A stretch of DNA of 64,000 bases, taken from contig NZ_MECJ01000002.1 in the NCBI RefSeq assembly GCF_014596475.1, positions 248,001 through 312,000 on the forward strand, in the 5' to 3' direction. The DNA is from Streptomyces sp. CBMA152 (GTDB taxonomy: Bacteria; Actinomycetota; Actinomycetes; Streptomycetales; Streptomycetaceae). Position numbers and translations under genes: made by a program. The notes beneath the pieces were generated by a model. It made no database searches, was not told the origin of the DNA, and was given only the letters and a program-made list of their open reading frames with translations. Shown piece by piece: positions 1 to 64,000 of this stretch; within the stretch, counting starts at the first letter, position 1, and each line of letters opens with the position of its first letter.

Positions 1-1
1 C

Positions 2-229
2 CTGGTCGCCGGAGCGGGTGCGGCCGTCGTGCTCGCCCGGCTCCTGATGGCGGCCGCGCACAACACCCCGGCGGCCATGGCCGAACCGGCGGCGGACGCG
101 TTCGACCGCGCCCGGCGTGAACAGGCCGTATGGCGCCAGGCGTTGCTCGAACGCGGAGTGCTCCCGTATCTGCGTCGTCGTATAGGTGAGGAGCGGCGGG
201 CGGCGTCGGACACCGAGACGCGCCGTTGA
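2..229 (+). CDS. C-terminal end of a membrane protein (partial)
   Basis: The reading frame is open from the window edge to a TGA at 227-229, so only the last 75 or so residues are visible. They begin with a hydrophobic Ala/Val/Leu segment that looks like the end of a transmembrane helix, followed by a charged tail rich in Arg, Glu and Ala. A GTG at 29 lies inside the hydrophobic run and is unlikely to be the true start. Codon third positions are strongly G/C as in neighbouring genes. I do not recognise the family; the only supportable statement is that it is an integral membrane protein with a cytosolic C-terminal tail. Confidence 0.55.
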   Translation: MVAGAGAAVVLARLLMAAAHNTPAAMAEPAADAFDRARREQAVWRQALLERGVLPYLRRRIGEERRAASDTETRR

Positions 230-240
230 TATTTTAGTGA

Positions 241-264
241 TTGCGCAAGTGATGTAACTATAGT
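241..264 (+). promoter_or_regulatory. AT-rich promoter region of terD-like gene
   Basis: An unusually AT-rich stretch lies between the two genes. It contains the palindromic octamer TTGCGCAA (241-248) and a good -10 hexamer TATAGT (259-264), 47 bases before the GTG start of the TerD gene. The same octamer occurs at 6771-6778 in front of the FtsW/RodA gene. Confidence 0.4.
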
Positions 265-311
265 GACGGGCGCAGCAGGACTCGACGGACTCGACGCACT
301 GGAGGAAGACC

Positions 312-887
312 GTGGGAGTGACCCTGTCCAAGGGCGGCAACGTTTCGCTGAGCAAGGAGGCACCCGGCCTGAGCGCCGTGACGGTCGCCCTCGGCTGGGA
401 CGTGCGGACCACCACCGGAGCCGACCACGACCTCGACGCCAGCGCGCTGCTGTGCACGGAGGCCGGCAAGGTCGTCTCCGATCAGCACTTCGTCTTCTAC
501 AACAACCTGACCAGCCCGGACGGCTCCGTCCAGCACACCGGCGACAACCTCACCGGTGAGGGCGAGGGCGACGACGAGTCCATCAACGTCGACCTGTCGC
601 GTGTGCCCGCAAACGTCGCGAAGATCGTCTTTCCGGTCTCCATCCACGACGCGAACGCCCGGGGCCAGAGCTTCGGCCAGGTCCGCAACGCGTACATCCG
701 TGTGGTCAACCAGGCCGGCAACGCGGAGCTGGCCCGGTACGACCTGAGCGAGGACGCCTCGACCGAGACCGCGATGGTGTTCGGCGAGCTGTACCGCCAC
801 GGCGGCGAGTGGAAGTTCCGCGCCGTCGGCCAGGGGTATGCCTCGGGCCTCGCGGGGATCGCGTCCGATTACGGCGTCAACGTCTGA
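312..887 (+). CDS. terD: TerD family protein
   Basis: This 191-residue protein is a complete TerD/TerE/CABP-type domain, the calcium-binding fold linked to tellurite resistance and, in streptomycetes, to morphology and stress. It begins with the family signature [12 protein letters not shown], has the conserved GWD-R region followed by a D-L-D-A segment that supplies acidic calcium ligands, and ends with the typical IASDYGVNV tail. The start is GTG at 312, placed by a GGAGGA ribosome-binding site ten bases upstream. Length and motif order match a single-domain TerD; no other ter genes are visible beside it, and the gene stands alone behind its own promoter. Many paralogues exist per Streptomyces genome, so the exact cellular role is not fixed by sequence. 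Confidence 0.95.
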
Positions 888-902
888 GCGTCTCGGCGGC
901 GG

Positions 903-1040
903 CATTTCGAAAACATCGGCATGAACTTCGGGATCATGCCGGTGACCGGCATGCCGCTGCCTTTCGCCGGCTACGGAGGTTCTTCCCTGTTCACCGGCTG
1001 GATCGCCGTGGGTTTGCTCCAAATGATAAGGGTCCGATAA
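903..1040 (+). pseudogene. Remnant of a RodA/FtsW C-terminus
   Basis: Read in the frame ending with TAA at 1038-1040, the DNA just after terD encodes about 45 residues that match the most conserved C-terminal part of RodA/FtsW/SpoVE (SEDS) glycosyltransferases. It shows FENIGMN, then GIMPVTGMPLPF, then GYGGSSLFTGWIAVGLLQ. There is no start codon with a ribosome-binding site, and the rest of the roughly 400-residue protein is missing; upstream the frame runs into the end of terD. It is therefore a gene fragment left by a deletion or rearrangement. The intact paralogue at 6847-8259 has a different C-terminal sequence, so this is not a recent copy of it. Confidence 0.8.
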
Positions 1041-1112
1041 GGTCCCGGCGAACCGTCACAGGCTGAACACAGAATTGACCCCTGGTTTCCTTTGATTCGA
1101 ACGGATTTGGCG

Positions 1113-1130
1113 AAGAGTCGGCCGACTCTT
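1113..1130. promoter_or_regulatory. Perfect 18-bp palindrome, candidate operator of pls-like gene
   Basis: AAGAGTCGGCCGACTCTT is a perfect, gap-free palindrome located 110 bases upstream of the synthetase start. It is not followed by a T run and its arms meet without a loop, so it suits a dimeric DNA-binding protein better than a terminator. No regulator gene is adjacent. Confidence 0.45.
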
Positions 1131-1239
1131 GGTGCGCTGTTTGTCGTTGAGATACGAACCACGGCCGCTCATCGCGCATCTCTCAATACGTTCAGCCCGC
1201 GTCCGCACGCGCGGAGCACAATTCCAAAGGAAACCTGCC

Positions 1240-4200
1240 TTGAACCCGCAACCGCCATACCCCGCCTCGGTGCGACGGATGACACATCCGCAGGAGCTGC
1301 TGACAGCTCGCCCCACCACCGGGGCACTCTGGCAGCCCGTTCCGCCGCCCGCCGCTCGCACACTTCTCGACGTCCTGGAGACGACCGCACGGACCCACCC
1401 CGCGGCGCCCGCCCTGGAAGCCGGGAACAGAGTGCTCGACTACCGCACCCTGATGGCCGAAGTCGGCGAGCTGGCAGCCAAGTTCAGAGCGCAGGGCATC
1501 GGGGTGGGGGACCGGGTCGGCATACGTGTGCCCTCCGGCACCACCGACCTGTATGTGGCCATCCTCGCGGTGCTCCACGCAGGTGCGGCCTATGTGCCGG
1601 TCGACGCCGACGAAGGTGAAGAGCGCGCCGAGATGATCTGGTCCGAGGCCGCGGTGTGCGCGGTCGTCGGCGCCGGACTCTCGGTGCTCCCGCGTTACGA
1701 GACGGCGCCGCAGGCGATTCGCCGCAGGCCGTCGCTGGACGACGACGCGTGGATCATCTTCACCTCCGGGACCACCGGGGTGCCCAAGGGCGTGGCCGTC
1801 AGCCATCGCTCCGCCGCCGCGTTCGTCGACGCCGAGGCCCGGCTGTTCCTCCAGAACGCGCCGCTGGGCCCCGGCGACCGTGTGCTGGCCGGGCTTTCGG
1901 TGGCGTTCGACGCCTCCTGCGAGGAGATGTGGCTCGCCTGGCGGCACGGTGCCTGTCTGGTCCCGGCGCCGCGCTCGCTGGTGCGTGCGGGCGTCGACCT
2001 CGGGCCGTGGCTGGTCGAGCGGGGTATCACCGTGGTGTCGACCGTGCCCACGCTCGTGGCGCTCTGGCCGCCCGCCGCGCTCGACCGGGTGCGGCTGCTG
2101 ATCGTCGGCGGCGAGGCCTGCCCGGCCGAACTGGTGGACCGGCTCGGCGGCGGACGCGAGATGTGGAACACCTACGGCCCCACCGAAGCCACCGTGGTCG
2201 CCTGCGCGGCCCGGTGCCTGCCCGGTGAGCCCGTACGTATCGGAACACCGCTGGACGGCTGGCAGCTCGCGGTCGTCGACACCCAGGGCCACCCCGTGCC
2301 GTGGGGTGCGAGCGGTGAACTGGTCATCGGGGGCGTCGGCACCGCCCGCTACCTCGACCCCGTCAAGGACGCCGAGAAGTTCGCGGCCCACCCCGCCCTG
2401 GAGGGCCGCCGCGCCTACCGCAGCGGCGACCTGGTCCGCGCGGAACCCGAGGGGCTGATCTACCTCGGCCGCGCCGACGAACAGGTGAAGATCGCCGGAC
2501 GCCGTATCGAACTCGGCGAGATCGACGCCGCGTTGCAGGCGCTGCCCGGGGTCCGGGCGGCCGCTGCCGCAGTGCGTACGACAGGGAGCGGCGCCCAGAT
2601 CCTCGTCGGCTATCTCGTACCTGATAGACCGTCAGCCAATGGCGGCCTGGACACCGGCGCCGCCCGGCGTCAGCTGCTCGAACGGCTGCCGCAGGCCCTG
2701 GTCCCCGTCCTCGCGCTCGTCGGCGACCTGCCCACCCGCACCTCCGGCAAGGTCGACCGCAACGCCCTGCCCTGGCCGCTGCCCCAGTCCTCAATGGGTG
2801 CGGACGACAGCGCGGGGCAGCCGCTGGAAGGCACCGCGGCCTGGCTCGCGACGCTCTGGCAGGACCTGCTGGGCATGCCGGTGACGGCGGACGCGGACTT
2901 CTTCGTGCTCGGCGGCACCAGCCTCGGCGCCGCCAAGCTGGTCACCGCGCTGCGCGACCGCTATCCGGCGGTCTCCGTGGCGGACGTGTACCACTGCTCG
3001 GGTCTGCTCGCGCTCGCGGACCGGCTCGACTCGTTCGGCATGCGCGGTGCGGCCCGCCGTGAGGTGAAGCCGACGCCGCGTCACGTCGGAGCGGTCCAAA
3101 GCCTCGTCCTGGCCGTGCTGTTCACCGTGACCGGGCTCCGCTGGCTGCTCGCGCTCGCCACCCTCGACAACATGATCGGCCCGCTGCCCTGGGCCCCGCA
3201 CACCTCCTGGTGGGTGGTGATCGGCGGCTGGGTCCTGCTCTACAGCGCCCCCGCCCGCCTCGGCATCGGCGCGGGCCTGGCCCGCCTGCTCACCCGGGGC
3301 ATGCGCCCGGGCGACTACCCCCGGGGCGGCGCCACCCATCTGCGGCTGTGGGCGGCCGAGCGGGTGGTGGCTACCTTCGGCGTCCCGGCACTGCTCGGCA
3401 CGCCATGGGCCTCGGTGTACGCACGTGCGCTCGGCTGTGACGTCGGCCGCGACATCGTGCTGCACACCATGCCGCCGGTGACGGGCCTCGCCCGCCTCGG
3501 CGACGGCTGCTCGATCGAGCCGGAGTCCGATCTCTCCGGCTGGTGGCTCGACGGTGACGTGCTGCGTCTCGGCGAGGTACGCATCGGGGCCGGCGCCCGG
3601 GTGGCGACGCGCTCGATGCTCTTCCCCGGCGCGCAGGTGGGCGAGGGCGCCGAGCTCGCGCCCGGAGCCTCCCTCGACGGCGCGGTGCCCCCGTACGAGC
3701 GCTGGGTCGGTGTGCCCGCCCGGCGCGACGCGGCCGCGGCCCCGGCGGGCAGCGACTGGCCCGCTCCGCCCCGCCACCACCGCCGCCATCGCCGCAATCC
3801 CCGGCGCTGGCACTGGGCGTACGCGGCCGCGCTGCTCGGTTTCAACGTCCTGCCACTGCTTGCGATGGTTCCGGCCCTGGCGTTCCTCTACGAGGTCGCC
3901 GGACATGACAGCTCGCTCGGCGTGCTGCTCGGAGATCTGCTGTGGACCGCGCCGATCCTGACCGTGCTCAGCGCGACCTGCTACGCCGCTCTGCTGGTGG
4001 TCGTGGTCCGGCTGGCCGCACGGGCGCTCAAGCCCGGTTTCCATCCGGCGCACGGCAAGGCGGCCTGGTGCGCCTGGGTCACCGCACGCCTGATGGACCA
4101 GGCCCGGGGCTCTCTCTTCCCCTTCTACGCCAGCCTGTTCACCCCCGTATGGCTGCGTCTGCTCGGCGCGCGGGTGGGGCGGCGAGCGGAGCTGTCCACC

Positions 4201-5217
4201 GTGCTCACGCTGCCGAGCCTGATGACGGTCGAGGAGGGTGCGTTCCTCGCGGACGACACCCTGATCGCACCGTACGAGACACGCGGCGGCTGGCTGCGGC
4301 TGGGCAAGGCGAGCGTCGGACGGCGGGCGTTCGTCGGCAACTCCGGCATCGTCGGACCGGGCCGCGACCTGCCCGACGGCGCGCTCGTCGGCGTACTGTC
4401 CGACGCGCCCGCACACGCCGAACCCGGCTCGTCCTGGCTCGGCAGGCCCGGATTCACCGTGGCGCGCAGCGCGGACACGGGCGATGTCAGCCGTACCTTC
4501 GAGCCGCCCAGGCGTCTGGTGCTGGCCCGCGCGGCGGTCGAACTGTGCCGTGTCATACCGCTGTTGTGCAGCGCGATACTCGCCGATGTGTCGTTCGTCG
4601 TCCTTCAGGAAGTCGTCAACCTCGACGGCTGGGCCCTGGCGTCCGCGCTGGCCGGTGCGTTGATGCTGGTGACCGGAGTGGTGGCGTGTCTGACCACGAC
4701 GGTCGCGAAGTGGCTCCTGGTGGGCCGGTTCCGCCAGGGTGAACACCCGCTGTGGAGCTCGTTCGTGTGGCGCAACGAGCTGTTCGACACCTTCGTCGAG
4801 GAGCTCGCCATGCCCTGGCTGGGCAGCTCCCTGATCGGAACGCCTTTCCTCAACACCTGGATGCGGACGCTGGGCGCGCGTATCGGGCGCGGGGTGTGGT
4901 GCGAGAGCCACTGGCTGCCCGAGACGGATCTGGTGCGGCTCGACGACGGTGCGAGCGTCAACCGGGGCTGTGTGCTGCAGACGCACCTGTTCCACGACCG
5001 GCTGATGCGCATCGACGAGGTCCACCTCGGCCGGGGCGCCACGCTCGGCCCGCACTCGATCGTGCTGCCCGGCTCGTCGATCGGCGCCACCTCGGTGGTC
5101 GGCCCGTCGTCGCTGGTGATGCGCGGCGAGCAGGTTCCGGCCGACACCCGCTGGCTGGGCAACCCGGTCTCCGCGTGGACGCCGCAGAGCAACGAACCGG
5201 CGACCGCCGCAGTGTGA
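1240..5217 (+). CDS. pls: Pls/PosA-type poly-amino-acid synthetase (likely epsilon-poly-L-lysine)
   Basis: A 1325-residue membrane NRPS of the Pls/PosA family, which polymerises a dibasic amino acid through side-chain amide bonds. An adenylation domain (about 40-510) shows FTSGTTGVPKG near 175, FDAS near 223, NTYGPTEAT near 312 and a TSGKVDRN A10 motif near 500. A carrier domain carries the phosphopantetheine serine in LGGTSLG (about residue 563). Then six hydrophobic segments alternate in pairs with three left-handed beta-helix-like domains, exactly the layout known for Streptomyces albulus Pls (1319 residues). My alignment to PheA gives a pocket code D-A-E-S-I-G-T-V-V-K, close to the lysine code of BacB (DAESIGSVAK). 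TTG at 1240 is chosen because AAAGGAAA lies 6 bases upstream; an ATG at 1279 is an alternative. The exported M1 peptidase follows 67 bases later. Confidence 0.93.
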   Translation: MNPQPPYPASVRRMTHPQELLTARPTTGALWQPVPPPAARTLLDVLETTARTHPAAPALEAGNRVLDYRTLMAEVGELAAKFRAQGIGVGDRVGIRVPSGTTDLYVAILAVLHAGAAYVPVDADEGEERAEMIWSEAAVCAVVGAGLSVLPRYETAPQAIRRRPSLDDDAWIIFTSGTTGVPKGVAVSHRSAAAFVDAEARLFLQNAPLGPGDRVLAGLSVAFDASCEEMWLAWRHGACLVPAPRSLVRAGVDLGPWLVERGITVVSTVPTLVALWPPAALDRVRLLIVGGEACPAELVDRLGGGREMWNTYGPTEATVVACAARCLPGEPVRIGTPLDGWQLAVVDTQGHPVPWGASGELVIGGVGTARYLDPVKDAEKFAAHPALEGRRAYRSGDLVRAEPEGLIYLGRADEQVKIAGRRIELGEIDAALQALPGVRAAAAAVRTTGSGAQILVGYLVPDRPSANGGLDTGAARRQLLERLPQALVPVLALVGDLPTRTSGKVDRNALPWPLPQSSMGADDSAGQPLEGTAAWLATLWQDLLGMPVTADADFFVLGGTSLGAAKLVTALRDRYPAVSVADVYHCSGLLALADRLDSFGMRGAARREVKPTPRHVGAVQSLVLAVLFTVTGLRWLLALATLDNMIGPLPWAPHTSWWVVIGGWVLLYSAPARLGIGAGLARLLTRGMRPGDYPRGGATHLRLWAAERVVATFGVPALLGTPWASVYARALGCDVGRDIVLHTMPPVTGLARLGDGCSIEPESDLSGWWLDGDVLRLGEVRIGAGARVATRSMLFPGAQVGEGAELAPGASLDGAVPPYERWVGVPARRDAAAAPAGSDWPAPPRHHRRHRRNPRRWHWAYAAALLGFNVLPLLAMVPALAFLYEVAGHDSSLGVLLGDLLWTAPILTVLSATCYAALLVVVVRLAARALKPGFHPAHGKAAWCAWVTARLMDQARGSLFPFYASLFTPVWLRLLGARVGRRAELSTVLTLPSLMTVEEGAFLADDTLIAPYETRGGWLRLGKASVGRRAFVGNSGIVGPGRDLPDGALVGVLSDAPAHAEPGSSWLGRPGFTVARSADTGDVSRTFEPPRRLVLARAAVELCRVIPLLCSAILADVSFVVLQEVVNLDGWALASALAGALMLVTGVVACLTTTVAKWLLVGRFRQGEHPLWSSFVWRNELFDTFVEELAMPWLGSSLIGTPFLNTWMRTLGARIGRGVWCESHWLPETDLVRLDDGASVNRGCVLQTHLFHDRLMRIDEVHLGRGATLGPHSIVLPGSSIGATSVVGPSSLVMRGEQVPADTRWLGNPVSAWTPQSNEPATAAV

Positions 5218-5284
5218 CGTCATGTCAGAGGGCCCGCTCGCGTGCCGCGGGCGGGCCCCCGCGAACCCTTCAAGGAGACAAACC

Positions 5285-6712
5285 GTGTGTGGCTGGACTC
5301 GTCGGGCGTTCGTCACCGGCGCGCTGTCGCTCCCTGTGTACGCCGCATCGACGGGTGGAGGCCGGATGGACGCCGATGGAGTGACCCAGGCCGAAGAGCG
5401 CCGCGCCCAGGCGACCGGCCACTACTTCCCCCGCCACGGCGACCCCGCGTTCCACCCCACCGCGTACGACCTGCGACTGGCCTACCTCCCGTCGCAGCGC
5501 ACCCTGACGGGTGTCGCGCGGGTGACCGCCACGGCCGAGGCGGCCGTCGAGCGCATCGGCCTCGATCTGTCGGCCGCGCTCGGGGTGAGCGCGGTGAGCC
5601 TGGACGGGGTGGACACCCGGTTCCGGCACCGGCGGGGCAAGTTGTGGATCGACGCGCCGAGCGGGCTGCGGCCCGGGCAGTCGTTCACCGCCGAGGTGCG
5701 CTACTCGGGCAGGCCCCGGCCGCTGCGCACCCCGTACGGCGACATCGGCTGGGACTACACCCCCACCGGTGTCCTGGTGGCCAGCCAGCCGCTGGGGGCG
5801 TCGTCGTGGTTCCCCTGCAACGACCGCCCCGGCAGCAAGGCCGCGTACCGGATGGCGGTGACGGTTCCCGACGGGCATCAGGTGGTCGCCAACGGGACGC
5901 TGAGCGAGCGCAGTCCGGCGAAGGCGGGGCATTCGACGTGGACGTATGAACACCGCAGGCCGATGGCGAGCTATCTGGCGACGCTCAACATCGGCCGGTT
6001 CGCCTTCAGCGAGCAGCACGGCGGCCCGGTGCCGATCCGCAACGCCTACCCGCCCCGTATGGCGGCGGCGTTCGCGCACGACTTCGGACGCCAGCCCCAG
6101 ATGATGCGGCTCTTCGAGCGCCACTTCGGACCGTATCCCTTCGAGGTGTACGGATCGGTCGTGGTGGAGGCCGAGTTGGACCAGCCGGTGGAGAACCAGA
6201 CATACTCCCTCTTCGGCGCCAACCACCTGGACGGCAAGCGCGGCAGTGAACACCTGGTCGCCCATGAGCTGGCCCACCACTGGTTCGGCAACAGCGTCGG
6301 ACTCACCGAGTGGCGGCACATCTGGCTGAACGAGGGGTTCGCCACCTACTGCGAGTGGCTGTGGTCGGAAGAGTGCGGTGACGCCGACGCCGATGACTGC
6401 GCGGCGGCGAACTGGGCCGACCTCGCCGACGACAGCCAGCGGGTGCGGATCGGCGACCCGGGCCCGGCCAAGCTCTTCGACGAGCGGGTGTACTCACGGG
6501 GCGCCTGCACCCTCCACGCGCTGCGCACCACGATCGGCGACGAGCGGTTCTTCGCGACGCTGCGGGCGTGGGCGACCGAATACCGCCATCGCAACGCCGG
6601 GACGGACGAATTCATCGCCCTCGCCGAACGGCACGCGGGCCGAAGCCTCAGTGATTTCTTCCACCCGTGGCTGTACGAGAAGCGGCTGCCGCCGCTGCCG
6701 AGCGACGAGTGA
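5285..6712 (+). CDS. Exported M1 family metallopeptidase, probable poly-amino-acid hydrolase
   Basis: A 475-residue zinc aminopeptidase of family M1. The catalytic zinc motif HELAH (around residues 322-326) is followed after 18 residues by the third ligand in NEGFATY, and the exopeptidase loop appears as the variant PVENQTY instead of the classical GAMEN. The N-terminus TRRAFVTGA followed by a hydrophobic stretch looks like a Tat signal peptide, so the enzyme should act outside the cell. GTG at 5285 is chosen because AAGGAG lies 8 bases upstream and because this start puts the twin arginines near the N-terminus. Position directly behind the synthetase suggests a role like the Zn-dependent epsilon-polylysine-degrading enzyme (Pld) of producers, trimming or detoxifying the product; that substrate is inferred from context. 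No hydrolase partner or immunity gene is otherwise visible. Confidence 0.88.
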   Translation: MCGWTRRAFVTGALSLPVYAASTGGGRMDADGVTQAEERRAQATGHYFPRHGDPAFHPTAYDLRLAYLPSQRTLTGVARVTATAEAAVERIGLDLSAALGVSAVSLDGVDTRFRHRRGKLWIDAPSGLRPGQSFTAEVRYSGRPRPLRTPYGDIGWDYTPTGVLVASQPLGASSWFPCNDRPGSKAAYRMAVTVPDGHQVVANGTLSERSPAKAGHSTWTYEHRRPMASYLATLNIGRFAFSEQHGGPVPIRNAYPPRMAAAFAHDFGRQPQMMRLFERHFGPYPFEVYGSVVVEAELDQPVENQTYSLFGANHLDGKRGSEHLVAHELAHHWFGNSVGLTEWRHIWLNEGFATYCEWLWSEECGDADADDCAAANWADLADDSQRVRIGDPGPAKLFDERVYSRGACTLHALRTTIGDERFFATLRAWATEYRHRNAGTDEFIALAERHAGRSLSDFFHPWLYEKRLPPLPSDE

Positions 6713-6767
6713 CCGGCACACCGCCGTACGCTCGCACCGGCGGAGCGCACCTCTCCACATTCTTGCT

Positions 6768-6778
6768 ATATTGCGCAA
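6768..6778 (+). promoter_or_regulatory. Putative promoter of ftsW/rodA-like gene
   Basis: TATATT (6768-6773) resembles a -10 hexamer and overlaps the octamer TTGCGCAA (6771-6778) that also lies in front of terD. It sits about 70 bases before the GTG start. Confidence 0.3.
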
Positions 6779-6846
6779 CTATGCAAGTCATTCGCTTCGC
6801 GGACCATTCCGTGAACGGGTGCTGACCACACCGGGCCGGGGGACGA

Positions 6847-8259
6847 GTGAACATGTCGAACAGCGGCGCGGGCGTACGCGATTGGACGGCCCGGCGCCGC
6901 AACACCGAACTGGTGCTGGTCGTCCTCGCCGTCCTCATCGCGATGTTCGGCCATGCCTCGGTGGGCCTGGCCATGCACGACTCGCTGCCCTCCGGGTTCT
7001 GGGGCTACAGCCTCGGTCTGGGCGCGCTCGCGCTCACCGCGCACCTGGCGGTACGGCGCTTCGCCCGCTACGCCGACCCGCTGATCCTGCCGGTCACCGT
7101 GATGCTCAGCGGTCTCGGTCTGGTGGTGATCGACCGGCTCGACGACTCGTACAAGACCCACTACCACGCCACCTCCGCCGCGCCCGGACAGGTCATGTGG
7201 ACGGCCGTCGGCGTCGGTGTGCTGATCGCGATCATCGTCGCCCTCAACCATCACCGGGTGCTCCAGCGCTATACGTATGTGGTCATGGCGACGGCCCTGC
7301 TGCTCCTGATGGCGCCGGCGTTCTTCCCCGGCGACACCTACGGCGCCAAACGCTGGATCTTCCTGGGGCCGGTGTCGTTCCAGCCCGGTGAGTTCGTGAA
7401 GATCAGCATCGTGGTGTTCTTCGCGGGATACCTCACCGTCAACCGGGACGCGCTGGCCCTGGCCGGACGCAAGGTCGCGGGCATCAGTCTGCCCCGGGGC
7501 CGCAACGCGGGACCGGTCATCGCCGTCTGGGTGCTCAGCCTGCTGGTCCTGGTCTTCGAGCGCGACCTGGGCACCTCGCTGATCTTCTTCGGTGTGTTCG
7601 TGCTCATGCTCTACGCGGCCACCGAGCGCACCAGTTGGGTGATCTTCGGTGTGGTGATGGCGGCGGTGGGCGCGGTGGTGGTCGGGTCGCTGGAACCGCA
7701 CGTCCACGGCCGCGTGGTGGCCTGGCTGCACCCCTTCGACATCTATCTCCCGCCCGACCGGCGCCCGGCGGGCCTCGTCTCCGACCAGGCCGCGCAGGCG
7801 ATGTTCAGCTTCGGCCACGGCGGACTCACCGGCACCGGACTCGGCCGGGGCGAACCCTGGCTGATCGGGTTCGCCGGGCGCAGCGACTTCATCCTCACCA
7901 CCATCGGCGAGGAGCTCGGATCGGCCGGAGTGATCCTCGTCCTGATGCTGTACGTCCTGCTGGTCGAGCGCGGACTGCGTACCGCCCTCGCGACCACCGA
8001 CCCGTTCGGCAAGCTCCTGGCCCTGGGCCTCGCCACCACCATCGCGCTCCAGGTGTTCGTGGTCGCGGGTGGTGTCACCGGCCTGATCCCGCTGACCGGC
8101 AAGGCCCTGCCGTTCCTGGCCCAGGGCGGCTCCTCGTCCGTCGCGAACTGGCTCCTTGTGGCACTGCTGCTCAAGGTCAGCGACAGCGCGGGACGGGCTT
8201 CGACGCAGCCGGAGGGGAACGCGACGATCCTCACGCGGGTGGTTCAGCCGACGGGTTGA
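6847..8259 (+). CDS. FtsW/RodA/SpoVE family peptidoglycan glycosyltransferase
   Basis: A 470-residue SEDS-family polytopic membrane protein with about ten hydrophobic segments. Family landmarks are present: AKRWIFLGPVSFQPGEFVKI, the ERDLGTS region near residue 240, a long extracytoplasmic loop around 280-320, FTLTTIGEELG-type sequence written here as FILTTIGEELGS, and the C-terminal GLIPLTGKALPFLAQGGSS. SEDS proteins polymerise lipid II together with a class B PBP at the divisome or elongasome. The start is GTG at 6847 behind GGGGGA. No PBP gene lies beside it, which is unusual because Streptomyces FtsW/RodA genes are normally paired with a PBP or lie in dcw; it is thus an extra paralogue, perhaps for sporulation or linked to the preceding gene pair. 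A Streptomyces-type bidirectional terminator follows. Confidence 0.92.
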   Translation: MNMSNSGAGVRDWTARRRNTELVLVVLAVLIAMFGHASVGLAMHDSLPSGFWGYSLGLGALALTAHLAVRRFARYADPLILPVTVMLSGLGLVVIDRLDDSYKTHYHATSAAPGQVMWTAVGVGVLIAIIVALNHHRVLQRYTYVVMATALLLLMAPAFFPGDTYGAKRWIFLGPVSFQPGEFVKISIVVFFAGYLTVNRDALALAGRKVAGISLPRGRNAGPVIAVWVLSLLVLVFERDLGTSLIFFGVFVLMLYAATERTSWVIFGVVMAAVGAVVVGSLEPHVHGRVVAWLHPFDIYLPPDRRPAGLVSDQAAQAMFSFGHGGLTGTGLGRGEPWLIGFAGRSDFILTTIGEELGSAGVILVLMLYVLLVERGLRTALATTDPFGKLLALGLATTIALQVFVVAGGVTGLIPLTGKALPFLAQGGSSSVANWLLVALLLKVSDSAGRASTQPEGNATILTRVVQPTG

Positions 8260-8264
8260 CGGGT

Positions 8265-8302
8265 CCGGGCGGGGTCATCGGCTGCGCGAGTTCCCCGCCC
8301 GG
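8265..8302. terminator. Bidirectional terminator
   Basis: CCGGGCGGGG (8265-8274) and CCCCGCCCGG (8293-8302) form a perfect 10-bp stem with an 18-base loop between two convergent genes. Confidence 0.6.
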
Positions 8303-8323
8303 TGCTCCGTGCCTGACGCTCCG

Positions 8324-9079
8324 TCAGAGAGTGCGCGCGAACAGCGCCAGCAGGTCCTCCCAGTGGCGCTTGTCCGCCTCCGCGTCGTACGCGGCGGTGT
8401 CGGCCTGGGTGAACCCGTGCTGGGCGCCCGGGTAGATGCCGCCGCTGTGGCGGACACCCGCCGCCGAGAGGGTCTTCTCCAGGTGGTCGATCTGCTCCGC
8501 CGGGTTGCCCCCGTCCTGGTCCGCGTGCCCGAAGTACAGCTCGGCGGTGATGTTCCCGGCGAGCAGATGGGGGCTGTCGGGGGCGTCGTTGGCCAGCCGT
8601 CCGCCGTGGAAACAGGCGGCGGCCGCGACGCGCGTGGGATGGGTGCCCGCGGTGCGCAGGGCGATGTTGCCGCCCATGCAGTAGCCGGTGACGCCCGCCG
8701 GTCCGTCGGTGGTCAGGGGCGACGCGGCGAGCCACGAGAGGTAGGCCTCCGCGTCACGCATGGCCAGTTCGGGGGTGAGGGCGAAGAGGAACGGGGTGAT
8801 CTCCTCGAAGAGGTTGGGGCGCTCCGCCGGGTCGATGAAGTCGGGCAGCCCGAACAGCGGCGCACGGCCGGCACGGTAGAAGAGGTTGGGCACCAGTACG
8901 GTGTATCCGGCCGCGGCTATGCGGTCCGCCATCTTCTTGAGGTGGGGGCGCAGCCCGAACGCGTCCATGTAGAGCAGGACCGCCGGGTGCGGGGCGCCGT
9001 CGTCGGGGTGGGTGAGATAGGCGTCGGCGATGCCGTCCGGGGTGGGGACGTCGATATCGGTTCCGTGCACGGTGGCCAT
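8324..9079 (-). CDS. Dienelactone hydrolase family protein
   Basis: A 251-residue alpha/beta hydrolase of the dienelactone hydrolase family. The nucleophile is a cysteine in GVTGYCMGG (about residue 125), and an acid and a histidine complete the triad in the DQDGG and QHGF segments near residues 180 and 215, so all three family residues are present. These enzymes open lactones or hydrolyse small esters, classically in chlorocatechol breakdown, but most actinobacterial members have no known substrate. The start is ATG at 9079 with GAAGGAG eight bases upstream on the minus strand; the frame remains open further upstream but without a start site. It faces the FtsW/RodA gene convergently and shares a terminator with it. 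Confidence 0.9.
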   Translation of the reverse strand: MATVHGTDIDVPTPDGIADAYLTHPDDGAPHPAVLLYMDAFGLRPHLKKMADRIAAAGYTVLVPNLFYRAGRAPLFGLPDFIDPAERPNLFEEITPFLFALTPELAMRDAEAYLSWLAASPLTTDGPAGVTGYCMGGNIALRTAGTHPTRVAAAACFHGGRLANDAPDSPHLLAGNITAELYFGHADQDGGNPAEQIDHLEKTLSAAGVRHSGGIYPGAQHGFTQADTAAYDAEADKRHWEDLLALFARTL

Positions 9080-9200
9080 GGTGAATTCTCCTTCAATCCT
9101 GCTGAATCCTCTCGGCAGGATAGGCGACCAACATGGCATCAGGGCATCGCAGTTGACCTTTGTCACGTCTTTGACGGACCGTCATGTACAGCTTGGCGAA

Positions 9201-9241
9201 AAAGCCGTGGACCGGCAGCTGACCTGCCGGTCCACGGCTTT
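9201..9241 (-). terminator. Strong intrinsic terminator of the VOC protein gene
   Basis: An 18-bp perfect stem (9201-9218 with 9224-9241) and a 5-base loop, ending on the minus strand in five T residues. It lies 22 bases past the stop codon of the upstream minus-strand gene. Confidence 0.85.
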
Positions 9242-9262
9242 CGGCGTTCCGCCGCTTCGGGC

Positions 9263-10045
9263 TCAGCCCTGTCGCGGGTTCGGCTTCAGGACGGCGAACA
9301 CCGCGCCGTACGGGTCGGCCAGCCAGGCGATGCGGCCGACGTCGGGTACATCGGCGGCCGGCATGAGCACCGATCCGTCGTTCTCCTGCACCTTGGTCAC
9401 GATGACGTCGGCGTCGGCGACGGCGAAGTACGGCACCCAGCTCGGATCCCGCTGCCCCTCCTGGAGCGCGGCCACTCCGCCGAAGGAGGCTTCCCGCTGC
9501 TCGCCGTCCTTGATGCTGAGCACCCGGTAGACCATCCCTGGTGCCTGCATCTCCTCGGACCGCCAGCCGAACAGGCCGTTGTAGAAGTCGATGGCGCGTA
9601 CCGGGTCCGGAACGTGCAGCTCCGTCCACACCAGGGTGTTGTCCTCGGACGTCTTCTCCAGGCCCTTGGTCTTCCCGGGCTGCCACACCGCGAACTGCGC
9701 GCCCTGCGGGTCGGTGAACTGGGCCAGCCACCCCTCGCCCATGACGTCCATGGGCTCGGCCCGCACGGCACCTCCCGCGGCGACCACGTCACGTGCGGTG
9801 GACTGGATGTCATCGCTCTGGAAGTACGTCGTCCAGGCCGACTTGGCACCGTCCTCCGACAGCGGCCCCAGCGCGCCCACGGTCTTGCCGCCCAGCTGGA
9901 AGAACCCGTACCCACCGGCCTCGGGCCCGGCGGAGGCGAACTGCCACCCGAAGACCGCGCCGTAGAACGCGGCGGCCCGGGTCGTGTCGGGGCTGCCGAG
10001 GTCGATCCAGTTGGGCGAGCCGGTGCGGAAATCGGTGCCGAGCAT
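9263..10045 (-). CDS. Two-domain VOC (glyoxalase/bleomycin-resistance fold) protein
   Basis: A 260-residue protein made of two tandem VOC modules. The first begins near residue 10 with GSPNWIDLGSPDTTRAAAFY and the second near 135 with WTELHVPDPVRAIDFY; each has the FYGAVFGW/FYNGLFGW helix-strand start and a closing DPQGAQFAVW or DPYGAVFAVL segment with the usual metal-ligand glutamate replaced by other residues in part. Such twin-domain proteins in Streptomyces are annotated as glyoxalase or hydroxylase-like, but their substrate is unknown. ATG at 10045 is fixed by an excellent CAGGAGGAAA site. The gene is a single transcription unit ending at a strong terminator. Confidence 0.9.
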   Translation of the reverse strand: MLGTDFRTGSPNWIDLGSPDTTRAAAFYGAVFGWQFASAGPEAGGYGFFQLGGKTVGALGPLSEDGAKSAWTTYFQSDDIQSTARDVVAAGGAVRAEPMDVMGEGWLAQFTDPQGAQFAVWQPGKTKGLEKTSEDNTLVWTELHVPDPVRAIDFYNGLFGWRSEEMQAPGMVYRVLSIKDGEQREASFGGVAALQEGQRDPSWVPYFAVADADVIVTKVQENDGSVLMPAADVPDVGRIAWLADPYGAVFAVLKPNPRQG

Positions 10046-10188
10046 GTGTTTCCTCCTGCGGTTCCGGTACGAGGACGCCTGCCACGATGCCGATCGCACG
10101 GCCCGCCGGGATGATTACCGGGCTGGGCGGGGCGGGGTTTCACCCGGACGGTGGCAGCGGCGGTGGAGCGCGGGAGGAGATACGGCAC

Positions 10189-10235
10189 GGCCGAGGCCGG
10201 GAGGCGCGACGACGGCGCGCGTCCCGGCCTCGGCC
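10189..10235 (-). terminator. Terminator of the acid phosphatase gene
   Basis: GGCCGAGGCCGGGA (10189-10202) pairs perfectly with TCCCGGCCTCGGCC (10222-10235); the loop itself is GC-rich and can pair further. It lies 21 bases past the stop codon of the minus-strand gene. Confidence 0.7.
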
Positions 10236-10256
10236 GGAGCAGAGCGGAATACGGGA

Positions 10257-11054
10257 TTACGGCAGGAAGTACATCGGGTTCGGGATCTTGTACGTCTTGT
10301 CGGCGTGGCCGCCCGCGAGGTCGGTGTACTGGTCGCCCATGTTGGCGACGATGTTGTAGCCCATGTCCTCGATGTGCTTGCGGGTGCCCGACTTGTAGTC
10401 GACCGTGGAACACGTCCACTTGGGCTTGCCGCAGCTCAGGTACGCCGGCGGGTTGGTCTTGTCCTTGAGGAAGAAGTGCGCGGTGTCGACCGGAACCGCG
10501 TAGCCCGCCCTGGTGAGGTTGGCGGCGCTCGCCTCGCGCTGGGAGGCGTCGCGACCGGTCAGGAAGAAGACCGTCACACCCTTCTTGGCCGCGTAGTCGA
10601 CCAGCTCGGGCATGCCGAACACCGCGATGGAACGGGCGCTCTGGACATACGCGTTGAACGCGGTGGCGTTGTACGCGAAGCCGTTCTTCTTCTCGTAGTC
10701 GTACGTGAGCAGCGTCGTGTCGTCGACGTCGAGCACGATGGCGGGCTTGCGGCCGTCGTGCCCGGGGTGCGCGGCGGCGCGGGTTATCTGGCGCTTGGCG
10801 CGGGCCTCGATCGCGGCGACCTGCTTGGCGTAGTTGCTGGTCGGGGAGGCCTGGTAGGCCCCGGTGGAGTCGGCGGCGCCCCCGTAGTAGGCGTCGATCT
10901 TCTCCTCGACCTTGGTGATGTTCGGGATCTCCTTGTCGCTCTTCGGCGTGCTGTCACCGGCGGAGGCCGCGCCGGCGCCGTACAGAGCGGCGCCGGTCAC
11001 GGCGAGGGCGGCAGCAGTGGCTGCGGTTTTGGTGAGGGTGCGCATGAGCCTCAT
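10257..11054 (-). CDS. Secreted HAD-superfamily acid phosphatase (subfamily IIIB)
   Basis: A 265-residue exported phosphatase. An Arg/Lys-containing N-terminus and an Ala-rich hydrophobic core (about residues 5-30) ending in ASAG form a Sec signal peptide. The HAD catalytic motif I is IVLDVDDTTLL, giving the nucleophilic and acid aspartates; motif II is FFLTGRDASQR and motif III/IV the SGTRKH-IEDMGY-NIVANMGDQYTDL segment, as in class B acid phosphatases. It should release phosphate from extracellular organophosphates, useful under phosphate limitation. Start choice between ATG 11054 and ATG 11045 is open; neither has an ideal ribosome-binding site. The gene ends at its own hairpin and is divergent from the tyrosine phosphatase gene. 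Confidence 0.9.
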   Translation of the reverse strand: MRLMRTLTKTAATAAALAVTGAALYGAGAASAGDSTPKSDKEIPNITKVEEKIDAYYGGAADSTGAYQASPTSNYAKQVAAIEARAKRQITRAAAHPGHDGRKPAIVLDVDDTTLLTYDYEKKNGFAYNATAFNAYVQSARSIAVFGMPELVDYAAKKGVTVFFLTGRDASQREASAANLTRAGYAVPVDTAHFFLKDKTNPPAYLSCGKPKWTCSTVDYKSGTRKHIEDMGYNIVANMGDQYTDLAGGHADKTYKIPNPMYFLP

Positions 11055-11231
11055 ATCTACGCGCATCACACATCGCCCCGCCAGGGGGTTTGATCAACTC
11101 TTTACCGTGTGGTTGGCCGCATTCCTCGCCCATGAACCGAACGCGAAGCCGCTCACGCACGGCCTCCCGTGGTGCCCTCGGCCAGTGAGTCGGCGAGGTA
11201 GGCGGCCAGGTCCGTGCATAGGGTGTGCCGA

Positions 11232-11957
11232 ATGACACGACACCTGGAATTCGAGCGCCTGCACAACTTCCGTGACCTCGGTGGCTATTGCACCTCGGAC
11301 GGACGCACCCTTCGCTGGGGTCTGCTCTACCGCTCGGACTCGCTGGCCAAGCTCCAGGGCGCGGACTGGGAGCGCTTCCTCGCCCTGAACATACGTACCG
11401 TCATCGATCTGCGGTATCCGTGGGAGATCGAGGCCAAGGGCAGGGTGCCCGACGCCGACGGGTTCACGTATCTCAACCTCAGTGTGGAGCACCGCCCCTA
11501 CGACCAGGCGGAGATCGACCCGGCGCTCGACCCCTGGCGCTTCCTCGCCGACCGGTACGCGGAGGTCGCTCTCGACGGGGCCGAGGAGCTGCGGCAGGCG
11601 CTGGAGGCCATCGCGGACGAGAGAGGGCCGCAGGTGTTCCACTGCGCCTCGGGCAAGGACCGCACCGGTCTGCTCGCGGCCCTGGTGCTCTCGCTCCTGG
11701 GGGTGGACGAGGACACCGTCGCCGCGGACTTCGCCCTCACCGAACTGGCCACGGACCGGCTGATCGCGGACTGGCGGGCCGCCAACCCGGGGCGGGCGCT
11801 CAACTGGCCCGGATACGGGCGGGCGCCCGAGGAGGTCATCCGGCTCTTCCTCGCCGACCTGACCGCCACGTACGGCTCGGTGCACGACTACGCGGTCAAG
11901 CACGTCGGCGTCGACGACGCCCTGATCGAGCGGCTGCGCGCCCGGCTGCTGGACTGA
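11232..11957 (+). CDS. Tyrosine-protein phosphatase (IphP-like)
   Basis: A 241-residue dual-specificity-type phosphatase of the tyrosine phosphatase family 3. The N-terminus has the family opening NFRDLGGY and LLYRSDSL, and the P-loop is HCASGKDRTG with the catalytic Cys and Arg of the CX5R motif (about residues 138-144). The general acid aspartate would lie in the preceding strand-loop region. The family removes phosphate from tyrosine or phosphoinositides. ATG at 11232 is preferred; an in-frame GTG at 11214 is possible, and both have only a weak AGGG site. It lies upstream of the toxin-antitoxin pair but is separated from it by the pair's own operator. Confidence 0.92.
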   Translation: MTRHLEFERLHNFRDLGGYCTSDGRTLRWGLLYRSDSLAKLQGADWERFLALNIRTVIDLRYPWEIEAKGRVPDADGFTYLNLSVEHRPYDQAEIDPALDPWRFLADRYAEVALDGAEELRQALEAIADERGPQVFHCASGKDRTGLLAALVLSLLGVDEDTVAADFALTELATDRLIADWRAANPGRALNWPGYGRAPEEVIRLFLADLTATYGSVHDYAVKHVGVDDALIERLRARLLD

Positions 11958-11994
11958 GTGCCACATCGGCGGGCGTCGGCCAAGGTGGCCTGGA

Positions 11995-12023
11995 CCTGAT
12001 GGTACCTACTAGGTACCATCAGG
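11995..12023. promoter_or_regulatory. 13+13 bp perfect inverted repeat, TA operon operator
   Basis: CCTGATGGTACCT (11995-12007), spacer ACT, AGGTACCATCAGG (12011-12023). The repeat ends one base before the antitoxin ATG at 12025, so its right arm contains the AGG ribosome-binding sequence. This is the arrangement expected for autorepression by a ribbon-helix-helix antitoxin, which could block both transcription and translation start. Confidence 0.75.
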
Positions 12024-12024
12024 T

Positions 12025-12264
12025 ATGCCGTCCTTGAATATCACGTTCACCGACGAAGAGCTGGCGGAGGTCCGCGCCGCCGCGGCCGCCGAGGGCAAGT
12101 CGCTCAAGCAGTATGTGCACGACCTGCCCCTGCGCGAACGCCAGCGCCGTCAGTTCGTCCGCTACGCCGTCTCCTGGGGGGAGGCCCATCGGGAACAGTT
12201 CGACGAGGCCTTCCCCGAAGAGGTCCCCCCGGCCGACCGACCGCAGGGGAGCCAGGCCGCCTGA
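12025..12264 (+). CDS. Ribbon-helix-helix antitoxin
   Basis: A 79-residue protein whose first 45 residues form a short beta strand (SLNITFTDEEL) followed by two helices, the Arc/MetJ ribbon-helix-helix pattern that binds DNA as a dimer. The C-terminal part is acidic and Pro-rich, as expected for a flexible toxin-neutralising tail. ATG at 12025 directly abuts the 29-base operator repeat. Its TGA overlaps the ATG of the next gene by one base (TGATG at 12262-12266), so the pair is translationally coupled. Taken with the Fic-like partner it is the antitoxin component of a type II toxin-antitoxin pair; the partner preference is inferred. Confidence 0.85.
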   Translation: MPSLNITFTDEELAEVRAAAAAEGKSLKQYVHDLPLRERQRRQFVRYAVSWGEAHREQFDEAFPEEVPPADRPQGSQAA

Positions 12265-12638
12265 TGACTCTGTACATCGATGTGCCCTGGCTGCTCGATG
12301 TCCAGGAACAGGCCGTCCCCGAGGACGTCTCGGTCGCCGACTACTCCGCGCTCGTCGCCGCCGTGGCGCGCCACAAGACCCGTATCCCGCGCCCCACCAC
12401 CGCCGAGCCCGACCCGGCCTGGCGCGCCGCCGCGCTGCTGCACACCCTGGTGCGCCTGCAACCGCTGCCGTACCGCAACTCGCTGTACGCGTGCCAGGTC
12501 GCGGTCGCGTACATGCACGCCTCCGGCGAAGGCATGGACCCGCCGTACGGCGCCCTGGTGGACCTCGTACGGGACATCCAGGCGGGCAAGGCGTCCGTCT
12601 ACCAAGCGGCGGACAGCATCCGCGAATGGCGGCTCTGA
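12264..12638 (+). CDS. Fic/Doc-family toxin-like protein lacking the catalytic histidine
   Basis: A 124-residue all-helical protein that resembles Doc/Fic toxins in length, gene order and helix pattern. The region corresponding to the Fic motif (H-P-F-x-x-G-N-K-R) reads LQPLPYRNSLYA at about residues 70-82. It keeps Pro and Asn but replaces the catalytic His and the Gly/Lys/Arg residues. Doc-type toxins transfer phosphate and Fic-type transfer AMP to targets, both through that His, so this version should be inactive by the known mechanism or act differently. It begins at ATG 12264, overlapping the antitoxin stop. Related Streptomyces proteins are annotated as Fic-family toxin components. Confidence 0.75.
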   Translation: MTLYIDVPWLLDVQEQAVPEDVSVADYSALVAAVARHKTRIPRPTTAEPDPAWRAAALLHTLVRLQPLPYRNSLYACQVAVAYMHASGEGMDPPYGALVDLVRDIQAGKASVYQAADSIREWRL

Positions 12639-12665
12639 CGGGGCCAGTTGTCCCCGCACAGCAGC

Positions 12666-12711
12666 GCGCCCGCTCCGGCGGCCGGTCCGAGGGACCTGCT
12701 GGAGCGGGCGC
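12666..12711. terminator. Bidirectional terminator
   Basis: GCGCCCGCTCC (12666-12676) and GGAGCGGGCGC (12701-12711) form a perfect 11-bp stem with a 24-base loop between the convergent toxin and cupredoxin-like genes. Confidence 0.6.
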
Positions 12712-12726
12712 TCGCGGTGATCGGGG

Positions 12727-13638
12727 TCAGTGCAGCACGACGACCTTGTGCATCCCGAGGAAGGCGTGCGGCACGCCGTTCTTGTCGTCCGGGATGAAGC
12801 AGAGCAGCGCGTACGTGCCCGGCGGCAGGTGGTGGGCCCGCAGCAGGACCGTGCCACCGGGGGAGACGGCGCCGAGGCCGAGGGCGGGTCCGGTGAACGG
12901 CGCCGTGGCCGGCTTCCCGGCCGCGATCTTGTCGAAGTACGCCTGGAGCTGGGCGTCGGTGGTCCCCGGCGTCACTGGCTGGAGTTGCATCTCGTGGAGC
13001 TCGTCCGCCGCGTTGTGGAACAGGATCGGGTCCTTGGCCTCGTGCAGGCCCCGGACGTCGAAGCGGGGCCCGGCCGGTGTCTCGCGCGTGACCACCGTGG
13101 CCCGGTGGTCGGTGCGGAGGCTGCCCTGGTTGCCGTCGTGCAGATGCATGACGCGGAACACCGGGTGCGCGGGGTCCTTGAGGAACGCGCTGAAGTCCAG
13201 CAGGACCAGCCGTCCGGGCTTGACCCGCGTGGTGAAGCTCTCCGACACGTTCCGGGTGACAAAAGCACCGCCGGGCGCGTCCGCCTCGTCGCGCAGCGCC
13301 GTGATGCCCTGGGCCGTCGGGACCGGCATGCGGCTGACGGCCTTGGTGAGATCGGCGAAGATCTTCTTGAGCGTGACCCCGTGGTGCGGGCGCAGAAGTT
13401 GCAGCTGGCGGCCGTTCACGTCGTCGGTGTGGACGCGGAAGGTCCGCAGACCGCCCCGGGCGTCGTCCTGGGCGTGGATGCCCGAGGTGTCGATGCCGAT
13501 GTCGATGGGCTTCGGGCCGTGGTGGTGGCGGGCGCCGGCCGAGGCGTCGGCGTTCGCCATGCCGCCGAGCGCGCCGGCGACGGCGAGAGCGGTGACGGCC
13601 GCGGCTCTGGCGCCACGTCGTAGCAGTGCGGTGCGCAT
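12727..13638 (-). CDS. Secreted cupredoxin-like protein
   Basis: A 303-residue exported protein with a signal peptide (RRGARAAAV followed by a hydrophobic stretch ending ANADASA) and a histidine-rich segment directly after it. The C-terminal third looks like a cupredoxin: FHNAADELHEMQL supplies a candidate His ligand and LLCFIPDD, GVPHAFLGM supply Cys, His and Met in the order of a type 1 copper site. The middle has no family I can name. No oxidase partner is next to it. ATG at 13638 is set by AGGAG seven bases upstream; the frame continues open upstream into the neighbouring gene but this start fits the signal peptide best. Probable role is extracellular copper or electron handling; this is inference from fold only. 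Confidence 0.75.
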   Translation of the reverse strand: MRTALLRRGARAAAVTALAVAGALGGMANADASAGARHHHGPKPIDIGIDTSGIHAQDDARGGLRTFRVHTDDVNGRQLQLLRPHHGVTLKKIFADLTKAVSRMPVPTAQGITALRDEADAPGGAFVTRNVSESFTTRVKPGRLVLLDFSAFLKDPAHPVFRVMHLHDGNQGSLRTDHRATVVTRETPAGPRFDVRGLHEAKDPILFHNAADELHEMQLQPVTPGTTDAQLQAYFDKIAAGKPATAPFTGPALGLGAVSPGGTVLLRAHHLPPGTYALLCFIPDDKNGVPHAFLGMHKVVVLH

Positions 13639-13834
13639 GAAACTCCTGTCGTTGTACGAACCCCCGATCACCCAGGCCACCACCTCATGGGCCGACCGGC
13701 CGTCAGCCACGCGGGCCGCAGGGCCCGATCGGAGCATCGGCTGTGTCCGGGGTGATGCATGGTGCGCGGGGGAACGGGCAGGATGAGGCGGCCATGACAC
13801 ACCCGTCCGGTGTCGCTCCGAAGGGAACCGTCCC

Positions 13835-14497
13835 GTGCTCCGTAAGGTAAGCGCCCTGCTCGCCGCCGCCGCTCTGCTTCCGCTCGGTACCGCCGTACAC
13901 GCGGCCGCCGACACCAAGGCCGCGCCCGCCCCGGCTCCCGCCTGCACGTATACGTCGGCCGTCCCCGCCGACAACTTCAAGGGGATACCGGTCTTCGACC
14001 CGGTCAAGGCCGCCAAGCCCTACAGCGCCACCCTGCGCACCAGCCAGGGCGCCATCACCTTCCAGGCGCTCACCGACGAGGCGCCGTGCACCACGTACTC
14101 CTTCAAGTTCCTCGCCCAGCGCGACTACTTCGACCGCTCGCACTGCCACCGGCTCACCACCGCGCGCATCTACGTGTTGCAGTGCGGCGACCCGACGGGC
14201 ACCGGGAGCGGTGGGCCCGGTTACTCCTTCCCCGACGAGAACCTGACCGGCGCCACCTATCCGGCCGGGACGGTGGCGATGGCCAACGCCGGGCCCAACA
14301 CCAACGGCAGCCAGTTCTTCTTCGTCTGGAAGGACACCAAACTCTCGCCCGCCTACACGCCGTTCGGCCGGGTGACGGCCGGTCTCGACGTGCTGCAGAA
14401 GATCGCGGCGGGCGGCGAGGACGACCAGAACAACCCCGGGGACGGCTTCCCGAAGCTGCCGGTGAACATCAAGCGCGTACAGATCAAGAACAGGTAG
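13835..14497 (+). CDS. Secreted cyclophilin-type peptidyl-prolyl isomerase
   Basis: A 220-residue protein with a Sec signal peptide (hydrophobic residues 5-25, AxA-like cleavage near HAAA) followed by a cyclophilin domain from about residue 55. Family landmarks are FKFLAQRDYFDRSHCHRL, the catalytic-loop region PGYSFPDENLTG, the NAGPNTNGSQFF signature and FGRVTAGLDVLQKI. The catalytic Arg of classical cyclophilins (FHR) is retained as CHRL. It catalyses cis-trans isomerisation of prolyl bonds in exported proteins. GTG at 13835 follows GGGAACCG; the gene ends ten bases before the convergent glycosyltransferase gene. Confidence 0.93.
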   Translation: MLRKVSALLAAAALLPLGTAVHAAADTKAAPAPAPACTYTSAVPADNFKGIPVFDPVKAAKPYSATLRTSQGAITFQALTDEAPCTTYSFKFLAQRDYFDRSHCHRLTTARIYVLQCGDPTGTGSGGPGYSFPDENLTGATYPAGTVAMANAGPNTNGSQFFFVWKDTKLSPAYTPFGRVTAGLDVLQKIAAGGEDDQNNPGDGFPKLPVNIKRVQIKNR

Positions 14498-14507
14498 TAC
14501 GCCCTGG

Positions 14508-15626
14508 TCAGGATCGAGTCGCGGGAACCGGGGCCGTGTTGGCGCGGGTCTTCTCGGCGGCGACCGCGAACTGCCGGTTGGCCTCGGTCTGCCGCCGGTA
14601 GTTCTCCGGCAGGTCCGGCAGGGCGAGCAGGCGGTCGCAGGCCCGCAGGGAGCCCGCGTAGTCCCCGGTCCAGTACGCCGTGATGGAGAACTCGAAGAGC
14701 AGGCCCCAGCGGTAGACCCACGGCTGGGTGAACAGGATGTCGTCCGGGGCGGCGCGGTCCAGGCCCGCCACGGCGAAGGCGTGGGCCGACTGGTGGTGGC
14801 CCCGCGTGCGGAGCCGGGAAGTCAGCTCGTAACAGGCCTCCAGCCGTTGCGGGCGGGCTTCCCAGGCCCGTACGAGAGCGTCCATCGCGCCCGGCCAGTC
14901 ATCGCTCTCGGCCCGCAGGACACCCACCTGCAACTGCGCGCAGTACACCTCCTCCGCCCAGCCGCCCATGTCCGCGCGGCGCTGGTAGAGGGCGATGGCC
15001 TCCTCGGTGCGGCCCATGTCGCGCATGGTCTGGGCCAGATAGAAGACCGTGCGGGCGTTGTCGGGATCGCGCTCCAGCTCCGCGCCGAGCAGCCGGGCGT
15101 CCCGCTCGAACTTGTCGTGCCGTGAGCCGCCGTCGGCGAAGTCCTGGATCGTCAGCGCGTCGAGGTGCTGCTGCCCGGAGCTCCCGTCGCAGGTCAGGTA
15201 CTCATGGGTGACGCCTTCGTAGCGCCAGTCGAGGTCCGCGCGCACCAGGCGCTTGATGCGGTACGAGGTGGTGCCCTCGTGGCGCAGCATGTACGCGTCC
15301 GCGGTGAGTTCGAGGAGTGGGGCGTCCTGGCGGATGACCAGGTCCGCGTCGAGGAGCAGCAGGTAGTCGGCCCTGCCGCGTGCGTGGGCGATGTTGAGGC
15401 TGCGGTTGTGGCCGAAATCCACCCAGGGCTCCTCGTGCAGCTCGCCCGGGACGCCGTCGAGGGCCGCGCGGATCAGGTCCTGGGTGCCGTCGGTCGAGCC
15501 GGTGTCGGAGATGACCCAGGTGTCGATGAGATCGCGTACGGACGCCAAGCAGCGCTCGATGACGCGCGCCTCGTTCTTGACGATCATGCAAAGGCAAATG
15601 GACGGCTGCTGCACGGCATCCTTCAT
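14508..15626 (-). CDS. Family 2 glycosyltransferase with TPR tail
   Basis: A 372-residue protein with an N-terminal GT-A domain of the SunS/TPR-glycosyltransferase group (CLCMIVKNEARVIERCL, then SDTGSTDGTQDLI, then the metal-binding DADL around residue 95) and a C-terminal set of tetratricopeptide-like helices (about 190-360, e.g. ARTVFYLAQTMRDMGRTEEA). Such enzymes transfer a sugar from a nucleotide donor, some to peptides. It has no membrane segment. ATG at 15626 is chosen with GTGAGGGAC just upstream. A second, very similar TPR architecture occurs in other genes of the window but without the GT domain. Acceptor unknown. Confidence 0.88.
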   Translation of the reverse strand: MKDAVQQPSICLCMIVKNEARVIERCLASVRDLIDTWVISDTGSTDGTQDLIRAALDGVPGELHEEPWVDFGHNRSLNIAHARGRADYLLLLDADLVIRQDAPLLELTADAYMLRHEGTTSYRIKRLVRADLDWRYEGVTHEYLTCDGSSGQQHLDALTIQDFADGGSRHDKFERDARLLGAELERDPDNARTVFYLAQTMRDMGRTEEAIALYQRRADMGGWAEEVYCAQLQVGVLRAESDDWPGAMDALVRAWEARPQRLEACYELTSRLRTRGHHQSAHAFAVAGLDRAAPDDILFTQPWVYRWGLLFEFSITAYWTGDYAGSLRACDRLLALPDLPENYRRQTEANRQFAVAAEKTRANTAPVPATRS

Positions 15627-15902
15627 GTCCCTCACACCCTTCGTTTCGCGGCGGCCCACTGTGGCACGAGGGCGGGGACGCCGGGTCGCCGTGCGCGCGG
15701 AGTCGTCGGCGACGGACCTCGGTCGGCGTAGTGATGAGCGTCCGAGGGGTGGTGTGTTGCTGCGCCCGAGGGTGTTTGTTGGTCCGATGCGCTGATAAAC
15801 GGGCGTGTCTGCCCGGGATCCGTGGTCGGCGGGTCATCGGCGGGGATGTTCCCGGAGGCGTTGGATAACGCCCGTAGAAGCCTCATCTAGGAGTAACGGG
15901 AT

Positions 15903-16710
15903 GTGGCTCCTGATCGCACGACAAGGTCGCGGCTCGGACCGCTTCCCCGCCGGAGCAGATGGCTCGCCGGTGGCGCTCTGGCGTCCCTGGCCATGCTGCT
16001 GGCCGGTGTGGCGAGCCCGGCGGTGGCCTCGACCCAAGGCGCCGGCGCCCCTGTGGCGCAGCCGGGCGGCGGTGGCGACGACCACTGCAAGCCGAAGCCG
16101 GACAGGAAGGCGGGCACACCGGGTGCTCGCCTGGGCGGTGGTGGCGACGACGACGATTACTGCAAGGGCATGGGCCCAAAGGGCCCGCCCGGCCCCACGG
16201 GTCCCCCCGGCCCGAAGGGCGACACCGGACCGACCGGCCCTCCCGGCCTATCGGGTCCGACCGGTCCGACGGGTGACACGGGAGCCACGGGTGACACAGG
16301 GCGCTACTGGCGCGACCGGAGCCACGGGCGCCACCGGTGCGACCGGCCCCTGCACCGCCATCGACGGCATCGAGCCCTCCGCCACGGAGGACTTCACCGC
16401 CGTCCTCATCAACGGGAAGGCGTACGCAGGGCGGCAGAGCACCCCTGGCGGGACGATCGTCTGGACGGACCTGACCAACTCGGACAACCCCAACTACCCC
16501 GTCCACGTCTGCGGTATCTCCATCACCGAACAGGACAAGGACGCCTGGATCAAGGTGGTGACCACCGACGGGACGGTCTGGCAGACGCATGGCGACGTGA
16601 ACGGCATGAACTTCATTTGGGCCGAAGGCTGGACCCAACTGGCGACGCCTGTACCGGGTTCGCTACGCAGCGGCGCCCCACGCAGGACAGGAGCCGCCAG
16701 AACCTCCTGA
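15903..16710 (+). pseudogene. Exported collagen-like protein gene split by a one-base frameshift
   Basis: The first part reads from GTG 15903 (AGGAG ten bases upstream): a signal peptide ([17 protein letters not shown], then AVA), a Gly/Asp/Lys linker, and Gly-X-Y repeats such as [13 protein letters not shown] up to GDTG. At GGG 16299-16301 the frame should shift by one base: from 16300 the plus-one frame continues the repeat as GATGATGATGATG and then a roughly 120-residue domain (CTAIDG to a TGA at 16708-16710) with the look of a beta-sandwich. Removing one G of 16299-16301 restores a single protein of about 268 residues. It may be a sequencing slip, a decayed gene, or a phase-variable or programmed-shift gene; without the shift the first frame runs on without repeat character to 16721. 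Collagen-like repeats suggest a surface or spore-coat role. Confidence 0.8.
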
Positions 16711-16722
16711 GCTGTTGGTGAC

Positions 16723-16761
16723 ACCGGGTGTGTGCCGTGGGCCCCATGGCACACACCCGGT
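16723..16761 (+). terminator. Terminator of the collagen-like gene
   Basis: ACCGGGTGTGTGCC (16723-16736) pairs perfectly with GGCACACACCCGGT (16748-16761); the stem can extend by four more pairs to leave a three-base loop. It begins 12 bases past the stop codon. Confidence 0.8.
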
Positions 16762-16921
16762 TCGACGGTCACCACGTACGGCTCGGGCGCGTGCGCCCGC
16801 GCATGCTGCCGCACGCTCTTCGGCAGGTTCTCGCCACGCGGCACGCTGGCCGCAGGAATTGGCCGGATGAGTTAGCCGAAAACCTCGGTGGGTGGCAGTC
16901 CGAGAGCTGAGAGACAGGGGA

Positions 16922-17230
16922 ATGTTCATGTCTGTTGTGATGTCGATGCGTTGGGCCGGGGTCAAGCCCGAGCAGTACGACGCCGTGCGTGCGGAGGTGA
17001 AGTGGGAGGAGGAGACCCCGGACGGGGCCTCCCTGCACGTTGCCTGGTTCGACGCCGGCGCACTGCATGTGATCGACGTGTGGGACGCCCAGAACGACTT
17101 CGAGAACTTCTTCGCCGAACGCCTCGCGGCCGCCGTGGAGAAGGCCGGCATCGCCGGTGAGCCGGAGATGCAGTTCACCCCGCTGCACCGCCGCTTCGTG
17201 GCTCCGGGCGTGAGCGGCGGCGGCGCGTAG
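16922..17230 (+). CDS. Small ferredoxin-like (ABM-type) protein of unknown function
   Basis: A 102-residue soluble protein. It has alternating strands and helices (VVMSMRWAGVKPEQYDAV, then SLHVAWFDAGALHVIDVWD, then a helix FENFFAERLAAAVEKAG), the pattern of a dimeric alpha/beta barrel related to antibiotic-biosynthesis monooxygenase-like and stress-responsive proteins. No catalytic residues can be assigned. ATG at 16922 has AGGGGA five bases upstream; ATG 16928 is an alternative. It stands alone between a terminator and a convergent gene. Function not recognised. Confidence 0.75.
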   Translation: MFMSVVMSMRWAGVKPEQYDAVRAEVKWEEETPDGASLHVAWFDAGALHVIDVWDAQNDFENFFAERLAAAVEKAGIAGEPEMQFTPLHRRFVAPGVSGGGA

Positions 17231-17278
17231 CACCCCTCGGAAGTCCGTCGTCAGAAGTCCGTCGTCACAACTCCCGTG

Positions 17279-18046
17279 TCAGAACGCCGAGTTGGCGAAC
17301 CAGCGGTCGAGCAGCTCCGTGTCTCCGGTGCTCTCGACCGTGTCCGCCGAGCGGTCGACGCGGCGGTACAGGAGCAGCAGCAGATCCGCGGCGCTCGCCC
17401 GTACCGTCGCGTCGGCCGTCGTCGCGGCGCTGTCCGCGACCACGCCGAACCCGTCGGGCCGCAGGCGCACCAGCCACTCGGCGCCGCTGTCGGCGCACTG
17501 GAAGCGGATGCTCTGGTCGGAGCCGCGCAGCTCGGCCACCTTCGGCGCGAAGAAGGCGGCGAAGGGGAGGTTGGTCAGGAACTCGTCGACGCCGTCCCGG
17601 GCGAGCGCGGGGTCGATGGTGGACGCAAGGCCGAGCGTCCACTCGGCGTCGACGCGGTGCACCAGGGTCTCGAACAGCATCCGCCGCACCCAGAACCGCG
17701 CATGGCCGTCGGCGCCCCAGACCCACATCGGCGCGTCCAGGTCGACGCTCGCGAAGGTGTCCGCCGCCACGGCGGCACTCGCGCCCAGCCAGTCGGCGTA
17801 CCCGTCCACCTGCTCCGGCAGCTGCAGATCCACATCACGGCTGGTCGGCCGCTCCTGGACGCGCTGGCGCAGCAGCGCCGAGAACCACCGCTGGACGCTG
17901 CCGGTGTGCTTGATCAGGTCGGCCAGCGTCCAGCCGGGGCAGGTGGGCACCGGAGCCGTCAGGTCGGCGCCCTTGACCAGACCCACGAACCGGGCGGTCT
18001 CCGCCGCGACGGCCGTGCCGTGGTCGGGCTGATCGACTGTGTTCAT
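17279..18046 (-). CDS. Maleylpyruvate isomerase family mycothiol-dependent enzyme
   Basis: A 255-residue DinB-fold protein of the mycothiol-dependent maleylpyruvate isomerase family, specific to actinobacteria. The N-terminal half has the family helix VPTCPGWTLADLIKHTGSVQRW, whose His is one metal ligand; the others are expected in the ADTFASVDLDAPMW-HARFWVRRM-LVHRVDAEW region, where a conserved His (HRVDAE) is visible. The C-terminal domain (about 160-255) is the small SCP2-like part. Family members isomerise maleylpyruvate or conjugate mycothiol, but most have unknown substrates. ATG 18046 follows AGGAAGG. The gene is divergent from the ABC exporter and shares its intergenic promoter region. 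Confidence 0.88.
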   Translation of the reverse strand: MNTVDQPDHGTAVAAETARFVGLVKGADLTAPVPTCPGWTLADLIKHTGSVQRWFSALLRQRVQERPTSRDVDLQLPEQVDGYADWLGASAAVAADTFASVDLDAPMWVWGADGHARFWVRRMLFETLVHRVDAEWTLGLASTIDPALARDGVDEFLTNLPFAAFFAPKVAELRGSDQSIRFQCADSGAEWLVRLRPDGFGVVADSAATTADATVRASAADLLLLLYRRVDRSADTVESTGDTELLDRWFANSAF

Positions 18047-18119
18047 CCTGATATGCCTTCCTGGCGTACCGATTTTCCTTGCCGTGCTTGCTGCGTCCCT
18101 TGCCATTTCGGCAATCCGG

Positions 18120-18150
18120 TTGACCTCAAGTTTGGTAGAGGTCGTACGTT
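18120..18150 (+). promoter_or_regulatory. SoxR-box-like promoter with 19-bp spacer, leaderless start
   Basis: -35 TTGACC (18120-18125) and -10 TACGTT (18145-18150) are separated by exactly 19 bases, the overlong spacing typical of MerR/SoxR-activated promoters. The spacer carries CCTCAAGTTTGGTAGAGG (18124-18141), whose left half is identical to the E. coli SoxR site CCTCAAGTTAACTTGAGG and whose right half keeps the GAGG end. The predicted transcription start coincides with the A of ATG 18157, so the mRNA would be leaderless. Confidence 0.75.
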
Positions 18151-18156
18151 TCCTTC

Positions 18157-20043
18157 ATGAGCATGGAAGCCACCGCGTGGACGCAGCTCCACAATGTCAT
18201 GAACGCGCAGCAGGACCGACGCCCCTTCAACAGAGCGACGCTGCGGCGCATCGCCGCGTTCGCCCGTCCGCATCGCCGCCGTATCGGGCTGTTTCTCCTG
18301 CTCAGCGTGGCGACGGCGCTGCTCGCGGTCGCCACTCCCGTCCTCGCCGGGCGCGTGGTCAACGCGATCGTCAGCGGCAAGGAGGAGGGCACGGTCACAC
18401 GGCTCGCCGCACTCATCGCCGTGATCGCCGTCGCGGAGGCGGGGCTCGGGCTGGTGAGCCGCTGGCTGTCGTCGACTCTCGGCGAGGGGCTGATCCTGGA
18501 TCTGCGGACCGCCGTCTTCGACCATGTGCAGCGGATGCCGGTCGCCTTCTTCACCCGGACCCGCACCGGCGCCCTGGTCAGCCGTCTCAACAACGACGTG
18601 ATCGGCGCCCAGCGGGCGTTCAGCAACACCCTTTCCGGTGTGGTCAGCAATGTCGTCACGCTGCTGCTCACCCTCGGCGTCATGCTCAGCATCTCCTGGC
18701 AGATCACCGTGCTCGCGCTCGTGCTGCTGCCGATCTTCGTACTGCCCGCGCGCCGGATGGGTACGCGGATGGCGAAGCTCCAGCGCGAGGCCGCCGAGCA
18801 CAACGCCGCGATGGGCACCCGGATGACCGAGCGCTTCTCCGCGCCCGGCGCGACCCTGGTCAAGCTCTTCGGCCGGCCCGCCGACGAGTCCGCCGAGTTC
18901 GCCGCCAGGGCCAGCCGGGTGCGTGACATCGGCGTCCGTACGGCGATGGCGCAGTCCGCCTTCATCACGGCCCTCACCCTCGTCTCGGCACTCGCGCTGG
19001 CCCTGGTGTACGGGCTCGGCGGGTACTACACGCTGCACGGACACCTCAAGGCAGGCGCGGTTGTCGCCCTCGCCCTGCTGCTCACCCGGATGTACGCGCC
19101 GCTCACCGCCCTCGCCGGTGCCCGCGTCGAGGTGATGAGCGCGCTCGTCAGCTTCGAGCGGGTCTTCGAGGTGCTCGACCTCAAGCCGCTGATCGCCCAG
19201 AAGCCGGACGCGCGGCCGGTGCCCGAGGGGCCGGTCTCCGTGGAGTTCGACGGGGTCCGCTTCGGCTACCCGTCCGCCGACAAGGTCTCCCTCGCCTCGT
19301 TGGAGGAGGTCGCGAGCCTGGACACCCGGGGCGGCACCGAGGTGCTGCACGGGGTCTCCTTCCGCGCCGAGCCCGGCCAGATGGTGGCCCTGGTCGGCTC
19401 CTCCGGCGCGGGCAAGTCGACCATCGCGCAGCTGCTGCCCCGCTTGTACGACACGGACGAGGGCGCCGTACGCCTCGGTGGCGTCGACGTACGCGATCTG
19501 ACCGCCGACTCGGTCCGCGACACCATCGGCATGGTCACCCAGGACGGCCACCTCTTCCATGAGTCGGTCCGCGCCAACCTGCTGCTCGCCCGGCCGGACG
19601 CCGCCGAGGAGGACCTGTGGGACGCGCTGCGCCGCTCGCGCCTCGACGGTCTGGTCGCCTCGCTGCCCGACGGGCTCGACACGGTCGTCGGCGAGCGCGG
19701 CTACCGGCTCTCCGGCGGTGAGCGCCAGCGGCTGACCATCGCCCGGCTGCTGCTGGCCCGCCAGCGCGTGGTCATCCTCGACGAGGCCACCGCGCATCTG
19801 GACAACACCTCGGAGGCGGCGGTCCAGGAAGCGCTCGGCGAGGCGCTGGAAGGCCGCACCGCCGTGGTGATCGCCCACCGGCTCTCCACCGTACGGTCCG
19901 CCGACCTCATCCTGGTGGTCGAGGACGGGCAGATCGCGGAGCGGGGCACACACGAGGAACTGCTCGCGCTCGGAGGCCGCTACGAGGAGCTGTACCGCAC
20001 CCAGTTCGAGCGCCCCGGCAACACGCCCGCGGGCCGCGGCTGA
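18157..20043 (+). CDS. ABC exporter, fused permease and ATPase (probable SoxR target)
   Basis: A 628-residue half-transporter of the type IV exporter fold. Residues 40-330 contain six hydrophobic segments; the nucleotide-binding domain (about 360-610) has Walker A GSSGAGKST, Q-loop MVTQDG, signature LSGGERQR, Walker B VVILDEATAHLD and the H-loop IAHRLST. It should work as a homodimer to export lipids, drugs or metabolites. An insert of about 20 residues separates the first NBD strand from the rest. The promoter in front carries a SoxR-like box, and S. coelicolor SoxR is known to control an ABC transporter gene (SCO7008), so this is a likely orthologue induced by redox-active compounds. ATG 18157 is at the predicted transcription start. 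Confidence 0.93.
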   Translation: MSMEATAWTQLHNVMNAQQDRRPFNRATLRRIAAFARPHRRRIGLFLLLSVATALLAVATPVLAGRVVNAIVSGKEEGTVTRLAALIAVIAVAEAGLGLVSRWLSSTLGEGLILDLRTAVFDHVQRMPVAFFTRTRTGALVSRLNNDVIGAQRAFSNTLSGVVSNVVTLLLTLGVMLSISWQITVLALVLLPIFVLPARRMGTRMAKLQREAAEHNAAMGTRMTERFSAPGATLVKLFGRPADESAEFAARASRVRDIGVRTAMAQSAFITALTLVSALALALVYGLGGYYTLHGHLKAGAVVALALLLTRMYAPLTALAGARVEVMSALVSFERVFEVLDLKPLIAQKPDARPVPEGPVSVEFDGVRFGYPSADKVSLASLEEVASLDTRGGTEVLHGVSFRAEPGQMVALVGSSGAGKSTIAQLLPRLYDTDEGAVRLGGVDVRDLTADSVRDTIGMVTQDGHLFHESVRANLLLARPDAAEEDLWDALRRSRLDGLVASLPDGLDTVVGERGYRLSGGERQRLTIARLLLARQRVVILDEATAHLDNTSEAAVQEALGEALEGRTAVVIAHRLSTVRSADLILVVEDGQIAERGTHEELLALGGRYEELYRTQFERPGNTPAGRG

Positions 20044-20054
20044 GCGCACGGCCG

Positions 20055-20080
20055 GCCGGTGAGCCGTCGAGCTCACCGGC
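20055..20080 (+). terminator. Terminator of the ABC exporter gene
   Basis: GCCGGTGAGC (20055-20064), a 6-base loop, and GCTCACCGGC (20071-20080), flanked by further GC-rich complementary sequence, 12 bases past the stop codon. Confidence 0.65.
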
Positions 20081-20209
20081 GGGCGGCCGGTGCGCCTTCG
20101 ACCTGGTCGCCGTGGTGGCTTCACCAGGTACGGAGCCCGCCCCCTAGGACTTCACCAGCGGGTGGTCGGAGTGGAGGAGGGCACTGACACGGACGGCGAC
20201 AACGTACGG

Positions 20210-20854
20210 CTATTCGGGCGCGGCCTCCTCCCGCTCCAGTGCCCGTGTCAGGGCTGCGAAGCCGGGGTCGATCCCCTCCCTGTCCCCGCCGGTCCGCCAG
20301 TCCACCAGGAAGCCGCGCAGGACCCCGAGGATCATCTCGGCGACCTCCAGCTTGCGCCGGTCGGACCAGTGCTCCGGGCAGATGGCCAGGAGGGTCGGCA
20401 GATACAACTTGGCCGCGCCCCGGCCGAGTTCGGCGTAGCGCGAGGGGTCGTACATCGCGAGCCCGATGGCCTGGTCGAGTGCCAGTTGTCCGGGGTCGTC
20501 GGCGGTCAGGGTCGACCAGATGGCGCGTACCCGGGCCGCCAGTGAGGGATGGCCGGTGACATTGGCTGCGGCGGCCACCGCGTTGTCGATACGCCGGGTG
20601 CGCAGTTGCAGGATCGCCTGCTGGAGCAGGTCGTCCGCGCTGTCGAAGTGGTAGAGGAGCACCTTGTGCGTGGTGCCGGCCGAGCGTGCGGCGCGCCGGA
20701 GCGAGAAGTCGACCATGCCGTGGGCCGCGAGATCCGAGGCGACCAGGTCGAGCAGCTCCCGGCGTCTGGCCTCGCCCCGCTTCGATCCCGTCGACCGCCG
20801 GTAGCCCGCCCGTTCCTCGGAAGCGTCGTGCGCATCTCCGTCGACAGTGTCCAC
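20210..20854 (-). CDS. TetR family repressor
   Basis: A 214-residue regulator with an N-terminal helix-turn-helix (about residues 25-70: RRELLDLVASDLAAHGMVDFSLRR is one part, GTTHKVLLYHFDSADDLL the end of the recognition region) and a ligand-binding C-terminal half of the TetR fold. It is divergent from an alpha/beta hydrolase gene; the 88 bases between them contain an 8+8 bp inverted repeat that should be its operator. GTG 20854 is chosen because GGGAGGAG lies eight bases upstream; in-frame codons further upstream would run through the operator. The hydrolase, or its substrate, is the most likely target. Confidence 0.9.
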   Translation of the reverse strand: MDTVDGDAHDASEERAGYRRSTGSKRGEARRRELLDLVASDLAAHGMVDFSLRRAARSAGTTHKVLLYHFDSADDLLQQAILQLRTRRIDNAVAAAANVTGHPSLAARVRAIWSTLTADDPGQLALDQAIGLAMYDPSRYAELGRGAAKLYLPTLLAICPEHWSDRRKLEVAEMILGVLRGFLVDWRTGGDREGIDPGFAALTRALEREEAAPE

Positions 20855-20886
20855 GGCCGAATCTCCTCCCGAAGCCCTCGCCAGTA

Positions 20887-20906
20887 AGTGAACCGCGTGG
20901 TTCACT
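20887..20906. promoter_or_regulatory. TetR operator candidate
   Basis: AGTGAACC (20887-20894), four-base spacer, GGTTCACT (20899-20906): a perfect inverted repeat in the divergent promoter between the TetR gene and the alpha/beta hydrolase gene. Confidence 0.65.
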
Positions 20907-20942
20907 CTATCTCAGGGCGGTTCGGCCCACTGGGAGGTTGTT

Positions 20943-21887
20943 GTGCACTCGTCCGTGGAACGGCAGAAAGTTCACTTCAGCAGCGGCGGCACCCACTGCG
21001 CCGCCTGGCACTATCCGGGCACCAACGGAGGCTGTGTGGTCATGGCCGCCGGAACGGCGGTCACCAAGGAGCCGGGCACCGACCGGTTCGCGCAGCGTTT
21101 CAACGAGGCCGGGTTCGCCGTCCTCGCCTTCGACTTCCGCCGGATCGGCGAGAGCGGCGGCGAGCCGCGCCAGGTCATACGTATCCCCGACCAACTGGCC
21201 GACTGGCAGGCCGCGATCGCGTACGCACGCGCCCTGCCGGACGTCGACCCGGCCCGGATCGCCCTCTGGGGTTTCTCCCTGGCGGGCGGGCATGTCCTGC
21301 GACTGGCCGCACGCGACGGCGAGTTGGCGGCGGCCATCGCCCAGACACCGCTCGCCGACGGCCCGACCACCGCGCGCGCGGCGATGCGGCACTCCACACC
21401 GGGCGCGATGCTGCGCCTCACGGGGCTGGTGGTCCTGGACGCGCTCGGCGCTCTCGTCGGCCGTCGGCCGATCCTGGTGCCGAGCGCGGGCGCGGCCGGG
21501 ACCGTGGCCGCGCTCACCACACCGGACGCCATGGACGGCACCCGCGCGCTGGACCCCGACGGCGAACACCCCGACTGGGAGCAGACGATCGCCGCGCGCT
21601 CGGCACTCGCCCCCGGGTTCTACCGGCCCGGGCGCGACGCGCGGAACGTGAAGTGTCCGCTGCTGGTCGTGGTCGCCGAACAGGACCAGTCCGTCCTGCC
21701 CGGCCCGGGCCTGCGCGCGGCGGAACAGGCGCCGCTCGGCGAGTCGACACGGGTTCCCGGGACGCACTACGCCGCGTTCACCCACGCGCACCAGCTGGCC
21801 GTGGAGGCCGAAACAGCGTTCCTGCAAAAGCACTTGCTCGGTCCGTCGGCCGACCTTGTACGACTGAGGCCTCCGCGGCGAAACTGA
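20943..21887 (+). CDS. Alpha/beta hydrolase
   Basis: A 314-residue serine hydrolase of the dienelactone/X-Pro-type alpha/beta fold. The nucleophile elbow is WGFSLAGGH (about residue 118), the oxyanion region VVMAAGTAVTKEPG lies near residue 35, and the catalytic acid and His are in AEQDQSV (about 246) and GTHYAAFT (about 275). The central part includes a cap domain. GTG 20943 starts the gene shortly after the TetR operator; the ribosome-binding site GGGAGG lies eight bases upstream. It is followed four bases later by a TPR protein gene, so the two are likely co-transcribed. Natural substrate unknown. Confidence 0.9.
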   Translation: MHSSVERQKVHFSSGGTHCAAWHYPGTNGGCVVMAAGTAVTKEPGTDRFAQRFNEAGFAVLAFDFRRIGESGGEPRQVIRIPDQLADWQAAIAYARALPDVDPARIALWGFSLAGGHVLRLAARDGELAAAIAQTPLADGPTTARAAMRHSTPGAMLRLTGLVVLDALGALVGRRPILVPSAGAAGTVAALTTPDAMDGTRALDPDGEHPDWEQTIAARSALAPGFYRPGRDARNVKCPLLVVVAEQDQSVLPGPGLRAAEQAPLGESTRVPGTHYAAFTHAHQLAVEAETAFLQKHLLGPSADLVRLRPPRRN

Positions 21888-21891
21888 GGGT

Positions 21892-22752
21892 ATGGCGATC
21901 AACGAGCAGGCCCCGGACCACGACGTGCCGGATGACGCGCAGCAGACGGCCCAAGCCGCGTTCGATCTGGGGGCGCAGGAACGCACCGCGGGCAACATCG
22001 ATGCCGCCCGCACCGCGTTCCTGCGCGCCGCCGCCACCGGCCACCCCGACATCGGCCCCATGGCCCTGGCCAACCTCGCCGTACTCGAAGCGTCGGACGG
22101 CCGGACCGAGCAGGCCCGTACCGTGTTCGCGCAGGCGATAGCCACCGGGCATCCCGAGCACGCACCGAAGTCCCTCTTCAACTTCGCGATCTTCGAGCAG
22201 CGCAACGGTGAACTGGCCCACGCCCGCGAGCTCTACGAGCAGGCCATCGCCGACGGGCACCCCGAGCATGCCCGCAAGGCCCGGTTCAACCTCGCCAACC
22301 TGGCGGCTCACCAGGGCCGACTCGGCGAGGCATGCGGTCTGTTCCTGGAGGCCATGGCACCCCCGTTCATCGGGGACACCGCCGAGCGCGCCCACCGACG
22401 GCTCATCGAAGTCGACCCCAGCCACCTCGCCGAGGCCCGCGAGATATACCTCCGGGCCATCACGAACGAGGACAAGGAGACGGCGGCGCAGGCCCGCGAC
22501 CTCCTCTTCGACCTCGACCCCCACCACATCCTGCCCACGGACACCATCACGCTCGGCCCGAGGGAGGTCGACCTGGCCGACGTCGAGTCCGCCGACTGGG
22601 CGACCGGACGGCGACCGGCCTATTCCAGCGGCCATCTGGACGTCTACACCCGCGACGGAAACCAGTACACGATCTTCGTCGACCTGCGCGACCGCTACGA
22701 CCGCCGGAAGTACAACATGCTCCGGGCACACCTCGGACCGGACTCGATCTGA
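21892..22752 (+). CDS. TPR repeat protein
   Basis: A 286-residue cytosolic protein. Residues 20-165 are four Sel1/TPR-like helix pairs with the repeating phrase ATGHPDIG, ATGHPEHAP, ADGHPEHAR and similar spacing of about 34 residues. Residues 175-225 repeat once more in degenerate form. The last 60 residues are a separate small beta-rich module ending with RRKYNMLRAHLGPDSI. Repeat proteins of this type mediate protein contacts. It begins four bases after the hydrolase gene and ends convergently to the GNAT gene. No enzymatic motif is visible. Confidence 0.8.
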   Translation: MAINEQAPDHDVPDDAQQTAQAAFDLGAQERTAGNIDAARTAFLRAAATGHPDIGPMALANLAVLEASDGRTEQARTVFAQAIATGHPEHAPKSLFNFAIFEQRNGELAHARELYEQAIADGHPEHARKARFNLANLAAHQGRLGEACGLFLEAMAPPFIGDTAERAHRRLIEVDPSHLAEAREIYLRAITNEDKETAAQARDLLFDLDPHHILPTDTITLGPREVDLADVESADWATGRRPAYSSGHLDVYTRDGNQYTIFVDLRDRYDRRKYNMLRAHLGPDSI

Positions 22753-22789
22753 GCGGTTTCGGTGAAGCGACGGGTGATGCGGTACGGGC

Positions 22790-23278
22790 TCAACCGACGG
22801 CGATCTCGCGTCGGTACCGCACCCCCGGGCGCCCGTTGATGACGGTGTCGCCCACGATCATGAACCCACTGCGTACGAGTACGGCCATGGACGCAGGGTT
22901 GTCGAGGGTGGTCTTCGCGGTGAGCGCCGAGAGCCCGTACACCTCGGCGGCGAGTCGGCATACCTCCGCGACCGCCGCCGTCGCCATACCCCGGCCCGAG
23001 GCGCGCTCGCCGACCCGGTAGCCGAGCTCGGCGGACCCGTCCTCGACGTCCACGAGATTGATTCGGCCGACCAGGTCACCGTGCTCGTCCACGACGACGT
23101 GGAAGTGACACACACCGGCGTCCTGTTCGGCGAGACGATCGCGCTGGTTGGAGGCGAACTCGGCGAAGTACGTGTCCCCGCGATCCGGGATGGTCCGCGC
23201 GAAAAACTCCCGGTTCAGGCGCTCGAATTCCAGCAGAGCGTCCGAGTGTTCGGCCCGCAGCCGCTCCAACCTCACCAT
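22790..23278 (-). CDS. GNAT family N-acetyltransferase
   Basis: A 162-residue acetyltransferase of the RimJ/RimL-like GNAT group. The acetyl-CoA binding motif A is ELGYRVGERASGRGMATAAV (about residues 95-115), preceded by the substrate strand HGDLVGRINLVDV and followed by LSALTAKTTLDNPASMAVLVRSGF, all in the family order. It transfers an acetyl group from acetyl-CoA to an amine, often a ribosomal protein or a metabolite. ATG 23278 is used; ATG 23290 four codons upstream is an equal alternative because neither has a clear ribosome-binding site. It is divergent from the acyl-CoA hydrolase gene. Confidence 0.9.
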   Translation of the reverse strand: MVRLERLRAEHSDALLEFERLNREFFARTIPDRGDTYFAEFASNQRDRLAEQDAGVCHFHVVVDEHGDLVGRINLVDVEDGSAELGYRVGERASGRGMATAAVAEVCRLAAEVYGLSALTAKTTLDNPASMAVLVRSGFMIVGDTVINGRPGVRYRREIAVG

Positions 23279-23320
23279 GCGCGCCAGCATACGCACGCAC
23301 CCGCCGATGGGCATTGCCTT

Positions 23321-23333
23321 TACGATCACCGTT
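23321..23333 (+). promoter_or_regulatory. -10 element for a leaderless start
   Basis: TACGAT at 23321-23326 matches the -10 pattern TANNAT and lies seven bases before the GTG at 23334, so transcription would begin at the start codon. No ribosome-binding site precedes that GTG, which supports the idea. Confidence 0.35.
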
Positions 23334-24371
23334 GTGACGAACACTACGACCCGCACAGAAGAACCGGTCCTCGTCCGCACGGAGGGCCGTATCGGGCGGT
23401 TGGTCCTCAACCGCCCGCGCGCGCTCAACGCGCTCAGCCACACCATGGTGCTCCGCATCGAGGAGGCGCTGCTCGCGTGGGAGAGCGCCCCCGCCGTGGC
23501 GGCGGTGGTGCTGACCGGGGCCGGTGAGCGCGGGCTGTGCGCGGGCGGGGACATCCGCGCCATCTACGAGGACGCCCGCGCCGGTGGTTCCGCCTCGGCG
23601 GAGTTCTGGCGCGACGAGTACCGGCTCAACGCCCTGATCGCCCGCTACCCCAAGCCGTATGTGGCCCTGATGGACGGCATCGTGATGGGCGGCGGGGTGG
23701 GGGTGTCCGCGCACGGGAGCGTACGTGTCGTCACCGAGCGTTCCCGAGTGGCCATGCCCGAGACCGGCATCGGCTTCGTCCCCGACGTCGGCGGTACGTA
23801 TCTGCTCGGGCGCGCACCCGGTGAGCTGGGCACGCATCTGGCGCTGACCGGTGAGGCCGTCGGCGCGGCGGACGCGATGCTGTGCGGCCTGGCCGACCAC
23901 TTCGTACCGTCCGAGCGGCTCGACGCACTGCTGGCGGACCTGACCATGTCGCCCGTCGACGACGTCCTCTCCCGGTATGCCGCCGAGGCGCCGCCCGGTG
24001 AACTGGCGGCGCACCGGGCGTGGATCGACGACTGCTACGCGGCCGACACGGTCGAGGAGATCGTGGAGCGGCTGCTCGCACACGGCGACCCGGCCGCCAA
24101 GCAGGCGGCCGTCACGCTGTCCGCCAAGTCCCCGACCGCCTTGAAGGTCACGCTGGCGGCGGTGCGCCGCGCGCGCCAACTCGGTTCTCTGGAGCGGGTG
24201 TTGGAGCAGGAGTACCACGTCTCGTGCGCGGCACTCAGCTGCCCCGACCTGGTGGAGGGCATCCGGGCCCAGGTCATCGACAAGGACCGCACCCCCCGCT
24301 GGTCCCCGGCCACCCTCGCCGAGGTCACCGAGGAGGACGTGGCCCGCTTCTTCGCCGCGCCGGCCGCCTGA
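23334..24371 (+). CDS. 3-hydroxyisobutyryl-CoA hydrolase / enoyl-CoA hydratase family
   Basis: A 345-residue crotonase-fold protein. The N-terminal part has the CoA and oxyanion-hole segments GLCAGGDIRAIYED and GGGVGVSAHGSVR, and the glutamate-bearing region AMPETGIGFVPDVGGTYLL that marks the 3-hydroxyisobutyryl-CoA hydrolase subgroup, together with the long C-terminal helical extension (SPTALKVTLAAVRRAR) that plain enoyl-CoA hydratases lack. It would act in valine degradation, freeing 3-hydroxyisobutyrate from CoA. GTG 23334 is chosen because it lies at a predicted leaderless start; an upstream ATG at 23307 would add nine residues. The gene ends just before a convergent TPR gene. Confidence 0.88.
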   Translation: MTNTTTRTEEPVLVRTEGRIGRLVLNRPRALNALSHTMVLRIEEALLAWESAPAVAAVVLTGAGERGLCAGGDIRAIYEDARAGGSASAEFWRDEYRLNALIARYPKPYVALMDGIVMGGGVGVSAHGSVRVVTERSRVAMPETGIGFVPDVGGTYLLGRAPGELGTHLALTGEAVGAADAMLCGLADHFVPSERLDALLADLTMSPVDDVLSRYAAEAPPGELAAHRAWIDDCYAADTVEEIVERLLAHGDPAAKQAAVTLSAKSPTALKVTLAAVRRARQLGSLERVLEQEYHVSCAALSCPDLVEGIRAQVIDKDRTPRWSPATLAEVTEEDVARFFAAPAA

Positions 24372-24380
24372 AGCCCGTAC

Positions 24381-25700
24381 TCAGTCGAACTGGGAACTGG
24401 GCACCGGGCCGGACGAGTTGAGCTGGGCCCGGTCGCCCCGGAGCCAGGTCCCGCGGACGGCCTCGGCGAACTCCGCGAACCGGTCGTCCGGGTCCGCGGG
24501 CGTCTCGCCGTCGCCCTCTTCCGGCGTCGGGTCGGCGCCCACGATCTCGGCGGCGATCCGCGCGGCCGGGCGGTCGTCGGCCGGTGCCGGGTCCATCTCG
24601 CCGTCCTCGTCCGCGTGCAGCTGCTCGTCCCAGGGCGCCATCACCATCTGGTGCAGCAGGGCGACGCTGTCGGCGGTGATCACCGGAGGGTCGGTCCAGT
24701 TGCTCGCGTGCTCGTGCAGCACCTGTCCGGGTACGCGCTCGAAGAGCTGCCCGAGGATTTCGGGTCCCTCGTCCGTCTCGCCCAGCTCGTTGAGGTCGTA
24801 CGCGATCACCACGGTGTTCTCGCGCCCCGCTTCGAAGGGCTGCGCCGGCAGACCGAGTACGTCGGCGGCGGCCAGGCCGAGGATCTGGCTGCCCCGGTCG
24901 GGCAGCAGCGACACCGAACCCGGCCGCACCTCGGCCGACTCCAGCAGCGTCTTCAGCCGCAGCAGACCCCGCAGGCACTGGTCGTGGGAGTCCTGCAACC
25001 AGGCGTACCGGCCGGTCATCGCCGCCTCGAAGCCGAACGGGGACAGGGTGCCGAGGACCGTGCCGCCCATCACGTACTGCCAGCCGCGCAGATCCTGCGT
25101 GTCCAGCGGGCTCACGCGCGCGGCCTCGGCGGCCCGGTCCAGCATCCGGCGCTGGCGGTCGCGCGTGGGTATCCACATCTCGTCCTGCGGGTCCGGCAGC
25201 AGGGCGTGGTGACGGTTCGCCAGGTCCAGGTCGCCCGACATGAGGGCGTTGTAGGCCAGCAGATAGCGGTCCGGCCAGTCGGAGAAACCGCTCTCGTGCC
25301 GCGCCAGTACCTCGACGGCCTCGCCGTGGCGGCCCTCGCGCTCGTACGCGGCCACCAGCTCACGCACCACCGCGAGCGCACCCGGGCGCTGCCGCAGTGC
25401 CTCGCGCAGGGCGGGGACCGCGAGGTAGGAGAGCCCGCGCTCGACGCATGCGTAGCCGAACGCGTACTGCGCCTCCGCCGACTCGGGGCCCGCTGCCAGC
25501 TTCTTGGCGGCCTTGCGCAGGTCGTCGAACCCGGCCGCCTCGGCGGCCCGCCCGACCACGAGCGCCACTTCACCCAGCGGCAGGGTTTCGGCACCCGCCC
25601 TCAGCAGCCGCAGGGCACCGGGGACGTCACCTGAGTCCATGCACTCCCAGGCCTCGACGAGCTGGGCGGACTTCGGACGGGTCTTCTTGCGCGAGAACAT
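24381..25700 (-). CDS. Large TPR-like protein of unknown function
   Basis: A 439-residue soluble protein. Residues 10-180 are helical repeats of TPR type (AWECMDSGDVPGALRLLRAG, AQYAFGYACVERGLSYLAVPALREAL, VRELVAAYEREGRHGEAVEVL). A central region (about 200-370) includes LRGWQYVMGGTVLGTLSPFG and GSQILGLAAADVLGLPAQPF and is shared, to my memory, by a conserved Streptomyces family without assigned role. The C-terminal 80 residues are acidic and Pro-rich, probably disordered. ATG 25700 begins MFSRKK; an in-frame TTG at 25736 would add 12 residues. It lies downstream of the FAD oxidoreductase gene on the same strand with a 63-base gap. Confidence 0.75.
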   Translation of the reverse strand: MFSRKKTRPKSAQLVEAWECMDSGDVPGALRLLRAGAETLPLGEVALVVGRAAEAAGFDDLRKAAKKLAAGPESAEAQYAFGYACVERGLSYLAVPALREALRQRPGALAVVRELVAAYEREGRHGEAVEVLARHESGFSDWPDRYLLAYNALMSGDLDLANRHHALLPDPQDEMWIPTRDRQRRMLDRAAEAARVSPLDTQDLRGWQYVMGGTVLGTLSPFGFEAAMTGRYAWLQDSHDQCLRGLLRLKTLLESAEVRPGSVSLLPDRGSQILGLAAADVLGLPAQPFEAGRENTVVIAYDLNELGETDEGPEILGQLFERVPGQVLHEHASNWTDPPVITADSVALLHQMVMAPWDEQLHADEDGEMDPAPADDRPAARIAAEIVGADPTPEEGDGETPADPDDRFAEFAEAVRGTWLRGDRAQLNSSGPVPSSQFD

Positions 25701-25763
25701 CCGCAGATCATCGCCGATGACGGAGTGTGATCTCAAACCGTTTCGCGGATGCCGCTGCCGTCC

Positions 25764-26864
25764 CTACCGTCGCTCCCCCTTCCCTTCGTGCTCCAGCACC
25801 GAGTCGAGGTCATGACGGTGTCCGGCCGCAGCGCGTGCGCAGACCTCGGCCTCGTTCGCCGCGCTGAAGGTGTCGGCCAAGGCGGTTGACCTGCGGTGTG
25901 CCACGGCGGCCTCGGTGTCCGCGTGCACCAGATCCGCGTTGATCGCCATCGCCGCCTGCACACCGGCCGCCTGGGCGAGCGGGAGAGTCGCCATCAACTC
26001 GGTGACGTTGCCCGCCACCCACACCCCGGCCACCTCGGTCAGCCCCGTGGCATCCGAGGCCACATACGTACCCGTGGCCATGGGGTGTTCCACCGGGACG
26101 AGCCCGAGGCCGGACAGCACCTCGCCGCGCGCCACCAACCGCGGCGCCACCACCAGCGCCTCCACCGCCACGCGCCGCCCCGAGGACAGCCGCACCCCGG
26201 CCAGCCGGTCCGCCACCACGTCCAGGGCGGTCACCGCGTCCTCGACGACCGTGATCCCGCGTGCCGCCAGGCGCTCCGAGTCCTTCTCGGCCAGGGCCGC
26301 ACCGGCGGGCAGGAACAACGTGACCCGCGACGACCACTGCCGCAGCAGCAACGTCTGATGCAGGGAGGCGGGCCGGCCGCCCAGTACGCCGATCGGCGCG
26401 TCGCGGAACTCCCAGCCGTGGCAGTACGGGCAGTGGAGCACATCGCGCCCCCACCGCTCCCGCAACCCCGGTACCTCGGGCAGCTCGTCGACCAGCCCCG
26501 TCGTCACCAGGAGCCGCCGTGCCCGCAGCTCACGCCCGCTCGCGGTGCTGACGACGAAGCCGCCCGCCACCCGCCGGGCCGAGACCGCCCGGTCGGCGAT
26601 GATCCGGCCGCCGTATCCGGCGACCTCCTCCCGGCCGAGGCGCAGCAGCTCAAGCGGGGCCACACCGTCGCGGGACAGCAGACCGTGGGCCTCCGCAGCG
26701 GGGGCGTTGCGCGGTTCGCCGGAGTCGACGACCACCACGGAACGGCGGGCACGCGCGAGCGTCAGCGCCCCCGACAACCCGGCGACGCCCCCGCCGATCA
26801 CCACGACGTCCAGCTCTCCGGATACTTCCTCGGACGCTTCTACGGAATCCCTGTTCGCAGTCAT
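25764..26864 (-). CDS. Thioredoxin-reductase-like FAD oxidoreductase
   Basis: A 366-residue flavoprotein of the class II pyridine-nucleotide disulfide family. It has the FAD dinucleotide fold VVVIGGGVAGLSGALTLARA near the N-terminus, a redox-active CPYC within LHCPYCHGWEF (about residues 140-150), a second nucleotide fold around IGVLGGRPASLH (atypical GxGxx) and the C-terminal FAD motif VAGNVTE. It resembles TrxR-type proteins used for dithiol formation in secondary metabolism, such as HlmI or GliT, as well as housekeeping homologues. ATG 26864 is used. A 50-residue C-terminal extension rich in His, Glu and Ala is longer than in classical TrxR. No thioredoxin gene lies beside it. Confidence 0.85.
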   Translation of the reverse strand: MTANRDSVEASEEVSGELDVVVIGGGVAGLSGALTLARARRSVVVVDSGEPRNAPAAEAHGLLSRDGVAPLELLRLGREEVAGYGGRIIADRAVSARRVAGGFVVSTASGRELRARRLLVTTGLVDELPEVPGLRERWGRDVLHCPYCHGWEFRDAPIGVLGGRPASLHQTLLLRQWSSRVTLFLPAGAALAEKDSERLAARGITVVEDAVTALDVVADRLAGVRLSSGRRVAVEALVVAPRLVARGEVLSGLGLVPVEHPMATGTYVASDATGLTEVAGVWVAGNVTELMATLPLAQAAGVQAAMAINADLVHADTEAAVAHRRSTALADTFSAANEAEVCARAAAGHRHDLDSVLEHEGKGERR

Positions 26865-26925
26865 GGAAACACCGTGCGCCCTGCCTGCCGGGCCCGCCAT
26901 TTTTGTTGCTGATTCGGCAAGGGCA

Positions 26926-28041
26926 TCAACGACGGCGCAGCGGCACCCCCGGCTCCCACCGCTGCTGGTACCGGCCGGCCGACGCACCGGCGGTGAACGC
27001 GGCCGAGGACGCGGTCGACGTCCCCACCCGCCAGTCGATCTCCTTCACCGCCTGGTACCAGATGACCCCGATGATGTCGCGCCGCCGGGGCAGCGTGCGG
27101 AACATATCGGTGATCCACTCGGCCTTCCGCCCGGCCGCGTCGGTGGCGCCGACCTCGGTGATGACGAGCGGCTTACGGGTGAAGCGCCGCAGCTCCGTCC
27201 GAGACGGGTTGAACAGCCGGTCGAACGACTGGTAGTTCTCCTTGCCCACCGTGCCGTAGTAGCCGGACAGACCCACCCAGTCCACATACGCGTCCCCGGG
27301 GTAAAGCCCGGCCAGCGGTGTGGAGTTGGCGTAACTGATGTTGGGGCTCCACACCCACACCGCGTTGCGCGCGCCCACCGCGTCGAAGATCCGGTGGACA
27401 TGGCGCCAGGCCTGCACGTACTCACCGGCGCCGTTGCCGTTGGACTGCTCGCACCACGGGTACCAGTAGCCGTTCATCTCATGGGCGAAGCGGATGGCCA
27501 CGGGGTAGTGGAGCGACTTGATGCCCTGAGCCCAGGACCGTACGTACGCGTCGAAGGAACCGTCGATGATGTGGGAGAGACGGTATGTGGGTTGTTCGCC
27601 GCGCAGCCTGGGCTCCTTGGCCTCGGCCGTGTGGTCCCAGGGTTCCCAGGCGATCATCGGGAGCATGCCCCGCTCGGCGACACGGTTGATCGCCCCGGCG
27701 TCGAAGTGGTCGCTCTTCCAGTCGGCCGAGAACTCGTACACCTGCGGATGGTGCCCCGTCTGCCGGGCGAACTCGGCGGCCTCCGTGAAGTCATGGGTGC
27801 CCGCCGAGGTGAAGACGCCGATGAACGCCTTTCCGGTGGCGGGGAAGGAGGCGGTGGTGGGTTGCTGTGCGGCGGGGTGTCGGTCGTCGGGCAGTACGGT
27901 CGTCGGGGGCAGTACGGCGTCGGCGCGTGCGGCGGCCGCGCGGCGGTCGCGGTCCGCCAGGTCCGGTGCCAGCGTGAAGGTGTACCAGGTCAGCAGTACG
28001 GCACCGAGCAGCGCGAGCAGCCGTGGTGCCGTGATCTTCAC
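26926..28041 (-). CDS. Exported glycoside hydrolase family 26 protein (beta-mannanase-like)
   Basis: A 371-residue protein with an N-terminal membrane anchor or signal (LLALLGAVLLTWYTFTLAP) and a GH26 (beta/alpha)8 barrel. The acid/base glutamate is in IRFAHEMNGYWYPW (about residue 205), the nucleophile glutamate in LVITEVGATD (about 305), both in family context. GH26 includes beta-mannanases, lichenases and beta-1,3-xylanases. The GTG start (28041) overlaps the stop of the synthase gene by four bases (GTGA), so the two proteins are made together. By analogy with BcsZ in cellulose operons, this enzyme may trim or release the polysaccharide made by the partner GT2; that is inference. Confidence 0.9.
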   Translation of the reverse strand: MKITAPRLLALLGAVLLTWYTFTLAPDLADRDRRAAAARADAVLPPTTVLPDDRHPAAQQPTTASFPATGKAFIGVFTSAGTHDFTEAAEFARQTGHHPQVYEFSADWKSDHFDAGAINRVAERGMLPMIAWEPWDHTAEAKEPRLRGEQPTYRLSHIIDGSFDAYVRSWAQGIKSLHYPVAIRFAHEMNGYWYPWCEQSNGNGAGEYVQAWRHVHRIFDAVGARNAVWVWSPNISYANSTPLAGLYPGDAYVDWVGLSGYYGTVGKENYQSFDRLFNPSRTELRRFTRKPLVITEVGATDAAGRKAEWITDMFRTLPRRRDIIGVIWYQAVKEIDWRVGTSTASSAAFTAGASAGRYQQRWEPGVPLRRR

Positions 28042-29786
28042 CGTTCGGCCCTCGCGGTGCGCAGCCGGGTGGAGAGGCCCTGGACCAGTGCGAGCAGCGG
28101 CGGGGCCGAACCGGCCGCGAGGCCGAGCAGTGTCCACATCCGCATCGCGGTGTAGTCGTGGTGGTGCAGGAAACTGGCCGTGAGCAGAGCCCCGGCCATG
28201 AGCGCCCACAACAGGTGCAGGCGGAACGTGCGCAGCGACTCCGAGCTGCGCAACTCGCCCTTGGCGGTGACGACATACGCCAGCGGTCGGCGCAGCAGGG
28301 CGTTCGCCGCCGCGTCGATGTAGACGGGTCCGGCGAAGAGCGAGAGCAGGATGCCCGCGATACCGATCTCCCGTCGCTCGTGTTCGGCGAGGTTGAACCG
28401 CCGCAGCCACAGCCACAGCGCGAACGAGCCGCCCATCCCCGCCGACCACAGCAGGAACCAGGGGAGACCCGGCAGTTGGATGGAGGAGACCCCGAGCAGC
28501 ATGTACAGAGCGGTGGCCAGGGTGCCGAGGCCCAGACTCATGGCGACGCTCGGGTAGTAGAACTGCACCAGGCCGTACAACAGCCGCTGCCCGGGCCGCA
28601 GTTGAATGCCCTCCCGCAGCCGGGAGTTGAGGGTGATCTCCCAGACGCCGTACGCCCAGCGGCGCTGCTGGTTGAAGTAGTCGGTCCAGGTCGTCGGGCC
28701 TTCACCGATCGCCACCACATCGGGGGTGTAGACACCCTTCCAGCCGTTCCCGGTGGCGGGGTTGACCGTGCCGTGCACCCGCATGCTCGTGAGGTGGTCC
28801 TCGATGATGGAGTCCTGATAGCCGCCGATCTTCTGCCACGCGGTGACACGGTAGAGGTGGTTGGTGCCGATGAGCAGCGGCGCGTCCAGACCGTTGCCGC
28901 CGCGCTCGACCATGCTGCTGAACAGGTACTGCTGCACCGAGGCGCCGTGCGAGACCCAGTTGTCGTACGCGTTGCCGTACACCTGCGGGGCGACGACGAA
29001 CGCGGTGTCGGGGGCGTGGAAGTAGCCGAGCGTCCGCTCCAGGAAGCAGGGGAGCGGCACATGGTCGGGGTCCATCTGGGCGACCACGTCGTAGTCGTTC
29101 TCGTGCTCGGCGCGCCAGGCGTTGTGGTTGCCCGACTTGGTGCGGGCGCGGAACGGGCCGGACGGCTGGTTGTACTCCGGTCGGCCCTTGCGGCTGAAGT
29201 GGTGCACGCCGAGCCGCGCCGCCATCTGCCGTACGGCCGGATCGTCGCCCTCGTCCAGGATCCAGACGTCGACGGTGCAGTTCCAGCGCTCCACCTCCAG
29301 CATGGCCCGCAGGGTCCGCTGGACGACGGCCAGCGGCTCCTTCGACGGCACGATGGTGGTGAGCATGGCGACGCGCAGTCCGGACGGCGGGACCATGGGG
29401 ATGGGGTCCTTCGCCCGGAAGGCGAACACCCAAATGGCCGCCGCCTGCACGACTTTGATCGTCTCGACCCCGATCACCAGACAGAACCCGACCCGGGCCA
29501 GACACAGCCCGCAGCCCCCGAGCCCGGTCACCCCGGGTCCGGGCACATGTTCGGGCAGCAGCAGCCAGCCGATGAACACGATGTCGGCGAGCGCGGTGGC
29601 GGCGGTCACCGCCGTGAGCAACACCCGCTGGTCCAGGCGCAGTACGGGGCAGTACGCGACCTCCCGGCCCGGGTTGGCCAGCGGGCCGCAGGCCCGGGCG
29701 GCGCGGACATAGGCTTCGACGGCCGACGCGTTGCGGCGATCCCTCCTCTCGGCGCGCCGATCGGGCCGGGATGCATCTCTGGACAT
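28038..29786 (-). CDS. Cellulose-synthase-like family 2 glycosyltransferase
   Basis: A 582-residue processive GT2 membrane enzyme. Two hydrophobic segments (about 60-110) precede the cytosolic catalytic domain (about 130-400), which has VWILDEGDDPAV, the metal-binding AQMDPDHVP, the general-base IIEDHLTSMR and the acceptor-binding QQRRWAYG, all signatures of processive beta-glycan synthases. Four or more membrane segments follow, with an amphipathic linker, but no PilZ domain. ATG 29786 follows AAGGGGGGAC. The coupled GH26 gene suggests a beta-mannan or mixed-linkage glucan product. In Streptomyces, the related CslA makes a glycan at hyphal tips, but this one lacks the GlxA partner seen there, so it is probably a different system. 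Confidence 0.9.
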   Translation of the reverse strand: MSRDASRPDRRAERRDRRNASAVEAYVRAARACGPLANPGREVAYCPVLRLDQRVLLTAVTAATALADIVFIGWLLLPEHVPGPGVTGLGGCGLCLARVGFCLVIGVETIKVVQAAAIWVFAFRAKDPIPMVPPSGLRVAMLTTIVPSKEPLAVVQRTLRAMLEVERWNCTVDVWILDEGDDPAVRQMAARLGVHHFSRKGRPEYNQPSGPFRARTKSGNHNAWRAEHENDYDVVAQMDPDHVPLPCFLERTLGYFHAPDTAFVVAPQVYGNAYDNWVSHGASVQQYLFSSMVERGGNGLDAPLLIGTNHLYRVTAWQKIGGYQDSIIEDHLTSMRVHGTVNPATGNGWKGVYTPDVVAIGEGPTTWTDYFNQQRRWAYGVWEITLNSRLREGIQLRPGQRLLYGLVQFYYPSVAMSLGLGTLATALYMLLGVSSIQLPGLPWFLLWSAGMGGSFALWLWLRRFNLAEHERREIGIAGILLSLFAGPVYIDAAANALLRRPLAYVVTAKGELRSSESLRTFRLHLLWALMAGALLTASFLHHHDYTAMRMWTLLGLAAGSAPPLLALVQGLSTRLRTARAER

Positions 29787-29927
29787 GTCCCCCCTTAGTG
29801 GCAACCAGCGTCACTCCGCTGTGAACAGGCCACTACCTGTTGTGAGTGAAGGACAGCGGCGTCGGCCGCCCGGTTCCCGCCGTTCTCGGATACCACCCGC
29901 TCGGATGTGAGAGGGCTCGGACGGGGC

Positions 29928-31943
29928 TCAGATACGAACGGCGTACAGGGTGCTGTCGTCGCCGCCGAAGTACACCGTGTCCTGTGTGACGGCCGGTGAG
30001 TGCACGGGGGCGGAGGCGGAGAAGGCCCACAGCTGCTCTCCGGTGGTGGAGCGCAGTGCGTAGAGCTTGGTGTCGTCGCTGCCCACGTACACCACGGATC
30101 CCGCCGTGACCGGTGAGTGCACGTCTCCGGCGGCGGTGAACTCCCAGGCGGGCTTGCCGGTTTGGGCGTCCAGTGCGTGCAGTGTCCTCCCACCGCCCAC
30201 GTACACCACACCCGTGGCGATCGTGGGGTTGGAGCCGACCGAGGCCCCCTCGAATCGCCATACCTGCTTTCCGGTGCCCGCGTCGACGGCGTACAGGTTT
30301 CCGTCGGTGCTGCCGAAGTAGACGAGGCCGCTCGCGGTGCAGGGTATGCCGGACACGGCCCCCTTGGTGGTGAAGGCCCACCGCTTGTCACCGTTGTTCG
30401 CGTTCACCGCGTAGAGGTTGGTGTCACTGCTGCCCACGTACACCGTGTCGCCCGAGACGGCGGGGGAGTGGGTGTCGTTGTCCGCGGTGAAGGCCCATCT
30501 GCGGTTTCCGTCGGCGCTGTCCACGGCGTACAGGCGGTGATCCGCGCTGCCCACGTACGCGACGCCTCCCGTCACGACGGGGGTGTGGACGATGCCTCCC
30601 GTGACGAACCGCCAGCGGACCTTGCCCGACAGTGCGTCGAAGGCGTAGAGCGTACGGTCGTCACCGCCGAGGTAGACGCTGCCGCCAAGCACGGTGGGTG
30701 CGGAGCCGATGGCCGCGCCGGTCGTGTACGACCAGCGGCGCGTCCCGTCGGCGACGGCGAGCGCATACAGCGTGCCGTCGTTGCTCGCCGCGTAGACCAG
30801 ATCGCCGGCGACTCTGGGATACGACAGTACGGTGCCGGTGGTCGTGAACCGCCAGCGCGGCGTTCCCGAGGTGGCCGACTTGCTCCCGTGTGTGAGGGCC
30901 CACGTGGCAGCGGCCACCCCACCGGCGGCCACGACTCCCGCAGCGCCGTACAGCAGTCGGCGCCGACTGACCGGCCGCTCGGGCAACGGCGCTGGTGGGA
31001 GCGCAGGGGTGTAGGGGGGTGCGGGCGGCGTCACCCGGTCCGGGACCGGGACCTCCGCGCTCTGCCAGGTCGTCGGCAGCCACCCGGCCGAGAGCAGTTC
31101 CACCGGCGACCGGCCGCCGGTCAGAGCGGGCATCAGAGCCGCCAGGGTCGGCCGGTCGGCGGGCTTCTTCGCCAGGCACCAGCCGATCAGCTGGCGCAAC
31201 CCGGCCGGAATCGCTCCCAGATCGGGCTCCTCGTGCACCACGCGGAACAGTAGCGCCGCCACCGACACTTCCCCGAAGGGCCCGGCGCCCGTCGCGGCGA
31301 ACGCCAGGACCGAACCGAGCGAGAAGACGTCCGACGAGGGCTCGATCGCGTGCCCCTGGATCTGCTCGGGCGACATGTACCCAGGAGAGCCGATGGTGGT
31401 TCCGGTGAGGGTGAGTCCGCTGTGCTCGGCGAGCCGGGAGATCCCGAAGTCGATGACGCGGGGCCCGTCTTCGGCCAGGAGCACGTTCGCGGGCTTGAGG
31501 TCCCGGTGGATCAGGGAGGCACCGTGAATCGCGGTCAGCGCCTCCACCAGTGCGGCCCCCAGCGCCCGTACCGACCGCTCGGGGAACGGTCCGCACTTCT
31601 GCACTGCTTGCTGGAGCGAGGGCCCGGGAATGTAGGCGGTCGCGAGCCACGGCTGACGCCCCTCGGGGTCCGCGTCGACCACCCCGGCCGTGAAGAACCC
31701 GCCCACGGCCCGGGAGGCCATCACCTCGCGCACGAAGCGCTGCCGGAACGCGGGTTCCTGTACGTACTCGGGACGGATGACCTTGATCGCGACCCGTCGA
31801 CCGCTCGGCGAATACCCGAGGTAGACACGGCCCATGCCCCCACTGCCCAACTGGGCCACCACTCGGTACGGTCCCACGGCGACGGGATCGTCAGGCCCCA
31901 ACGGCTCCAAGGCGCCCCCCGGGTCACGTCCTGGACGAATCAC
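29928..31943 (-). CDS. Membrane Ser/Thr protein kinase with eight-blade PQQ propeller sensor
   Basis: A 671-residue receptor-like kinase. The N-terminal kinase domain (about 20-280) is complete: glycine loop LGSGGMGRVY, VAIKV lysine, catalytic HRDLKPANV, DFG metal motif and the activation segment LTGTTIGSPGYMSPEQ. A Pro-rich linker leads to one transmembrane helix (RRRLLYGAAGVVAAGG, about 330-353). The extracytoplasmic part is eight repeats of the pattern VYVGSxDxxLYAVDAxTGxxxWxF, each near 38 residues; the first strand and last half-repeat close a ring, so it should be a PQQ/beta-propeller. Such kinases sense an external ligand and phosphorylate cytosolic proteins. Start GTG 31943 is used; a TTG directly before it is possible. 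Confidence 0.93.
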   Translation of the reverse strand: MIRPGRDPGGALEPLGPDDPVAVGPYRVVAQLGSGGMGRVYLGYSPSGRRVAIKVIRPEYVQEPAFRQRFVREVMASRAVGGFFTAGVVDADPEGRQPWLATAYIPGPSLQQAVQKCGPFPERSVRALGAALVEALTAIHGASLIHRDLKPANVLLAEDGPRVIDFGISRLAEHSGLTLTGTTIGSPGYMSPEQIQGHAIEPSSDVFSLGSVLAFAATGAGPFGEVSVAALLFRVVHEEPDLGAIPAGLRQLIGWCLAKKPADRPTLAALMPALTGGRSPVELLSAGWLPTTWQSAEVPVPDRVTPPAPPYTPALPPAPLPERPVSRRRLLYGAAGVVAAGGVAAATWALTHGSKSATSGTPRWRFTTTGTVLSYPRVAGDLVYAASNDGTLYALAVADGTRRWSYTTGAAIGSAPTVLGGSVYLGGDDRTLYAFDALSGKVRWRFVTGGIVHTPVVTGGVAYVGSADHRLYAVDSADGNRRWAFTADNDTHSPAVSGDTVYVGSSDTNLYAVNANNGDKRWAFTTKGAVSGIPCTASGLVYFGSTDGNLYAVDAGTGKQVWRFEGASVGSNPTIATGVVYVGGGRTLHALDAQTGKPAWEFTAAGDVHSPVTAGSVVYVGSDDTKLYALRSTTGEQLWAFSASAPVHSPAVTQDTVYFGGDDSTLYAVRI

Positions 31944-32029
31944 CAACTCGCTTGCCGTAGAAGCGTAGCGAAGCCAGGCCGGGCGCCGCGGGGAAACGCG
32001 CTTGACGTGCGTCGGAGTGGGGGGATCGG

Positions 32030-32941
32030 ATGACGCCCATGAGCACAGGGCAGCTGGATCCGGATCTGCGTCCCATCGACGACGAACTCGTACGCGAGCT
32101 GATAGATAGTCAATTCCCGCAATGGACGGGGCTGATGGTGAAGCGGATTCCCTCCGGTGGCACGGTCAACGCCATGTTCCGGCTGGGCGAGGACATGGTC
32201 GTACGACTGCCCTTGGTGCAGGGTGGGGCTGCGGATGTGTCGATGGAGCGGAAGTGGCTGCCGCGGCTCGCGCCCTTGCTGCCCACGGCCGTGCCCGAGG
32301 TGCTGGGGGCCGGGGAGCCCGCCGAGGGGTATCCGTGGCCGTGGTCGGTGTACCGGTGGCTGGCGGGGGAGAACCCGGAGGAGGGGGCGCTGAGCGAGCC
32401 GGTGCTGTTGGCGAAGGATCTGGCCGAGTTCGTGACGGCGATGTGGAGCGTCACGCTGCCCGGGGCGCCGTGCGCCCACCGTGGCGGGCCGTTGGATTCG
32501 CTCGACGCGTCGACCCGGGCTGCGATCGAGGAACTGCGCGGGATCCCGGAGGAGGGCGTCGACTGCGATGCCGTGGCCGCTGTGTGGGAGGACGCGCTGG
32601 CGGCGCCGGGCTGGGACGGCCCGCCGGTGTGGCTGCATGCCGATCTGATGCCGGGCAATCTGCTGGTGGACGGCGGCAGATTGACGTCGGTGATCGACTT
32701 CGGGTGCATGGGGGTCGGCGACCCGGCCTGTGATCTGTTCCCGGCGTGGAACCTGCTGCCTCCCGATGCGCGGCGGGTCTTCCGCGAAGCGCTGGACGTG
32801 GACGACGCGATGTGGCGTCGTGGCCGGGGGCGGACGCTCTCGCAGGCGCTGGTCGCGCTGCCGTACTACCGCACGACCAACCCGTCGATGGCACGCAACG
32901 CCCGGCACGTGATCCGGGCGGTGCTGGCGGAAGCCGCCTGA
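32030..32941 (+). CDS. Aminoglycoside phosphotransferase (APH) family kinase
   Basis: A 303-residue protein-kinase-like fold enzyme. It shows a shortened glycine-loop region followed by MFRLGEDMVVRLPL, the Brenner-type catalytic loop WLHADLMPGNLLV (Asp base near residue 205) and the metal-binding IDFGCMGVGDPACDL. This order is typical of APH(3')-like and macrolide-kinase-like proteins, many of which act on unknown small molecules. ATG 32030 follows GGGGGA. It is divergent from the Ser/Thr kinase gene and convergent with the AI-2E transporter gene. Substrate cannot be read from sequence; calling it a resistance gene would be premature. Confidence 0.9.
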   Translation: MTPMSTGQLDPDLRPIDDELVRELIDSQFPQWTGLMVKRIPSGGTVNAMFRLGEDMVVRLPLVQGGAADVSMERKWLPRLAPLLPTAVPEVLGAGEPAEGYPWPWSVYRWLAGENPEEGALSEPVLLAKDLAEFVTAMWSVTLPGAPCAHRGGPLDSLDASTRAAIEELRGIPEEGVDCDAVAAVWEDALAAPGWDGPPVWLHADLMPGNLLVDGGRLTSVIDFGCMGVGDPACDLFPAWNLLPPDARRVFREALDVDDAMWRRGRGRTLSQALVALPYYRTTNPSMARNARHVIRAVLAEAA

Positions 32942-32951
32942 CTCGGGGCTC

Positions 32952-34088
32952 TCAGCGGGGCGCGTCGGTCTTGGTGAAGACGTACTCGTCGAGGATGAGG
33001 CCGATGGCGACGGCGGCCGGGATGGCGACGAGTGCGCCGATGATGCCCAGGAGTGCGCCGCCGATCAGTACGCCGACGACCGTGACCAGCGGGTGGACGT
33101 TCACCGCGAACTTCATCACCTTGGGCACGATGAGGTAGTCCTCGGCGAGCCGGAAGGCGGTGTAGAAGCCGGCCGTGGCGATGGCGACCGGCAGCGAGAC
33201 GGACAGGGCGATGAGACTGACGACGATGCCGCCGATCGTGGACCCGACGATGGGGACGAGGTCCATCAGGGCGACGAAGACGCCCAGCGCGGCGGCATAG
33301 CGCACCCCGGTCCCCTCGCACCACAGGAAGGTGGCGAGACCGGCGATCGCGGAGGTGGCGACGTTGCCGAGCATGTAGCGGCCCGTGCGCGACAGGATCT
33401 CCTCGGTCATGGCCCGTACGTGCTCACGCCGGTCGAAGGCGACGAAGCGCAGGCAGAACTGTTTGAGCGCCGGCAGGAACGCCATCATGTACACCGCCAC
33501 CACGACGACGATCACGGTGGAGGCCACGGCGCTGATCACGGCCTTCCCCGCCCCGAGCAGCCCGCCCACCAGCCCGGACGTCCCGCCGGACGAGAGCCGC
33601 TGGTTGGCCTTGTCCAGCAGATGGAAACGATCCTCCAGCCTGCCCAGCGTGGAGTGGTGGTCGTGCAGCTGCTTCAGCCACCCGGGGATCGACTTGGTCA
33701 GGGCATTGATCTCGTTGCTCACCGGCGGGATGACCAGGGCGAGGAACCCCGCCAGGACCGCGAGCACCAGAACCAGTACGACGGCGACGGCCAGTCCGCG
33801 CGGCAGCCGGTGGCCGGTCAGCCAGGTGACGACGGGGTCCAGCGCGATGGCCAGGAACATGGCGAGCAGCAGGAGCGTCAGCAGATTGCTGAGCTGGACC
33901 AGCGTCTGGGTGGTGAGCCAGGCCAGGGTGCCGCCCAGGCCCAGGCCGAAGCCGACCTTGAACCAGGACGTGCCGTGCGCCGCGGCCGGACGGAGAGCGG
34001 GACTGTGGGGGCTCGCCGGTGCGGACGCGTCGGCGGAGCCCTCGGCGGGGTCTCGTCCGTCGGGGTCGTCAGGCCGGGGGGAGGACAT
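32952..34088 (-). CDS. AI-2E family transporter
   Basis: A 378-residue polytopic membrane protein of the AI-2E (UPF0118) family. The first 50 residues are Pro/Ala-rich and cytosolic. Paired hydrophobic segments follow (LLTLLLLAMFLAIALDP, then GLAVAVVLVLVLAVLAGFLAL), a soluble helical insert (about 130-200) and the conserved C-terminal block VALMDLVPIVGSTIGGIVVSLIAL plus KVMKFAVNVHPLVTVVGVLIGG. Members export small signals or protons/Na+; the true substrate varies. ATG 34088 is chosen; GTG 34106 would add six residues. It stands alone. Confidence 0.92.
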   Translation of the reverse strand: MSSPRPDDPDGRDPAEGSADASAPASPHSPALRPAAAHGTSWFKVGFGLGLGGTLAWLTTQTLVQLSNLLTLLLLAMFLAIALDPVVTWLTGHRLPRGLAVAVVLVLVLAVLAGFLALVIPPVSNEINALTKSIPGWLKQLHDHHSTLGRLEDRFHLLDKANQRLSSGGTSGLVGGLLGAGKAVISAVASTVIVVVVAVYMMAFLPALKQFCLRFVAFDRREHVRAMTEEILSRTGRYMLGNVATSAIAGLATFLWCEGTGVRYAAALGVFVALMDLVPIVGSTIGGIVVSLIALSVSLPVAIATAGFYTAFRLAEDYLIVPKVMKFAVNVHPLVTVVGVLIGGALLGIIGALVAIPAAVAIGLILDEYVFTKTDAPR

Positions 34089-34470
34089 CGTGGTGCCCCC
34101 GTCCACCGGGGTCGGCCGAGGCGGCGGAGCGAGTGGCCCTCATGCGTGCCTGCCTCTCGTCGGTGTTCCGTGGTGGCGCTGTCGTGGCTGTCCTGGAGCC
34201 GTGGGTCCTCTCGTGCCCGTTGTTCCCAGTATCCCGATGCGCGGACTCCATGCCCGGCGTGCGGGACGGCCTCATTCACTCGTATGGCCTATGGCGCGGG
34301 CGGGCCCGGCTCCCGTAGACAGGTAGGAAATCGTTCCCGGAATCGGGCCGGGCAACCGGCTGCGGGGCGTCGGCCGTGGCTGTGCCCGCGCTCCTCTCGG
34401 CGCTCCGAGATGCACTTCACGAGCCCAGTGGGGACTCTGTAGGCGGGGGCAGTACGCAAGGAGGATGGCC
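34089..34470. other. 382-base intergenic region
   Basis: Divergent promoter region between the AI-2E transporter gene and the small MT0933-like gene. I find no clear sigma-type hexamers, strong palindrome or gene; the AAGGAGG site at 34458-34464 belongs to the small gene. Confidence 0.5.
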
Positions 34471-34659
34471 ATGTCCGTGATGGACAAGCTCAAGCAGATG
34501 TTGAAGGGTCACGAGGACCAGGCGGGACAGGGCATCGACAAGGCGGGTGACTTCGTCGACGAGAAGACCCAGAGCAAGTACAGCAGCCAGGTCGACACCG
34601 CCCAGGACAAGCTCAAGGAACAACTCGGCAGGGACCAGGACCAGCCCCCACAGTCGTAG
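34471..34659 (+). CDS. MT0933-like small antitoxin-type protein
   Basis: A 62-residue hydrophilic, charged protein: SVMDKLKQMLKGHEDQAGQGIDKAGDFVDEKT is its N-terminal half in three short helices, and a helix with TAQDKLKEQL ends it. This is the pattern of the MT0933-like antitoxin family (PF14013), related in look to CsbD stress proteins. Its true role in actinobacteria is unclear and no toxin gene is beside it. ATG 34471 is chosen because AAGGAGG (34458-34464) lies six bases upstream; the in-frame ATG 34465 touches that site and cannot use it. A strong terminator follows. Confidence 0.8.
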   Translation: MSVMDKLKQMLKGHEDQAGQGIDKAGDFVDEKTQSKYSSQVDTAQDKLKEQLGRDQDQPPQS

Positions 34660-34676
34660 CGGCGCCACCGTCGCAT

Positions 34677-34703
34677 GGGCCCGGCTCGCACAGAGCCGGG
34701 CCC
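34677..34703. terminator. Intrinsic terminator
   Basis: GGGCCCGGCTC, 5-base loop GCACA, GAGCCGGGCCC: a perfect 11-bp hairpin 18 bases past the stop of the small gene and before the convergent lipoprotein gene. Confidence 0.8.
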
Positions 34704-34747
34704 GTTCGGCGTGCGCCGACTGCTGACGTCCGCCCGCGCGCCCGTGC

Positions 34748-35527
34748 CTATCCGAGCAGATCCAGCAGCTGACGGGACGGGATGACGGGAAAGGTCACGG
34801 GCGGGGTGGCGGAGACAGGCTTTCCCAGCTCGCTGAACCGCACCGAGACGGCTCGCCCACCGTCGACCGAATACTCCGCGCCCCGCAGTACGGGCTTGCC
34901 GTGCGCCGACACGTAAACCCGAACGGTGACAGGCCCGTTGACCTGAACCAACGAGCGTACGCGCGCCCCGTCACGCTCCACCACGGGCCCGGCGTTGACA
35001 GTTCCGTCACCGTTCCCGGCCTCTGCCAGCAGGCGACCCGCCCGACAGACCGGGGCGAGGCCCTCCACCTCCGGCTTCGCACCGGGCAGATCGGTCACCA
35101 GGTACGCCCCGCGCAGCAGCCGGGCGGCCCGCCACGCCGGGTCCGACCGCGGGTCCGCCACGGGATCGATCACCTCGTCGAGCGGGCCGCCGTGCAGAGC
35201 GGCGAGCGCGTCGGGCACCGCGGCGTCATCCCAGTGCGTCCAGACCCGTTCACCCATCATGATGCTCTCGGCCCGCCCCAGCCGCCCCGTGCAGTTGCCG
35301 TGCGTATCCACTCGGGCGTCCACCGGCGTGCTCGACCCGTCGGCCGCTCGCAGACTGCCCACCATACGAAACGATCCGGCCGCACGAAGAGGTTGCACCG
35401 CCTTCCGCAGTGCCTGTGCGTCACTGTCCTTCGCCGCACCGCCCCCGGTGCACGCCGACGTGCCCGCCACCACCGACAACGCGGCTAGGCAGAGCCCGGA
35501 TATCCGTAACGCACGGGCGGCGCCCAT
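34748..35527 (-). CDS. Putative lipoprotein containing a TTA codon
   Basis: A 259-residue exported protein with a lipoprotein signal peptide (LCLAALSVVAG, lipobox TSAC with Cys near residue 26). The mature part has alternating beta strands resembling the LolA/LppX type of lipid-binding Streptomyces lipoproteins: RMVGSLRAADGSSTPVDARVDTHGNC, then the WTHWDD region. The family is common in actinobacteria but has no defined ligand. Leu7 is coded by TTA (minus strand, 35507-35509), so translation should depend on the bldA tRNA and be tied to differentiation. ATG 35527 follows GGGGGAC. The gene is divergent from the polysaccharide deacetylase. Confidence 0.8.
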   Translation of the reverse strand: MGAARALRISGLCLAALSVVAGTSACTGGGAAKDSDAQALRKAVQPLRAAGSFRMVGSLRAADGSSTPVDARVDTHGNCTGRLGRAESIMMGERVWTHWDDAAVPDALAALHGGPLDEVIDPVADPRSDPAWRAARLLRGAYLVTDLPGAKPEVEGLAPVCRAGRLLAEAGNGDGTVNAGPVVERDGARVRSLVQVNGPVTVRVYVSAHGKPVLRGAEYSVDGGRAVSVRFSELGKPVSATPPVTFPVIPSRQLLDLLG

Positions 35528-35751
35528 GTGTCCCCCAAGTGATCGATGGTGAGGCCCACTAGAGGTCACTCTTCACCATGGCCATCGTCCGGCACATACC
35601 CCCGCGCGCCACGTTCCGTGAGGAGTCGGGCCGGATCCTGACAGGGTCCGTATGGCCCGTGTTAATTGCGAATTGGGTGAACCGTACAGGCTGCGCATAT
35701 CGTCCTCACTTCCGGGAGAGGCGGATCGACGTCAGCGGGGAGTGGACGTTC

Positions 35752-36564
35752 GTGGCACTGAGCGAACTGAAGACGAAGATGAAGAAGAAGTACGCCGTGG
35801 GCATAGCGGTCGGGGCCTCGGTGGTGGCGCTCACGGGGGCTGTGTGGGGCGCGACGCTGTTGACCGGGTCCGGGCACGACAGTGCTGCGCGCGGGGGCGC
35901 GGCCGGTAACCAGGGTTCCGTACGCGAGGGTTCGGAGCGTCCGGAGGTGACGGTTCCGCAAACCATCGCGCACGCGGCCGAGTCGGGCGGGCAGGCCGTG
36001 AACATCACCATCGACGACGGGCCGGACCCGAAGTGGACGCCCAAGATCCTGCGGGTTCTGAAGGAGAACCAGGTCAAGGCGGTGTTCTGCATGATCGGCC
36101 CGCAGGCCAGGCAGTACCCGGAACTGGTGAAGCAGGTGGTCGCGGAGGGCCACCGGCTGTGCGACCACACCATGACCCACAACACCTCGATGGACAAGAA
36201 GCCCGTGGCCTACCAGCAGCAGGAGATCCTGGCCGCGAAGAAGATGATCGAGGACGCCGCCGGGGGAGCGAAGGTGGAGTACTACCGCGCCCCGGGCGGC
36301 GCCTTCACCCCGGACAGCCGGCGCATCGCGGCAGGGGCCGGGATGCGGCCGCTTGGCTGGAACGTGGATACGAAGGACTTCGAGAAGCCGGGAACGGGCG
36401 TGATCGTCAACAACGTGCACCGGGAGCTCACGAACGGTCCCACGATCCTGTTCCACGACGGCGGTGGCGACCGCCACCAGACCGTCGCGGCGATGGAACA
36501 GATCCTTCCGTGGCTCAAGGAGCAGGGCCACCCCACCAGTTTCCCGGTGCGGACCCAGCCCTGA
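35752..36564 (+). CDS. Exported polysaccharide deacetylase (NodB-type)
   Basis: A 270-residue carbohydrate esterase family 4 protein with an N-terminal membrane anchor (KKKYAVGIAVGASVVALTGAVWGATLL). The NodB domain shows motif 1 ITIDDGPDP (catalytic and metal Asp), motif 2 HTMTHNTSM with the two metal histidines, motif 3 YYRAPGG, motif 4 WNVDTKDF and motif 5 ILFHDGGG; all are intact. It removes acetyl groups from peptidoglycan, chitin or another polysaccharide at the cell surface. GTG 35752 is preferred because GGGGAGTGG lies 9 bases upstream; ATG 35779 is an alternative. It is followed by a hairpin terminator. Confidence 0.9.
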   Translation: MALSELKTKMKKKYAVGIAVGASVVALTGAVWGATLLTGSGHDSAARGGAAGNQGSVREGSERPEVTVPQTIAHAAESGGQAVNITIDDGPDPKWTPKILRVLKENQVKAVFCMIGPQARQYPELVKQVVAEGHRLCDHTMTHNTSMDKKPVAYQQQEILAAKKMIEDAAGGAKVEYYRAPGGAFTPDSRRIAAGAGMRPLGWNVDTKDFEKPGTGVIVNNVHRELTNGPTILFHDGGGDRHQTVAAMEQILPWLKEQGHPTSFPVRTQP

Positions 36565-36586
36565 CGGGAGGGGACACTGCGGTACG

Positions 36587-36620
36587 GCACCCCGTGTGAG
36601 GTGGAGGGGGCACGGGGTGC
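36587..36620 (+). terminator. Terminator of the polysaccharide deacetylase gene
   Basis: GCACCCCGTG (36587-36596) and CACGGGGTGC (36611-36620) form a 10-bp stem with a 14-base loop, 22 bases past the stop. Confidence 0.65.
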
Positions 36621-36817
36621 GTCGTGGCCGGGGAACTCGCCCCGCTGTGGCCGAAAGTAATGTTCTCCGGCGACGGAAGCGTCGCGTTGGACATGGCATG
36701 AACAATGCAGTGGGATGGACGCGGACGCTGGACTGGCAGGTCTTGACCACCCCGCGGGCCCCTTCCGGGCCAACAGGCGGGCTCACACCGGGGCCCGGGT
36801 CGCGGCCGGGGCCCCGG

Positions 36818-36958
36818 ATGGAGGGGACTCCGGTGTACGAGGCGGTGGTGCGGCTGTGGCTGTCGCTGGGGCGGGAGGTGCCTCGGCAGAGTGGGGCGTG
36901 GGTTGTCGACTCCTGGCGTGCCGGGGGCGACGGCCCCGATTTCTTCGGTCGGGGCTGA
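36818..36958 (+). CDS. Possible small protein
   Basis: A 46-residue open frame from ATG 36818 to TGA 36956-36958. Its middle, TPVYEAVVRLWLSLGREVPR, resembles short Streptomyces hypothetical proteins of the form P-(I/V)-Y-E-x-L-V-x-x-W-x-x-x-G-R-x-V-P. There is no clear ribosome-binding site, and an in-frame ATG at 36699 would lengthen it to 86 residues. It may be a real small gene or chance; the resemblance is from memory. Confidence 0.3.
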   Translation: MEGTPVYEAVVRLWLSLGREVPRQSGAWVVDSWRAGGDGPDFFGRG

Positions 36959-37187
36959 GCCGCCGCGCCGCGCTGGAGCGGTGGTTCGGCTGCGGACCGT
37001 GGGGCTGGTCGCGCCCACGCGGCGGAGCCGCATGATGTCACGGCCCCGCGCCCTGTAGGTTCGCGGAACCGTTTCGGCGCCTCATGAGCGGGTTGGCTAA
37101 CTGGCCTTACACACCACGGGAGTTGAGGCGTCACGGCCCCGCGAAAATCACGCGCGCCCCTTTGGTCGTGAGCGGTACCGTCCCCGG

Positions 37188-37934
37188 ATGCATAGTGACG
37201 ACGGATACTTCGGCGGCGAGGTCGCGGCCGCGTATGACCAGACCGAGGCGGACATGTTCCGCCCGGACGCCGTGGAACCGGCGGTCGATCTGTTGGCCGA
37301 GCTCGCCGGGGACGGACCGGCGCTCGAACTCGGCATCGGCACCGGGCGGATCGCGCTACCGCTGGCCGCGCGCGGCATCCCGGTGTCCGGTATCGACATG
37401 TCCCGGGCCATGGTGGACCAGCTGCGTGCCAAGCCGGGAAACGACGGCATCGGCGTGACGATCGGCGACTTCGCGACGACGCGGGTGGCGGGGGCGGGCA
37501 CGTTCGCGGTCGCCTACCTCGTCTTCAACACCATCAACAACCTGACCACGCAGGACGCCCAGGTGGACTGCTTCCGCAACGCCGCCGACCATCTGCGGCC
37601 CGGCGGCTGCTTCGTCGTCGAGGTCAGCGTGCCGGAGCTGCGCCGGTTGCCGCCGGGGCAGACCGCCGTGCCGTTCCGCATCAGCGACACGCAGTGGGCG
37701 TTCGACACGTTCGACGTGGTCACGCAGGCGATGAGCTCCCACTACGTCACGATCGTCGACGGCCACGCCGAGCACCGCTCCCTGCCGTTCCGCTACGTGT
37801 GGCCGTCCGAACTGGATCTGATGGCGCGGCTCGCCGGGCTGAGGCTGCGCGACCGCTGGGAGGGGTGGTCACGTACGCCGTTCACGGGCGAGAGCCGACG
37901 CCACGTCTCGGTGTGGGAGAAGCCCACCGCGTGA
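37188..37934 (+). CDS. Class I SAM-dependent methyltransferase
   Basis: A 248-residue methyltransferase with a Rossmann-like fold. Motif I is ALELGIGTGRIALPLA (about residues 45-60), the acidic ribose-binding residue follows in VSGIDMSRAM, and motif IV is FAVAYLVFNTINNL near residue 110. The substrate-binding C-terminal half has a conserved HYVTIVDGHAEHRSLPFRYVWP-like beta segment (split here for quotation) seen in many Streptomyces homologues of unknown substrate. ATG 37188 lacks a ribosome-binding site, so a leaderless start is possible. It is convergent with the prolyl iminopeptidase gene and has no enzyme partner. Confidence 0.88.
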   Translation: MHSDDGYFGGEVAAAYDQTEADMFRPDAVEPAVDLLAELAGDGPALELGIGTGRIALPLAARGIPVSGIDMSRAMVDQLRAKPGNDGIGVTIGDFATTRVAGAGTFAVAYLVFNTINNLTTQDAQVDCFRNAADHLRPGGCFVVEVSVPELRRLPPGQTAVPFRISDTQWAFDTFDVVTQAMSSHYVTIVDGHAEHRSLPFRYVWPSELDLMARLAGLRLRDRWEGWSRTPFTGESRRHVSVWEKPTA

Positions 37935-37952
37935 GGCCCGCGAGCGATCGGC

Positions 37953-38921
37953 TCAGGAGTCACCACCCACCGCGAACCGGTCGAGCGCCCGGAGAACATA
38001 CCCCCTCGTCGTCTCGCCGCCCAGGTGCCCCGCGTCCTCGACGACGATCAACTCCGCGTCCGGCCAAGTGCGTTGGAGCTCCCATGCCGTGTCGAGCGGT
38101 CCGCCCATGTCGAGGCGGCCGTGGATCAGGACCCCGGGGATGCCGGTCAGCCGGTGGGCCTCGCGCAGCAGCGCGCCTTCGTCCAGCCAGGCGCCGTGGG
38201 AGAAGTAGTGGGAGCAGATGCGTACGAGGGCGAGTTGGGCCGTCGCGGGGCGGTCGCCGTACGGGTTCGTGGCGCCGTTCGTCTCGCCCGACAGGACCGC
38301 GTCCTCCCAGGCGCACCAGTCGGCCGTGGCCTTCTCCCGCACCTCGGCGTCGGGGTGTTCCGCGAGCCGGGCGTAGGCGGCGACGATGTCGCCGTCGCGT
38401 GGGGTGCCGGGGGCTCCGGCGAGAAAGCGCTCCCACTGCTCGGGAAAGTACCGGCCCACTCCGCGATACAGCCAGTCGATCTCCGAGCGCCGGGTCGTGG
38501 TGACACTGGAGATGACGATTTCGGACACGCGGCTGGGATGCTGTTCGGCGTACGCCAGGATCAGCGTCGATCCCCAGGAGCCGCCGTGCAGCAGCCAGCG
38601 CTCGATGCCCAGGTGGTCCCGCAGCCGCTCCATGTCGGCGATGAGGTGTGCGGTGGTGTTGTGCCGCATGTCGGTCGTCGGGTCGCTCGCGTGCGGGGTG
38701 CTGCGGCCGCAGCCGCGCTGGTCGAACAGGACGACCCGATACCGGTCCGGGTCGAAGTATCGCCGCGCCCCGATGCCGCACCCCGACCCTGGCCCGCCGT
38801 GGACGACGAGCGCGGGCTTGCCGTCCGGGTTGCCGCACATTTCCCAGTACACGAGGTTGCCGTCGCCGACATCGAGCATCCCCTTGTCGTACGGCTCGAT
38901 CGGCGGATGCGACTCGACCAC
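37953..38921 (-). CDS. pip: Prolyl iminopeptidase
   Basis: A 322-residue alpha/beta hydrolase of peptidase family S33. It has the HGGPGSG oxyanion-hole motif (about residues 40-47), DQRGCGRS, the nucleophile elbow GGSWGSTL (Ser near residue 112) and the C-terminal Asp and His in HGRLDMGGP and EDAGHLGG, all characteristic of proline iminopeptidase. It releases N-terminal proline from peptides in the cytosol. GTG 38921 is chosen with AAAGGAAG upstream. It follows the NmrA-like gene on the same strand with a 30-base gap and may be co-transcribed with it. Confidence 0.93.
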   Translation of the reverse strand: MVESHPPIEPYDKGMLDVGDGNLVYWEMCGNPDGKPALVVHGGPGSGCGIGARRYFDPDRYRVVLFDQRGCGRSTPHASDPTTDMRHNTTAHLIADMERLRDHLGIERWLLHGGSWGSTLILAYAEQHPSRVSEIVISSVTTTRRSEIDWLYRGVGRYFPEQWERFLAGAPGTPRDGDIVAAYARLAEHPDAEVREKATADWCAWEDAVLSGETNGATNPYGDRPATAQLALVRICSHYFSHGAWLDEGALLREAHRLTGIPGVLIHGRLDMGGPLDTAWELQRTWPDAELIVVEDAGHLGGETTRGYVLRALDRFAVGGDS

Positions 38922-38951
38922 GTCAACTTCCTTTCAGACATCCCAGGTCCC

Positions 38952-39809
38952 TCAGACGAAGGCGGCCGCATGGTCGGCGGCCCACCGGGCGAACGACAGC
39001 GGTGGACGGCCGAGCACCCGTCGTACGGTATCCGTCGCCGGGGACCCGCCCTCGGTGGCGGCGGTGATGAACTCCACGACCGCGGCCGCCGTCTCCCGTG
39101 ACCCGAACCGCTCGAAGTCGTCCAGCGCCTGCGCCTCGGTGAGCTCCTCGATCCGGATGGGCCGCCCCGCGGCCTCACCGATCAGCTCGACCTGACGGCG
39201 CTGCGACAGCAGCTCCTCGCCGGTCAGAAGGTCACTGAGATCGCCGAGGCCGCCCGCCCCGTCCTCGGACCGATGGCCGGTCAGCGCCGCGACCGCGACC
39301 TGCGCGATGTCCCGCTCATGGATCGGCGCGGTCACCGCGTCCGGGTGCAGCAGCCGGGCCACGCCCTCTTTGCGGATCGAGTACGCCCAGGTCAGCGCGT
39401 TGCCGGCGAAGACGAGCGGACGGATCGGGGTCCAGCGCAACCCGGCGGCGGCGAGCACCCGCTCGGCCGCCCGGTGCGCCAGCGAGATCGCGTTGGCCTG
39501 CGCGTACGGCAGGAGCACGCTTCCGGACGACAGGAGCACCACATGCTCTACACCCGCCGCGCGAGCTGCCTCCGCGAAGTCCGCGATGCCCCGCGAGGTG
39601 ACGTACAGGAAAACCTTCCGCACCCCGTCCAGCGCGGGCGCCAGCGTCTGCGGGCGGGTCAGATCGGCCGCGACCACCGGCACGCCGGGCGGCAGATCCG
39701 CCGACTCGGGATGGCGAGCCGAAGCGCGTACCGGCTCGCCCGCCTCGACGAGCTGATCCAGCACATGCCGCCCGACACTTCCGCGGGCCCCGATCACGAG
39801 CGTGGTCAT
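38952..39809 (-). CDS. NAD(P)H-binding NmrA-like protein
   Basis: A 285-residue atypical short-chain dehydrogenase. The NAD(P) motif is LVIGARGSVGRHVL (an N-terminal GxxGxxG variant), followed by the arginine-rich specificity loop RASARHPES and a strand ending VVAADLTRPQ. The catalytic Tyr/Lys pair of true dehydrogenases is not in the usual place, as in NmrA and TMR-type redox sensors or NAD(P)H-binding regulators. It often reduces quinones or monitors NADP. ATG 39809 follows GGGGAGG. It lies upstream of pip and is divergent from the beta-lactamase gene across a 290-base promoter region. Confidence 0.88.
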   Translation of the reverse strand: MTTLVIGARGSVGRHVLDQLVEAGEPVRASARHPESADLPPGVPVVAADLTRPQTLAPALDGVRKVFLYVTSRGIADFAEAARAAGVEHVVLLSSGSVLLPYAQANAISLAHRAAERVLAAAGLRWTPIRPLVFAGNALTWAYSIRKEGVARLLHPDAVTAPIHERDIAQVAVAALTGHRSEDGAGGLGDLSDLLTGEELLSQRRQVELIGEAAGRPIRIEELTEAQALDDFERFGSRETAAAVVEFITAATEGGSPATDTVRRVLGRPPLSFARWAADHAAAFV

Positions 39810-40003
39810 GGTCGTCCTCCCCGGGTCGGCGTACTCCCCGACCCTCAGCAGCCTTCACGCAGGACCAACTGCCCCCGGCAGCCTCGGACAACGTAGTCCC
39901 AGCAGCGGGTCCTACGCCGTCGTCTGCCGCAGTACGACCTGTTACGCCTTCTTGACCACGCTGGACGAGTGGTGGTGGGGGCCACGGAAACCAGCCGGGT
40001 CCA

Positions 40004-40030
40004 ATGCAACTTATGCAACCAATGCAACCA
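40004..40030. repeat. Three tandem 9-base repeats upstream of the beta-lactamase gene
   Basis: ATGCAACTT, ATGCAACCA and ATGCAACCA follow each other without gap at 40004-40030, about 72 bases before the beta-lactamase start. The period is close to one helical turn, suitable for a regulator that binds direct repeats. The sequence is distinctly AT-richer than its surroundings. Confidence 0.6.
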
Positions 40031-40101
40031 ATCGGGCCGAAAGTGACGTCATGGCAGATGTCCCACCGTACGAACGCCTTCTTACGAACGAACGAAAGGA
40101 C

Positions 40102-41025
40102 ATGACTGTGCGACCCATCGGAGCCCGTGCGAGTCGGCGGACCGTGTTGGCGACCGGGGCCGGGGCGGCGCTCGCCGCCGTGGCCGTGGCCGCCCCGGCC
40201 CGTGCTGTCTCGCCCGCGACCGGCGACCGTGTCACCCGGCAGCTGCGCGCCCTGGAGCGGGAGCATGGTGCGCGCCTCGGTGTGTACGTGCATGACACCG
40301 CCACGGGACGCACGGTGGTGTACCGGGCGGACGAGCGCTTCCCGATGTGCTCGGTGTTCAAGACCCTCGGCGCGGCGGCGGTCCTGCGGGACCTGGACCG
40401 CAAGGGCGAGTTCCTGGCCCGCCGCATCCGTTACACCGCGCAGGACGTGAAGGAGTCCGGCTACGCGCCGATCACCGGCAAACCCGAGAATCTCGCTCGC
40501 GGTATGACGGTGGCCGAGCTGTGCGAGTACGCCATCACCTACAGCGACAACACCGCCGCCAACCTCCTGTTGCGTGAACTGGGCGGGCCTACCGCCGTCA
40601 CACGTTTCTGCCGTTCTATCGGCGATCAGGTCACCCGCCTCGACCGCTGGGAGCCCGAACTGAACTCGGCGGAGCCATGGCGAGAGACGGACACCACCAC
40701 GCCCCGGGCCATCGGACGGACGTATGCCCGCCTCGTCCTCGGTGACGCGCTCGGCCACCGCGACCGCCGGTTGCTCACCGACTGGCTGCTCGCCAACACC
40801 ACCAGCGGTGAACGCTTCCGCGCCGGTCTGCCCGCCGACTGGAGGGTCGCCGACAAGACCGGGGGAGGCAGTTATGGCGTCACCAACAACGTCGGTATCG
40901 CCTGGCCTCCCGGCCGCCCACCGGTTGTTCTGGCCGTCCTGACCACCAAGCCCGCCCAGGACGCGCCCGCCGACAACCCTCTGGTCGCCAAGACGGCGTC
41001 CGTGCTGGCGGCGGCGCTGAGCTGA
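40102..41025 (+). CDS. bla: Class A beta-lactamase with Tat signal
   Basis: A 307-residue serine beta-lactamase. The N-terminus carries twin arginines in ASRRTVLATG and a hydrophobic stretch ending ARA, a Tat signal peptide as expected for Streptomyces lactamases. All catalytic motifs are there: SxxK as CSVFKTL (Ser near residue 83), SDN as YSDNTAAN, ExxLN as EPELNSA and KTG as DKTGGGSYG. It hydrolyses penicillins and possibly cephalosporins outside the cell. ATG 40102 follows GAAAGGA. It is a single gene; no BlaI/BlaR or BlaA/BlaB regulator is adjacent, but a tandem 9-base repeat sits in its promoter. Confidence 0.95.
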   Translation: MTVRPIGARASRRTVLATGAGAALAAVAVAAPARAVSPATGDRVTRQLRALEREHGARLGVYVHDTATGRTVVYRADERFPMCSVFKTLGAAAVLRDLDRKGEFLARRIRYTAQDVKESGYAPITGKPENLARGMTVAELCEYAITYSDNTAANLLLRELGGPTAVTRFCRSIGDQVTRLDRWEPELNSAEPWRETDTTTPRAIGRTYARLVLGDALGHRDRRLLTDWLLANTTSGERFRAGLPADWRVADKTGGGSYGVTNNVGIAWPPGRPPVVLAVLTTKPAQDAPADNPLVAKTASVLAAALS

Positions 41026-41069
41026 GCTTCGGCAGCGGTCGACGCGACCGGGCCGCCGAATAAATCCAG

Positions 41070-41098
41070 CTGACTGCGGCGTCGAACTCGCCTATCGT
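41070..41098 (+). promoter_or_regulatory. Vegetative-type promoter of the aldo/keto reductase gene
   Basis: CTGACT (41070-41075) and TATCGT (41093-41098) with a 17-base spacer match the HrdB promoter pattern, 55 bases before the start. Confidence 0.4.
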
Positions 41099-41153
41099 CA
41101 GCGTGATTTCCGGCGGACACCTCAGTCGGCCGGGGACGACGACGTGGAGGTTG

Positions 41154-42122
41154 ATGGTGCGCTACCGCGAGCTGGGCCGCAGTGGGTTGTCCGTGTCCGA
41201 GATCGGTTACGGCGCCTGGGGCATCGGTGAGTCCAGTTGGGTGGGTGCGACGGAGGACGAGTCCGTACGCGCCCTGCACCGCGCCATCGACCTCGGCGTG
41301 AACCTCATCGACACAGCTCGTGGTTATGGCGAGAGCGAGCGGATCATCGGGCGCGTGGTGCGTGAGCGGGCGGGGGACGAGGTGTTGGTCGCCACCAAGG
41401 TGCCGCCGAAGAACCGTGTGTGGCCCGCGCCCGCCGGTATCGACCCGGCCGAGGCGTTTCCGGGTGAGCACATCCGTACCAGCCTGGAGACCAGTCTGCG
41501 GGCCAGTGGCCTGGACCACTTCGACGCCCTGCAGTTCCATGTCTGGAGCGACGACTGGATGGGGCGCGGCGACTGGTTGGAGACCATCGCCGAGCTGAAG
41601 CATGAGGGCAAGATCCGTCTGTTCGGTGTCTCCATCAACGACCATGAGCCCGACAGCGCGCTCGCGCTCGTGCGCAGCGGCGTCGTGGACAGCGTGCAGG
41701 TCATCTACAACGTCTTCGACCAGGCGCCCGCCGACGCGTTGCTGCCCGCCTGCGAGGAGCATGGCGTGGGTGTCATCGTGCGCGTGGCGCTGGACGAGGG
41801 CGGTCTCACCGGCCGGATCACCGCCGACACGACGTTCCCCGACGGCGACTGGCGCCACCGCTACTTCCGTGGTGACCGCCCGGCGCAGATCGAGCGGCGG
41901 GTGGCCGCGATCGTCGACGACCTCGGTATCGAGACCGATCAGATCGCCGAGTACGCGCTGCGGTTCGTCCTGAGTTCACCGGCGGTCTCCACCGTCATCC
42001 CCGGTATGCGCAGCGTCCACAACGTCGAGCGCAACACCGCCCTCAGCGACGGGCGTCCGCTCACCACCGACCAACTCGCCGTGCTGGCCAAGCACCGGTG
42101 GGAGCGCAACTTCTACTCCTGA
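41154..42122 (+). CDS. Aldo/keto reductase
   Basis: A 322-residue NADPH-dependent TIM-barrel reductase. The catalytic Asp and Tyr lie in [13 protein letters not shown], the Lys in VLVATKVPP and the His in DALQFHVWS, giving the full AKR tetrad. The C-terminal NADP-binding segment [17 protein letters not shown] is also present. It is of the YhdN/ion-channel-type bacterial group that reduces aldehydes or small ketones. ATG 41154 has GTGGAGG upstream. It is convergent with the CCR gene and separated from it by a very strong terminator, so its link to the PKS is only positional. Confidence 0.92.
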
Positions 42123-42141
42123 TGGGGTAGTTGACGGGAGA

Positions 42142-42188
42142 GGGCCGGTCGGGGGCATCGTCGTCGCCACGATGCCCCCGACCGGCCC
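42142..42188. terminator. Very strong bidirectional terminator
   Basis: A perfect 19-bp stem (42142-42160 with 42170-42188) and 9-base loop between the convergent aldo/keto reductase and CCR genes. Confidence 0.85.
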
Positions 42189-42208
42189 GGTTCCGTAACG
42201 CCTACGGG

Positions 42209-43435
42209 TCAGGCGCTCAACGCGTTGACACGTACGGCCATGTTGCCGGACGGGTGCTTGTTCTCGTACATCAGCTGGTGTGCGAGGCCGGTCTCCTCGA
42301 AGTCGCCGACCCAGGACAGACACGGGTCGAGCTTCTTGCTGGCGGCGAGCTCGATGACCTGTCGGCACTGGCGGATGTTCGCGAAGTGCGAGCCCTGGAG
42401 GCGCTTCTGACGCATCCACAGGAACCGCAGGTCCACATCGCCGTTGTAGCCGCTGGTGCCACCGCAGATGACCACCATGCCCGCCGTGTCGCACAGGTAC
42501 ATGGAGGTGGGGATGGTGTTCTGGCCGCTGTGCTCCAGCACGATCTTCGGCGCCCGGCGCTCGCCGAGGACGTCCCAGAACTTGGTGCCGAAGGCGCGGA
42601 CACCCTTCATCCACTTGCCCATGGCCGCGCTGTCCGTGGTGTCCGGCAGCCGGCCCCAGTGGTCGAACTCGTTGCGGTTGATGAACCCTTCCGCGCCGAG
42701 CTCCAGACAGTGCTTGCCGCGCTCCTCGTCGGAGACCACGGCGATGGGCACACCGCCGCGGATGCGGGTGATCTGGATCGCCATCGAGCCGAGGCCACCG
42801 GCGCCGCCCCAGATCAGCACCGGGTCCCCGGGCTCCACGGTGTGCGGGGCCCAGCCGCACAGCTGCCGGTAGGCGGTCGCGCCCGTCAGCAGGAAGCAGG
42901 CCGCCTCCTCCCAGGTGAGGTTGGCCGGCTTGGGGTGGCACTGGTAGTCGTCGACGAGCGCGTACTGCGCGAACGAGCCGTAGTTGGTCTCATACCCCCA
43001 GGCGTTCTGGGTGGCGGAGGTCATCGGGTCGGCGCCCATCCGGATGTCCTGGGCGGTCTCGTCCCAGGTGCAGCCCGAGAGCATCACCTCGTCGCCGACC
43101 TTCACACAGCTCACGCCCTCGCCGACGGCCCAGACTATGCCGGACCCCTCGGAGCCGCCGATGTGGAAGTCCTCGGGCTCGCCGCGCTTCTGCCGCCCGG
43201 CGATGACGTCGTACGGGTAGCCGAGGGACGCCCAGACGTTGTTGTAGTTGATGCCCGCGGCCATCACATAGACGAGCACCTGGCCCCGGCCGACGCGCGG
43301 CGTGTCCACGACCTCCATGGCGAAGCCCTGCTCCGGCGGACCGTAGCGGTCCGGGCGGATGACCGACGCGTGCATACGCGAGGGCACCTCGCCCAGCGGG
43401 GGCATCTGTCCGATGTCGTACAGGTCCTTGGTCAA
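42209..43435 (-). CDS. ccr: Crotonyl-CoA carboxylase/reductase homologue (enoyl-thioester carboxylase)
   Basis: A 408-residue MDR-family enzyme of the CCR group, which reduces an enoyl-CoA with NADPH and carboxylates it to an alkylmalonyl-CoA, an unusual PKS extender. Residues reported for the CO2 site are kept: Asn in INYNNVW, Glu in WGYETNYG (the neighbouring Phe is Tyr here) and His in GSHFANIR. The NADPH fold is LIWGGAGGLGSMAIQ. It is shorter at the N-terminus than primary-metabolism Ccr (about 445), and its sequence diverges notably in the substrate region, so it is probably a pathway-specific paralogue. TTG 43435 is preferred with GGAGG five bases upstream; GTG 43447 is an alternative. 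It lies 59 bases after the PKS stop, in one operon. Confidence 0.85.
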   Translation of the reverse strand: MTKDLYDIGQMPPLGEVPSRMHASVIRPDRYGPPEQGFAMEVVDTPRVGRGQVLVYVMAAGINYNNVWASLGYPYDVIAGRQKRGEPEDFHIGGSEGSGIVWAVGEGVSCVKVGDEVMLSGCTWDETAQDIRMGADPMTSATQNAWGYETNYGSFAQYALVDDYQCHPKPANLTWEEAACFLLTGATAYRQLCGWAPHTVEPGDPVLIWGGAGGLGSMAIQITRIRGGVPIAVVSDEERGKHCLELGAEGFINRNEFDHWGRLPDTTDSAAMGKWMKGVRAFGTKFWDVLGERRAPKIVLEHSGQNTIPTSMYLCDTAGMVVICGGTSGYNGDVDLRFLWMRQKRLQGSHFANIRQCRQVIELAASKKLDPCLSWVGDFEETGLAHQLMYENKHPSGNMAVRVNALSA

Positions 43436-43494
43436 CTCTTCCTCCACCTGGTGTTTCTGTCGTTGCTGTCGAGCAGGGGGTGTCGCGGGGGTCG

Positions 43495-46400
43495 TCAAGC
43501 GACGGTGTCCGCTCCGAGTTCCACTTCGAGCTCCCGGGCCAGTGACGCGGTCGTGGTCTCCTTCACCAGCCGGGTCATGGGCAGGGCGACGCCGAGGTCC
43601 TTCTCCAGCCGCTTGCGCAGCTCGGTGGCCATGAGCGAGTCCATGCCGAGCTGGCTGAACCGCTTGTTCACATCGAGCCGGGCGACGCGCATCTTGAGGA
43701 CGGCGGCGACGTGCTCCGCGACGCGTTCGGTGACGGTGCGGTTCGTGGCGGGCTGGGGTGTGGCTTGCGGTGCGGGGTGGGGCTGGGCCTGTGCTGCCGC
43801 GACGGGGGCGGGTGCCGCGACGGGCGCGGCGGTACGGACGGGTGCGGCGACCGGCGTCGCGGCCTCCACCCCACGTGCCGTACCGGCTGCGTTCGCCGCG
43901 ATCCGCAGGCTGCCGCGCAGCTCGATCACGAAGCCACTGGAGGGGTCGGTCAGGCGCAGCTCGCCGGTGAGTTCGATGCCCTGGCCCAGGCCGTGCACCT
44001 CGCCCGGTTCCGCCGCTCGCGCGTGCTCGGCCGTCATGGTCGCGTTCACCTTGTCTTCCTCGTTCTGTTCGCCGGTGCGGCGACGTATCGGCATGCCCTT
44101 GGCCTCGGCGACGACACGGCGTTCGTCGTCGAACAGGGCGATGTCCAGGGCGAGTTCGCCGTCGGCGGCCTCGGTGATCCGGCACGCGGTCCACAGCTCG
44201 TCCGTCGCCGGGCCGTACACCGTGAACCCGGTGAGGTTCGGCGTGAGGAGCGAGGGATCGGGGAGCAGCGCCAGGGCCGGCTGGTAGGCCGACCGCACCA
44301 GATCGGGGTGGACCGGGTGACCCGTGCGGGGCTCCATCGAGGCGGGCCGGTGCAGTCGCGCGACGGCCTCGCCCTGCCCGAGCCAGATCTCGTCCAGTAC
44401 GCGCCGCAGCGCACCGGCCCCGGCCGTGCGGCGGTAGAACGTGTCGGGATCCAGCCGGTCCGGGCAGCGCGCCAGGATCTGGTCGAGCGGTTCGTGCCCG
44501 GCCGGGGTCCCGTCGGGCAGCACCGTGGCGGTTCCACCGGCACGCCGCGTCCAGTCGCCGTCGCCGGGTCGGCTCGTGACCTCGAACTCCCAGCTCCCGT
44601 CGGTCGCGGCCGGGGTGAGGACGACCCGCAGGGTGTGCGCCTCGCCGGGCCGTACGAGCAGCGCCTCCTCGATGTCCACCCCGGTGAGCAGCACCGACTC
44701 GCTGCCCGAGGTCAGGGCGGCGGCGGCCCTGGCGACCTCCACGAACTCCGGCCCGTGCACCACGGCCGGACCGCCGTCGGCGCTCTCCGGCAGGAACGGC
44801 GACCCCGCCGCGTCCAGCCGGAACTCATGGGACTGCGGCAGTGACTCCAGGTCCTCCACCCAGTAGCTCTCCCGCTGCCACGGATACGTCGGCAGCGGTA
44901 CGGCACGGCCGCCGCCGTACAGCCCGTTGAAGTCGACGCGGGCGCCCGTCTCGTACACCTTGCCCAGATGGGTCAGCAGGGTGCGGCGTTCCGGTTCCTC
45001 GCGGAGGAGGGAGCCGATGGCGGTGCCGGGCAGGGCGGCGTCGTCGAGGGAGTCCTGCACCGCGCCCGACAGCACCGGGTGCGGGCTGATCTCGATGAAC
45101 ACCGTCTCACTCTGGAGCGCGGTGCTGAGCACGGCCTCGTGGAAGTGGACGCGGCCACGGATGTTGCGGGTCCAGTACGAGGCGTCGAGCCCGGTCCCGT
45201 CCTCCAGCTCACCGGTGACCGTGGAGCGCAGCGGGATGCGTCCGGCGCGCGGCTCGATCTCCCGTAGTTCCGCCGCGAGTTCATCGAGCAGCGGGTCCAT
45301 GTGGGCGCAGTGCGAGGCGGCTTCGGCCTTCATGACACGGCAGAAGACATCGCGGCTGTCCAGCTCGGCCTTGATCTTCTCGATGCCCTCGATCTCCCCG
45401 GCGAGGACGGTGGTGCGCGGGCCGTTGCTGGCCGCGACCGAGACATCGACGGCGAGCTCGGCGATGAGCTGTTCGGCGTCGGCGGCGGCGAGCGCGGCCA
45501 CCGACATCGTGCCGCTCCCGGCGACGCGGTCGCGGATCAGCCGGGCCCGGCGGCAGACCACGGCCGCGGCATCCGCGAGGCTGAGCGCGCCCGCGACGCA
45601 GGCGGCGGCCGATTCGCCCATGCTGTGCCCGATGACCACGTCGGGTTCGACGCCCCAGGCCCGCCAGGTCTCGGCGAGCGAGACCTGGATCGCCCAGAGC
45701 ACCGGGTGCACGATGGCCACGGTCTCGCCGATCAGGTCGCTGCCGTCGCTGAGCCTGTCGATGACGGACCAGCCGGTCTCGGCGCGTACGGCCTCGTCGC
45801 AGCGGATCAGCGCCGCGCTGAACGCCGGTGAGACGTCCATGAGTTCACGGCCCATGCCGATCCACTGGGAGCCGTGGCCGGAGAAGACGAAGGCGATCTG
45901 CGGGCGGCCCGCGTAGCCCGTGTGGCCGTCCTCGGCCAGGGTGTCGCGCAGGCGCTCGGCGAGTGCGTCGTGGCTGTCGCCGACGACCGAGAGGCGGCAG
46001 TCGAGGTGCGGGCGCCGAGTGGCGGCGGTGTGGCAGAGGTCCGCGAGCTCGGCGCTGCGGCCCGCGCCGCCCGGGGCGAGGTGGTGCGCCAGGTCCTGGA
46101 CGCGCTGCCGCAGGGCTTCGGGGGAGGCGGCGGAGAGGGTGAGCAGGTGCTCGGCGCCGGTCTCGGTGGCGGCCGGACGGCGGACGCCGCCTTCGTCGGG
46201 CTCGGCCTCGGTCAGGACGAGGTGCACGTTGGTGCCGGACACGCCGAATCCGCTCACCCCGGCGGCCAGCGGGCGCCCTTGTACGTCGAGGGGTACGGCG
46301 CCGAGGCGCGGGATGTCGAGACCCGCGCCGTCCCAGTCGACCGTGGAGGTGCGTTCGGTGACATGGAGGCTGCGCGGGATGGTGCGGTGCTTGAGGGCAA

Positions 46401-47478
46401 GGGCGATCTTGATCAGCCCGAGCACGCCGGCGGCGGAGCCGGTGTGGCCGATATTGCTCTTCACCGAGCCGACGAGCAGCGGCCGGTCCGTGCGGTGGCC
46501 GGTGAACGCGGCGGCGATCGCGCCGAGTTCGACCGGGTCGCCCGCGCGGGTGCCGGTGCCGTGGGCCTCGATGTAGTCGACGTCGGAGAGGGCGATCCCG
46601 GCGTGCTCGTAGGCGAGTTGGAGCATCTGGCGCTGGCCGCTCAGGGCGGGGCTCATCATGGTGTCGCTGCCCGCGCCGTCGTTGTTCATCCCCCAGCCCC
46701 GGATCACCGCGCGGATGGGGTCGCCGTCGGCGATCGCCCGGTCCAGCGGCTTGAGCAGGACCACGCCGACGCCTTCACTGAAGACGAACCCGTCGGCGGC
46801 GGCGTCGCCGAAGCGGCAGTTCTCCGAGAAGACGTTGGCGTCGACGAACCCGTGGTTCTCGGTGTTGGCGAGCAGCAGCTGCGAGCCGCCCGCGATGGCC
46901 AGGGTGGACTCGCCGGCCTGGAGGCTCTGGCAGGCGAGCGCGATGGCGGTGAGGGAGGACGAGCAGGCGGTGTCGACCGAGAGTCCGGGCCCGGCGATGT
47001 CCAGGGCGAACGAGACGCGGCCCGTCGTGGTGGAGCGCGAACCGGCGCCGAGCGAGGCGTGGATGTCGGGCCAGCCCACGCTCTGCTGGAGATCCCAGTA
47101 GTGGACATTGGTGGTGCCCGCATAGACGCCGGTACGGGTCCCCGCGAGCTCGGCGGGGTCCTGCCCGGCATCCTCAAGGGCCTCCCAGACGGTCTCCATG
47201 AAGAGCCGCTGCTGCGGGTCCATGCCCGCCGCTTCCCGGGGGGAGATCCCGAAGTACTCGGCGTCGAACCGGTCCACGTCCTTGAGGAGCGCGGAGCGGA
47301 CACGGGCCCCGGGAATCTCGTACTGCCGCCCGAACCTGACCGGCGGAACGTCCTCGACCGAGCAGACCTCGTCCATCAGGAGCTGCCAGAAAGCGTCCGG
47401 GCCGTCGGCGCCGGGGACCCGGCAGGCCATTCCCACGATCGCTATCGGTGCGGGCCGCACCGGGGTGTCTTGACCCAT
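43495..47478 (-). CDS. Single-module type I polyketide synthase (KS-AT-degenerate DH-ACP)
   Basis: A 1327-residue PKS. KS (about 10-430) has the Cys in DTACSSSL, His in EAHGTGT and His in KSNIGH. AT (about 530-850) has GHSMGE and, where malonyl ATs show HAFH and methylmalonyl ATs YASH, the unusual AASH. The next region (about 880-1140) aligns with a dehydratase but lacks HxxxGxxxxP and has Arg for the catalytic Asp (HPDLVRSAYQ), so it should be inactive or structural. After an Ala/Pro linker comes an ACP with MDSLMA near residue 1280. No KR, ER, TE or docking domains are seen. The size resembles iterative bacterial orsellinate-type synthases. ATG 47478 has AAGGAAG twelve bases upstream. The CCR gene follows. 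Confidence 0.93.
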   Translation of the reverse strand: MGQDTPVRPAPIAIVGMACRVPGADGPDAFWQLLMDEVCSVEDVPPVRFGRQYEIPGARVRSALLKDVDRFDAEYFGISPREAAGMDPQQRLFMETVWEALEDAGQDPAELAGTRTGVYAGTTNVHYWDLQQSVGWPDIHASLGAGSRSTTTGRVSFALDIAGPGLSVDTACSSSLTAIALACQSLQAGESTLAIAGGSQLLLANTENHGFVDANVFSENCRFGDAAADGFVFSEGVGVVLLKPLDRAIADGDPIRAVIRGWGMNNDGAGSDTMMSPALSGQRQMLQLAYEHAGIALSDVDYIEAHGTGTRAGDPVELGAIAAAFTGHRTDRPLLVGSVKSNIGHTGSAAGVLGLIKIALALKHRTIPRSLHVTERTSTVDWDGAGLDIPRLGAVPLDVQGRPLAAGVSGFGVSGTNVHLVLTEAEPDEGGVRRPAATETGAEHLLTLSAASPEALRQRVQDLAHHLAPGGAGRSAELADLCHTAATRRPHLDCRLSVVGDSHDALAERLRDTLAEDGHTGYAGRPQIAFVFSGHGSQWIGMGRELMDVSPAFSAALIRCDEAVRAETGWSVIDRLSDGSDLIGETVAIVHPVLWAIQVSLAETWRAWGVEPDVVIGHSMGESAAACVAGALSLADAAAVVCRRARLIRDRVAGSGTMSVAALAAADAEQLIAELAVDVSVAASNGPRTTVLAGEIEGIEKIKAELDSRDVFCRVMKAEAASHCAHMDPLLDELAAELREIEPRAGRIPLRSTVTGELEDGTGLDASYWTRNIRGRVHFHEAVLSTALQSETVFIEISPHPVLSGAVQDSLDDAALPGTAIGSLLREEPERRTLLTHLGKVYETGARVDFNGLYGGGRAVPLPTYPWQRESYWVEDLESLPQSHEFRLDAAGSPFLPESADGGPAVVHGPEFVEVARAAAALTSGSESVLLTGVDIEEALLVRPGEAHTLRVVLTPAATDGSWEFEVTSRPGDGDWTRRAGGTATVLPDGTPAGHEPLDQILARCPDRLDPDTFYRRTAGAGALRRVLDEIWLGQGEAVARLHRPASMEPRTGHPVHPDLVRSAYQPALALLPDPSLLTPNLTGFTVYGPATDELWTACRITEAADGELALDIALFDDERRVVAEAKGMPIRRRTGEQNEEDKVNATMTAEHARAAEPGEVHGLGQGIELTGELRLTDPSSGFVIELRGSLRIAANAAGTARGVEAATPVAAPVRTAAPVAAPAPVAAAQAQPHPAPQATPQPATNRTVTERVAEHVAAVLKMRVARLDVNKRFSQLGMDSLMATELRKRLEKDLGVALPMTRLVKETTTASLARELEVELGADTVA

Positions 47479-47562
47479 GATGTGTACGTGACTTCCTTAA
47501 GTCGGGCAGACCGCACGGCAGTCGGCTGCGCGGGATCGGATTCGACTCTCGCAATAACGGCC

Positions 47563-47580
47563 GGGAATGTTCAACATCCC
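47563..47580. promoter_or_regulatory. Candidate regulator site upstream of the PKS
   Basis: GGGAATGTTCAACATCCC contains the 5+5 inverted repeat ATGTT-C-AACAT, 90 bases before the PKS start and between it and the LuxR-type regulator gene. It is a plausible site for that regulator; the arms are imperfect outside the core. Confidence 0.35.
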
Positions 47581-47668
47581 GTCAGCAAATTGCCAGAGTG
47601 CCCGGTGAATTGATGTCATCAGTGGCAGGTTGCTGCCTACACGTAACGTGGAGGAAACGGCTGTGGAC

Positions 47669-48418
47669 TTACGCCTGCAACAAGCCCATGCGGGCTGCGT
47701 GGAGTCCGGCCTGGAATCGGGAACGCGCGCCGAGCAGGCGCATGATGTCCGCGACTCGTCTGCGGTAGGTCCGCACCGACATGTCCAGTTCCCGGGCGGC
47801 CGCTTCGTCCGTGCAGCCGTCGCCGAGCATCTGCAGAATCCTCGTTCCGCAGTCGCTGCTGAGATATTCCTGGAGTTGCTGGTACTTGGCGAGCGGGGCG
47901 GCCCGGTGCCACGCGGTCATCATGAGGTCGTGGAGCGCCCTGACCACGCCGGGGGCGCGGATGATGGAGGCCTCGGCGCCGGGGGTGACCACGCCGGGCG
48001 AGCGCACCAGCGCGACCTGCCGGTCCACGACCAAGGCGGCCTGCCGCACGTCGGCGGCGGCCAGCCGGATCTCCACGCCCTCGACGATCGCGCCCAGTCG
48101 GGCCAGCCGGTCGTCCCCGGCCAGGTCGGGCGCCGCGAGAATCCGTACGCGGATATCGCGCGGGCGCCGGGCGGCCAGTCCGCGTAACGCGGCGCCGACC
48201 ACGGGTAACGCGTCCTCTGAATTCGGTACGAGCATGGTCACCGAATGCTCGGCCCGCTCCACCAGGGATTCCAGTGTGTTGGCGGCGACACTTCTGTCGT
48301 CTATGACGGCGAGCGTCGAATCTTCGAGTGCGCGGATCTGTACATCGTTGACGACGGATTCGATCAACGGCCGCATCTGCGACAGCACTTCATCACAGAG
48401 GGAGTTGGAATTACGCAT
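47669..48418 (-). CDS. LuxR-type (GerE helix-turn-helix) regulator with two TTA codons
   Basis: A 249-residue regulator. The N-terminal 170 residues form an alpha/beta sensor-like region (SVTMLVPNSEDALPVVG, RVRILAAPDLAGDDRL) resembling the TrmB/phospholipase-D-like domain fused to LuxR helix-turn-helices in Streptomyces. The C-terminal DNA-binding domain has MLGDGCTDEAAARELDMSVR with the turn and recognition helix TYRRRVADIMRLLGARSRF. Two Leu codons are TTA (minus strand, 48206-48208 and 48185-48187), so its synthesis should depend on bldA tRNA. ATG 48418 follows GATGAGG. It lies upstream of the PKS on the same strand and is the natural candidate for its activator. Confidence 0.88.
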   Translation of the reverse strand: MRNSNSLCDEVLSQMRPLIESVVNDVQIRALEDSTLAVIDDRSVAANTLESLVERAEHSVTMLVPNSEDALPVVGAALRGLAARRPRDIRVRILAAPDLAGDDRLARLGAIVEGVEIRLAAADVRQAALVVDRQVALVRSPGVVTPGAEASIIRAPGVVRALHDLMMTAWHRAAPLAKYQQLQEYLSSDCGTRILQMLGDGCTDEAAARELDMSVRTYRRRVADIMRLLGARSRFQAGLHAARMGLLQA

Positions 48419-48880
48419 GCATGCCTCATCGAGTTTGCAGTATCGCGTCCGAAAAGGCAGCCGTGCTCGCAGCGACGAGGGAGTGAGGGGAAAATCCGGG
48501 TAGCGATGCGCGGCGCCCACCATTTCATGCCCCTGAAAAACACGCGCCTCTCTGTGATCACCACCCTACCGCTGAGTAACGCTACAGTTCGTAGCGATAC
48601 ATAGTCAACGCGTGACCACTGCACGGGGGTTGACATCCGGCCAGTCGCATGGTGCTGCGCTCGGTGACGCGGCCCACAGGGAGGGCAGGTCGGGCCCGCG
48701 CCCGCGCTCCCCGGCCACCATCGGACCGGCCCGGTGGGGCAACGGTTACCGCCGGTTCGGTGACCCCTGCGGCAGGCCCGGTGGCGTGAACGGCCGGACC
48801 GCGGCCAGTGGTTCGGATCTGACGCTTTTTGCGTGGTCCGAATTCTTGCGGGGCACGCAACTTCTGTACGCTGCCCGGCC
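48419..48880. other. 462-base divergent intergenic region
   Basis: It separates the LuxR and TetR genes. It contains an inverted repeat CGCTAC-agttc-GTAGCG at 48580-48596 and a wider one, TTGCGTG (48829-48835) with CACGCAA (48854-48860), 20 bases before the TetR start. No gene with codon bias is seen in it. The two repeats are candidate operators of the flanking regulators. Confidence 0.45.
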
Positions 48881-49489
48881 ATGGGCACTGCACAGCACAA
48901 CGCCCCCGGGCCGGGGCTGCGCGAGCGCAAGAAGCAGGCGACCCGCACCGCGCTGAGCCTCGCGGCGCTGCGGCTCGCCTCGGAACGCGGCTGGGAGGCC
49001 GTCCGCGTCGAGGACATCGCGGCCGCGGCCGGGGTGTCGGCCCGTACGTTCAACAACTACTTCTCCAGCAAGGAGGAGGCCGTGATGGCCACGGGCGCCG
49101 ACCGGGCCGAGCGGGTCAGGGTGGCGCTGCGGGGGCGGCCGCCCGAGGAGCCGCTGTGGGACGCGCTCACCCATGCGCTCACCAGTGCGCTCGGGGAGTC
49201 ACCCGCAGTCGAACCCGGCATCGTCCTGCGCGCCCGCCTCACCCTCGCCCACTCACAACTCGCCGCCGAACAGATGCGGTTCGAGACGACCATGGCGGCA
49301 GCCCTCGCCGCCGAGATTGCCCGGCGCACCGGCACCGACGCCGAGCGCGACCTCTATCCGCGCCTGGCGGCCACCCTCGCCCTCACCACCACCCGGCTGG
49401 CCTTCGAGCACTGGGTGACCAGCGGCTCCGACGCCTCCGCGCTGGACTCCGTACGGCAGGCGCTGCGGCGCGTACGGATCGATCCGTAG
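48881..49489 (+). CDS. TetR family regulator
   Basis: A 202-residue regulator with a typical N-terminal TetR helix-turn-helix (about 15-60: ATRTALSLAALRLASERGWE, then VEDIAAAAGVSARTFNNYFSSKEE). The C-terminal half resembles the MftR/AcrR-like group (LTLAHSQLAAEQMRFE). ATG 48881 has no clear ribosome-binding site. It lies 71 bases upstream of the TTA-containing membrane protein gene on the same strand, so it probably controls that gene and itself; a 7+7 bp inverted repeat sits before it. The inducer is unknown. Confidence 0.9.
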   Translation: MGTAQHNAPGPGLRERKKQATRTALSLAALRLASERGWEAVRVEDIAAAAGVSARTFNNYFSSKEEAVMATGADRAERVRVALRGRPPEEPLWDALTHALTSALGESPAVEPGIVLRARLTLAHSQLAAEQMRFETTMAAALAAEIARRTGTDAERDLYPRLAATLALTTTRLAFEHWVTSGSDASALDSVRQALRRVRIDP

Positions 49490-49560
49490 CCCACCGCGGC
49501 GCGGACCCCGTCCGGCACGGCCGCCTCGGGTGCCCCAACGCACAGAGAGAGCCAACTGCC

Positions 49561-50646
49561 ATGTCCCGTAAGCCTGTCAGCAATCCTGTCAGCACCGCAT
49601 CACCCGCCAAGACTGCCGACGCGGAATCCACCGCACCGGACGGCTGGCGCAAGGTCCCGATCCTCGTCGTCGGACTCACCGCACTCCTCGTCGCGATGCT
49701 CACCGCCTTCGCGTTACCGGCGATCAACTCCGGCCCGCACAAGGTGCCCATCGCCGTCGTCGGGCCCGACGCGGCCGCAGAGAAGATCGCCGGGCAGCTG
49801 GAGAAGGCCAAGCCCGGCGGGTTCCGCATCAGGACGCTGCCGGACGCCGAGGCGGCCCGCGAGCGCATCGACGACCGCGACATCTACGGCGCGGTGGTCG
49901 TCGGCGCCACCCCGGGCGCCAAGCCCGAGGTCCTGATCGCCACCACCGCCAGCCCCACCATCGCCACGACCCTGCGCACCCTGGCCCGGGCGCTCGACCC
50001 GGCGACCGCCGAGTCCGGGGTCGTGGTGCGCGATCTGCACCCGCCGATGGCCGACGACCCCAACGCGATCGGGCTCTCGGCCGGTGCGCTGCCGCTGGTG
50101 CTCGGTGGGTATCTCGCCGCCGCCGCGATCGTGACGCTGCTGCGCGAACCCGCCCAGCGCGCCGCCACCGCGTTCGGCTTCTCGATCGCGGGCGGTTTCG
50201 CCCTCACGGCCCTGTTGCAGTACGGCTTCGGTGTGACCAACGGGAACTACGCGCTGACGTCGCTGGCCGTCACCTTCAGCACGGCCGCCACCTGCTGGAC
50301 CATCATGGGCCTGCAAGCGGTGCTCGGCGGCGCCGGGCTGGGTCTGGGCGCGGCCATGATGATCTTCCTCGGCAACCCGCTGTCGGGGTTGGCCGGTGGC
50401 CCCGAGTGGCTGCCGACCCCATGGGGCACCTTCGGCCAGTTCCTGCCGCCGGGCGCGGGCGGGACGCTGCTGCGCTCGACCGCGTTCTTCGACGGCTCCG
50501 GCAGTATGCGCGCGCTGATCGTCCTGTCCTGCTGGCTCCTGGGCGGCCTCGCGCTCTTCGTCCTCGGATCACGCCGAGAGGCAGCGCCGGGAGTCGTGGC
50601 CCACACCCCGCAGCGGGAGCCGGAGCCCACGCTCGGCAAGTCCTAG
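49561..50646 (+). CDS. ABC-2/YhgE-like membrane protein with a TTA codon
   Basis: A 361-residue membrane protein. One hydrophobic segment near residue 35 (PILVVGLTALLVAMLTAFALP) is followed by a 120-residue extracytoplasmic domain (PIAVVGPDAAAEKIAGQLEK and so on) and then four or five membrane helices (ALPLVLGGYLAAAAIVTLL to LIVLSCWLLGGLALFVLG). This layout matches ABC-2-type and YhgE/Pip-like permeases used for export or envelope interaction, but no ATPase gene is next to it. Leu52 is TTA (49714-49716), so expression should depend on bldA. ATG 49561 has a weak AGAGAG site. It forms a pair with the TetR gene and ends at a terminator. Confidence 0.8.
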   Translation: MSRKPVSNPVSTASPAKTADAESTAPDGWRKVPILVVGLTALLVAMLTAFALPAINSGPHKVPIAVVGPDAAAEKIAGQLEKAKPGGFRIRTLPDAEAARERIDDRDIYGAVVVGATPGAKPEVLIATTASPTIATTLRTLARALDPATAESGVVVRDLHPPMADDPNAIGLSAGALPLVLGGYLAAAAIVTLLREPAQRAATAFGFSIAGGFALTALLQYGFGVTNGNYALTSLAVTFSTAATCWTIMGLQAVLGGAGLGLGAAMMIFLGNPLSGLAGGPEWLPTPWGTFGQFLPPGAGGTLLRSTAFFDGSGSMRALIVLSCWLLGGLALFVLGSRREAAPGVVAHTPQREPEPTLGKS

Positions 50647-50653
50647 GAAGGAC

Positions 50654-50688
50654 AGCGGCCGTACGGGCCCCGAACCCGTACGGCCGCT
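50654..50688. terminator. Bidirectional terminator
   Basis: AGCGGCCGTACGGG (50654-50667) pairs perfectly with CCCGTACGGCCGCT (50675-50688) across a 7-base loop, ending both the membrane protein gene and the convergent CoA operon. Confidence 0.8.
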
Positions 50689-50693
50689 CCGCC

Positions 50694-51494
50694 TCACTCC
50701 TCGACGAAGGCCACGGCCCGGGTGGGCGCCGCGCTCGTGCCGGTGAGTTTCAGCGGGAAGAAGCCGACCATGAAGCCGGTCGGCGGCAGGGAGGCCAGGT
50801 TCACCAACTGCTGGACGATCAGGGCCTCCTTGTCCTGGATCGCGTAGTGGCCGTCCCAGATGTGCGTGCTGTCACCGGTCTCCTGGAAGGCCGCGCGCAT
50901 CCTCGGGATGGGGCGGTCCCAGCCGATGGCGTCGGTGCCGAGGATCGTGGCGCCCTTGCCGGTGAGGTAGCGGGTGCCCTCGCCGGACATACCGGGGTAG
51001 TCGAAGTACTGCGGCTCGCCCAGGGTGTAGCGCTCCTGACCGGTGCGGATGAGGACCGCGTCGCCTTCCTCGATGTCGCGTCCGGTCGCTTCGACGGCCT
51101 TGCGCAGCGCCTCCACGGGTATCGCCTCGCCCGGTTTGGCCCATGGTCGTACGTCCAGGACCAGGCCTGGGCGGTAGAGCTCTTCGAGGGCGAGGTCGCT
51201 GATGGTGCGGGAGGGGCGGCCCTCGCACATCCGGCCGCTGTGCAGCGGTGCGTCCACATGCGTACCGCAGTGGGTGCTGATCTCGCGCATGACCTCGCCG
51301 GCCGGTCCCTCGCGGCTCGGCAGGTCGTCGGGGTCGCAGCCGAAGGACGCGACCATGAAGTCACGGCCCCAGGCGTCGTGCGTGTGGTAGTCGATCTTCG
51401 GCGCGACCACCAGCGCCAGGTCGGGCATGTCGGGGGGGATGAGGTCTAGGTCACGGGGGTCGAGTGGGGAAGTCAGGTCGACGATGCGGCTCAT
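50694..51494 (-). CDS. Cyclase family (kynurenine formamidase-like) metal hydrolase
   Basis: A 266-residue protein of the PF04199 cyclase/formamidase family. The metal motif HxGTHxDxPxH appears as HCGTHVDAPLH (about residues 75-85), with the acidic and His partners further on (TGDSTHIWDGHYAI). Members hydrolyse arylformamides or act on small cyclic amides or enols; many act in aromatic or polyketide-like degradation. ATG 51494 lies six bases after the stop of the ligase gene on the minus strand, so it is the last gene of the four-gene operon and ends at the shared terminator. Its exact substrate is not known. Confidence 0.88.
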   Translation of the reverse strand: MSRIVDLTSPLDPRDLDLIPPDMPDLALVVAPKIDYHTHDAWGRDFMVASFGCDPDDLPSREGPAGEVMREISTHCGTHVDAPLHSGRMCEGRPSRTISDLALEELYRPGLVLDVRPWAKPGEAIPVEALRKAVEATGRDIEEGDAVLIRTGQERYTLGEPQYFDYPGMSGEGTRYLTGKGATILGTDAIGWDRPIPRMRAAFQETGDSTHIWDGHYAIQDKEALIVQQLVNLASLPPTGFMVGFFPLKLTGTSAAPTRAVAFVEE

Positions 51495-51500
51495 CTCAAC

Positions 51501-53066
51501 TCAGCCTCTCTCGGGTGCGGCGTGCGGGGACCTGCCGATGACTCCTCTCAGCTCGGTCTTCAGGACTTTTCCGTAGGAGTTCTTGGGCAGCGCGGCGACG
51601 AAGCGGAAGTCCCGTGGCCGCTTGAATCGCGCCAGCTGCCCAAGGCAGTGGTCGTCCAGCTCGGCGGCCGTCGCCGTCCGTCCGTCCGCGAGGACGACGA
51701 AGGCGACGGGCAGTTCACCCCACTCGGGGTCGGGAGCGCCCACGACGGCGGCCTCGGCGACCGCCGGGTGACGCAGCAGGGCTTCCTCCACCTCACGCGG
51801 ATAGATGTTGGAACCCCCGGCGATGATCAGGTCCTTGGCGCGGTCGACAAGGGTGAGGAAACCGTACGCGTCGAACCATCCCAGGTCGCCGGTGTGCAAC
51901 CGACCGCCGCGCAGGGTACGCGCGGTGGCGTCCGGGTTGTTCCAGTAGCCCGCCATCACGGTGTCACCCCTGACGGTGACCTCGCCCGTGGTCCCGGGCG
52001 CCACCTCCCGGCCGTCCGCGTCCACCACCCGCACCTCGACCCCGGTGCGCGGGCGCCCGACGCTCGCCAGGCGCCGTCCCAGCGCCTCGGCGTCGTCGCC
52101 CTCGTGGTCCTCGGGCCGCAGATGGGTGATGGTGGCGGGGGTCTCGCCCTGCCCGTACCCCTGCCACAGCCGCCGGGCTCCGAAGCGGGCGATGACCTTG
52201 CGCAGGTCCTCGGTGTACATCGGGGCCCCGCCGTAGAGGATGTGGTGCACCTGCCCGACCAGCGCGTCCGGCAGCAGGGCGGGATCCAGCAGTCGGCGCA
52301 GGATGGTCGGCACCGCGAAGAACGTCACCGGCCCGTGGGCCCGCAGCGCCTCGGCCAGGGCGGGTGCGTCCACCGCACCGCCCCGGGGGAAGACCTGGGG
52401 CCGCGAACGGGCCACCGTGGCCAGGCCGAAGAGCCCGCCCGCGTGGGACAGGGGTGCGATGTGCAGCAGCGAGGCGTCCATGCCCCGGCTGATGTCGGCG
52501 AGCGCGCAGGCGGTGGCCGCCGCCAGATTGGCATGGGTGAGGGTGGCGCCCTTGGGGTGGCCGGTCGTGCCGCTCGTATAGAACAACCACGCCGGGTCAC
52601 CCGGTCGTACGTCCGCCGGGGGCTCGCCCCCGGGCTGTTCGACCGCCCCGGCCAGCTCCGCGACCGACGTCAACATGGTTGATCCCAGGCCGTGTTCACG
52701 CAGCAGACCGAACAGCTCGTCCGTGGCGACACACACCCGGGCCGTGCAGTCCTCGATCTGCTGGGCGAACTCCTTCGGGTGCAGCCGCGCGTTCATCGGC
52801 GTCGCCACAAGACCGGCCCACCACACGCCGAACAGGATCTCCGGATAGTACGGAGTGTTGCGCATCGCCAGCGCGACCCGGTCGCCGGGTCGCAGACCGT
52901 ACTCGCGCAGCAACGCGGCCCCGATCGCCCGGGCCCGCTCGGCCAGTTGACGATAGTCGCGCACCACGTCGGCGCCCTCGCACACCGCCGGGGCGTCCGG
53001 GGTGCGCCCGGCCGCTCGGTGGAGCAGCGCAGCGATGTTCACGGGTCCGTACATCGGCTCGTTCAT
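51501..53066 (-). CDS. Acyl-CoA ligase (AMP-forming)
   Basis: A 521-residue member of the ANL superfamily of acyl-activating enzymes. It contains YTSGTTGHPKG (about residues 175-185), GYGQGETPA, the A7-like HTGDLGWFDAYG, DLIIAGGSNIYPREVEE with the hinge region, and the catalytic lysine in KNSYGKVLK near the end. It adenylates a carboxylic acid and transfers it to CoA; the overall look is of a medium- or long-chain fatty or aromatic acid ligase. ATG 53066 follows AAGGGGGA and overlaps the thiolase stop by four bases (ATGA). It feeds the CoA-ester pathway of the operon. Confidence 0.92.
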   Translation of the reverse strand: MNEPMYGPVNIAALLHRAAGRTPDAPAVCEGADVVRDYRQLAERARAIGAALLREYGLRPGDRVALAMRNTPYYPEILFGVWWAGLVATPMNARLHPKEFAQQIEDCTARVCVATDELFGLLREHGLGSTMLTSVAELAGAVEQPGGEPPADVRPGDPAWLFYTSGTTGHPKGATLTHANLAAATACALADISRGMDASLLHIAPLSHAGGLFGLATVARSRPQVFPRGGAVDAPALAEALRAHGPVTFFAVPTILRRLLDPALLPDALVGQVHHILYGGAPMYTEDLRKVIARFGARRLWQGYGQGETPATITHLRPEDHEGDDAEALGRRLASVGRPRTGVEVRVVDADGREVAPGTTGEVTVRGDTVMAGYWNNPDATARTLRGGRLHTGDLGWFDAYGFLTLVDRAKDLIIAGGSNIYPREVEEALLRHPAVAEAAVVGAPDPEWGELPVAFVVLADGRTATAAELDDHCLGQLARFKRPRDFRFVAALPKNSYGKVLKTELRGVIGRSPHAAPERG

Positions 53067-54307
53067 GAACGTCCCCCTTCGCCGGGCGGCGCCTCCAGGA
53101 CGACGACCGCGGCGGCCGCCTCCTCGAAGCCCAGGAACCCGCCGCCGTTCTCGGCGAGCCCGATGCGGGCACCGGGCACCTGACGTACACCGGCCTCGCC
53201 GCGCAACTGTGTGGTGAGCTCTGCTATCTGCCCGATGCCGGTGGCCCCGACGGGATGGCCGTTGCACTCCAGACCGCCGGAGGTGTTCACCGGGAGGCGG
53301 CCGCCGAGCTCGGTGTGGCCGCGCTCGGCCGCGAGGGCGCCCTCGCCGGACGCCACTAGGCCGAGGGCTTCGAGCTGAAGGACCTCGCCGATCGCCGTCG
53401 CGTCATGGACCTCGGCGAGCGAGACGTCGCCGGGACCAAGTCCCGCGCGTTCGTAGGCAGTTGAGGATGCGAGCCGGGTGATCTGCCGTGCCTCGTCGTC
53501 CAGGGCCCGGCCCGAGCCGGAGGCCACCACGCTCGCCCGGATCCGCACGGCACGCCGCAGGCCGAGCCGTCGCGCCGCCGCCGGTGAGCAGACCAGGGCC
53601 GCCGCCGCGCCGTCGCCGATGGGCGCGCACATCGGCAGCGTCAGCGGCGCCACGATCTCCCGTGCGGCGAGCACTTCGTCGACCGTGAGCGGGGTGCGGT
53701 GGGTGGCCTTGGGGTTGAGCGAGCCGTGCCGCCGGTTCTTGGCGGTGACGGCGGCGAGCCGGCGGGGGGTGCAGTCGGGGTGCCGCCGTCGGTAGTGGGC
53801 GGCGAGGGCGGCGTAGATGTCCATGAACACCGAGCGCCGCCCGGGCGGGACGGCCTCGGCCCCGGCCGCCTCCCGCAGCGCCTTGAGCTCGGCCTCCCAG
53901 CGCGCCACGTCAAGACCGCCCCGGAACGCCTCGGTCGTGCGCACCTCGTCGGCCCCGTACATCTTCTCGGCGCCGAGGGCCAGGGCGACCTCCATCTCCC
54001 CGGCCCGTACGGCGGTGGCCGCGAGATGGAAGGCCGTGGCACCACTGGCGCAGGCGTTCTCGACGTTGACGACCGGAACACCTTCGAGGCCGGTGCCGCG
54101 CATCGCGATCTGACCCCGTATCAGATGCTGTCCTTCCAGGGCTCCTTGGGTGGCGTTCGCGAAGAACACCCCGTCGACCACGGAGGATTCGACCCCGGCG
54201 TCGGCCAGGCACAGCGACAGTGCCTCACCCGCGAGCGCGCCGACGCCGAGGTCCGGGAACCTGCCGTACGGAGTACGGCCCACGGCGAGCACGTACGCGT
54301 CGCTCAT
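53063..54307 (-). CDS. SCP2-type thiolase-like protein
   Basis: A 414-residue thiolase-fold protein. The nucleophile Cys is in ENACASGATAF (about residue 88), a conserved His segment is CNGHPVGATGIG and the mid-region EVHDATAIGE matches the SCP-x/SCP2 group. The second catalytic Cys of biosynthetic thiolases, normally in CxGGG near the C-terminus, is replaced (GLAENGGGF), as in SCP2-type and condensing variants. It may cleave or condense beta-ketoacyl-CoA esters. ATG 54307 overlaps the stop of the FAH gene by four bases (ATGA), and its own stop overlaps the ligase start in the same way, so the three proteins are translationally coupled. Confidence 0.9.
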   Translation of the reverse strand: MSDAYVLAVGRTPYGRFPDLGVGALAGEALSLCLADAGVESSVVDGVFFANATQGALEGQHLIRGQIAMRGTGLEGVPVVNVENACASGATAFHLAATAVRAGEMEVALALGAEKMYGADEVRTTEAFRGGLDVARWEAELKALREAAGAEAVPPGRRSVFMDIYAALAAHYRRRHPDCTPRRLAAVTAKNRRHGSLNPKATHRTPLTVDEVLAAREIVAPLTLPMCAPIGDGAAAALVCSPAAARRLGLRRAVRIRASVVASGSGRALDDEARQITRLASSTAYERAGLGPGDVSLAEVHDATAIGEVLQLEALGLVASGEGALAAERGHTELGGRLPVNTSGGLECNGHPVGATGIGQIAELTTQLRGEAGVRQVPGARIGLAENGGGFLGFEEAAAAVVVLEAPPGEGGRS

Positions 54308-55302
54308 GAGCCGTTCGCGGGGCTCACCGGGACGCGCACCGTATTGCGCAGGACGCCGATCCCCTCGACCTCCAGCTCGACCACGTCCCCGTCGCCGAGC
54401 GAGCGCGCCAGGTCGAAGCCGGTGCCTGAGGGGACCGTGCCGGACCCGATGACGTCCCCGGCGTGCACCGCCCGGTCCCGGCTGAGCTGCACGATCGCGT
54501 CCTCGAAGCTGTGCTCCATGCCGTCGGTGGTGCCGCGCGACCACTCCTGGCCGTTGACCCGGGCGGTCATCGTCAGCGCGTACGGATCGGTCAGCTCGTC
54601 GCGGGTGACGATGCAGGGGCCGAGGGTGTTGGACCCGGCGAAGTCCTTGCCCTCGCAGGGCCCCACGCCCGCCCGCATCAGCACCATCTGGAGGTCCCGG
54701 GCGCTCCAGTCGTTGAAGACCGTGTACCCGAAGATGTGCTCGCCGGCCGCCCCGGGCTTGACCTCCCGGCCCGTACGGCCCACCACGGCGGCGAACTCCA
54801 GCTCGTAGTCGAGCTCCTGCGCCCCCGCCGGGGCGGTGATCACGTCCTCGGGCCCGCTCACCGACAGATGGTCGGCCGTGTAGTACATGACCCGCTCGCG
54901 GAACAGCGGGTTCAGGTCGAACCGGCCGCTCGCCATGAGCCGTTCGAACTCGGCGGCGGGATCCTCCGCCCCGGCGGACTGGCGCCGGGCCAACTCCCGT
55001 AATCCGGACTCCAGATGGGCGATGAACAGCCCGCAGTCGCGCAGCCGGGCCGGGCGCGGCAGGGGCGACAGGAGGCGGACGTCGGCCCGGGCGAGCAAGC
55101 TGCTGTCGGGACGGCGTTCGGCCAGCTCCTGGGCGCGGGCGAGACCGGCGTCGGCCGACTCGATCAGCGCCTGCATGGAGGCGAAGGCCGCTTCGTCGGG
55201 AGCTGCGGCGGTGAGATCGAGGACGGTCGCGTCCTCGTCCAGCAGTGCCCCGACGCACTGCCGGTTCGGTTGGTTCTCCCTGACGAACGTGACCAGGCGC
55301 AT
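54304..55302 (-). CDS. Fumarylacetoacetate hydrolase family protein with a TTA codon
   Basis: A 332-residue protein. The N-terminal part is a variable domain and the C-terminal 200 residues are the FAH fold with metal ligands ELDYELEFA (Glu-x-Glu), GYTVFNDWSARDLQ and the lysine-bearing GKDFAGSNTLGP. Members cleave C-C bonds of acylpyruvates or decarboxylate 4-oxalocrotonate-type compounds. One Leu codon (about residue 101, minus strand 55000-55002) is TTA, so the whole coupled operon may depend on bldA. ATG 55302 follows GGGAGA. It heads the four-gene operon and is divergent from the TetR gene. Confidence 0.92.
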   Translation of the reverse strand: MRLVTFVRENQPNRQCVGALLDEDATVLDLTAAAPDEAAFASMQALIESADAGLARAQELAERRPDSSLLARADVRLLSPLPRPARLRDCGLFIAHLESGLRELARRQSAGAEDPAAEFERLMASGRFDLNPLFRERVMYYTADHLSVSGPEDVITAPAGAQELDYELEFAAVVGRTGREVKPGAAGEHIFGYTVFNDWSARDLQMVLMRAGVGPCEGKDFAGSNTLGPCIVTRDELTDPYALTMTARVNGQEWSRGTTDGMEHSFEDAIVQLSRDRAVHAGDVIGSGTVPSGTGFDLARSLGDGDVVELEVEGIGVLRNTVRVPVSPANGS

Positions 55303-55434
55303 GACGTCTCCCAACGTGCGGCCAGCGGCTCGGAACAAGACTCGGAACGGGTACGGCTCAGAAGGGGTGCGGCGGGAAGGAGGCACGGCTCGATGGCTTC
55401 GACGGGGTGGCGAGACTCGCTCACCCGCGAATAC

Positions 55435-55458
55435 TGGACAGCTGTCCAATCGTTGGAC
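55435..55458. promoter_or_regulatory. Two overlapping palindromes, TetR operator
   Basis: TGGACAGCTGTCCA (55435-55448) is a perfect palindrome; GTCCAA-tcg-TTGGAC (55444-55458) is a second inverted repeat that shares its centre half-site. The site lies between the divergent FAH operon and TetR gene. Three alternating half-sites allow two repressor dimers to bind side by side. Confidence 0.65.
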
Positions 55459-55572
55459 GCCTGACACAGGTCGTCAAGAGTCCGGACATGATCAGTGTCC
55501 GCGCGGTGCTCGGCCCGGCATCGGCCGCCGGAGGTCTGGGGCGGCCGCACCCCCTGTGGAACAATCGCCCGC

Positions 55573-56166
55573 ATGGCTGGTCGTCGTGAGGAATCCGCGC
55601 GGGAGAGCCGCCGTCGTCTGCTTCAGGCCGCGACGGACCTGGTGGCCGAGGCGGGCCCGAGGGCCGCGTCCGTACAGGCGGTCGCCGAGCGGGCGGGCAT
55701 CAGCCGGGGCTCGGTCGCCTGGCACTTCGGCTCGAAGGACGGCCTGATCGTCGAGGTGATCGAGCGCGCCTTCACCACGGCCGAGGAGGAGTACCGCCGA
55801 CGCCTGCCGCAGTCCGGCCCGCTCTCCTTCGACCTGCTCGTGGACGCGCATCTGGCCGTGGTCGACGCCCCCTGCGGCCGCGTGTTCGCGACGGTCCTGC
55901 CCGAAGTCCTCGGCGGCGAGGGCCCGTTGAGGGGCGCCTACGTACGGGGTTACGAACGCACCCGGCAGGTGTGGATCGGCTATCTGGAACGGATCACGGC
56001 CGGAACGCCCGGACTGCCCGACGCGAAGAGCCTGGCGTCGATCGTCTTCGGCAGCGGGGTGGGCGTGAACACCCTGCACAGCCTCGACGGCCTGGTGGAC
56101 CGGGAGGCGGCCTTCGCGGCCCTGAAGCAGCTCTTCGCTCTGGCGGTGGCTCCTCGCGGGGAGTGA
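55573..56166 (+). CDS. TetR family repressor of the CoA operon
   Basis: A 197-residue TetR protein. The DNA-binding domain (about 10-55) reads RRRLLQAATDLVAEAGPR, VQAVAERAGISRGSVAWHFGSK. The C-terminal half is of the TetR_C_33-like type with a long loop. ATG 55573 follows weakly conserved sequence. It is divergent from the FAH-thiolase-ligase-cyclase operon, and overlapping palindromes lie between the two; it is probably their repressor, with an acyl-CoA or aromatic acid as inducer by analogy with other TetR proteins beside CoA ligases. Confidence 0.9.
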   Translation: MAGRREESARESRRRLLQAATDLVAEAGPRAASVQAVAERAGISRGSVAWHFGSKDGLIVEVIERAFTTAEEEYRRRLPQSGPLSFDLLVDAHLAVVDAPCGRVFATVLPEVLGGEGPLRGAYVRGYERTRQVWIGYLERITAGTPGLPDAKSLASIVFGSGVGVNTLHSLDGLVDREAAFAALKQLFALAVAPRGE

Positions 56167-56189
56167 TGGTGCGAACACGTGGTGTGTGC

Positions 56190-56220
56190 TTGCGTTGGAG
56201 TGCGCTCCAACCTCTAGCTT
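56190..56220 (+). promoter_or_regulatory. MerR-type promoter with 19-bp spacer
   Basis: -35 TTGCGT (56190-56195) and -10 TAGCTT (56215-56220) are exactly 19 bases apart, and the spacer carries the inverted repeat GTTGGAG-tgcg-CTCCAAC (56194-56211). This is the classical layout of promoters remodelled by MerR-family activators. The only regulator next to it is a TetR protein, so the MerR factor must be encoded elsewhere. Confidence 0.75.
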
Positions 56221-56227
56221 CGACCAC

Positions 56228-57061
56228 ATGAACAGCGCACAGCACCACGCACCCGCTCACACCTCCCACTCCGACATCAGCGTCGACGACCGTTTCGAGC
56301 GTGGCCTCGAACTGCTCAGGAAGGTGGGCGGGCGGGAGCGGCCGGCCGTTCTCGACGCCGTCGCCGACATCGCCCCCGACCTCGGTCGTATGACGGTCGC
56401 GTTCGGATACGGGGAGCTCCTGGCGAACGACCGGCTCACCCTCCCGGAGCGCCAAGTGGCCACCGTCGCCGCGCTGTCGGCGCTGGGCAACGCCGCGCCG
56501 CAGCTGCGCTTCCACATAGACGGCGCGCTGAACATCGGTGTCACCCCGGCCGAGGTGGTCGAGGTGCTGATCCACACCGCCGTGTACGCGGGCATCCCGG
56601 CCGCACTCAATGCCATCGCCGTGGCCCGCGAGGCGTTCGAGGCCCGGCCCGACCTGGCCTTCGAGCCGGTCACCACGGCTGAGCAGGGCAAGCGATACGA
56701 GCGTGGCCTCGCCAAGCTCGCCGAGGTGGACGGGCACGCCGGGGACGCCGTCGTCGCCTCCCTGCGCGACATCGCCCCCGATCTGGCGCGCTACATCATC
56801 GAGTTCGTCTTCGGCGACATCTACTCCCGGCCCGCCCTGGACCTCAAGTTCCGCGAGCTGGCGAGCGTCGCCATGTGTACGGCGCTGGGCACCGCCGCGC
56901 CCCAGCTCCGGGTCCACATCCACGGCCTGCTCAACGTCGGCGGCACGCAGGAGGAGGTCGTCGAGGTGATCACGCAGATGGTGGGTTACGCCGGTTTCCC
57001 CGCCGCCCTGAACGGCATCGCGGCGGCACGCGAGGTGTTCGCGGAGCGGGCGGCGGGCTGA
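56228..57061 (+). CDS. Tandem carboxymuconolactone decarboxylase family protein
   Basis: A 277-residue protein made of two CMD/AhpD-like domains in a row (about 20-140 and 155-270). Each has the helix block with LPERQVATVAALSALGNAAPQLRFH or the parallel LKFRELASVAMCTALGTAAPQLRVH and ends with the motif VEVLIHTAVYAG/VEVITQMVGYAGFPAALN. The CxxC redox pair of AhpD is not present, so a decarboxylase-like or purely structural role is more likely than peroxidase. ATG 56228 is 8 bases after the -10 of a MerR-type promoter and has no ribosome-binding site, so a leaderless transcript is probable. A 34-base tandem duplication follows at its end. Confidence 0.88.
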   Translation: MNSAQHHAPAHTSHSDISVDDRFERGLELLRKVGGRERPAVLDAVADIAPDLGRMTVAFGYGELLANDRLTLPERQVATVAALSALGNAAPQLRFHIDGALNIGVTPAEVVEVLIHTAVYAGIPAALNAIAVAREAFEARPDLAFEPVTTAEQGKRYERGLAKLAEVDGHAGDAVVASLRDIAPDLARYIIEFVFGDIYSRPALDLKFRELASVAMCTALGTAAPQLRVHIHGLLNVGGTQEEVVEVITQMVGYAGFPAALNGIAAAREVFAERAAG

Positions 57062-57110
57062 GCGCCCCGACTGATCCATGCGGGCGGAGGGCTGAGCGCC
57101 CGGACTGGTC
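57045..57110. repeat. 34-base imperfect tandem duplication over a stop codon
   Basis: Bases 57045-57076 and 57079-57110 match at 28 of 32 positions with a period of 34; the first copy contains the last codons and TGA of the CMD gene. The second copy adds a second TGA-like echo in the same spacing. It looks like a small slipped-strand duplication. Confidence 0.6.
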
Positions 57111-57116
57111 GAGCGG

Positions 57117-57647
57117 TCACGCCACCTGCGCCGCGATCACACGTGCGCACTCCATCGACTCGACACCCGCCGTGTCCACCTCCACGTCGTACACCATGCC
57201 CCGGTGGACCAACTCCGCCTGGGACATGGCCATCCCGGTGATCCGGTCGCCGCGTGCCACCTCGCGGCCCGCGGCGACCGCGCCGTCGCACCGGACGCCG
57301 ACCCACACCACCCGCAGCTCGCCCAGCGCCTTCTGCCAGCGCAGCTGGGAGTCCGCGCCGCCGAGGAAGACCTCGTCGAGGATGATCCGGGCGCCCGCGC
57401 GGGCCATCGCGGCGATTCCCTCCATCCACGCCGCCTCCACCGCGCGGAACTCCGGACCGACGATCACCTCGCCGTCCCCCGCGAGCTCGATCCCGCCGCC
57501 CCCGGCACGCATCGACGCGGGCGTCGCCTCGACGAGCGTGTCGATACCGAGAGCCAGCCAGGGATCCGGCAGAACCGCCTGCAGACACCGTGCGATCCCG
57601 GACTTGCCCGAGCTGGAGCCACCGTTGAGAACGATCACCTGAGTCAT
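57117..57647 (-). CDS. Chloramphenicol phosphotransferase-like kinase
   Basis: A 176-residue P-loop kinase of the CPT family, known from the chloramphenicol producer Streptomyces venezuelae, where it phosphorylates the C3 hydroxyl of the drug. The ATP loop is GGSSSGKSG near the N-terminus, the catalytic Asp lies in [11 protein letters not shown], and [10 protein letters not shown] and the arginine-rich lid VRCDG follow in family order. Whether this copy acts on chloramphenicol is unknown; the family is widespread and many have other substrates. ATG 57647 is chosen. No chloramphenicol biosynthesis genes are visible. Confidence 0.85.
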
Positions 57648-57693
57648 CACCGCGCCACAGTAGGGGCATCGTGGCCAGGTACGACACCGGATT

Positions 57694-58620
57694 TCAGCGC
57701 CGGGCCCACCGGGGTGTCCACGCGTCGTCGTGGTCGGACGGCGTCGGGCCGAGGTGGTCGCGCAGCGCCGTGAGCGCGGGGTGGGTGTTGTCGGCGCGCC
57801 AGATCAACGAGTGCGGGTAGACCGGCGTCGGGTCGTGCACGGGGATGCGTCGCAGGTCGTACCCGGCGGGCCAGACGAAGCGGGTCTGTTCACCGACGAG
57901 GGTCGCCAAGTCCGATGAATCGGCGATCGCTTCAAGAAGGTGCTCCATGCCGAAGTTGGGGCCGAGCGGATCGATGGTGAGTCCGAACTCGGTGGCGAGC
58001 TCGTCGTAGTACGCGGCCCACTCGGTGCCGGTGACGATGCCGGGCATCCAGATCCGGTGGCCGACTAGTTGACGGAGTGTCACTTCCCGGGCGCCGGCTA
58101 GTGCGTGGCCCGGTCCGGTGAGCAGTTGCAGCGGCTCGTCGTGCACCCGCGCGGCTTCGATGCCTTCGGGGAGCTGCCGTACGGGCACGGTGACCGCGCG
58201 GAAGGTCGCGTCGATGGTGCCCGAGCGGACCGCCGCGATCGCCGCGTCGGCGTCGAAGAGGGTCACCACGTCGAGCTCGACGGCGGGATGCGCGCGGTGG
58301 AAGTCCTGCAGCAGACCCGCCGGGGCGAGTCGGCGACCGATCACGTCGACGCGCAGCGCACGCCGCCCGGGCCGCACGGACGCGGCCGCCCGTTCCTCGG
58401 CCTGGAGCAGAGCGCGCGCGTACGGCCGGAACGCCTGCCCGTCGATGGTGAGCCGAGCCCCGCGCGCGGTGCGCGTGAAAAGCCGTACACCGAGGTCCTT
58501 CTCCAGCGCGGCGACGCGCTTGGAGACGGCCTGCTGGGTGATCGAGAGATCGGCGGCGGCTTCCCGGAACTGACCCGCGTCCGCGACGGCGACGAAGGTG
58601 CGTACGGCATCGAGATCCAT
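57694..58620 (-). CDS. LysR family regulator
   Basis: A 308-residue LysR protein. The N-terminal winged helix is [20 protein letters not shown] through [19 protein letters not shown], and the C-terminal periplasmic-binding-like effector domain has the expected two-lobe spacing. ATG 58620 starts 139 bases from the divergent MFS gene, and a 7+7 bp inverted repeat lies between them, 19 bases before its start. It probably regulates the MFS gene. The CPT-like gene lies behind it on the same strand with a 46-base gap. Confidence 0.92.
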
Positions 58621-58638
58621 GTCGAGCGATCCTAACGA

Positions 58639-58655
58639 CACAACGAAGCGTTGTG
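58639..58655. promoter_or_regulatory. LysR operator candidate
   Basis: CACAACG-aag-CGTTGTG (58639-58655) is a perfect 7+7 inverted repeat in the divergent promoter between the LysR and MFS genes. Confidence 0.55.
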
Positions 58656-58758
58656 GCTGAGCCTCCGGACGGTTGTTTGATCTGCGGCCCGGCCGCTGGC
58701 TTTAATCTTGACGGCCAACATGAGGTTGTACGGGAACGTCACGGCGAGGGGGACTCAC

Positions 58759-60003
58759 ATGGTGGCGGGGCGACCGCTGGGGCGGCGGTTCGGGTGGCTC
58801 TGGGCGGCGTACGGGGTGAGCACGCTCGGCACCTGGCTGGCCTTCGACGCGTTCCCGCTGATCGCGATCCTCGTGCTGCACGCAGGCTCGACCGAGGTGT
58901 CGCTGCTCGCGGCGGCGGGCCTCGCGGTGGGGGCGGCGGTGGCGGTGCCGCTCGGCCCATGGGTGGAGTTCCGCCGCAAGCGGCCGGTGATGGTGGCGAT
59001 GGACCTGGTCCGGTTCGCGGCGGTGATCAGCATCCCGGCCGCGTACGCGCTCGGTCTGCTCGGCTTCGCCCAGCTCCTGGTCGTGTCGATCGTCGTCGCC
59101 GCGGCCGACATCACCTTCACCGCGGCCAGCGGCGCCTGCCTCAAAGCGCTCGTACGCCGCGAGCACCTGCTCGTCGCGAACGGGCGGTTCGAGTCGACGA
59201 CCTGGACCGCCACCGTGCTCGGCCCGCCGCTCGGCGGGGCCGCGATCGGGCTGTTCGGCCCGGTCACGACCGTGGCGGCCAACGCGGTGAGCTTTCTGCT
59301 CTCGGCGGCGGGGATTCGCGCGATCGGCGGGAAGGAGCCGCACCCCGTACGCACCGAGGCGCCGCGCGGCCGGGTCGGTGAACTGCTCGAAGGGTGGCGC
59401 TACATCCTGACCCACCCGGAGCTGCGCCCGCTGTTCTTCAACACGATCCTCGTGAACAGCCTGATCATGGCGACCGGGCCGCTGCTGGCCTTCCTCATGC
59501 TCGGCCGCCTCGGCTTCGCACCCTGGCAGTACGGCCTCGCGTTCGCCGTGCCGTGCATCGGCGGTCTCGTCGGCTCACGGCTGGCCCACCGCCTCGTCAC
59601 ACGGTTCGGACGGCACAAGGTGTTGATCACCACCGGGGTGCTGCGGGCGTGCTGGTCGATCGGGCTCGCCTTCGTCCGCCCCGGCGTCACCGGGCTCGTC
59701 GTGGTGATGGTCGTCGAGCTCGGCCTGATCACCTGCTCGGGCGTGTTCAACCCGGTGTACGCCACGTACCGCCTCGACCGGACCGCCACGGACCGGGTCG
59801 CCCGCACCCTGTCGGCGTGGTCGGTCAGCACCAAGACCGGCATCGCGGCGACGACCGCGGCGTGGGGCCTGCTGGCGGGCATGGTGGGCGCCCGCACCGC
59901 GATCGGTCTCGCCGGCGCCCTCCTCCTGGCGACCCCGCTCCTGCTCCTGAAGCTCCCGCACGTCGGCGGCGATCGGACGGCCGACGTGGTGGGGGCCGCC
60001 TGA
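58759..60003 (+). CDS. MFS transporter
   Basis: A 414-residue major facilitator with about twelve hydrophobic segments. The loop motif after the second helix appears as LGPWVEFRRKRPVM, a variant of GxLaDrxGrrxxl, and a second similar segment HRLVTRFGRHKVL lies after helix 8. It resembles the MFS group used for drug or metabolite export (enterobactin-exporter-like), driven by protons. ATG 58759 is preferred because GAGGGGGA lies six bases upstream; an ATG at 58720 is further upstream. The divergent LysR gene likely controls it. A small membrane protein gene follows with a 77-base gap. Confidence 0.9.
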   Translation: MVAGRPLGRRFGWLWAAYGVSTLGTWLAFDAFPLIAILVLHAGSTEVSLLAAAGLAVGAAVAVPLGPWVEFRRKRPVMVAMDLVRFAAVISIPAAYALGLLGFAQLLVVSIVVAAADITFTAASGACLKALVRREHLLVANGRFESTTWTATVLGPPLGGAAIGLFGPVTTVAANAVSFLLSAAGIRAIGGKEPHPVRTEAPRGRVGELLEGWRYILTHPELRPLFFNTILVNSLIMATGPLLAFLMLGRLGFAPWQYGLAFAVPCIGGLVGSRLAHRLVTRFGRHKVLITTGVLRACWSIGLAFVRPGVTGLVVVMVVELGLITCSGVFNPVYATYRLDRTATDRVARTLSAWSVSTKTGIAATTAAWGLLAGMVGARTAIGLAGALLLATPLLLLKLPHVGGDRTADVVGAA

Positions 60004-60080
60004 GCCGAGGTGTTCCGTGGCCGAGCCCGGGTACTCGGCCGGGCACCGCACGCCGAGGGGCGACGAAGGGGGCGAGTGGG

Positions 60081-60575
60081 ATGTCGGGCGATCGCGTACC
60101 CGCACGGGCGGACGGCAGGCACGAGAGCGCCGACCAACGCGCGGACCGCAGGTGGGGCGAGCTTATCCAGGAAGTACGGGTGACCCAGACCGGCGTACAG
60201 ATCCTCTTCGGATTCCTGCTGACCGTCGTGTTCACGCCGCGCTACCAGCAACTCCCGCACATGGACCGAACGATCTACATCGTGACGGTGGTCCTCGGCG
60301 CGGCGGCCACCGGCGCGCTCATCGGGCCGGTGTCCTTCCACCGGATCGTCGCCGGGCGGCGCATCAAACCCGAGGCGGTGCGCTGGGCCTCGCGCCTCAC
60401 CTTCGCGGGTCTGCTCCTGCTGCTGGCCACGATGACCTCGGCGCTGCTGCTCGTCCTGCGCGTGGCCACCGATGGCGGCTATGTGCCGTGGCTGGTGGCC
60501 GGGGTGGTCGCTTGGTATCTGGCCTGCTGGTTCGTGCTTCCCTTCTGGGCCCGCCATCGGCACACCACCGGTTGA
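60081..60575 (+). CDS. DUF6328 family membrane protein
   Basis: A 164-residue membrane protein. A charged N-terminus (ADGRHESADQRADRRWGELI) leads to the family core EVRVTQTGVQILFGFLLTVVFTPRY, and four hydrophobic segments follow. I recognise it as the actinobacterial DUF6328 family, typically encoded near stress or membrane genes, with no known role. ATG 60081 follows AAGGGGG. It is convergent with the rhomboid-like gene. Confidence 0.8.
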   Translation: MSGDRVPARADGRHESADQRADRRWGELIQEVRVTQTGVQILFGFLLTVVFTPRYQQLPHMDRTIYIVTVVLGAAATGALIGPVSFHRIVAGRRIKPEAVRWASRLTFAGLLLLLATMTSALLLVLRVATDGGYVPWLVAGVVAWYLACWFVLPFWARHRHTTG

Positions 60576-60587
60576 CGGTGGCCGCTC

Positions 60588-61247
60588 CTACGCGACGGTC
60601 GCGTGCTCCCGCGCCGCTTCTGATCGACGGTAGGAATGGAACCAGCGGGAGCGGGAGCCGAGGACGCCGAGGCCCAGGGCGACCAGGTGGCCCGCGTCTG
60701 CCAGTTCCTGGTCGATGATCCAGGCCACCGCGAGCAGTACGGTCAGCGCGGTGAGCCCCAGCAGGCGGACGCGCCGGCCGGCGAGGGCCAGCAGGCAGGC
60801 CGTGGTGGCGACCAGGCCGTAGCTGATCCCCACATCGCGGGCCCGGGACAGGGCACCAGGCAGATGGGCGAGGTGCATCAGCCACATGGCGCCTTCCGTG
60901 AGCAGCGTCGCCACGACGTGCCCGAAGAGGAAGACACCGAACCCCCGGATGCCTCCCCACCGCCACTCCGCGAGCCCGAGCACGACGGCCACCGCCGCGA
61001 TGCCGAGCAGTACGGGAACGCCGTCCACCACCAGCCCGCTGGTGAACAGGGTCCACCATTTCCCGACCTCCAGGTGGTGGACATTGCTGCTGTTGTGCCG
61101 GACGAACCGCGCCTGTTCCCCTACGGACTGGCTGGACATCCAGGCGGCCGTCACCAGCAGCAGCGTGACGTAGACCGTCGTCGCGGGCAGCCGGGGCACG
61201 GCGGCCAGCACCGTACGGACCGCCCGCCGCTCGCGCACCCCGTGCAT
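60588..61247 (-). CDS. Rhomboid-like membrane protein
   Basis: A 219-residue protein with about six hydrophobic segments. The regions resembling the rhomboid catalytic dyad are GISYGLVATTA (compare GxSG with the serine) and DAGHLVALGLGVLG (histidine in the last helix), so a serine and a histidine are in roughly the right places but the GxSG motif is altered to GISYG. It may be a divergent intramembrane protease or an inactive iRhom-like protein. ATG 61247 has no clear ribosome-binding site. It stands alone between convergent and same-strand LysR genes. Confidence 0.75.
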   Translation of the reverse strand: MHGVRERRAVRTVLAAVPRLPATTVYVTLLLVTAAWMSSQSVGEQARFVRHNSSNVHHLEVGKWWTLFTSGLVVDGVPVLLGIAAVAVVLGLAEWRWGGIRGFGVFLFGHVVATLLTEGAMWLMHLAHLPGALSRARDVGISYGLVATTACLLALAGRRVRLLGLTALTVLLAVAWIIDQELADAGHLVALGLGVLGSRSRWFHSYRRSEAAREHATVA

Positions 61248-61350
61248 CCGTACCTCTCGTCTCGCCTCATACGTCGACGCGTTCCAGCGCGCTCCCTTAC
61301 CAAGAGCGTCCAGGTGACGGGACGGTTGCGCGATGGTGGTGAGGCGGGAC

Positions 61351-62271
61351 TCACACCGCGCGCTCCATGAGCTGCCGCGCCGTCGCCCGGAGTTCGGCGA
61401 GGAAGGCCGCCACGGCGGGGGAGTCGGCGCGGCCGTGCGGGGTCGCCGCGTAGACCGCGCGGTGCGGCACGTCGTCCGGGTGGACGGGGACGAGCACGAT
61501 GTCCGCGCGGACCGAGTCGGCCGCGAGCGCGGGCAGCAGGGTCACCCCGAGACCGGCCGCGACGAAACCCTGCTTGGCGATCCAGTCCCGTACGACGAGG
61601 GTCGCACGCGGCCGGAAGCCCGCCTCCAGGACCGGCCGCATCAGGGTGTCCTCGGGCCGGGTGCTGCCCGCCACCCACTCCTCGTCGGCGAGCTCGGCCA
61701 GCCGCAGCCTCCGTCGACCCGCCATACGGTGGTCCAGCGGCACGGCCACGAACATCGGCTCGTCCAGCAGATGCCGCAGCGCGCAGCCGTCGAGGGCCCG
61801 TCCGGCCGTGGCGCTGACGACGGCGATGTCCAGCTCCCCGGAGGCCAGCAGCCCCAGATGTTTGACGGAGGGGCCTTCGGTACGGGCGATGGTCACACGG
61901 GGATGCAGCCGCCGGAACGCGGCGAGGCTGCGGGGGAGCAGTGCGGCGTCGGCGGTCGAGAACGCCCCGACCCGCAACAGCCCGCTGTCGAGGGTGCGCA
62001 GCGCGGTGAGTTCCGCGCGGGCCGCCGCGAGCCGGTCCCGTACGGCTTCGGCGTGCGGCACCAACACCCGCCCCGCCTCGGTGAGTTGGACGCCACGGGG
62101 CAGCCGGTCGAACAGGACGCTCCCCAGCTCGGCCTCCAGCGTCTGCACCTGGCGGGAGACCGCGGACTGGGTGTAGCCGAGGGCCTGGGCGGCGGCGGTG
62201 AACGACCCGTCGGCGGCGACGCGCAGGAAGACGTCGTAGAGGCTGGAGCCAGAGGCATGCGTGTCGGTCAT
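61351..62271 (-). CDS. LysR family regulator
   Basis: A 306-residue LysR protein with the DNA-binding helix-turn-helix in the first 65 residues (SLYDVFLRVAADGSFTAAAQ, VSRQVQTLEAELGSVLFDR) and a regular effector-binding domain. It is divergent from an NAD(P)-dependent dehydrogenase gene with 58 bases between their starts, so it likely regulates that gene. ATG 62271 is used; ATG 62280 and 62289 just upstream are equal alternatives because no strong ribosome-binding site distinguishes them. Confidence 0.9.
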   Translation of the reverse strand: MTDTHASGSSLYDVFLRVAADGSFTAAAQALGYTQSAVSRQVQTLEAELGSVLFDRLPRGVQLTEAGRVLVPHAEAVRDRLAAARAELTALRTLDSGLLRVGAFSTADAALLPRSLAAFRRLHPRVTIARTEGPSVKHLGLLASGELDIAVVSATAGRALDGCALRHLLDEPMFVAVPLDHRMAGRRRLRLAELADEEWVAGSTRPEDTLMRPVLEAGFRPRATLVVRDWIAKQGFVAAGLGVTLLPALAADSVRADIVLVPVHPDDVPHRAVYAATPHGRADSPAVAAFLAELRATARQLMERAV

Positions 62272-62329
62272 GGCTGCCATGCTAGACATTCGCTTGTGGC
62301 ATGAGTGAGGTGATCCGTACGGTCGTTCC

Positions 62330-63139
62330 ATGAACACGGACATGAAGACGAACACGCAGCGGGTCGCGTTTCTGGGACTGGGCAACATGGGCGCGCCGAT
62401 GGCCCGTCGGCTGCTCGGCGCGGGGTATGAACTGACGGTCTGGAACCGTACGGCCGCCAAGGCCGAGGCGCTGGTGGCGGAGGGGGCCGTGGTCGCCGCG
62501 AGCCCGGCCGAGGCCGTGGCCGACGCGGACGTCGTCATCACGATGCTCGCGGATCCGGCGGCGGCACTGGCCGTCGCGGACACGATGATTCCGGCGCTGC
62601 GGGAGGGGGCGACGTGGATCGACACGTCGACCGTGGGCCCGGACACGGTCCGGGAGTTGGCCGCGCGCCTGCCGCAGGGCGTGACGCTGGTCGACGCGCC
62701 GGTGATGGGCAGTGTGGACCGGGCGGCGACGGGTGAACTGCTGATCCTGGCGGGCGGTGACACCGGCGAGGTGGACGCCCTGCTCGCGGAGCTGGGGTCG
62801 GTGACACCCTGCGGCGAGGTGGGCACCGGAGCGGCGCTCAAGCTCGTCCTGATCAGTACGGTCATCGGCGGAGTGGCCCTGGTGGCCGAGGGGTTGCGAC
62901 TGGCCGAGGCACTCGGCCTGCCGGAAGAGCTGGCCCGCACGGCACTCGCGGCGAGCCCGGTCGCGGGGGTGGTGGCGCGGGCGTTCGCGACGGACGCCTA
63001 CTTCCCGGTGTCGCTCGCGGCCAAGGACGTGGCCCTGGCCACCGCGACGACCGACCTGCCGGTCCTGGAGGCGGTCCACACCGCACTGCGCTCCCGGCCG
63101 GAGCTGTCGAGCGCCGACCTGGCGTCGCTGCGTACCTGA
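62330..63139 (+). CDS. NAD(P)-dependent beta-hydroxyacid dehydrogenase family protein
   Basis: A 269-residue member of the 3-hydroxyisobutyrate/6-phosphogluconate dehydrogenase family. The NAD(P) fold is [20 protein letters not shown], followed by the NRTAAKAE specificity loop; the substrate region has [16 protein letters not shown], and the catalytic lysine lies in ALKLVLI-AKDVAL context ([10 protein letters not shown]). It oxidises a beta-hydroxyacid or reduces an imine; related proteins in secondary metabolism act as imine reductases. ATG 62330 follows the divergent LysR promoter. It is convergent with the DoxX gene. Confidence 0.88.
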
Positions 63140-63175
63140 TCGTCGGCACTTCCTCGTACGAGATCTCTCCCGTCC

Positions 63176-63523
63176 TCACACGACGGCGAGGACGAGGGAG
63201 GCGACGGCGAGGGCGAAGTAGCCCCCGGGGAAGTGGATGTTGCCGTACACCCGGGCTCGGATGTGTGCCACGAGCGCGCCGAGGAAGAACAGCACCAGCC
63301 CGATGGCCGCGGCGACACCGATGACGTGAAAGCCGAGAAGCCCGAGCAGCAGTCCCACGGCTCCGGCGGCTTTCATCGTGGCCAGCATCGGCAGCCAGGT
63401 CCGGGGCAGATTCACTTCGGCCGAGTTGGCGAGGACGAACTGGGCCCGGGCGAAGTCGGCGACGGCCATCCCGGCGTTGGCCGCGATGGTGAGGGCGGTG
63501 ACGACTGCGTACGCGATGAACAT
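63176..63523 (-). CDS. DoxX family membrane protein
   Basis: A 115-residue protein with four hydrophobic segments and the DoxX-like core LANSAEVNLPRTWLPMLATMKAAGAVGLLLGLLGF. DoxX proteins form part of thiosulfate:quinone oxidoreductase in archaea and of the membrane-associated oxidoreductase complex in mycobacteria; the role of short actinobacterial members is unclear. ATG 63523 has GGGAGA 11 bases upstream. It is divergent from the LysR gene at the window end, which likely regulates it. Confidence 0.85.
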   Translation of the reverse strand: MFIAYAVVTALTIAANAGMAVADFARAQFVLANSAEVNLPRTWLPMLATMKAAGAVGLLLGLLGFHVIGVAAAIGLVLFFLGALVAHIRARVYGNIHFPGGYFALAVASLVLAVV

Positions 63524-63645
63524 GGTGACTCGGTATCTCCCGGTCGGGGGTCGTGTGCGGCGGCGAGCTGTCGCCCACCCGCTGTGTCGACCCTCGCCGA
63601 GGCTGCCGAGGTGCGTCCAATACCTGCTTCTATAACCTGATGGCA

Positions 63646-64000
63646 TGGACGTCGACACCAGGCTGTTGCGTTACTTCGTCGCGGTCGCGCGGGAGGGCAG
63701 TGTCACGGGGGCCGCGGAGCGGTTGTTCGTGTCGCAACCGGCGCTGACCAAACAGATCAAGCAGCTGGAAACCCAGCTCGGGGTGCGGTTGTTCACGCGT
63801 TCCCGCGCCGGGATGGCCCTCACCGAACCGGGCCGGGCGCTTGCGGAGGGGGTGCCCGCGCTGCTGTCCGGCTGGGAGCGGGTGCTGCGCGAGACCAAGA
63901 GCGCGGACAGCCGGGCGGCCCGTGTGCTGCGTATCGGTTTCCTGGCCAGCGCCGCCAACGAGGCCACCCAGCACATCGTCGCGGCCTTCACCCGGCTGCG
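63646..64000 (+). CDS. LysR family regulator (partial, runs off the window)
   Basis: The first 118 residues of a LysR protein: DVDTRLLRYFVAVAREGSVTGA and the recognition region [24 protein letters not shown] form the N-terminal helix-turn-helix, followed by the linker helix and the start of the effector domain (VLRIGFLASAAN). ATG 63646 is preceded by TATAAC at 63632-63637, so a leaderless start is likely; the ATG at 63641 is out of frame. The divergent DoxX gene is its probable target. The rest lies beyond the window. Confidence 0.9.

Follow-up and report, generated by a model that had tools for sequence, protein, structure and literature searches.

A conserved Streptomyces PKS-CCR island with a linked cyclase-ligase-thiolase-FAH cassette and a predicted ethyl-branched polyketide product

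A type I polyketide synthase (PKS) gene, a crotonyl-CoA carboxylase/reductase (CCR) gene and a regulator gene with TTA codons lie side by side in Streptomyces sp. CBMA152, and the question is what this set makes and whether it is the whole unit. The analysis covered the surrounding 64,000 nucleotides of contig NZ_MECJ01000002.1 (the window). The initial annotation had described a minimal, compact unit that it could not match to a known product. All three genes were indeed present, between positions 42209 and 48418, and no described cluster was matched in the open-access papers searched (papers are cited here from excerpts, by PMC number). The unit is neither minimal nor compact, however: together with seven further genes, it makes up a conserved block that reaches position 56166.

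Extent and conservation of the island

Regulator, PKS and CCR form the right-hand part of a conserved 14-kb island of 8 to 10 genes (42209-56166), with the following features.

42209..43435, minus strand: CCR, 408 aa, TTG start (TIGR01751; AntE 4y0k, 666 bits; CO2-pocket residues)
43495..47478, minus strand: type I PKS, KS-AT-DH*-ACP, 1327 aa (Pfam domains; active-site motifs in family alignment; AT motif AASHC)
44059..44850, minus strand: DH-like domain within the PKS (degenerate; from about residue 877 to 1140) (Pfam PS-DH and PKS_DH_N; residue rows and counts; CurJ DH alignment; Foldseek)
47479..47668, minus strand: gap between the regulator and PKS genes; the inverted repeat GGCAG-N4-CTGCC and a GTTGAAC block, retained in 8 loci, are a putative site for the regulator
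47669..48418, minus strand: regulator, 249 aa, TrmB/PLD-like domain and LuxR-like HTH (weakly supported), TTA codons 71 and 78
48580..48596, minus strand: CGCTAC-N5-GTAGCG, an inverted repeat lying upstream of the regulator gene; its 6-bp arms are perfect in 5/8 loci
48881..49489, plus strand: TetR1, MftR-like C-terminal domain (Pfam; 6/8 loci)
49561..50646, plus strand: membrane protein, ABC-2-permease-like, putative exporter, one TTA codon (6/8 loci)
50694..51494, minus strand: PF04199 "cyclase"-family metal enzyme (Pfam 2.1e-29; motif HCGTHVDAPLH intact; W_19)
51501..53066, minus strand: acyl-CoA ligase (AMP-binding), 521 aa (Pfam; NCBIfam)
53063..54307, minus strand: SCP2-type thiolase-family protein, 414 aa (Pfam Thiolase_C_1 and Thiolase_N; PDB 6hsj SCP2-thiolase)
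54304..55302, minus strand: FAH-family hydrolase, 332 aa, one TTA codon (Pfam PF01557)
55444..55458, minus strand: GTCCAACGATTGGAC in the FAH-TetR2 gap, inverted repeat of 6 bp around a spacer of 3 bp; putative operator for TetR2
55495..56166, plus strand: TetR2, transcribed divergently from the FAH operon and marking the block's left edge (Pfam; 8/8 loci)

The order TetR2, FAH hydrolase, thiolase, acyl-CoA ligase, PF04199 "cyclase" (exporter, TetR1), regulator, PKS, CCR was found in all eight loci with a close CCR (identity of at least 86%), the exporter and TetR1 being bracketed because they occurred in six of the eight; the CCR of L149 to L152 was read in companion loci L010 to L012 and L023. 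Flanks varied, with three unrelated right-hand groups and four left-hand groups (blastn E ≤ 1e-20). Pairwise divergence of FAH, thiolase, ligase, cyclase, regulator and TetR2 tracked that of the PKS (r = 0.86 to 0.95; CCR, exporter and TetR1 were not included), and FAH orthologues (75 to 86%) adjoined the cluster in 5 further genomes. At the locus of the next-closest CCR (L013; 79%), known from one draft assembly, the island was absent: there was no cassette gene in the locus, the PKS lacked nearly all of its KS and more than half of its AT, and the best match of an FAH search in that genome was partial (51%) and on another contig.

Rarity figures for the cluster rest on the cyclase and the CCR. 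CCR matches at E ≤ 1e-225 occurred in 3 of 392 Streptomyces genomes sampled and cyclase matches at E ≤ 1e-60 in 6, both counts including the window's own genome and the three CCR carriers being among the six; in 346 genomes of the phylum, a cyclase match at 1e-55 was found in the window's own genome only. The regulator was set aside as a cluster marker, with a 1e-15 match in 225 of the 392 genomes. At identities of at least 67% it was confined to three of them (the window's own, G300 and G051), and the surroundings of the next matches (G031, 49%; G154, 48%) shared no other cluster gene family. Several neighboring genes were rejected as members: the aldo-keto reductase (41103-42122) and the beta-lactamase, NmrA-like, peptidase and methyltransferase genes were unmatched beside orthologous clusters in the stretches fetched, and the CMD protein (56186-57061) was not found within the 1 to 6 kb fetched beyond TetR2 in other loci. 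Separately, CMD-like stretches (37 to 42%) were seen near the cyclase-FAH pair of G064. The putative exporter gave a weak PF12698 match, below the cutoff, and no NCBIfam match.

Regulators and putative operators

The regulator had been presented as a bldA-dependent LuxR regulator with two TTA codons. It contained exactly two in-frame TTA codons (71 and 78), and TTA was present in the regulator of seven of the eight loci, at five sites (codons 13, 18, 71, 78 and 246), the L151 regulator being without one. TTA was enriched in the regulator (10 of 1945 codons) relative to a control formed by the nine remaining genes of these loci (4 of 29157; Fisher P = 7e-10; the CCR contributed from 5 loci, exporter and TetR1 from 6, and the rows are not independent). 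The retention of gene order in 8/8 loci together with this enrichment is more than chance, and bldA-dependent control of the cluster regulator is likely from its codons. The family label fared less well: the Pfam scan returned no family, and the two NCBIfam matches covered the last 60 residues only and fell far below their cutoffs (MadR, 22 bits against 300; ErdR, 20.8 bits against 390), so that "LuxR" is a weak assignment.

The GGCAG-N4-CTGCC repeat had perfect 5-bp arms in the window, L149, L152 and L124 and variants in the other four loci; for CGCTAC-N5-GTAGCG at 2 mismatches, about 1.6 chance occurrences are expected in the window. At the other end of the island, the core CAACGATTGGAC of the putative TetR2 operator was identical in 8/8 loci. 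No DNA motif common to the regulator-PKS and FAH promoters was seen by eye or in an inverted-repeat scan. Because the two arms of the island (PKS side and cassette side) are under separate regulators and no shared promoter motif was seen, their co-regulation is unproven.

Extender unit and predicted product of the PKS

The CCR gene starts at a TTG 59 bp past the PKS stop, behind a GGAGGAAGAG stretch resembling a ribosome-binding site. Its product scored 599 bits against TIGR01751 (curated cutoff, 378.55), and its closest solved relative was AntE of antimycin biosynthesis (4y0k, 666 bits). With the CO2-pocket residues placed at what we take to be the corresponding positions, Asn, Glu and His were kept and Phe was replaced by Tyr, as in AntE; since AntE is itself a CCR, this Tyr was not taken as excluding the assignment, and the proposal that the residues needed for carboxylation are retained was borne out for Asn, Glu and His. 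The residue types of the pocket follow PMC10176493, and a CCR route is also described for matlystatin (PMC5719088).

At the position of AntE Val350, where a change to Gly widened the scope of AntE (PMC6164871), Phe (GSHF) was found in the window's CCR and five close orthologues among 80 loci, as it was in the five crotonyl-type chains compared, three of which are near-identical. The 80 related CCRs had Val in 27 cases and Gly in 12, and Phe also in 13 less close CCRs whose substrate is not known; Phe as a mark of crotonyl-CoA specificity is a criterion that we inferred. The AT motif AASHC was present in all 24 orthologues and in none of the other 96 among 120 matches listed of 5264, and VASH is a reported ethylmalonyl AT motif (PMC10646177). 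Together, the Phe of the CCR and the AASH of the AT favor ethylmalonyl-CoA as the extender. Dedicated supply of an alkylmalonyl unit by the CCR, as first suggested, can thus be kept, but an open-ended choice of that unit is unsupported, because the residues of both enzymes indicate ethylmalonyl-CoA.

In the PKS, active-site motifs of KS, AT and ACP were present (Pfam, family alignment), and KR, ER and TE were not found in the Pfam domain scan. The module is accordingly without these domains, as had been noted, but it carries a dehydratase-like region (Pfam PS-DH, 1.9e-13) whose catalytic His and Asp are gone. In the CurJ DH-aligned family, the catalytic His column had no His in any of 25 rows (Ser899 in the window) and the catalytic Asp column no Asp in 25/25 members; in 24/25, a conserved His occupied the position where the DH motif canonically has Pro, and it might serve as a substitute base. 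The best Foldseek matches were PKS dehydratases, at low TM-scores that make them support only, and a DH fold from the structure model alone was set aside, its mean pLDDT of 56.7 being too weak.

This architecture resembles that of AviM and other bacterial orsellinic acid synthases in its KS-AT-DH/PT-ACP order, the lack of a TE, a DH-fold domain between AT and ACP, and a similar length (3.9-kb gene; PMC9135731). It differs in that the catalytic His (AviM H949) and Asp are absent in 25/25 family members and in that the AT motif and adjacent CCR indicate ethylmalonyl, whereas enzymes of the AviM type form orsellinic acid from acetyl- and malonyl-CoA; none of the 16 PDB sequence matches of the DH-like domain was named AviM. 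A His mutant of AviM, an orsellinate synthase, yields the pyrone TTL (PMC9135731). A resorcylate was set aside as the product, the catalytic His required for C2-C7 closure being missing. Of the two products proposed earlier, a branched pyrone or a resorcylate-like compound, the pyrone is now favored, because the domain that forms the resorcylate ring in AviM (product template/DH) is here without its catalytic His and loss of that His turns AviM to a pyrone.

Other known systems share parts of this arrangement. AntD is presumably the single-module PKS of the antimycin pathway, which like the island has a pathway-type CCR beside a one-module PKS. Antimycin-type clusters also contain NRPS, TE and 3-formamidosalicylate genes; these were not among the scanned block genes, the companion genes differ, and Phe replaces AntE Val350 in the CCR. 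Germicidins are Streptomyces pyrones made by the type III PKS Gcs, a pyrone-forming enzyme for which ethylmalonyl-CoA is one of the accepted extenders (PMC6274091), and they act as germination autoregulators (PMC7034978). The predicted compound would belong to the same product class as germicidin, but its source would be a type I PKS accompanied by its own CCR and by a cassette that would process the ring. There was no type III PKS among the scanned block genes; PF02797 matched three times in the genome, each time away from the window's contig C2 (on C32, C4 and C19). A germicidin-like pyrone from a type I PKS is known in fumigermin, made by the iterative FgnA of Aspergillus fumigatus; that enzyme is fungal and uses an acetyl-CoA starter and malonyl-CoA units, and the excerpt mentions neither a CCR nor a cassette (PMC7034978).

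The linked cassette and the proposed function of the island

The PF04199 metal motif is HxGTHxDxPxH, and isatin hydrolases were among the PDB relatives of the cassette's enzyme. We take PF04199 to be the same as the "cyclase" family of dihydrophloroglucinol cyclohydrolase and DpsY. The former, a ring-opening enzyme, belongs with DpsY to that family and, in Clostridium scatologenes, is clustered with a homologue of thiolase and with another enzyme that cleaves C-C bonds (PMC10470551); here, FAH and the ligase replace a lyase and a CoA-transferase, and the cassette is PKS linked. The thiolase gene overlaps each neighbor by 4 bp. In two other Streptomyces genomes, G149 and G075, the cassette came with its own TetR (TetR2), and the 20 kb fetched contained no PKS; these PKS-free copies shared TTGGAC/TGGAC half-sites.

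The reading that we put forward, with confidence a little short of even, is that the 8- to 10-gene cluster makes a small unreduced ethyl-branched polyketide, likely an alpha-pyrone, and that its other arm reshapes or dismantles the ring. Because of its TTA codons, the regulator would depend on bldA, and once made it would activate PKS and CCR. From the CCR and AT residues, crotonyl-CoA would be converted to ethylmalonyl-CoA and loaded by the AT; from the domain content, KS, AT and ACP would carry out one or a few condensations with no reduction. On the precedent of AviM, and with the DH-like domain dead, on-enzyme aldol ring closure would be absent, and the chain would therefore be released by O-C lactonization as a pyrone. 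The membrane protein beside TetR1 may export the compound where present. In the weakest steps of the scheme, TetR2 may sense the compound or a derivative and free the FAH-thiolase-ligase-cyclase operon, whose enzymes fit ring opening, C-C hydrolysis, CoA activation and thiolysis; the cassette would thus tailor or dismantle the PKS product.

Two alternatives concern the PKS side. The PKS may condense only once, its ACP passing a 2-ethyl-3-oxoacyl chain to a partner (the thiolase or an enzyme encoded elsewhere) rather than acting as an iterative pyrone synthase. The single module, the missing release domain and a thiolase-family condensing or cleaving enzyme within the block agree with this, but no separate ACP was found among the Pfam-scanned block genes, and AviM, a standalone KS-AT-PT-ACP without TE, is iterative, acting alone in vitro, if inefficiently (PMC9135731); we consider a single condensation unlikely. 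To a similar degree, we doubt that the CCR takes a longer or branched enoyl-CoA and that the branch exceeds ethyl. The closest solved relative is AntE, and the AT pocket could be wide because AASH lacks the Tyr of methylmalonyl ATs, but at the scope-widening position of AntE this CCR has Phe, as do the crotonyl-type CCRs compared, against Val in 27 and Gly in 12 of the 80.

The cassette itself could be biosynthetic, the ligase activating a starter acid, the PF04199 enzyme closing or releasing the ring, and thiolase and FAH tailoring the skeleton. We give this a lesser but serious chance, because "cyclase" family members may also close rings, as proposed for DpsY in polyketide cyclization (PMC10470551). 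It would suit a PKS without a release domain and the tight linkage in 8/8 loci, and in the reveromycin cluster a medium-chain acyl-CoA ligase and a CCR together serve to supply the extender (PMC5187497). Against it, the cassette occurs PKS-free with its own TetR in G149 and G075, its FAH-thiolase-ligase set is like a breakdown route, and the inverted repeat at its promoter was not seen at the PKS promoter. That it is an unrelated catabolic operon adjoining PKS and CCR by chance, as its separate regulator and independent occurrence might suggest, is very improbable in view of the linkage in 8/8 loci despite changing flanks and of the absence of any cassette gene from the L013 locus, where the PKS is without most of its KS and AT.

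A more specific form of the reading in which the other arm acts on the ring would be a self-limiting signal: a germicidin-like 3-ethyl-4-hydroxy-2-pyrone made bldA-dependently with ethylmalonyl-CoA from the CCR, the linked, separately sensed cassette of four enzymes opening the pyrone and returning its carbon to CoA metabolism. The PKS would then be a natural counterpart of the cyclase-dead AviM mutant, with making and erasing inherited as one unit. We regard this as decidedly speculative and improbable; no Streptomyces species tested degraded the pyrone fumigermin (PMC7034978), which counts against pyrone breakdown, though the cassette status of those species is not known.

For genome mining, the CCR-PKS pair alone would be the wrong unit to clone. 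If true, the proposal would mean that ethyl-branched pyrones can also arise in bacteria from a type I PKS (the germicidins, the Streptomyces example in the papers cited, are type III PKS products), and it would provide a natural case of a product-template/DH domain retained after losing catalysis. Synthesis and breakdown modules would be genetically linked under separate sensors, and the clearance of small autoregulators by Streptomyces would become testable through a handful of gene deletions.

Gene content and conservation of the block

ORF calling and translation confirmed that the three genes flagged in the initial annotation had been essentially correctly read:

42209-43435, minus strand: CCR, 408 aa from a TTG start
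43495-47478, minus strand: PKS, 1327 aa
47669-48418, minus strand: regulator, 249 aa, TTA at codons 71 and 78

The view of these genes as a compact three-gene unit was abandoned, as the same larger gene order (TetR2, FAH hydrolase, thiolase, acyl-CoA ligase, PF04199 "cyclase," putative exporter, TetR1, regulator, PKS, and CCR) was present in the window and at seven other loci, the exporter and TetR1 being absent from two of them, L148 (S. melanogenes) and L123 (genome G300). The CCR, which lay outside fetched stretches L149 to L151 and at the edge of L152, was read in companion loci L010, L011, L012, and L023. PKS divergence was tracked by the other block proteins (r, 0.86 to 0.95 over 28 locus pairs; CCR, exporter, and TetR1 not included). 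Flanks of the block (blastn, 1e-20) fell into three unrelated groups on the right and four on the left. In S. caatingaensis, the frame in which FAH was matched contains one TGA.

CCR identity was at least 86% in 5 of the 80 CCR loci kept (L009 to L012 and L023), and a screen of 391 other Streptomyces genomes added two further carriers (G300 and G051); at E ≤ 1e-225, the CCR occurred in 3/392 Streptomyces genomes. Among the best 120 of 5264 PKS matches, 24 were orthologues (P0004 to P0027; 62 to 93% identity), the named ones all from Streptomyces, and the next relatives of similar length were P0031 and P0032 (Saccharothrix; 45 to 46%) and P0089 (41%). The cluster is real, conserved, and rare. 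A full-text search of open-access papers found no description of its gene set in titles or the starts of abstracts, in keeping with the initial remark that the three-gene unit could not be matched to a known product.

Elsewhere in the window, an NRPS-like protein with AMP-binding, PP-binding, and hexapeptide-repeat matches is followed by an M1 peptidase (1129-6712, plus strand), an arrangement that resembles a poly-amino-acid synthetase paired with the peptidase that degrades its product. A class A beta-lactamase (39802-41025, plus strand; NF033103, 337.5 bits, above cut-off) adjoins the cluster, with no match beside the orthologous clusters, and a chloramphenicol phosphotransferase-like protein lies at 57117-57650 (minus strand; PF07931, 222 bits).

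Regulator and promoter patterns

Of the proposed double-TTA LuxR regulator, the two TTA codons stand, but "LuxR-like" is a weak label, because no Pfam family was matched and the last 60 residues hit only two NCBIfam response-regulator profiles, both far below cut-off. In a structure model (eight sequences; mean pLDDT, 73), the best Foldseek matches of the model domain were TrmBL2/TrmB and PLD-fold proteins (TM-score by query, about 0.4), and a helical C-terminal part follows this domain. TTA made up 10 of 1945 regulator codons versus 4 of 29157 in the other nine genes (CCR from 5 loci, exporter and TetR1 from 6), an enrichment whose P value is a guide only, since the loci are related. Regulator TTA codons occurred in 7/8 loci at five distinct positions (none in L151), with sites common to L148 and L123 and to L149, L152, and L124.

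Between FAH and TetR2, a putative operator pattern, CAACGATTGGAC, and TGGAC-N4-GTCCA were each common to 8/8 loci, and the full inverted repeat GTCCAACGATTGGAC was found in three (the window, L148, and L123). Upstream of the regulator, CGCTAC-N5-GTAGCG was perfect in 5/8 loci. Judged from sequence, these repeats are patterns and putative sites.

PKS domains, extender unit, and product class

Pfam placed KS, AT, and ACP domains and a dehydratase-like region in the PKS but detected neither KR nor ER nor TE; the description of a lone module without reductive or release domains holds for these three, and the dehydratase-like region is to be added to it. Across the 25-member family, the active-site KS Cys/His/His and AT Ser/His were kept in 25/25 and the ACP Ser in 24/25, the exception (P0023) being annotated as partial and stopping before the ACP. 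The DH-like domain aligns to the CurJ DH. None of the 25 family rows had His at the catalytic His column, the catalytic Asp column held R (13), A (10), H (1), or T (1), and the canonical Pro of the DH motif was replaced by a conserved His in 24/25; in P0031, P0032, and P0089, the catalytic His is kept and Asp is replaced by Glu. At the seven other loci, identity to the window was 49 to 69% in the DH-like and post-DH parts and 74 to 90% in KS and AT. A segment between the DH-like domain and ACP (residues 1167-1193; window 43900-43980, minus strand), GIELTGELRLTDPSSGFVIELRGSLRI, is strongly conserved and recognizable in the Saccharothrix relatives too.

AviM (KS-AT-PT-ACP) with a mutated PT His no longer makes orsellinate and instead yields tetraacetic acid lactone via spontaneous O-C closure (PMC9135731). 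The window's PKS falls outside the AviM family on the catalytic His; by analogy, it would work like the AviM mutant and release a pyrone. The product class first given as pyrone or resorcylate-like is accordingly narrowed to a likely pyrone.

As initially claimed, the CCR retains residues for carboxylation: CO2-pocket Asn, Glu, and His are kept and Phe is replaced by Tyr, as in AntE, at positions that we presume to be those of the pocket. The residue types were taken from part of PMC10176493, and AntE V350G has a wider substrate range (PMC6164871, in excerpt). The position of AntE V350 is Phe in the window's CCR and in five crotonyl-type chains (three near-identical); in 80 related CCRs it is V (27), Y (21), F (18), G (12), or A (2). 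Two further CCRs are encoded in the same genome, L003 (C4:27906-28997; 39% identical, Phe, close to solved crotonyl-CoA reductases) and L002 (C32:49364-50575; 70% identical, Val, beside an AMP-ligase-like stretch). The AT motif AASHC was present in 24/24 orthologues and 0/96 others among the best 120 of 5264 matches; at this motif, YASH is predictive of methylmalonyl and VASH of ethylmalonyl (PMC10646177). Our best guess from these sequences is ethylmalonyl-CoA, which germicidin synthase can use for pyrones (portion of PMC6274091); germicidins are germination autoregulators (portion of PMC7034978). Type III PKS C-terminal-domain matches number three in the window's genome (contigs C32, C4, and C19), which may therefore also have a type III route to pyrones.

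The cassette and its linkage to the PKS-CCR arm

Among the members of the "cyclase" family are isatin hydrolase, dihydrophloroglucinol cyclohydrolase, which opens a ring by a retro-Claisen reaction, and DpsY, for which a cyclization has been proposed (PMC10470551); we equate this family with PF04199, a name that the paper does not use, through the isatin hydrolase hits of the block's enzyme. With the FAH-family enzyme, acyl-CoA ligase, and SCP2-type thiolase, a ring-breakdown sequence is plausible, in which ring opening would be followed by C-C hydrolysis, CoA activation, and thiolysis. Going by the linkage, the cassette would act on what the cluster itself makes; against this counts fumigermin, a pyrone that no Streptomyces species examined in PMC7034978 degraded.

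At E ≤ 1e-60, the cyclase occurred in 6/392 Streptomyces genomes, including all three CCR carriers. Of the others, G064 (64%) held only the cyclase and FAH of the cassette, and G149 (52%) and G075 (49%) combined cyclase-FAH-thiolase-ligase and a homologue of TetR2, the 20 kb fetched giving no PKS match. At L013, in one draft assembly of S. fumigatiscleroticus, a CCR of 78 to 79% identity and an incomplete PKS were found without cassette genes in the locus (best FAH match in the genome 51%, over a part only). This PKS (L013:7851-9950) lacks about residues 83-718, a gap that takes in almost the whole KS and over half of the AT, and a stop separates the two pieces, reflecting either decay or draft-assembly collapse.

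Positions of the two TetR2-cyclase-FAH-thiolase-ligase cassettes found, as above, in other Streptomyces with no PKS match over 20 kb:
L134:9149-14418, carrying TTGGACGTCCAA
L135:6080-11311, with two TGGAC half-sites

These are possibly ring-degradation operons not yet characterized. Given these occurrences without a PKS match, the cassette appears to be a self-standing module attached to the PKS-CCR arm.
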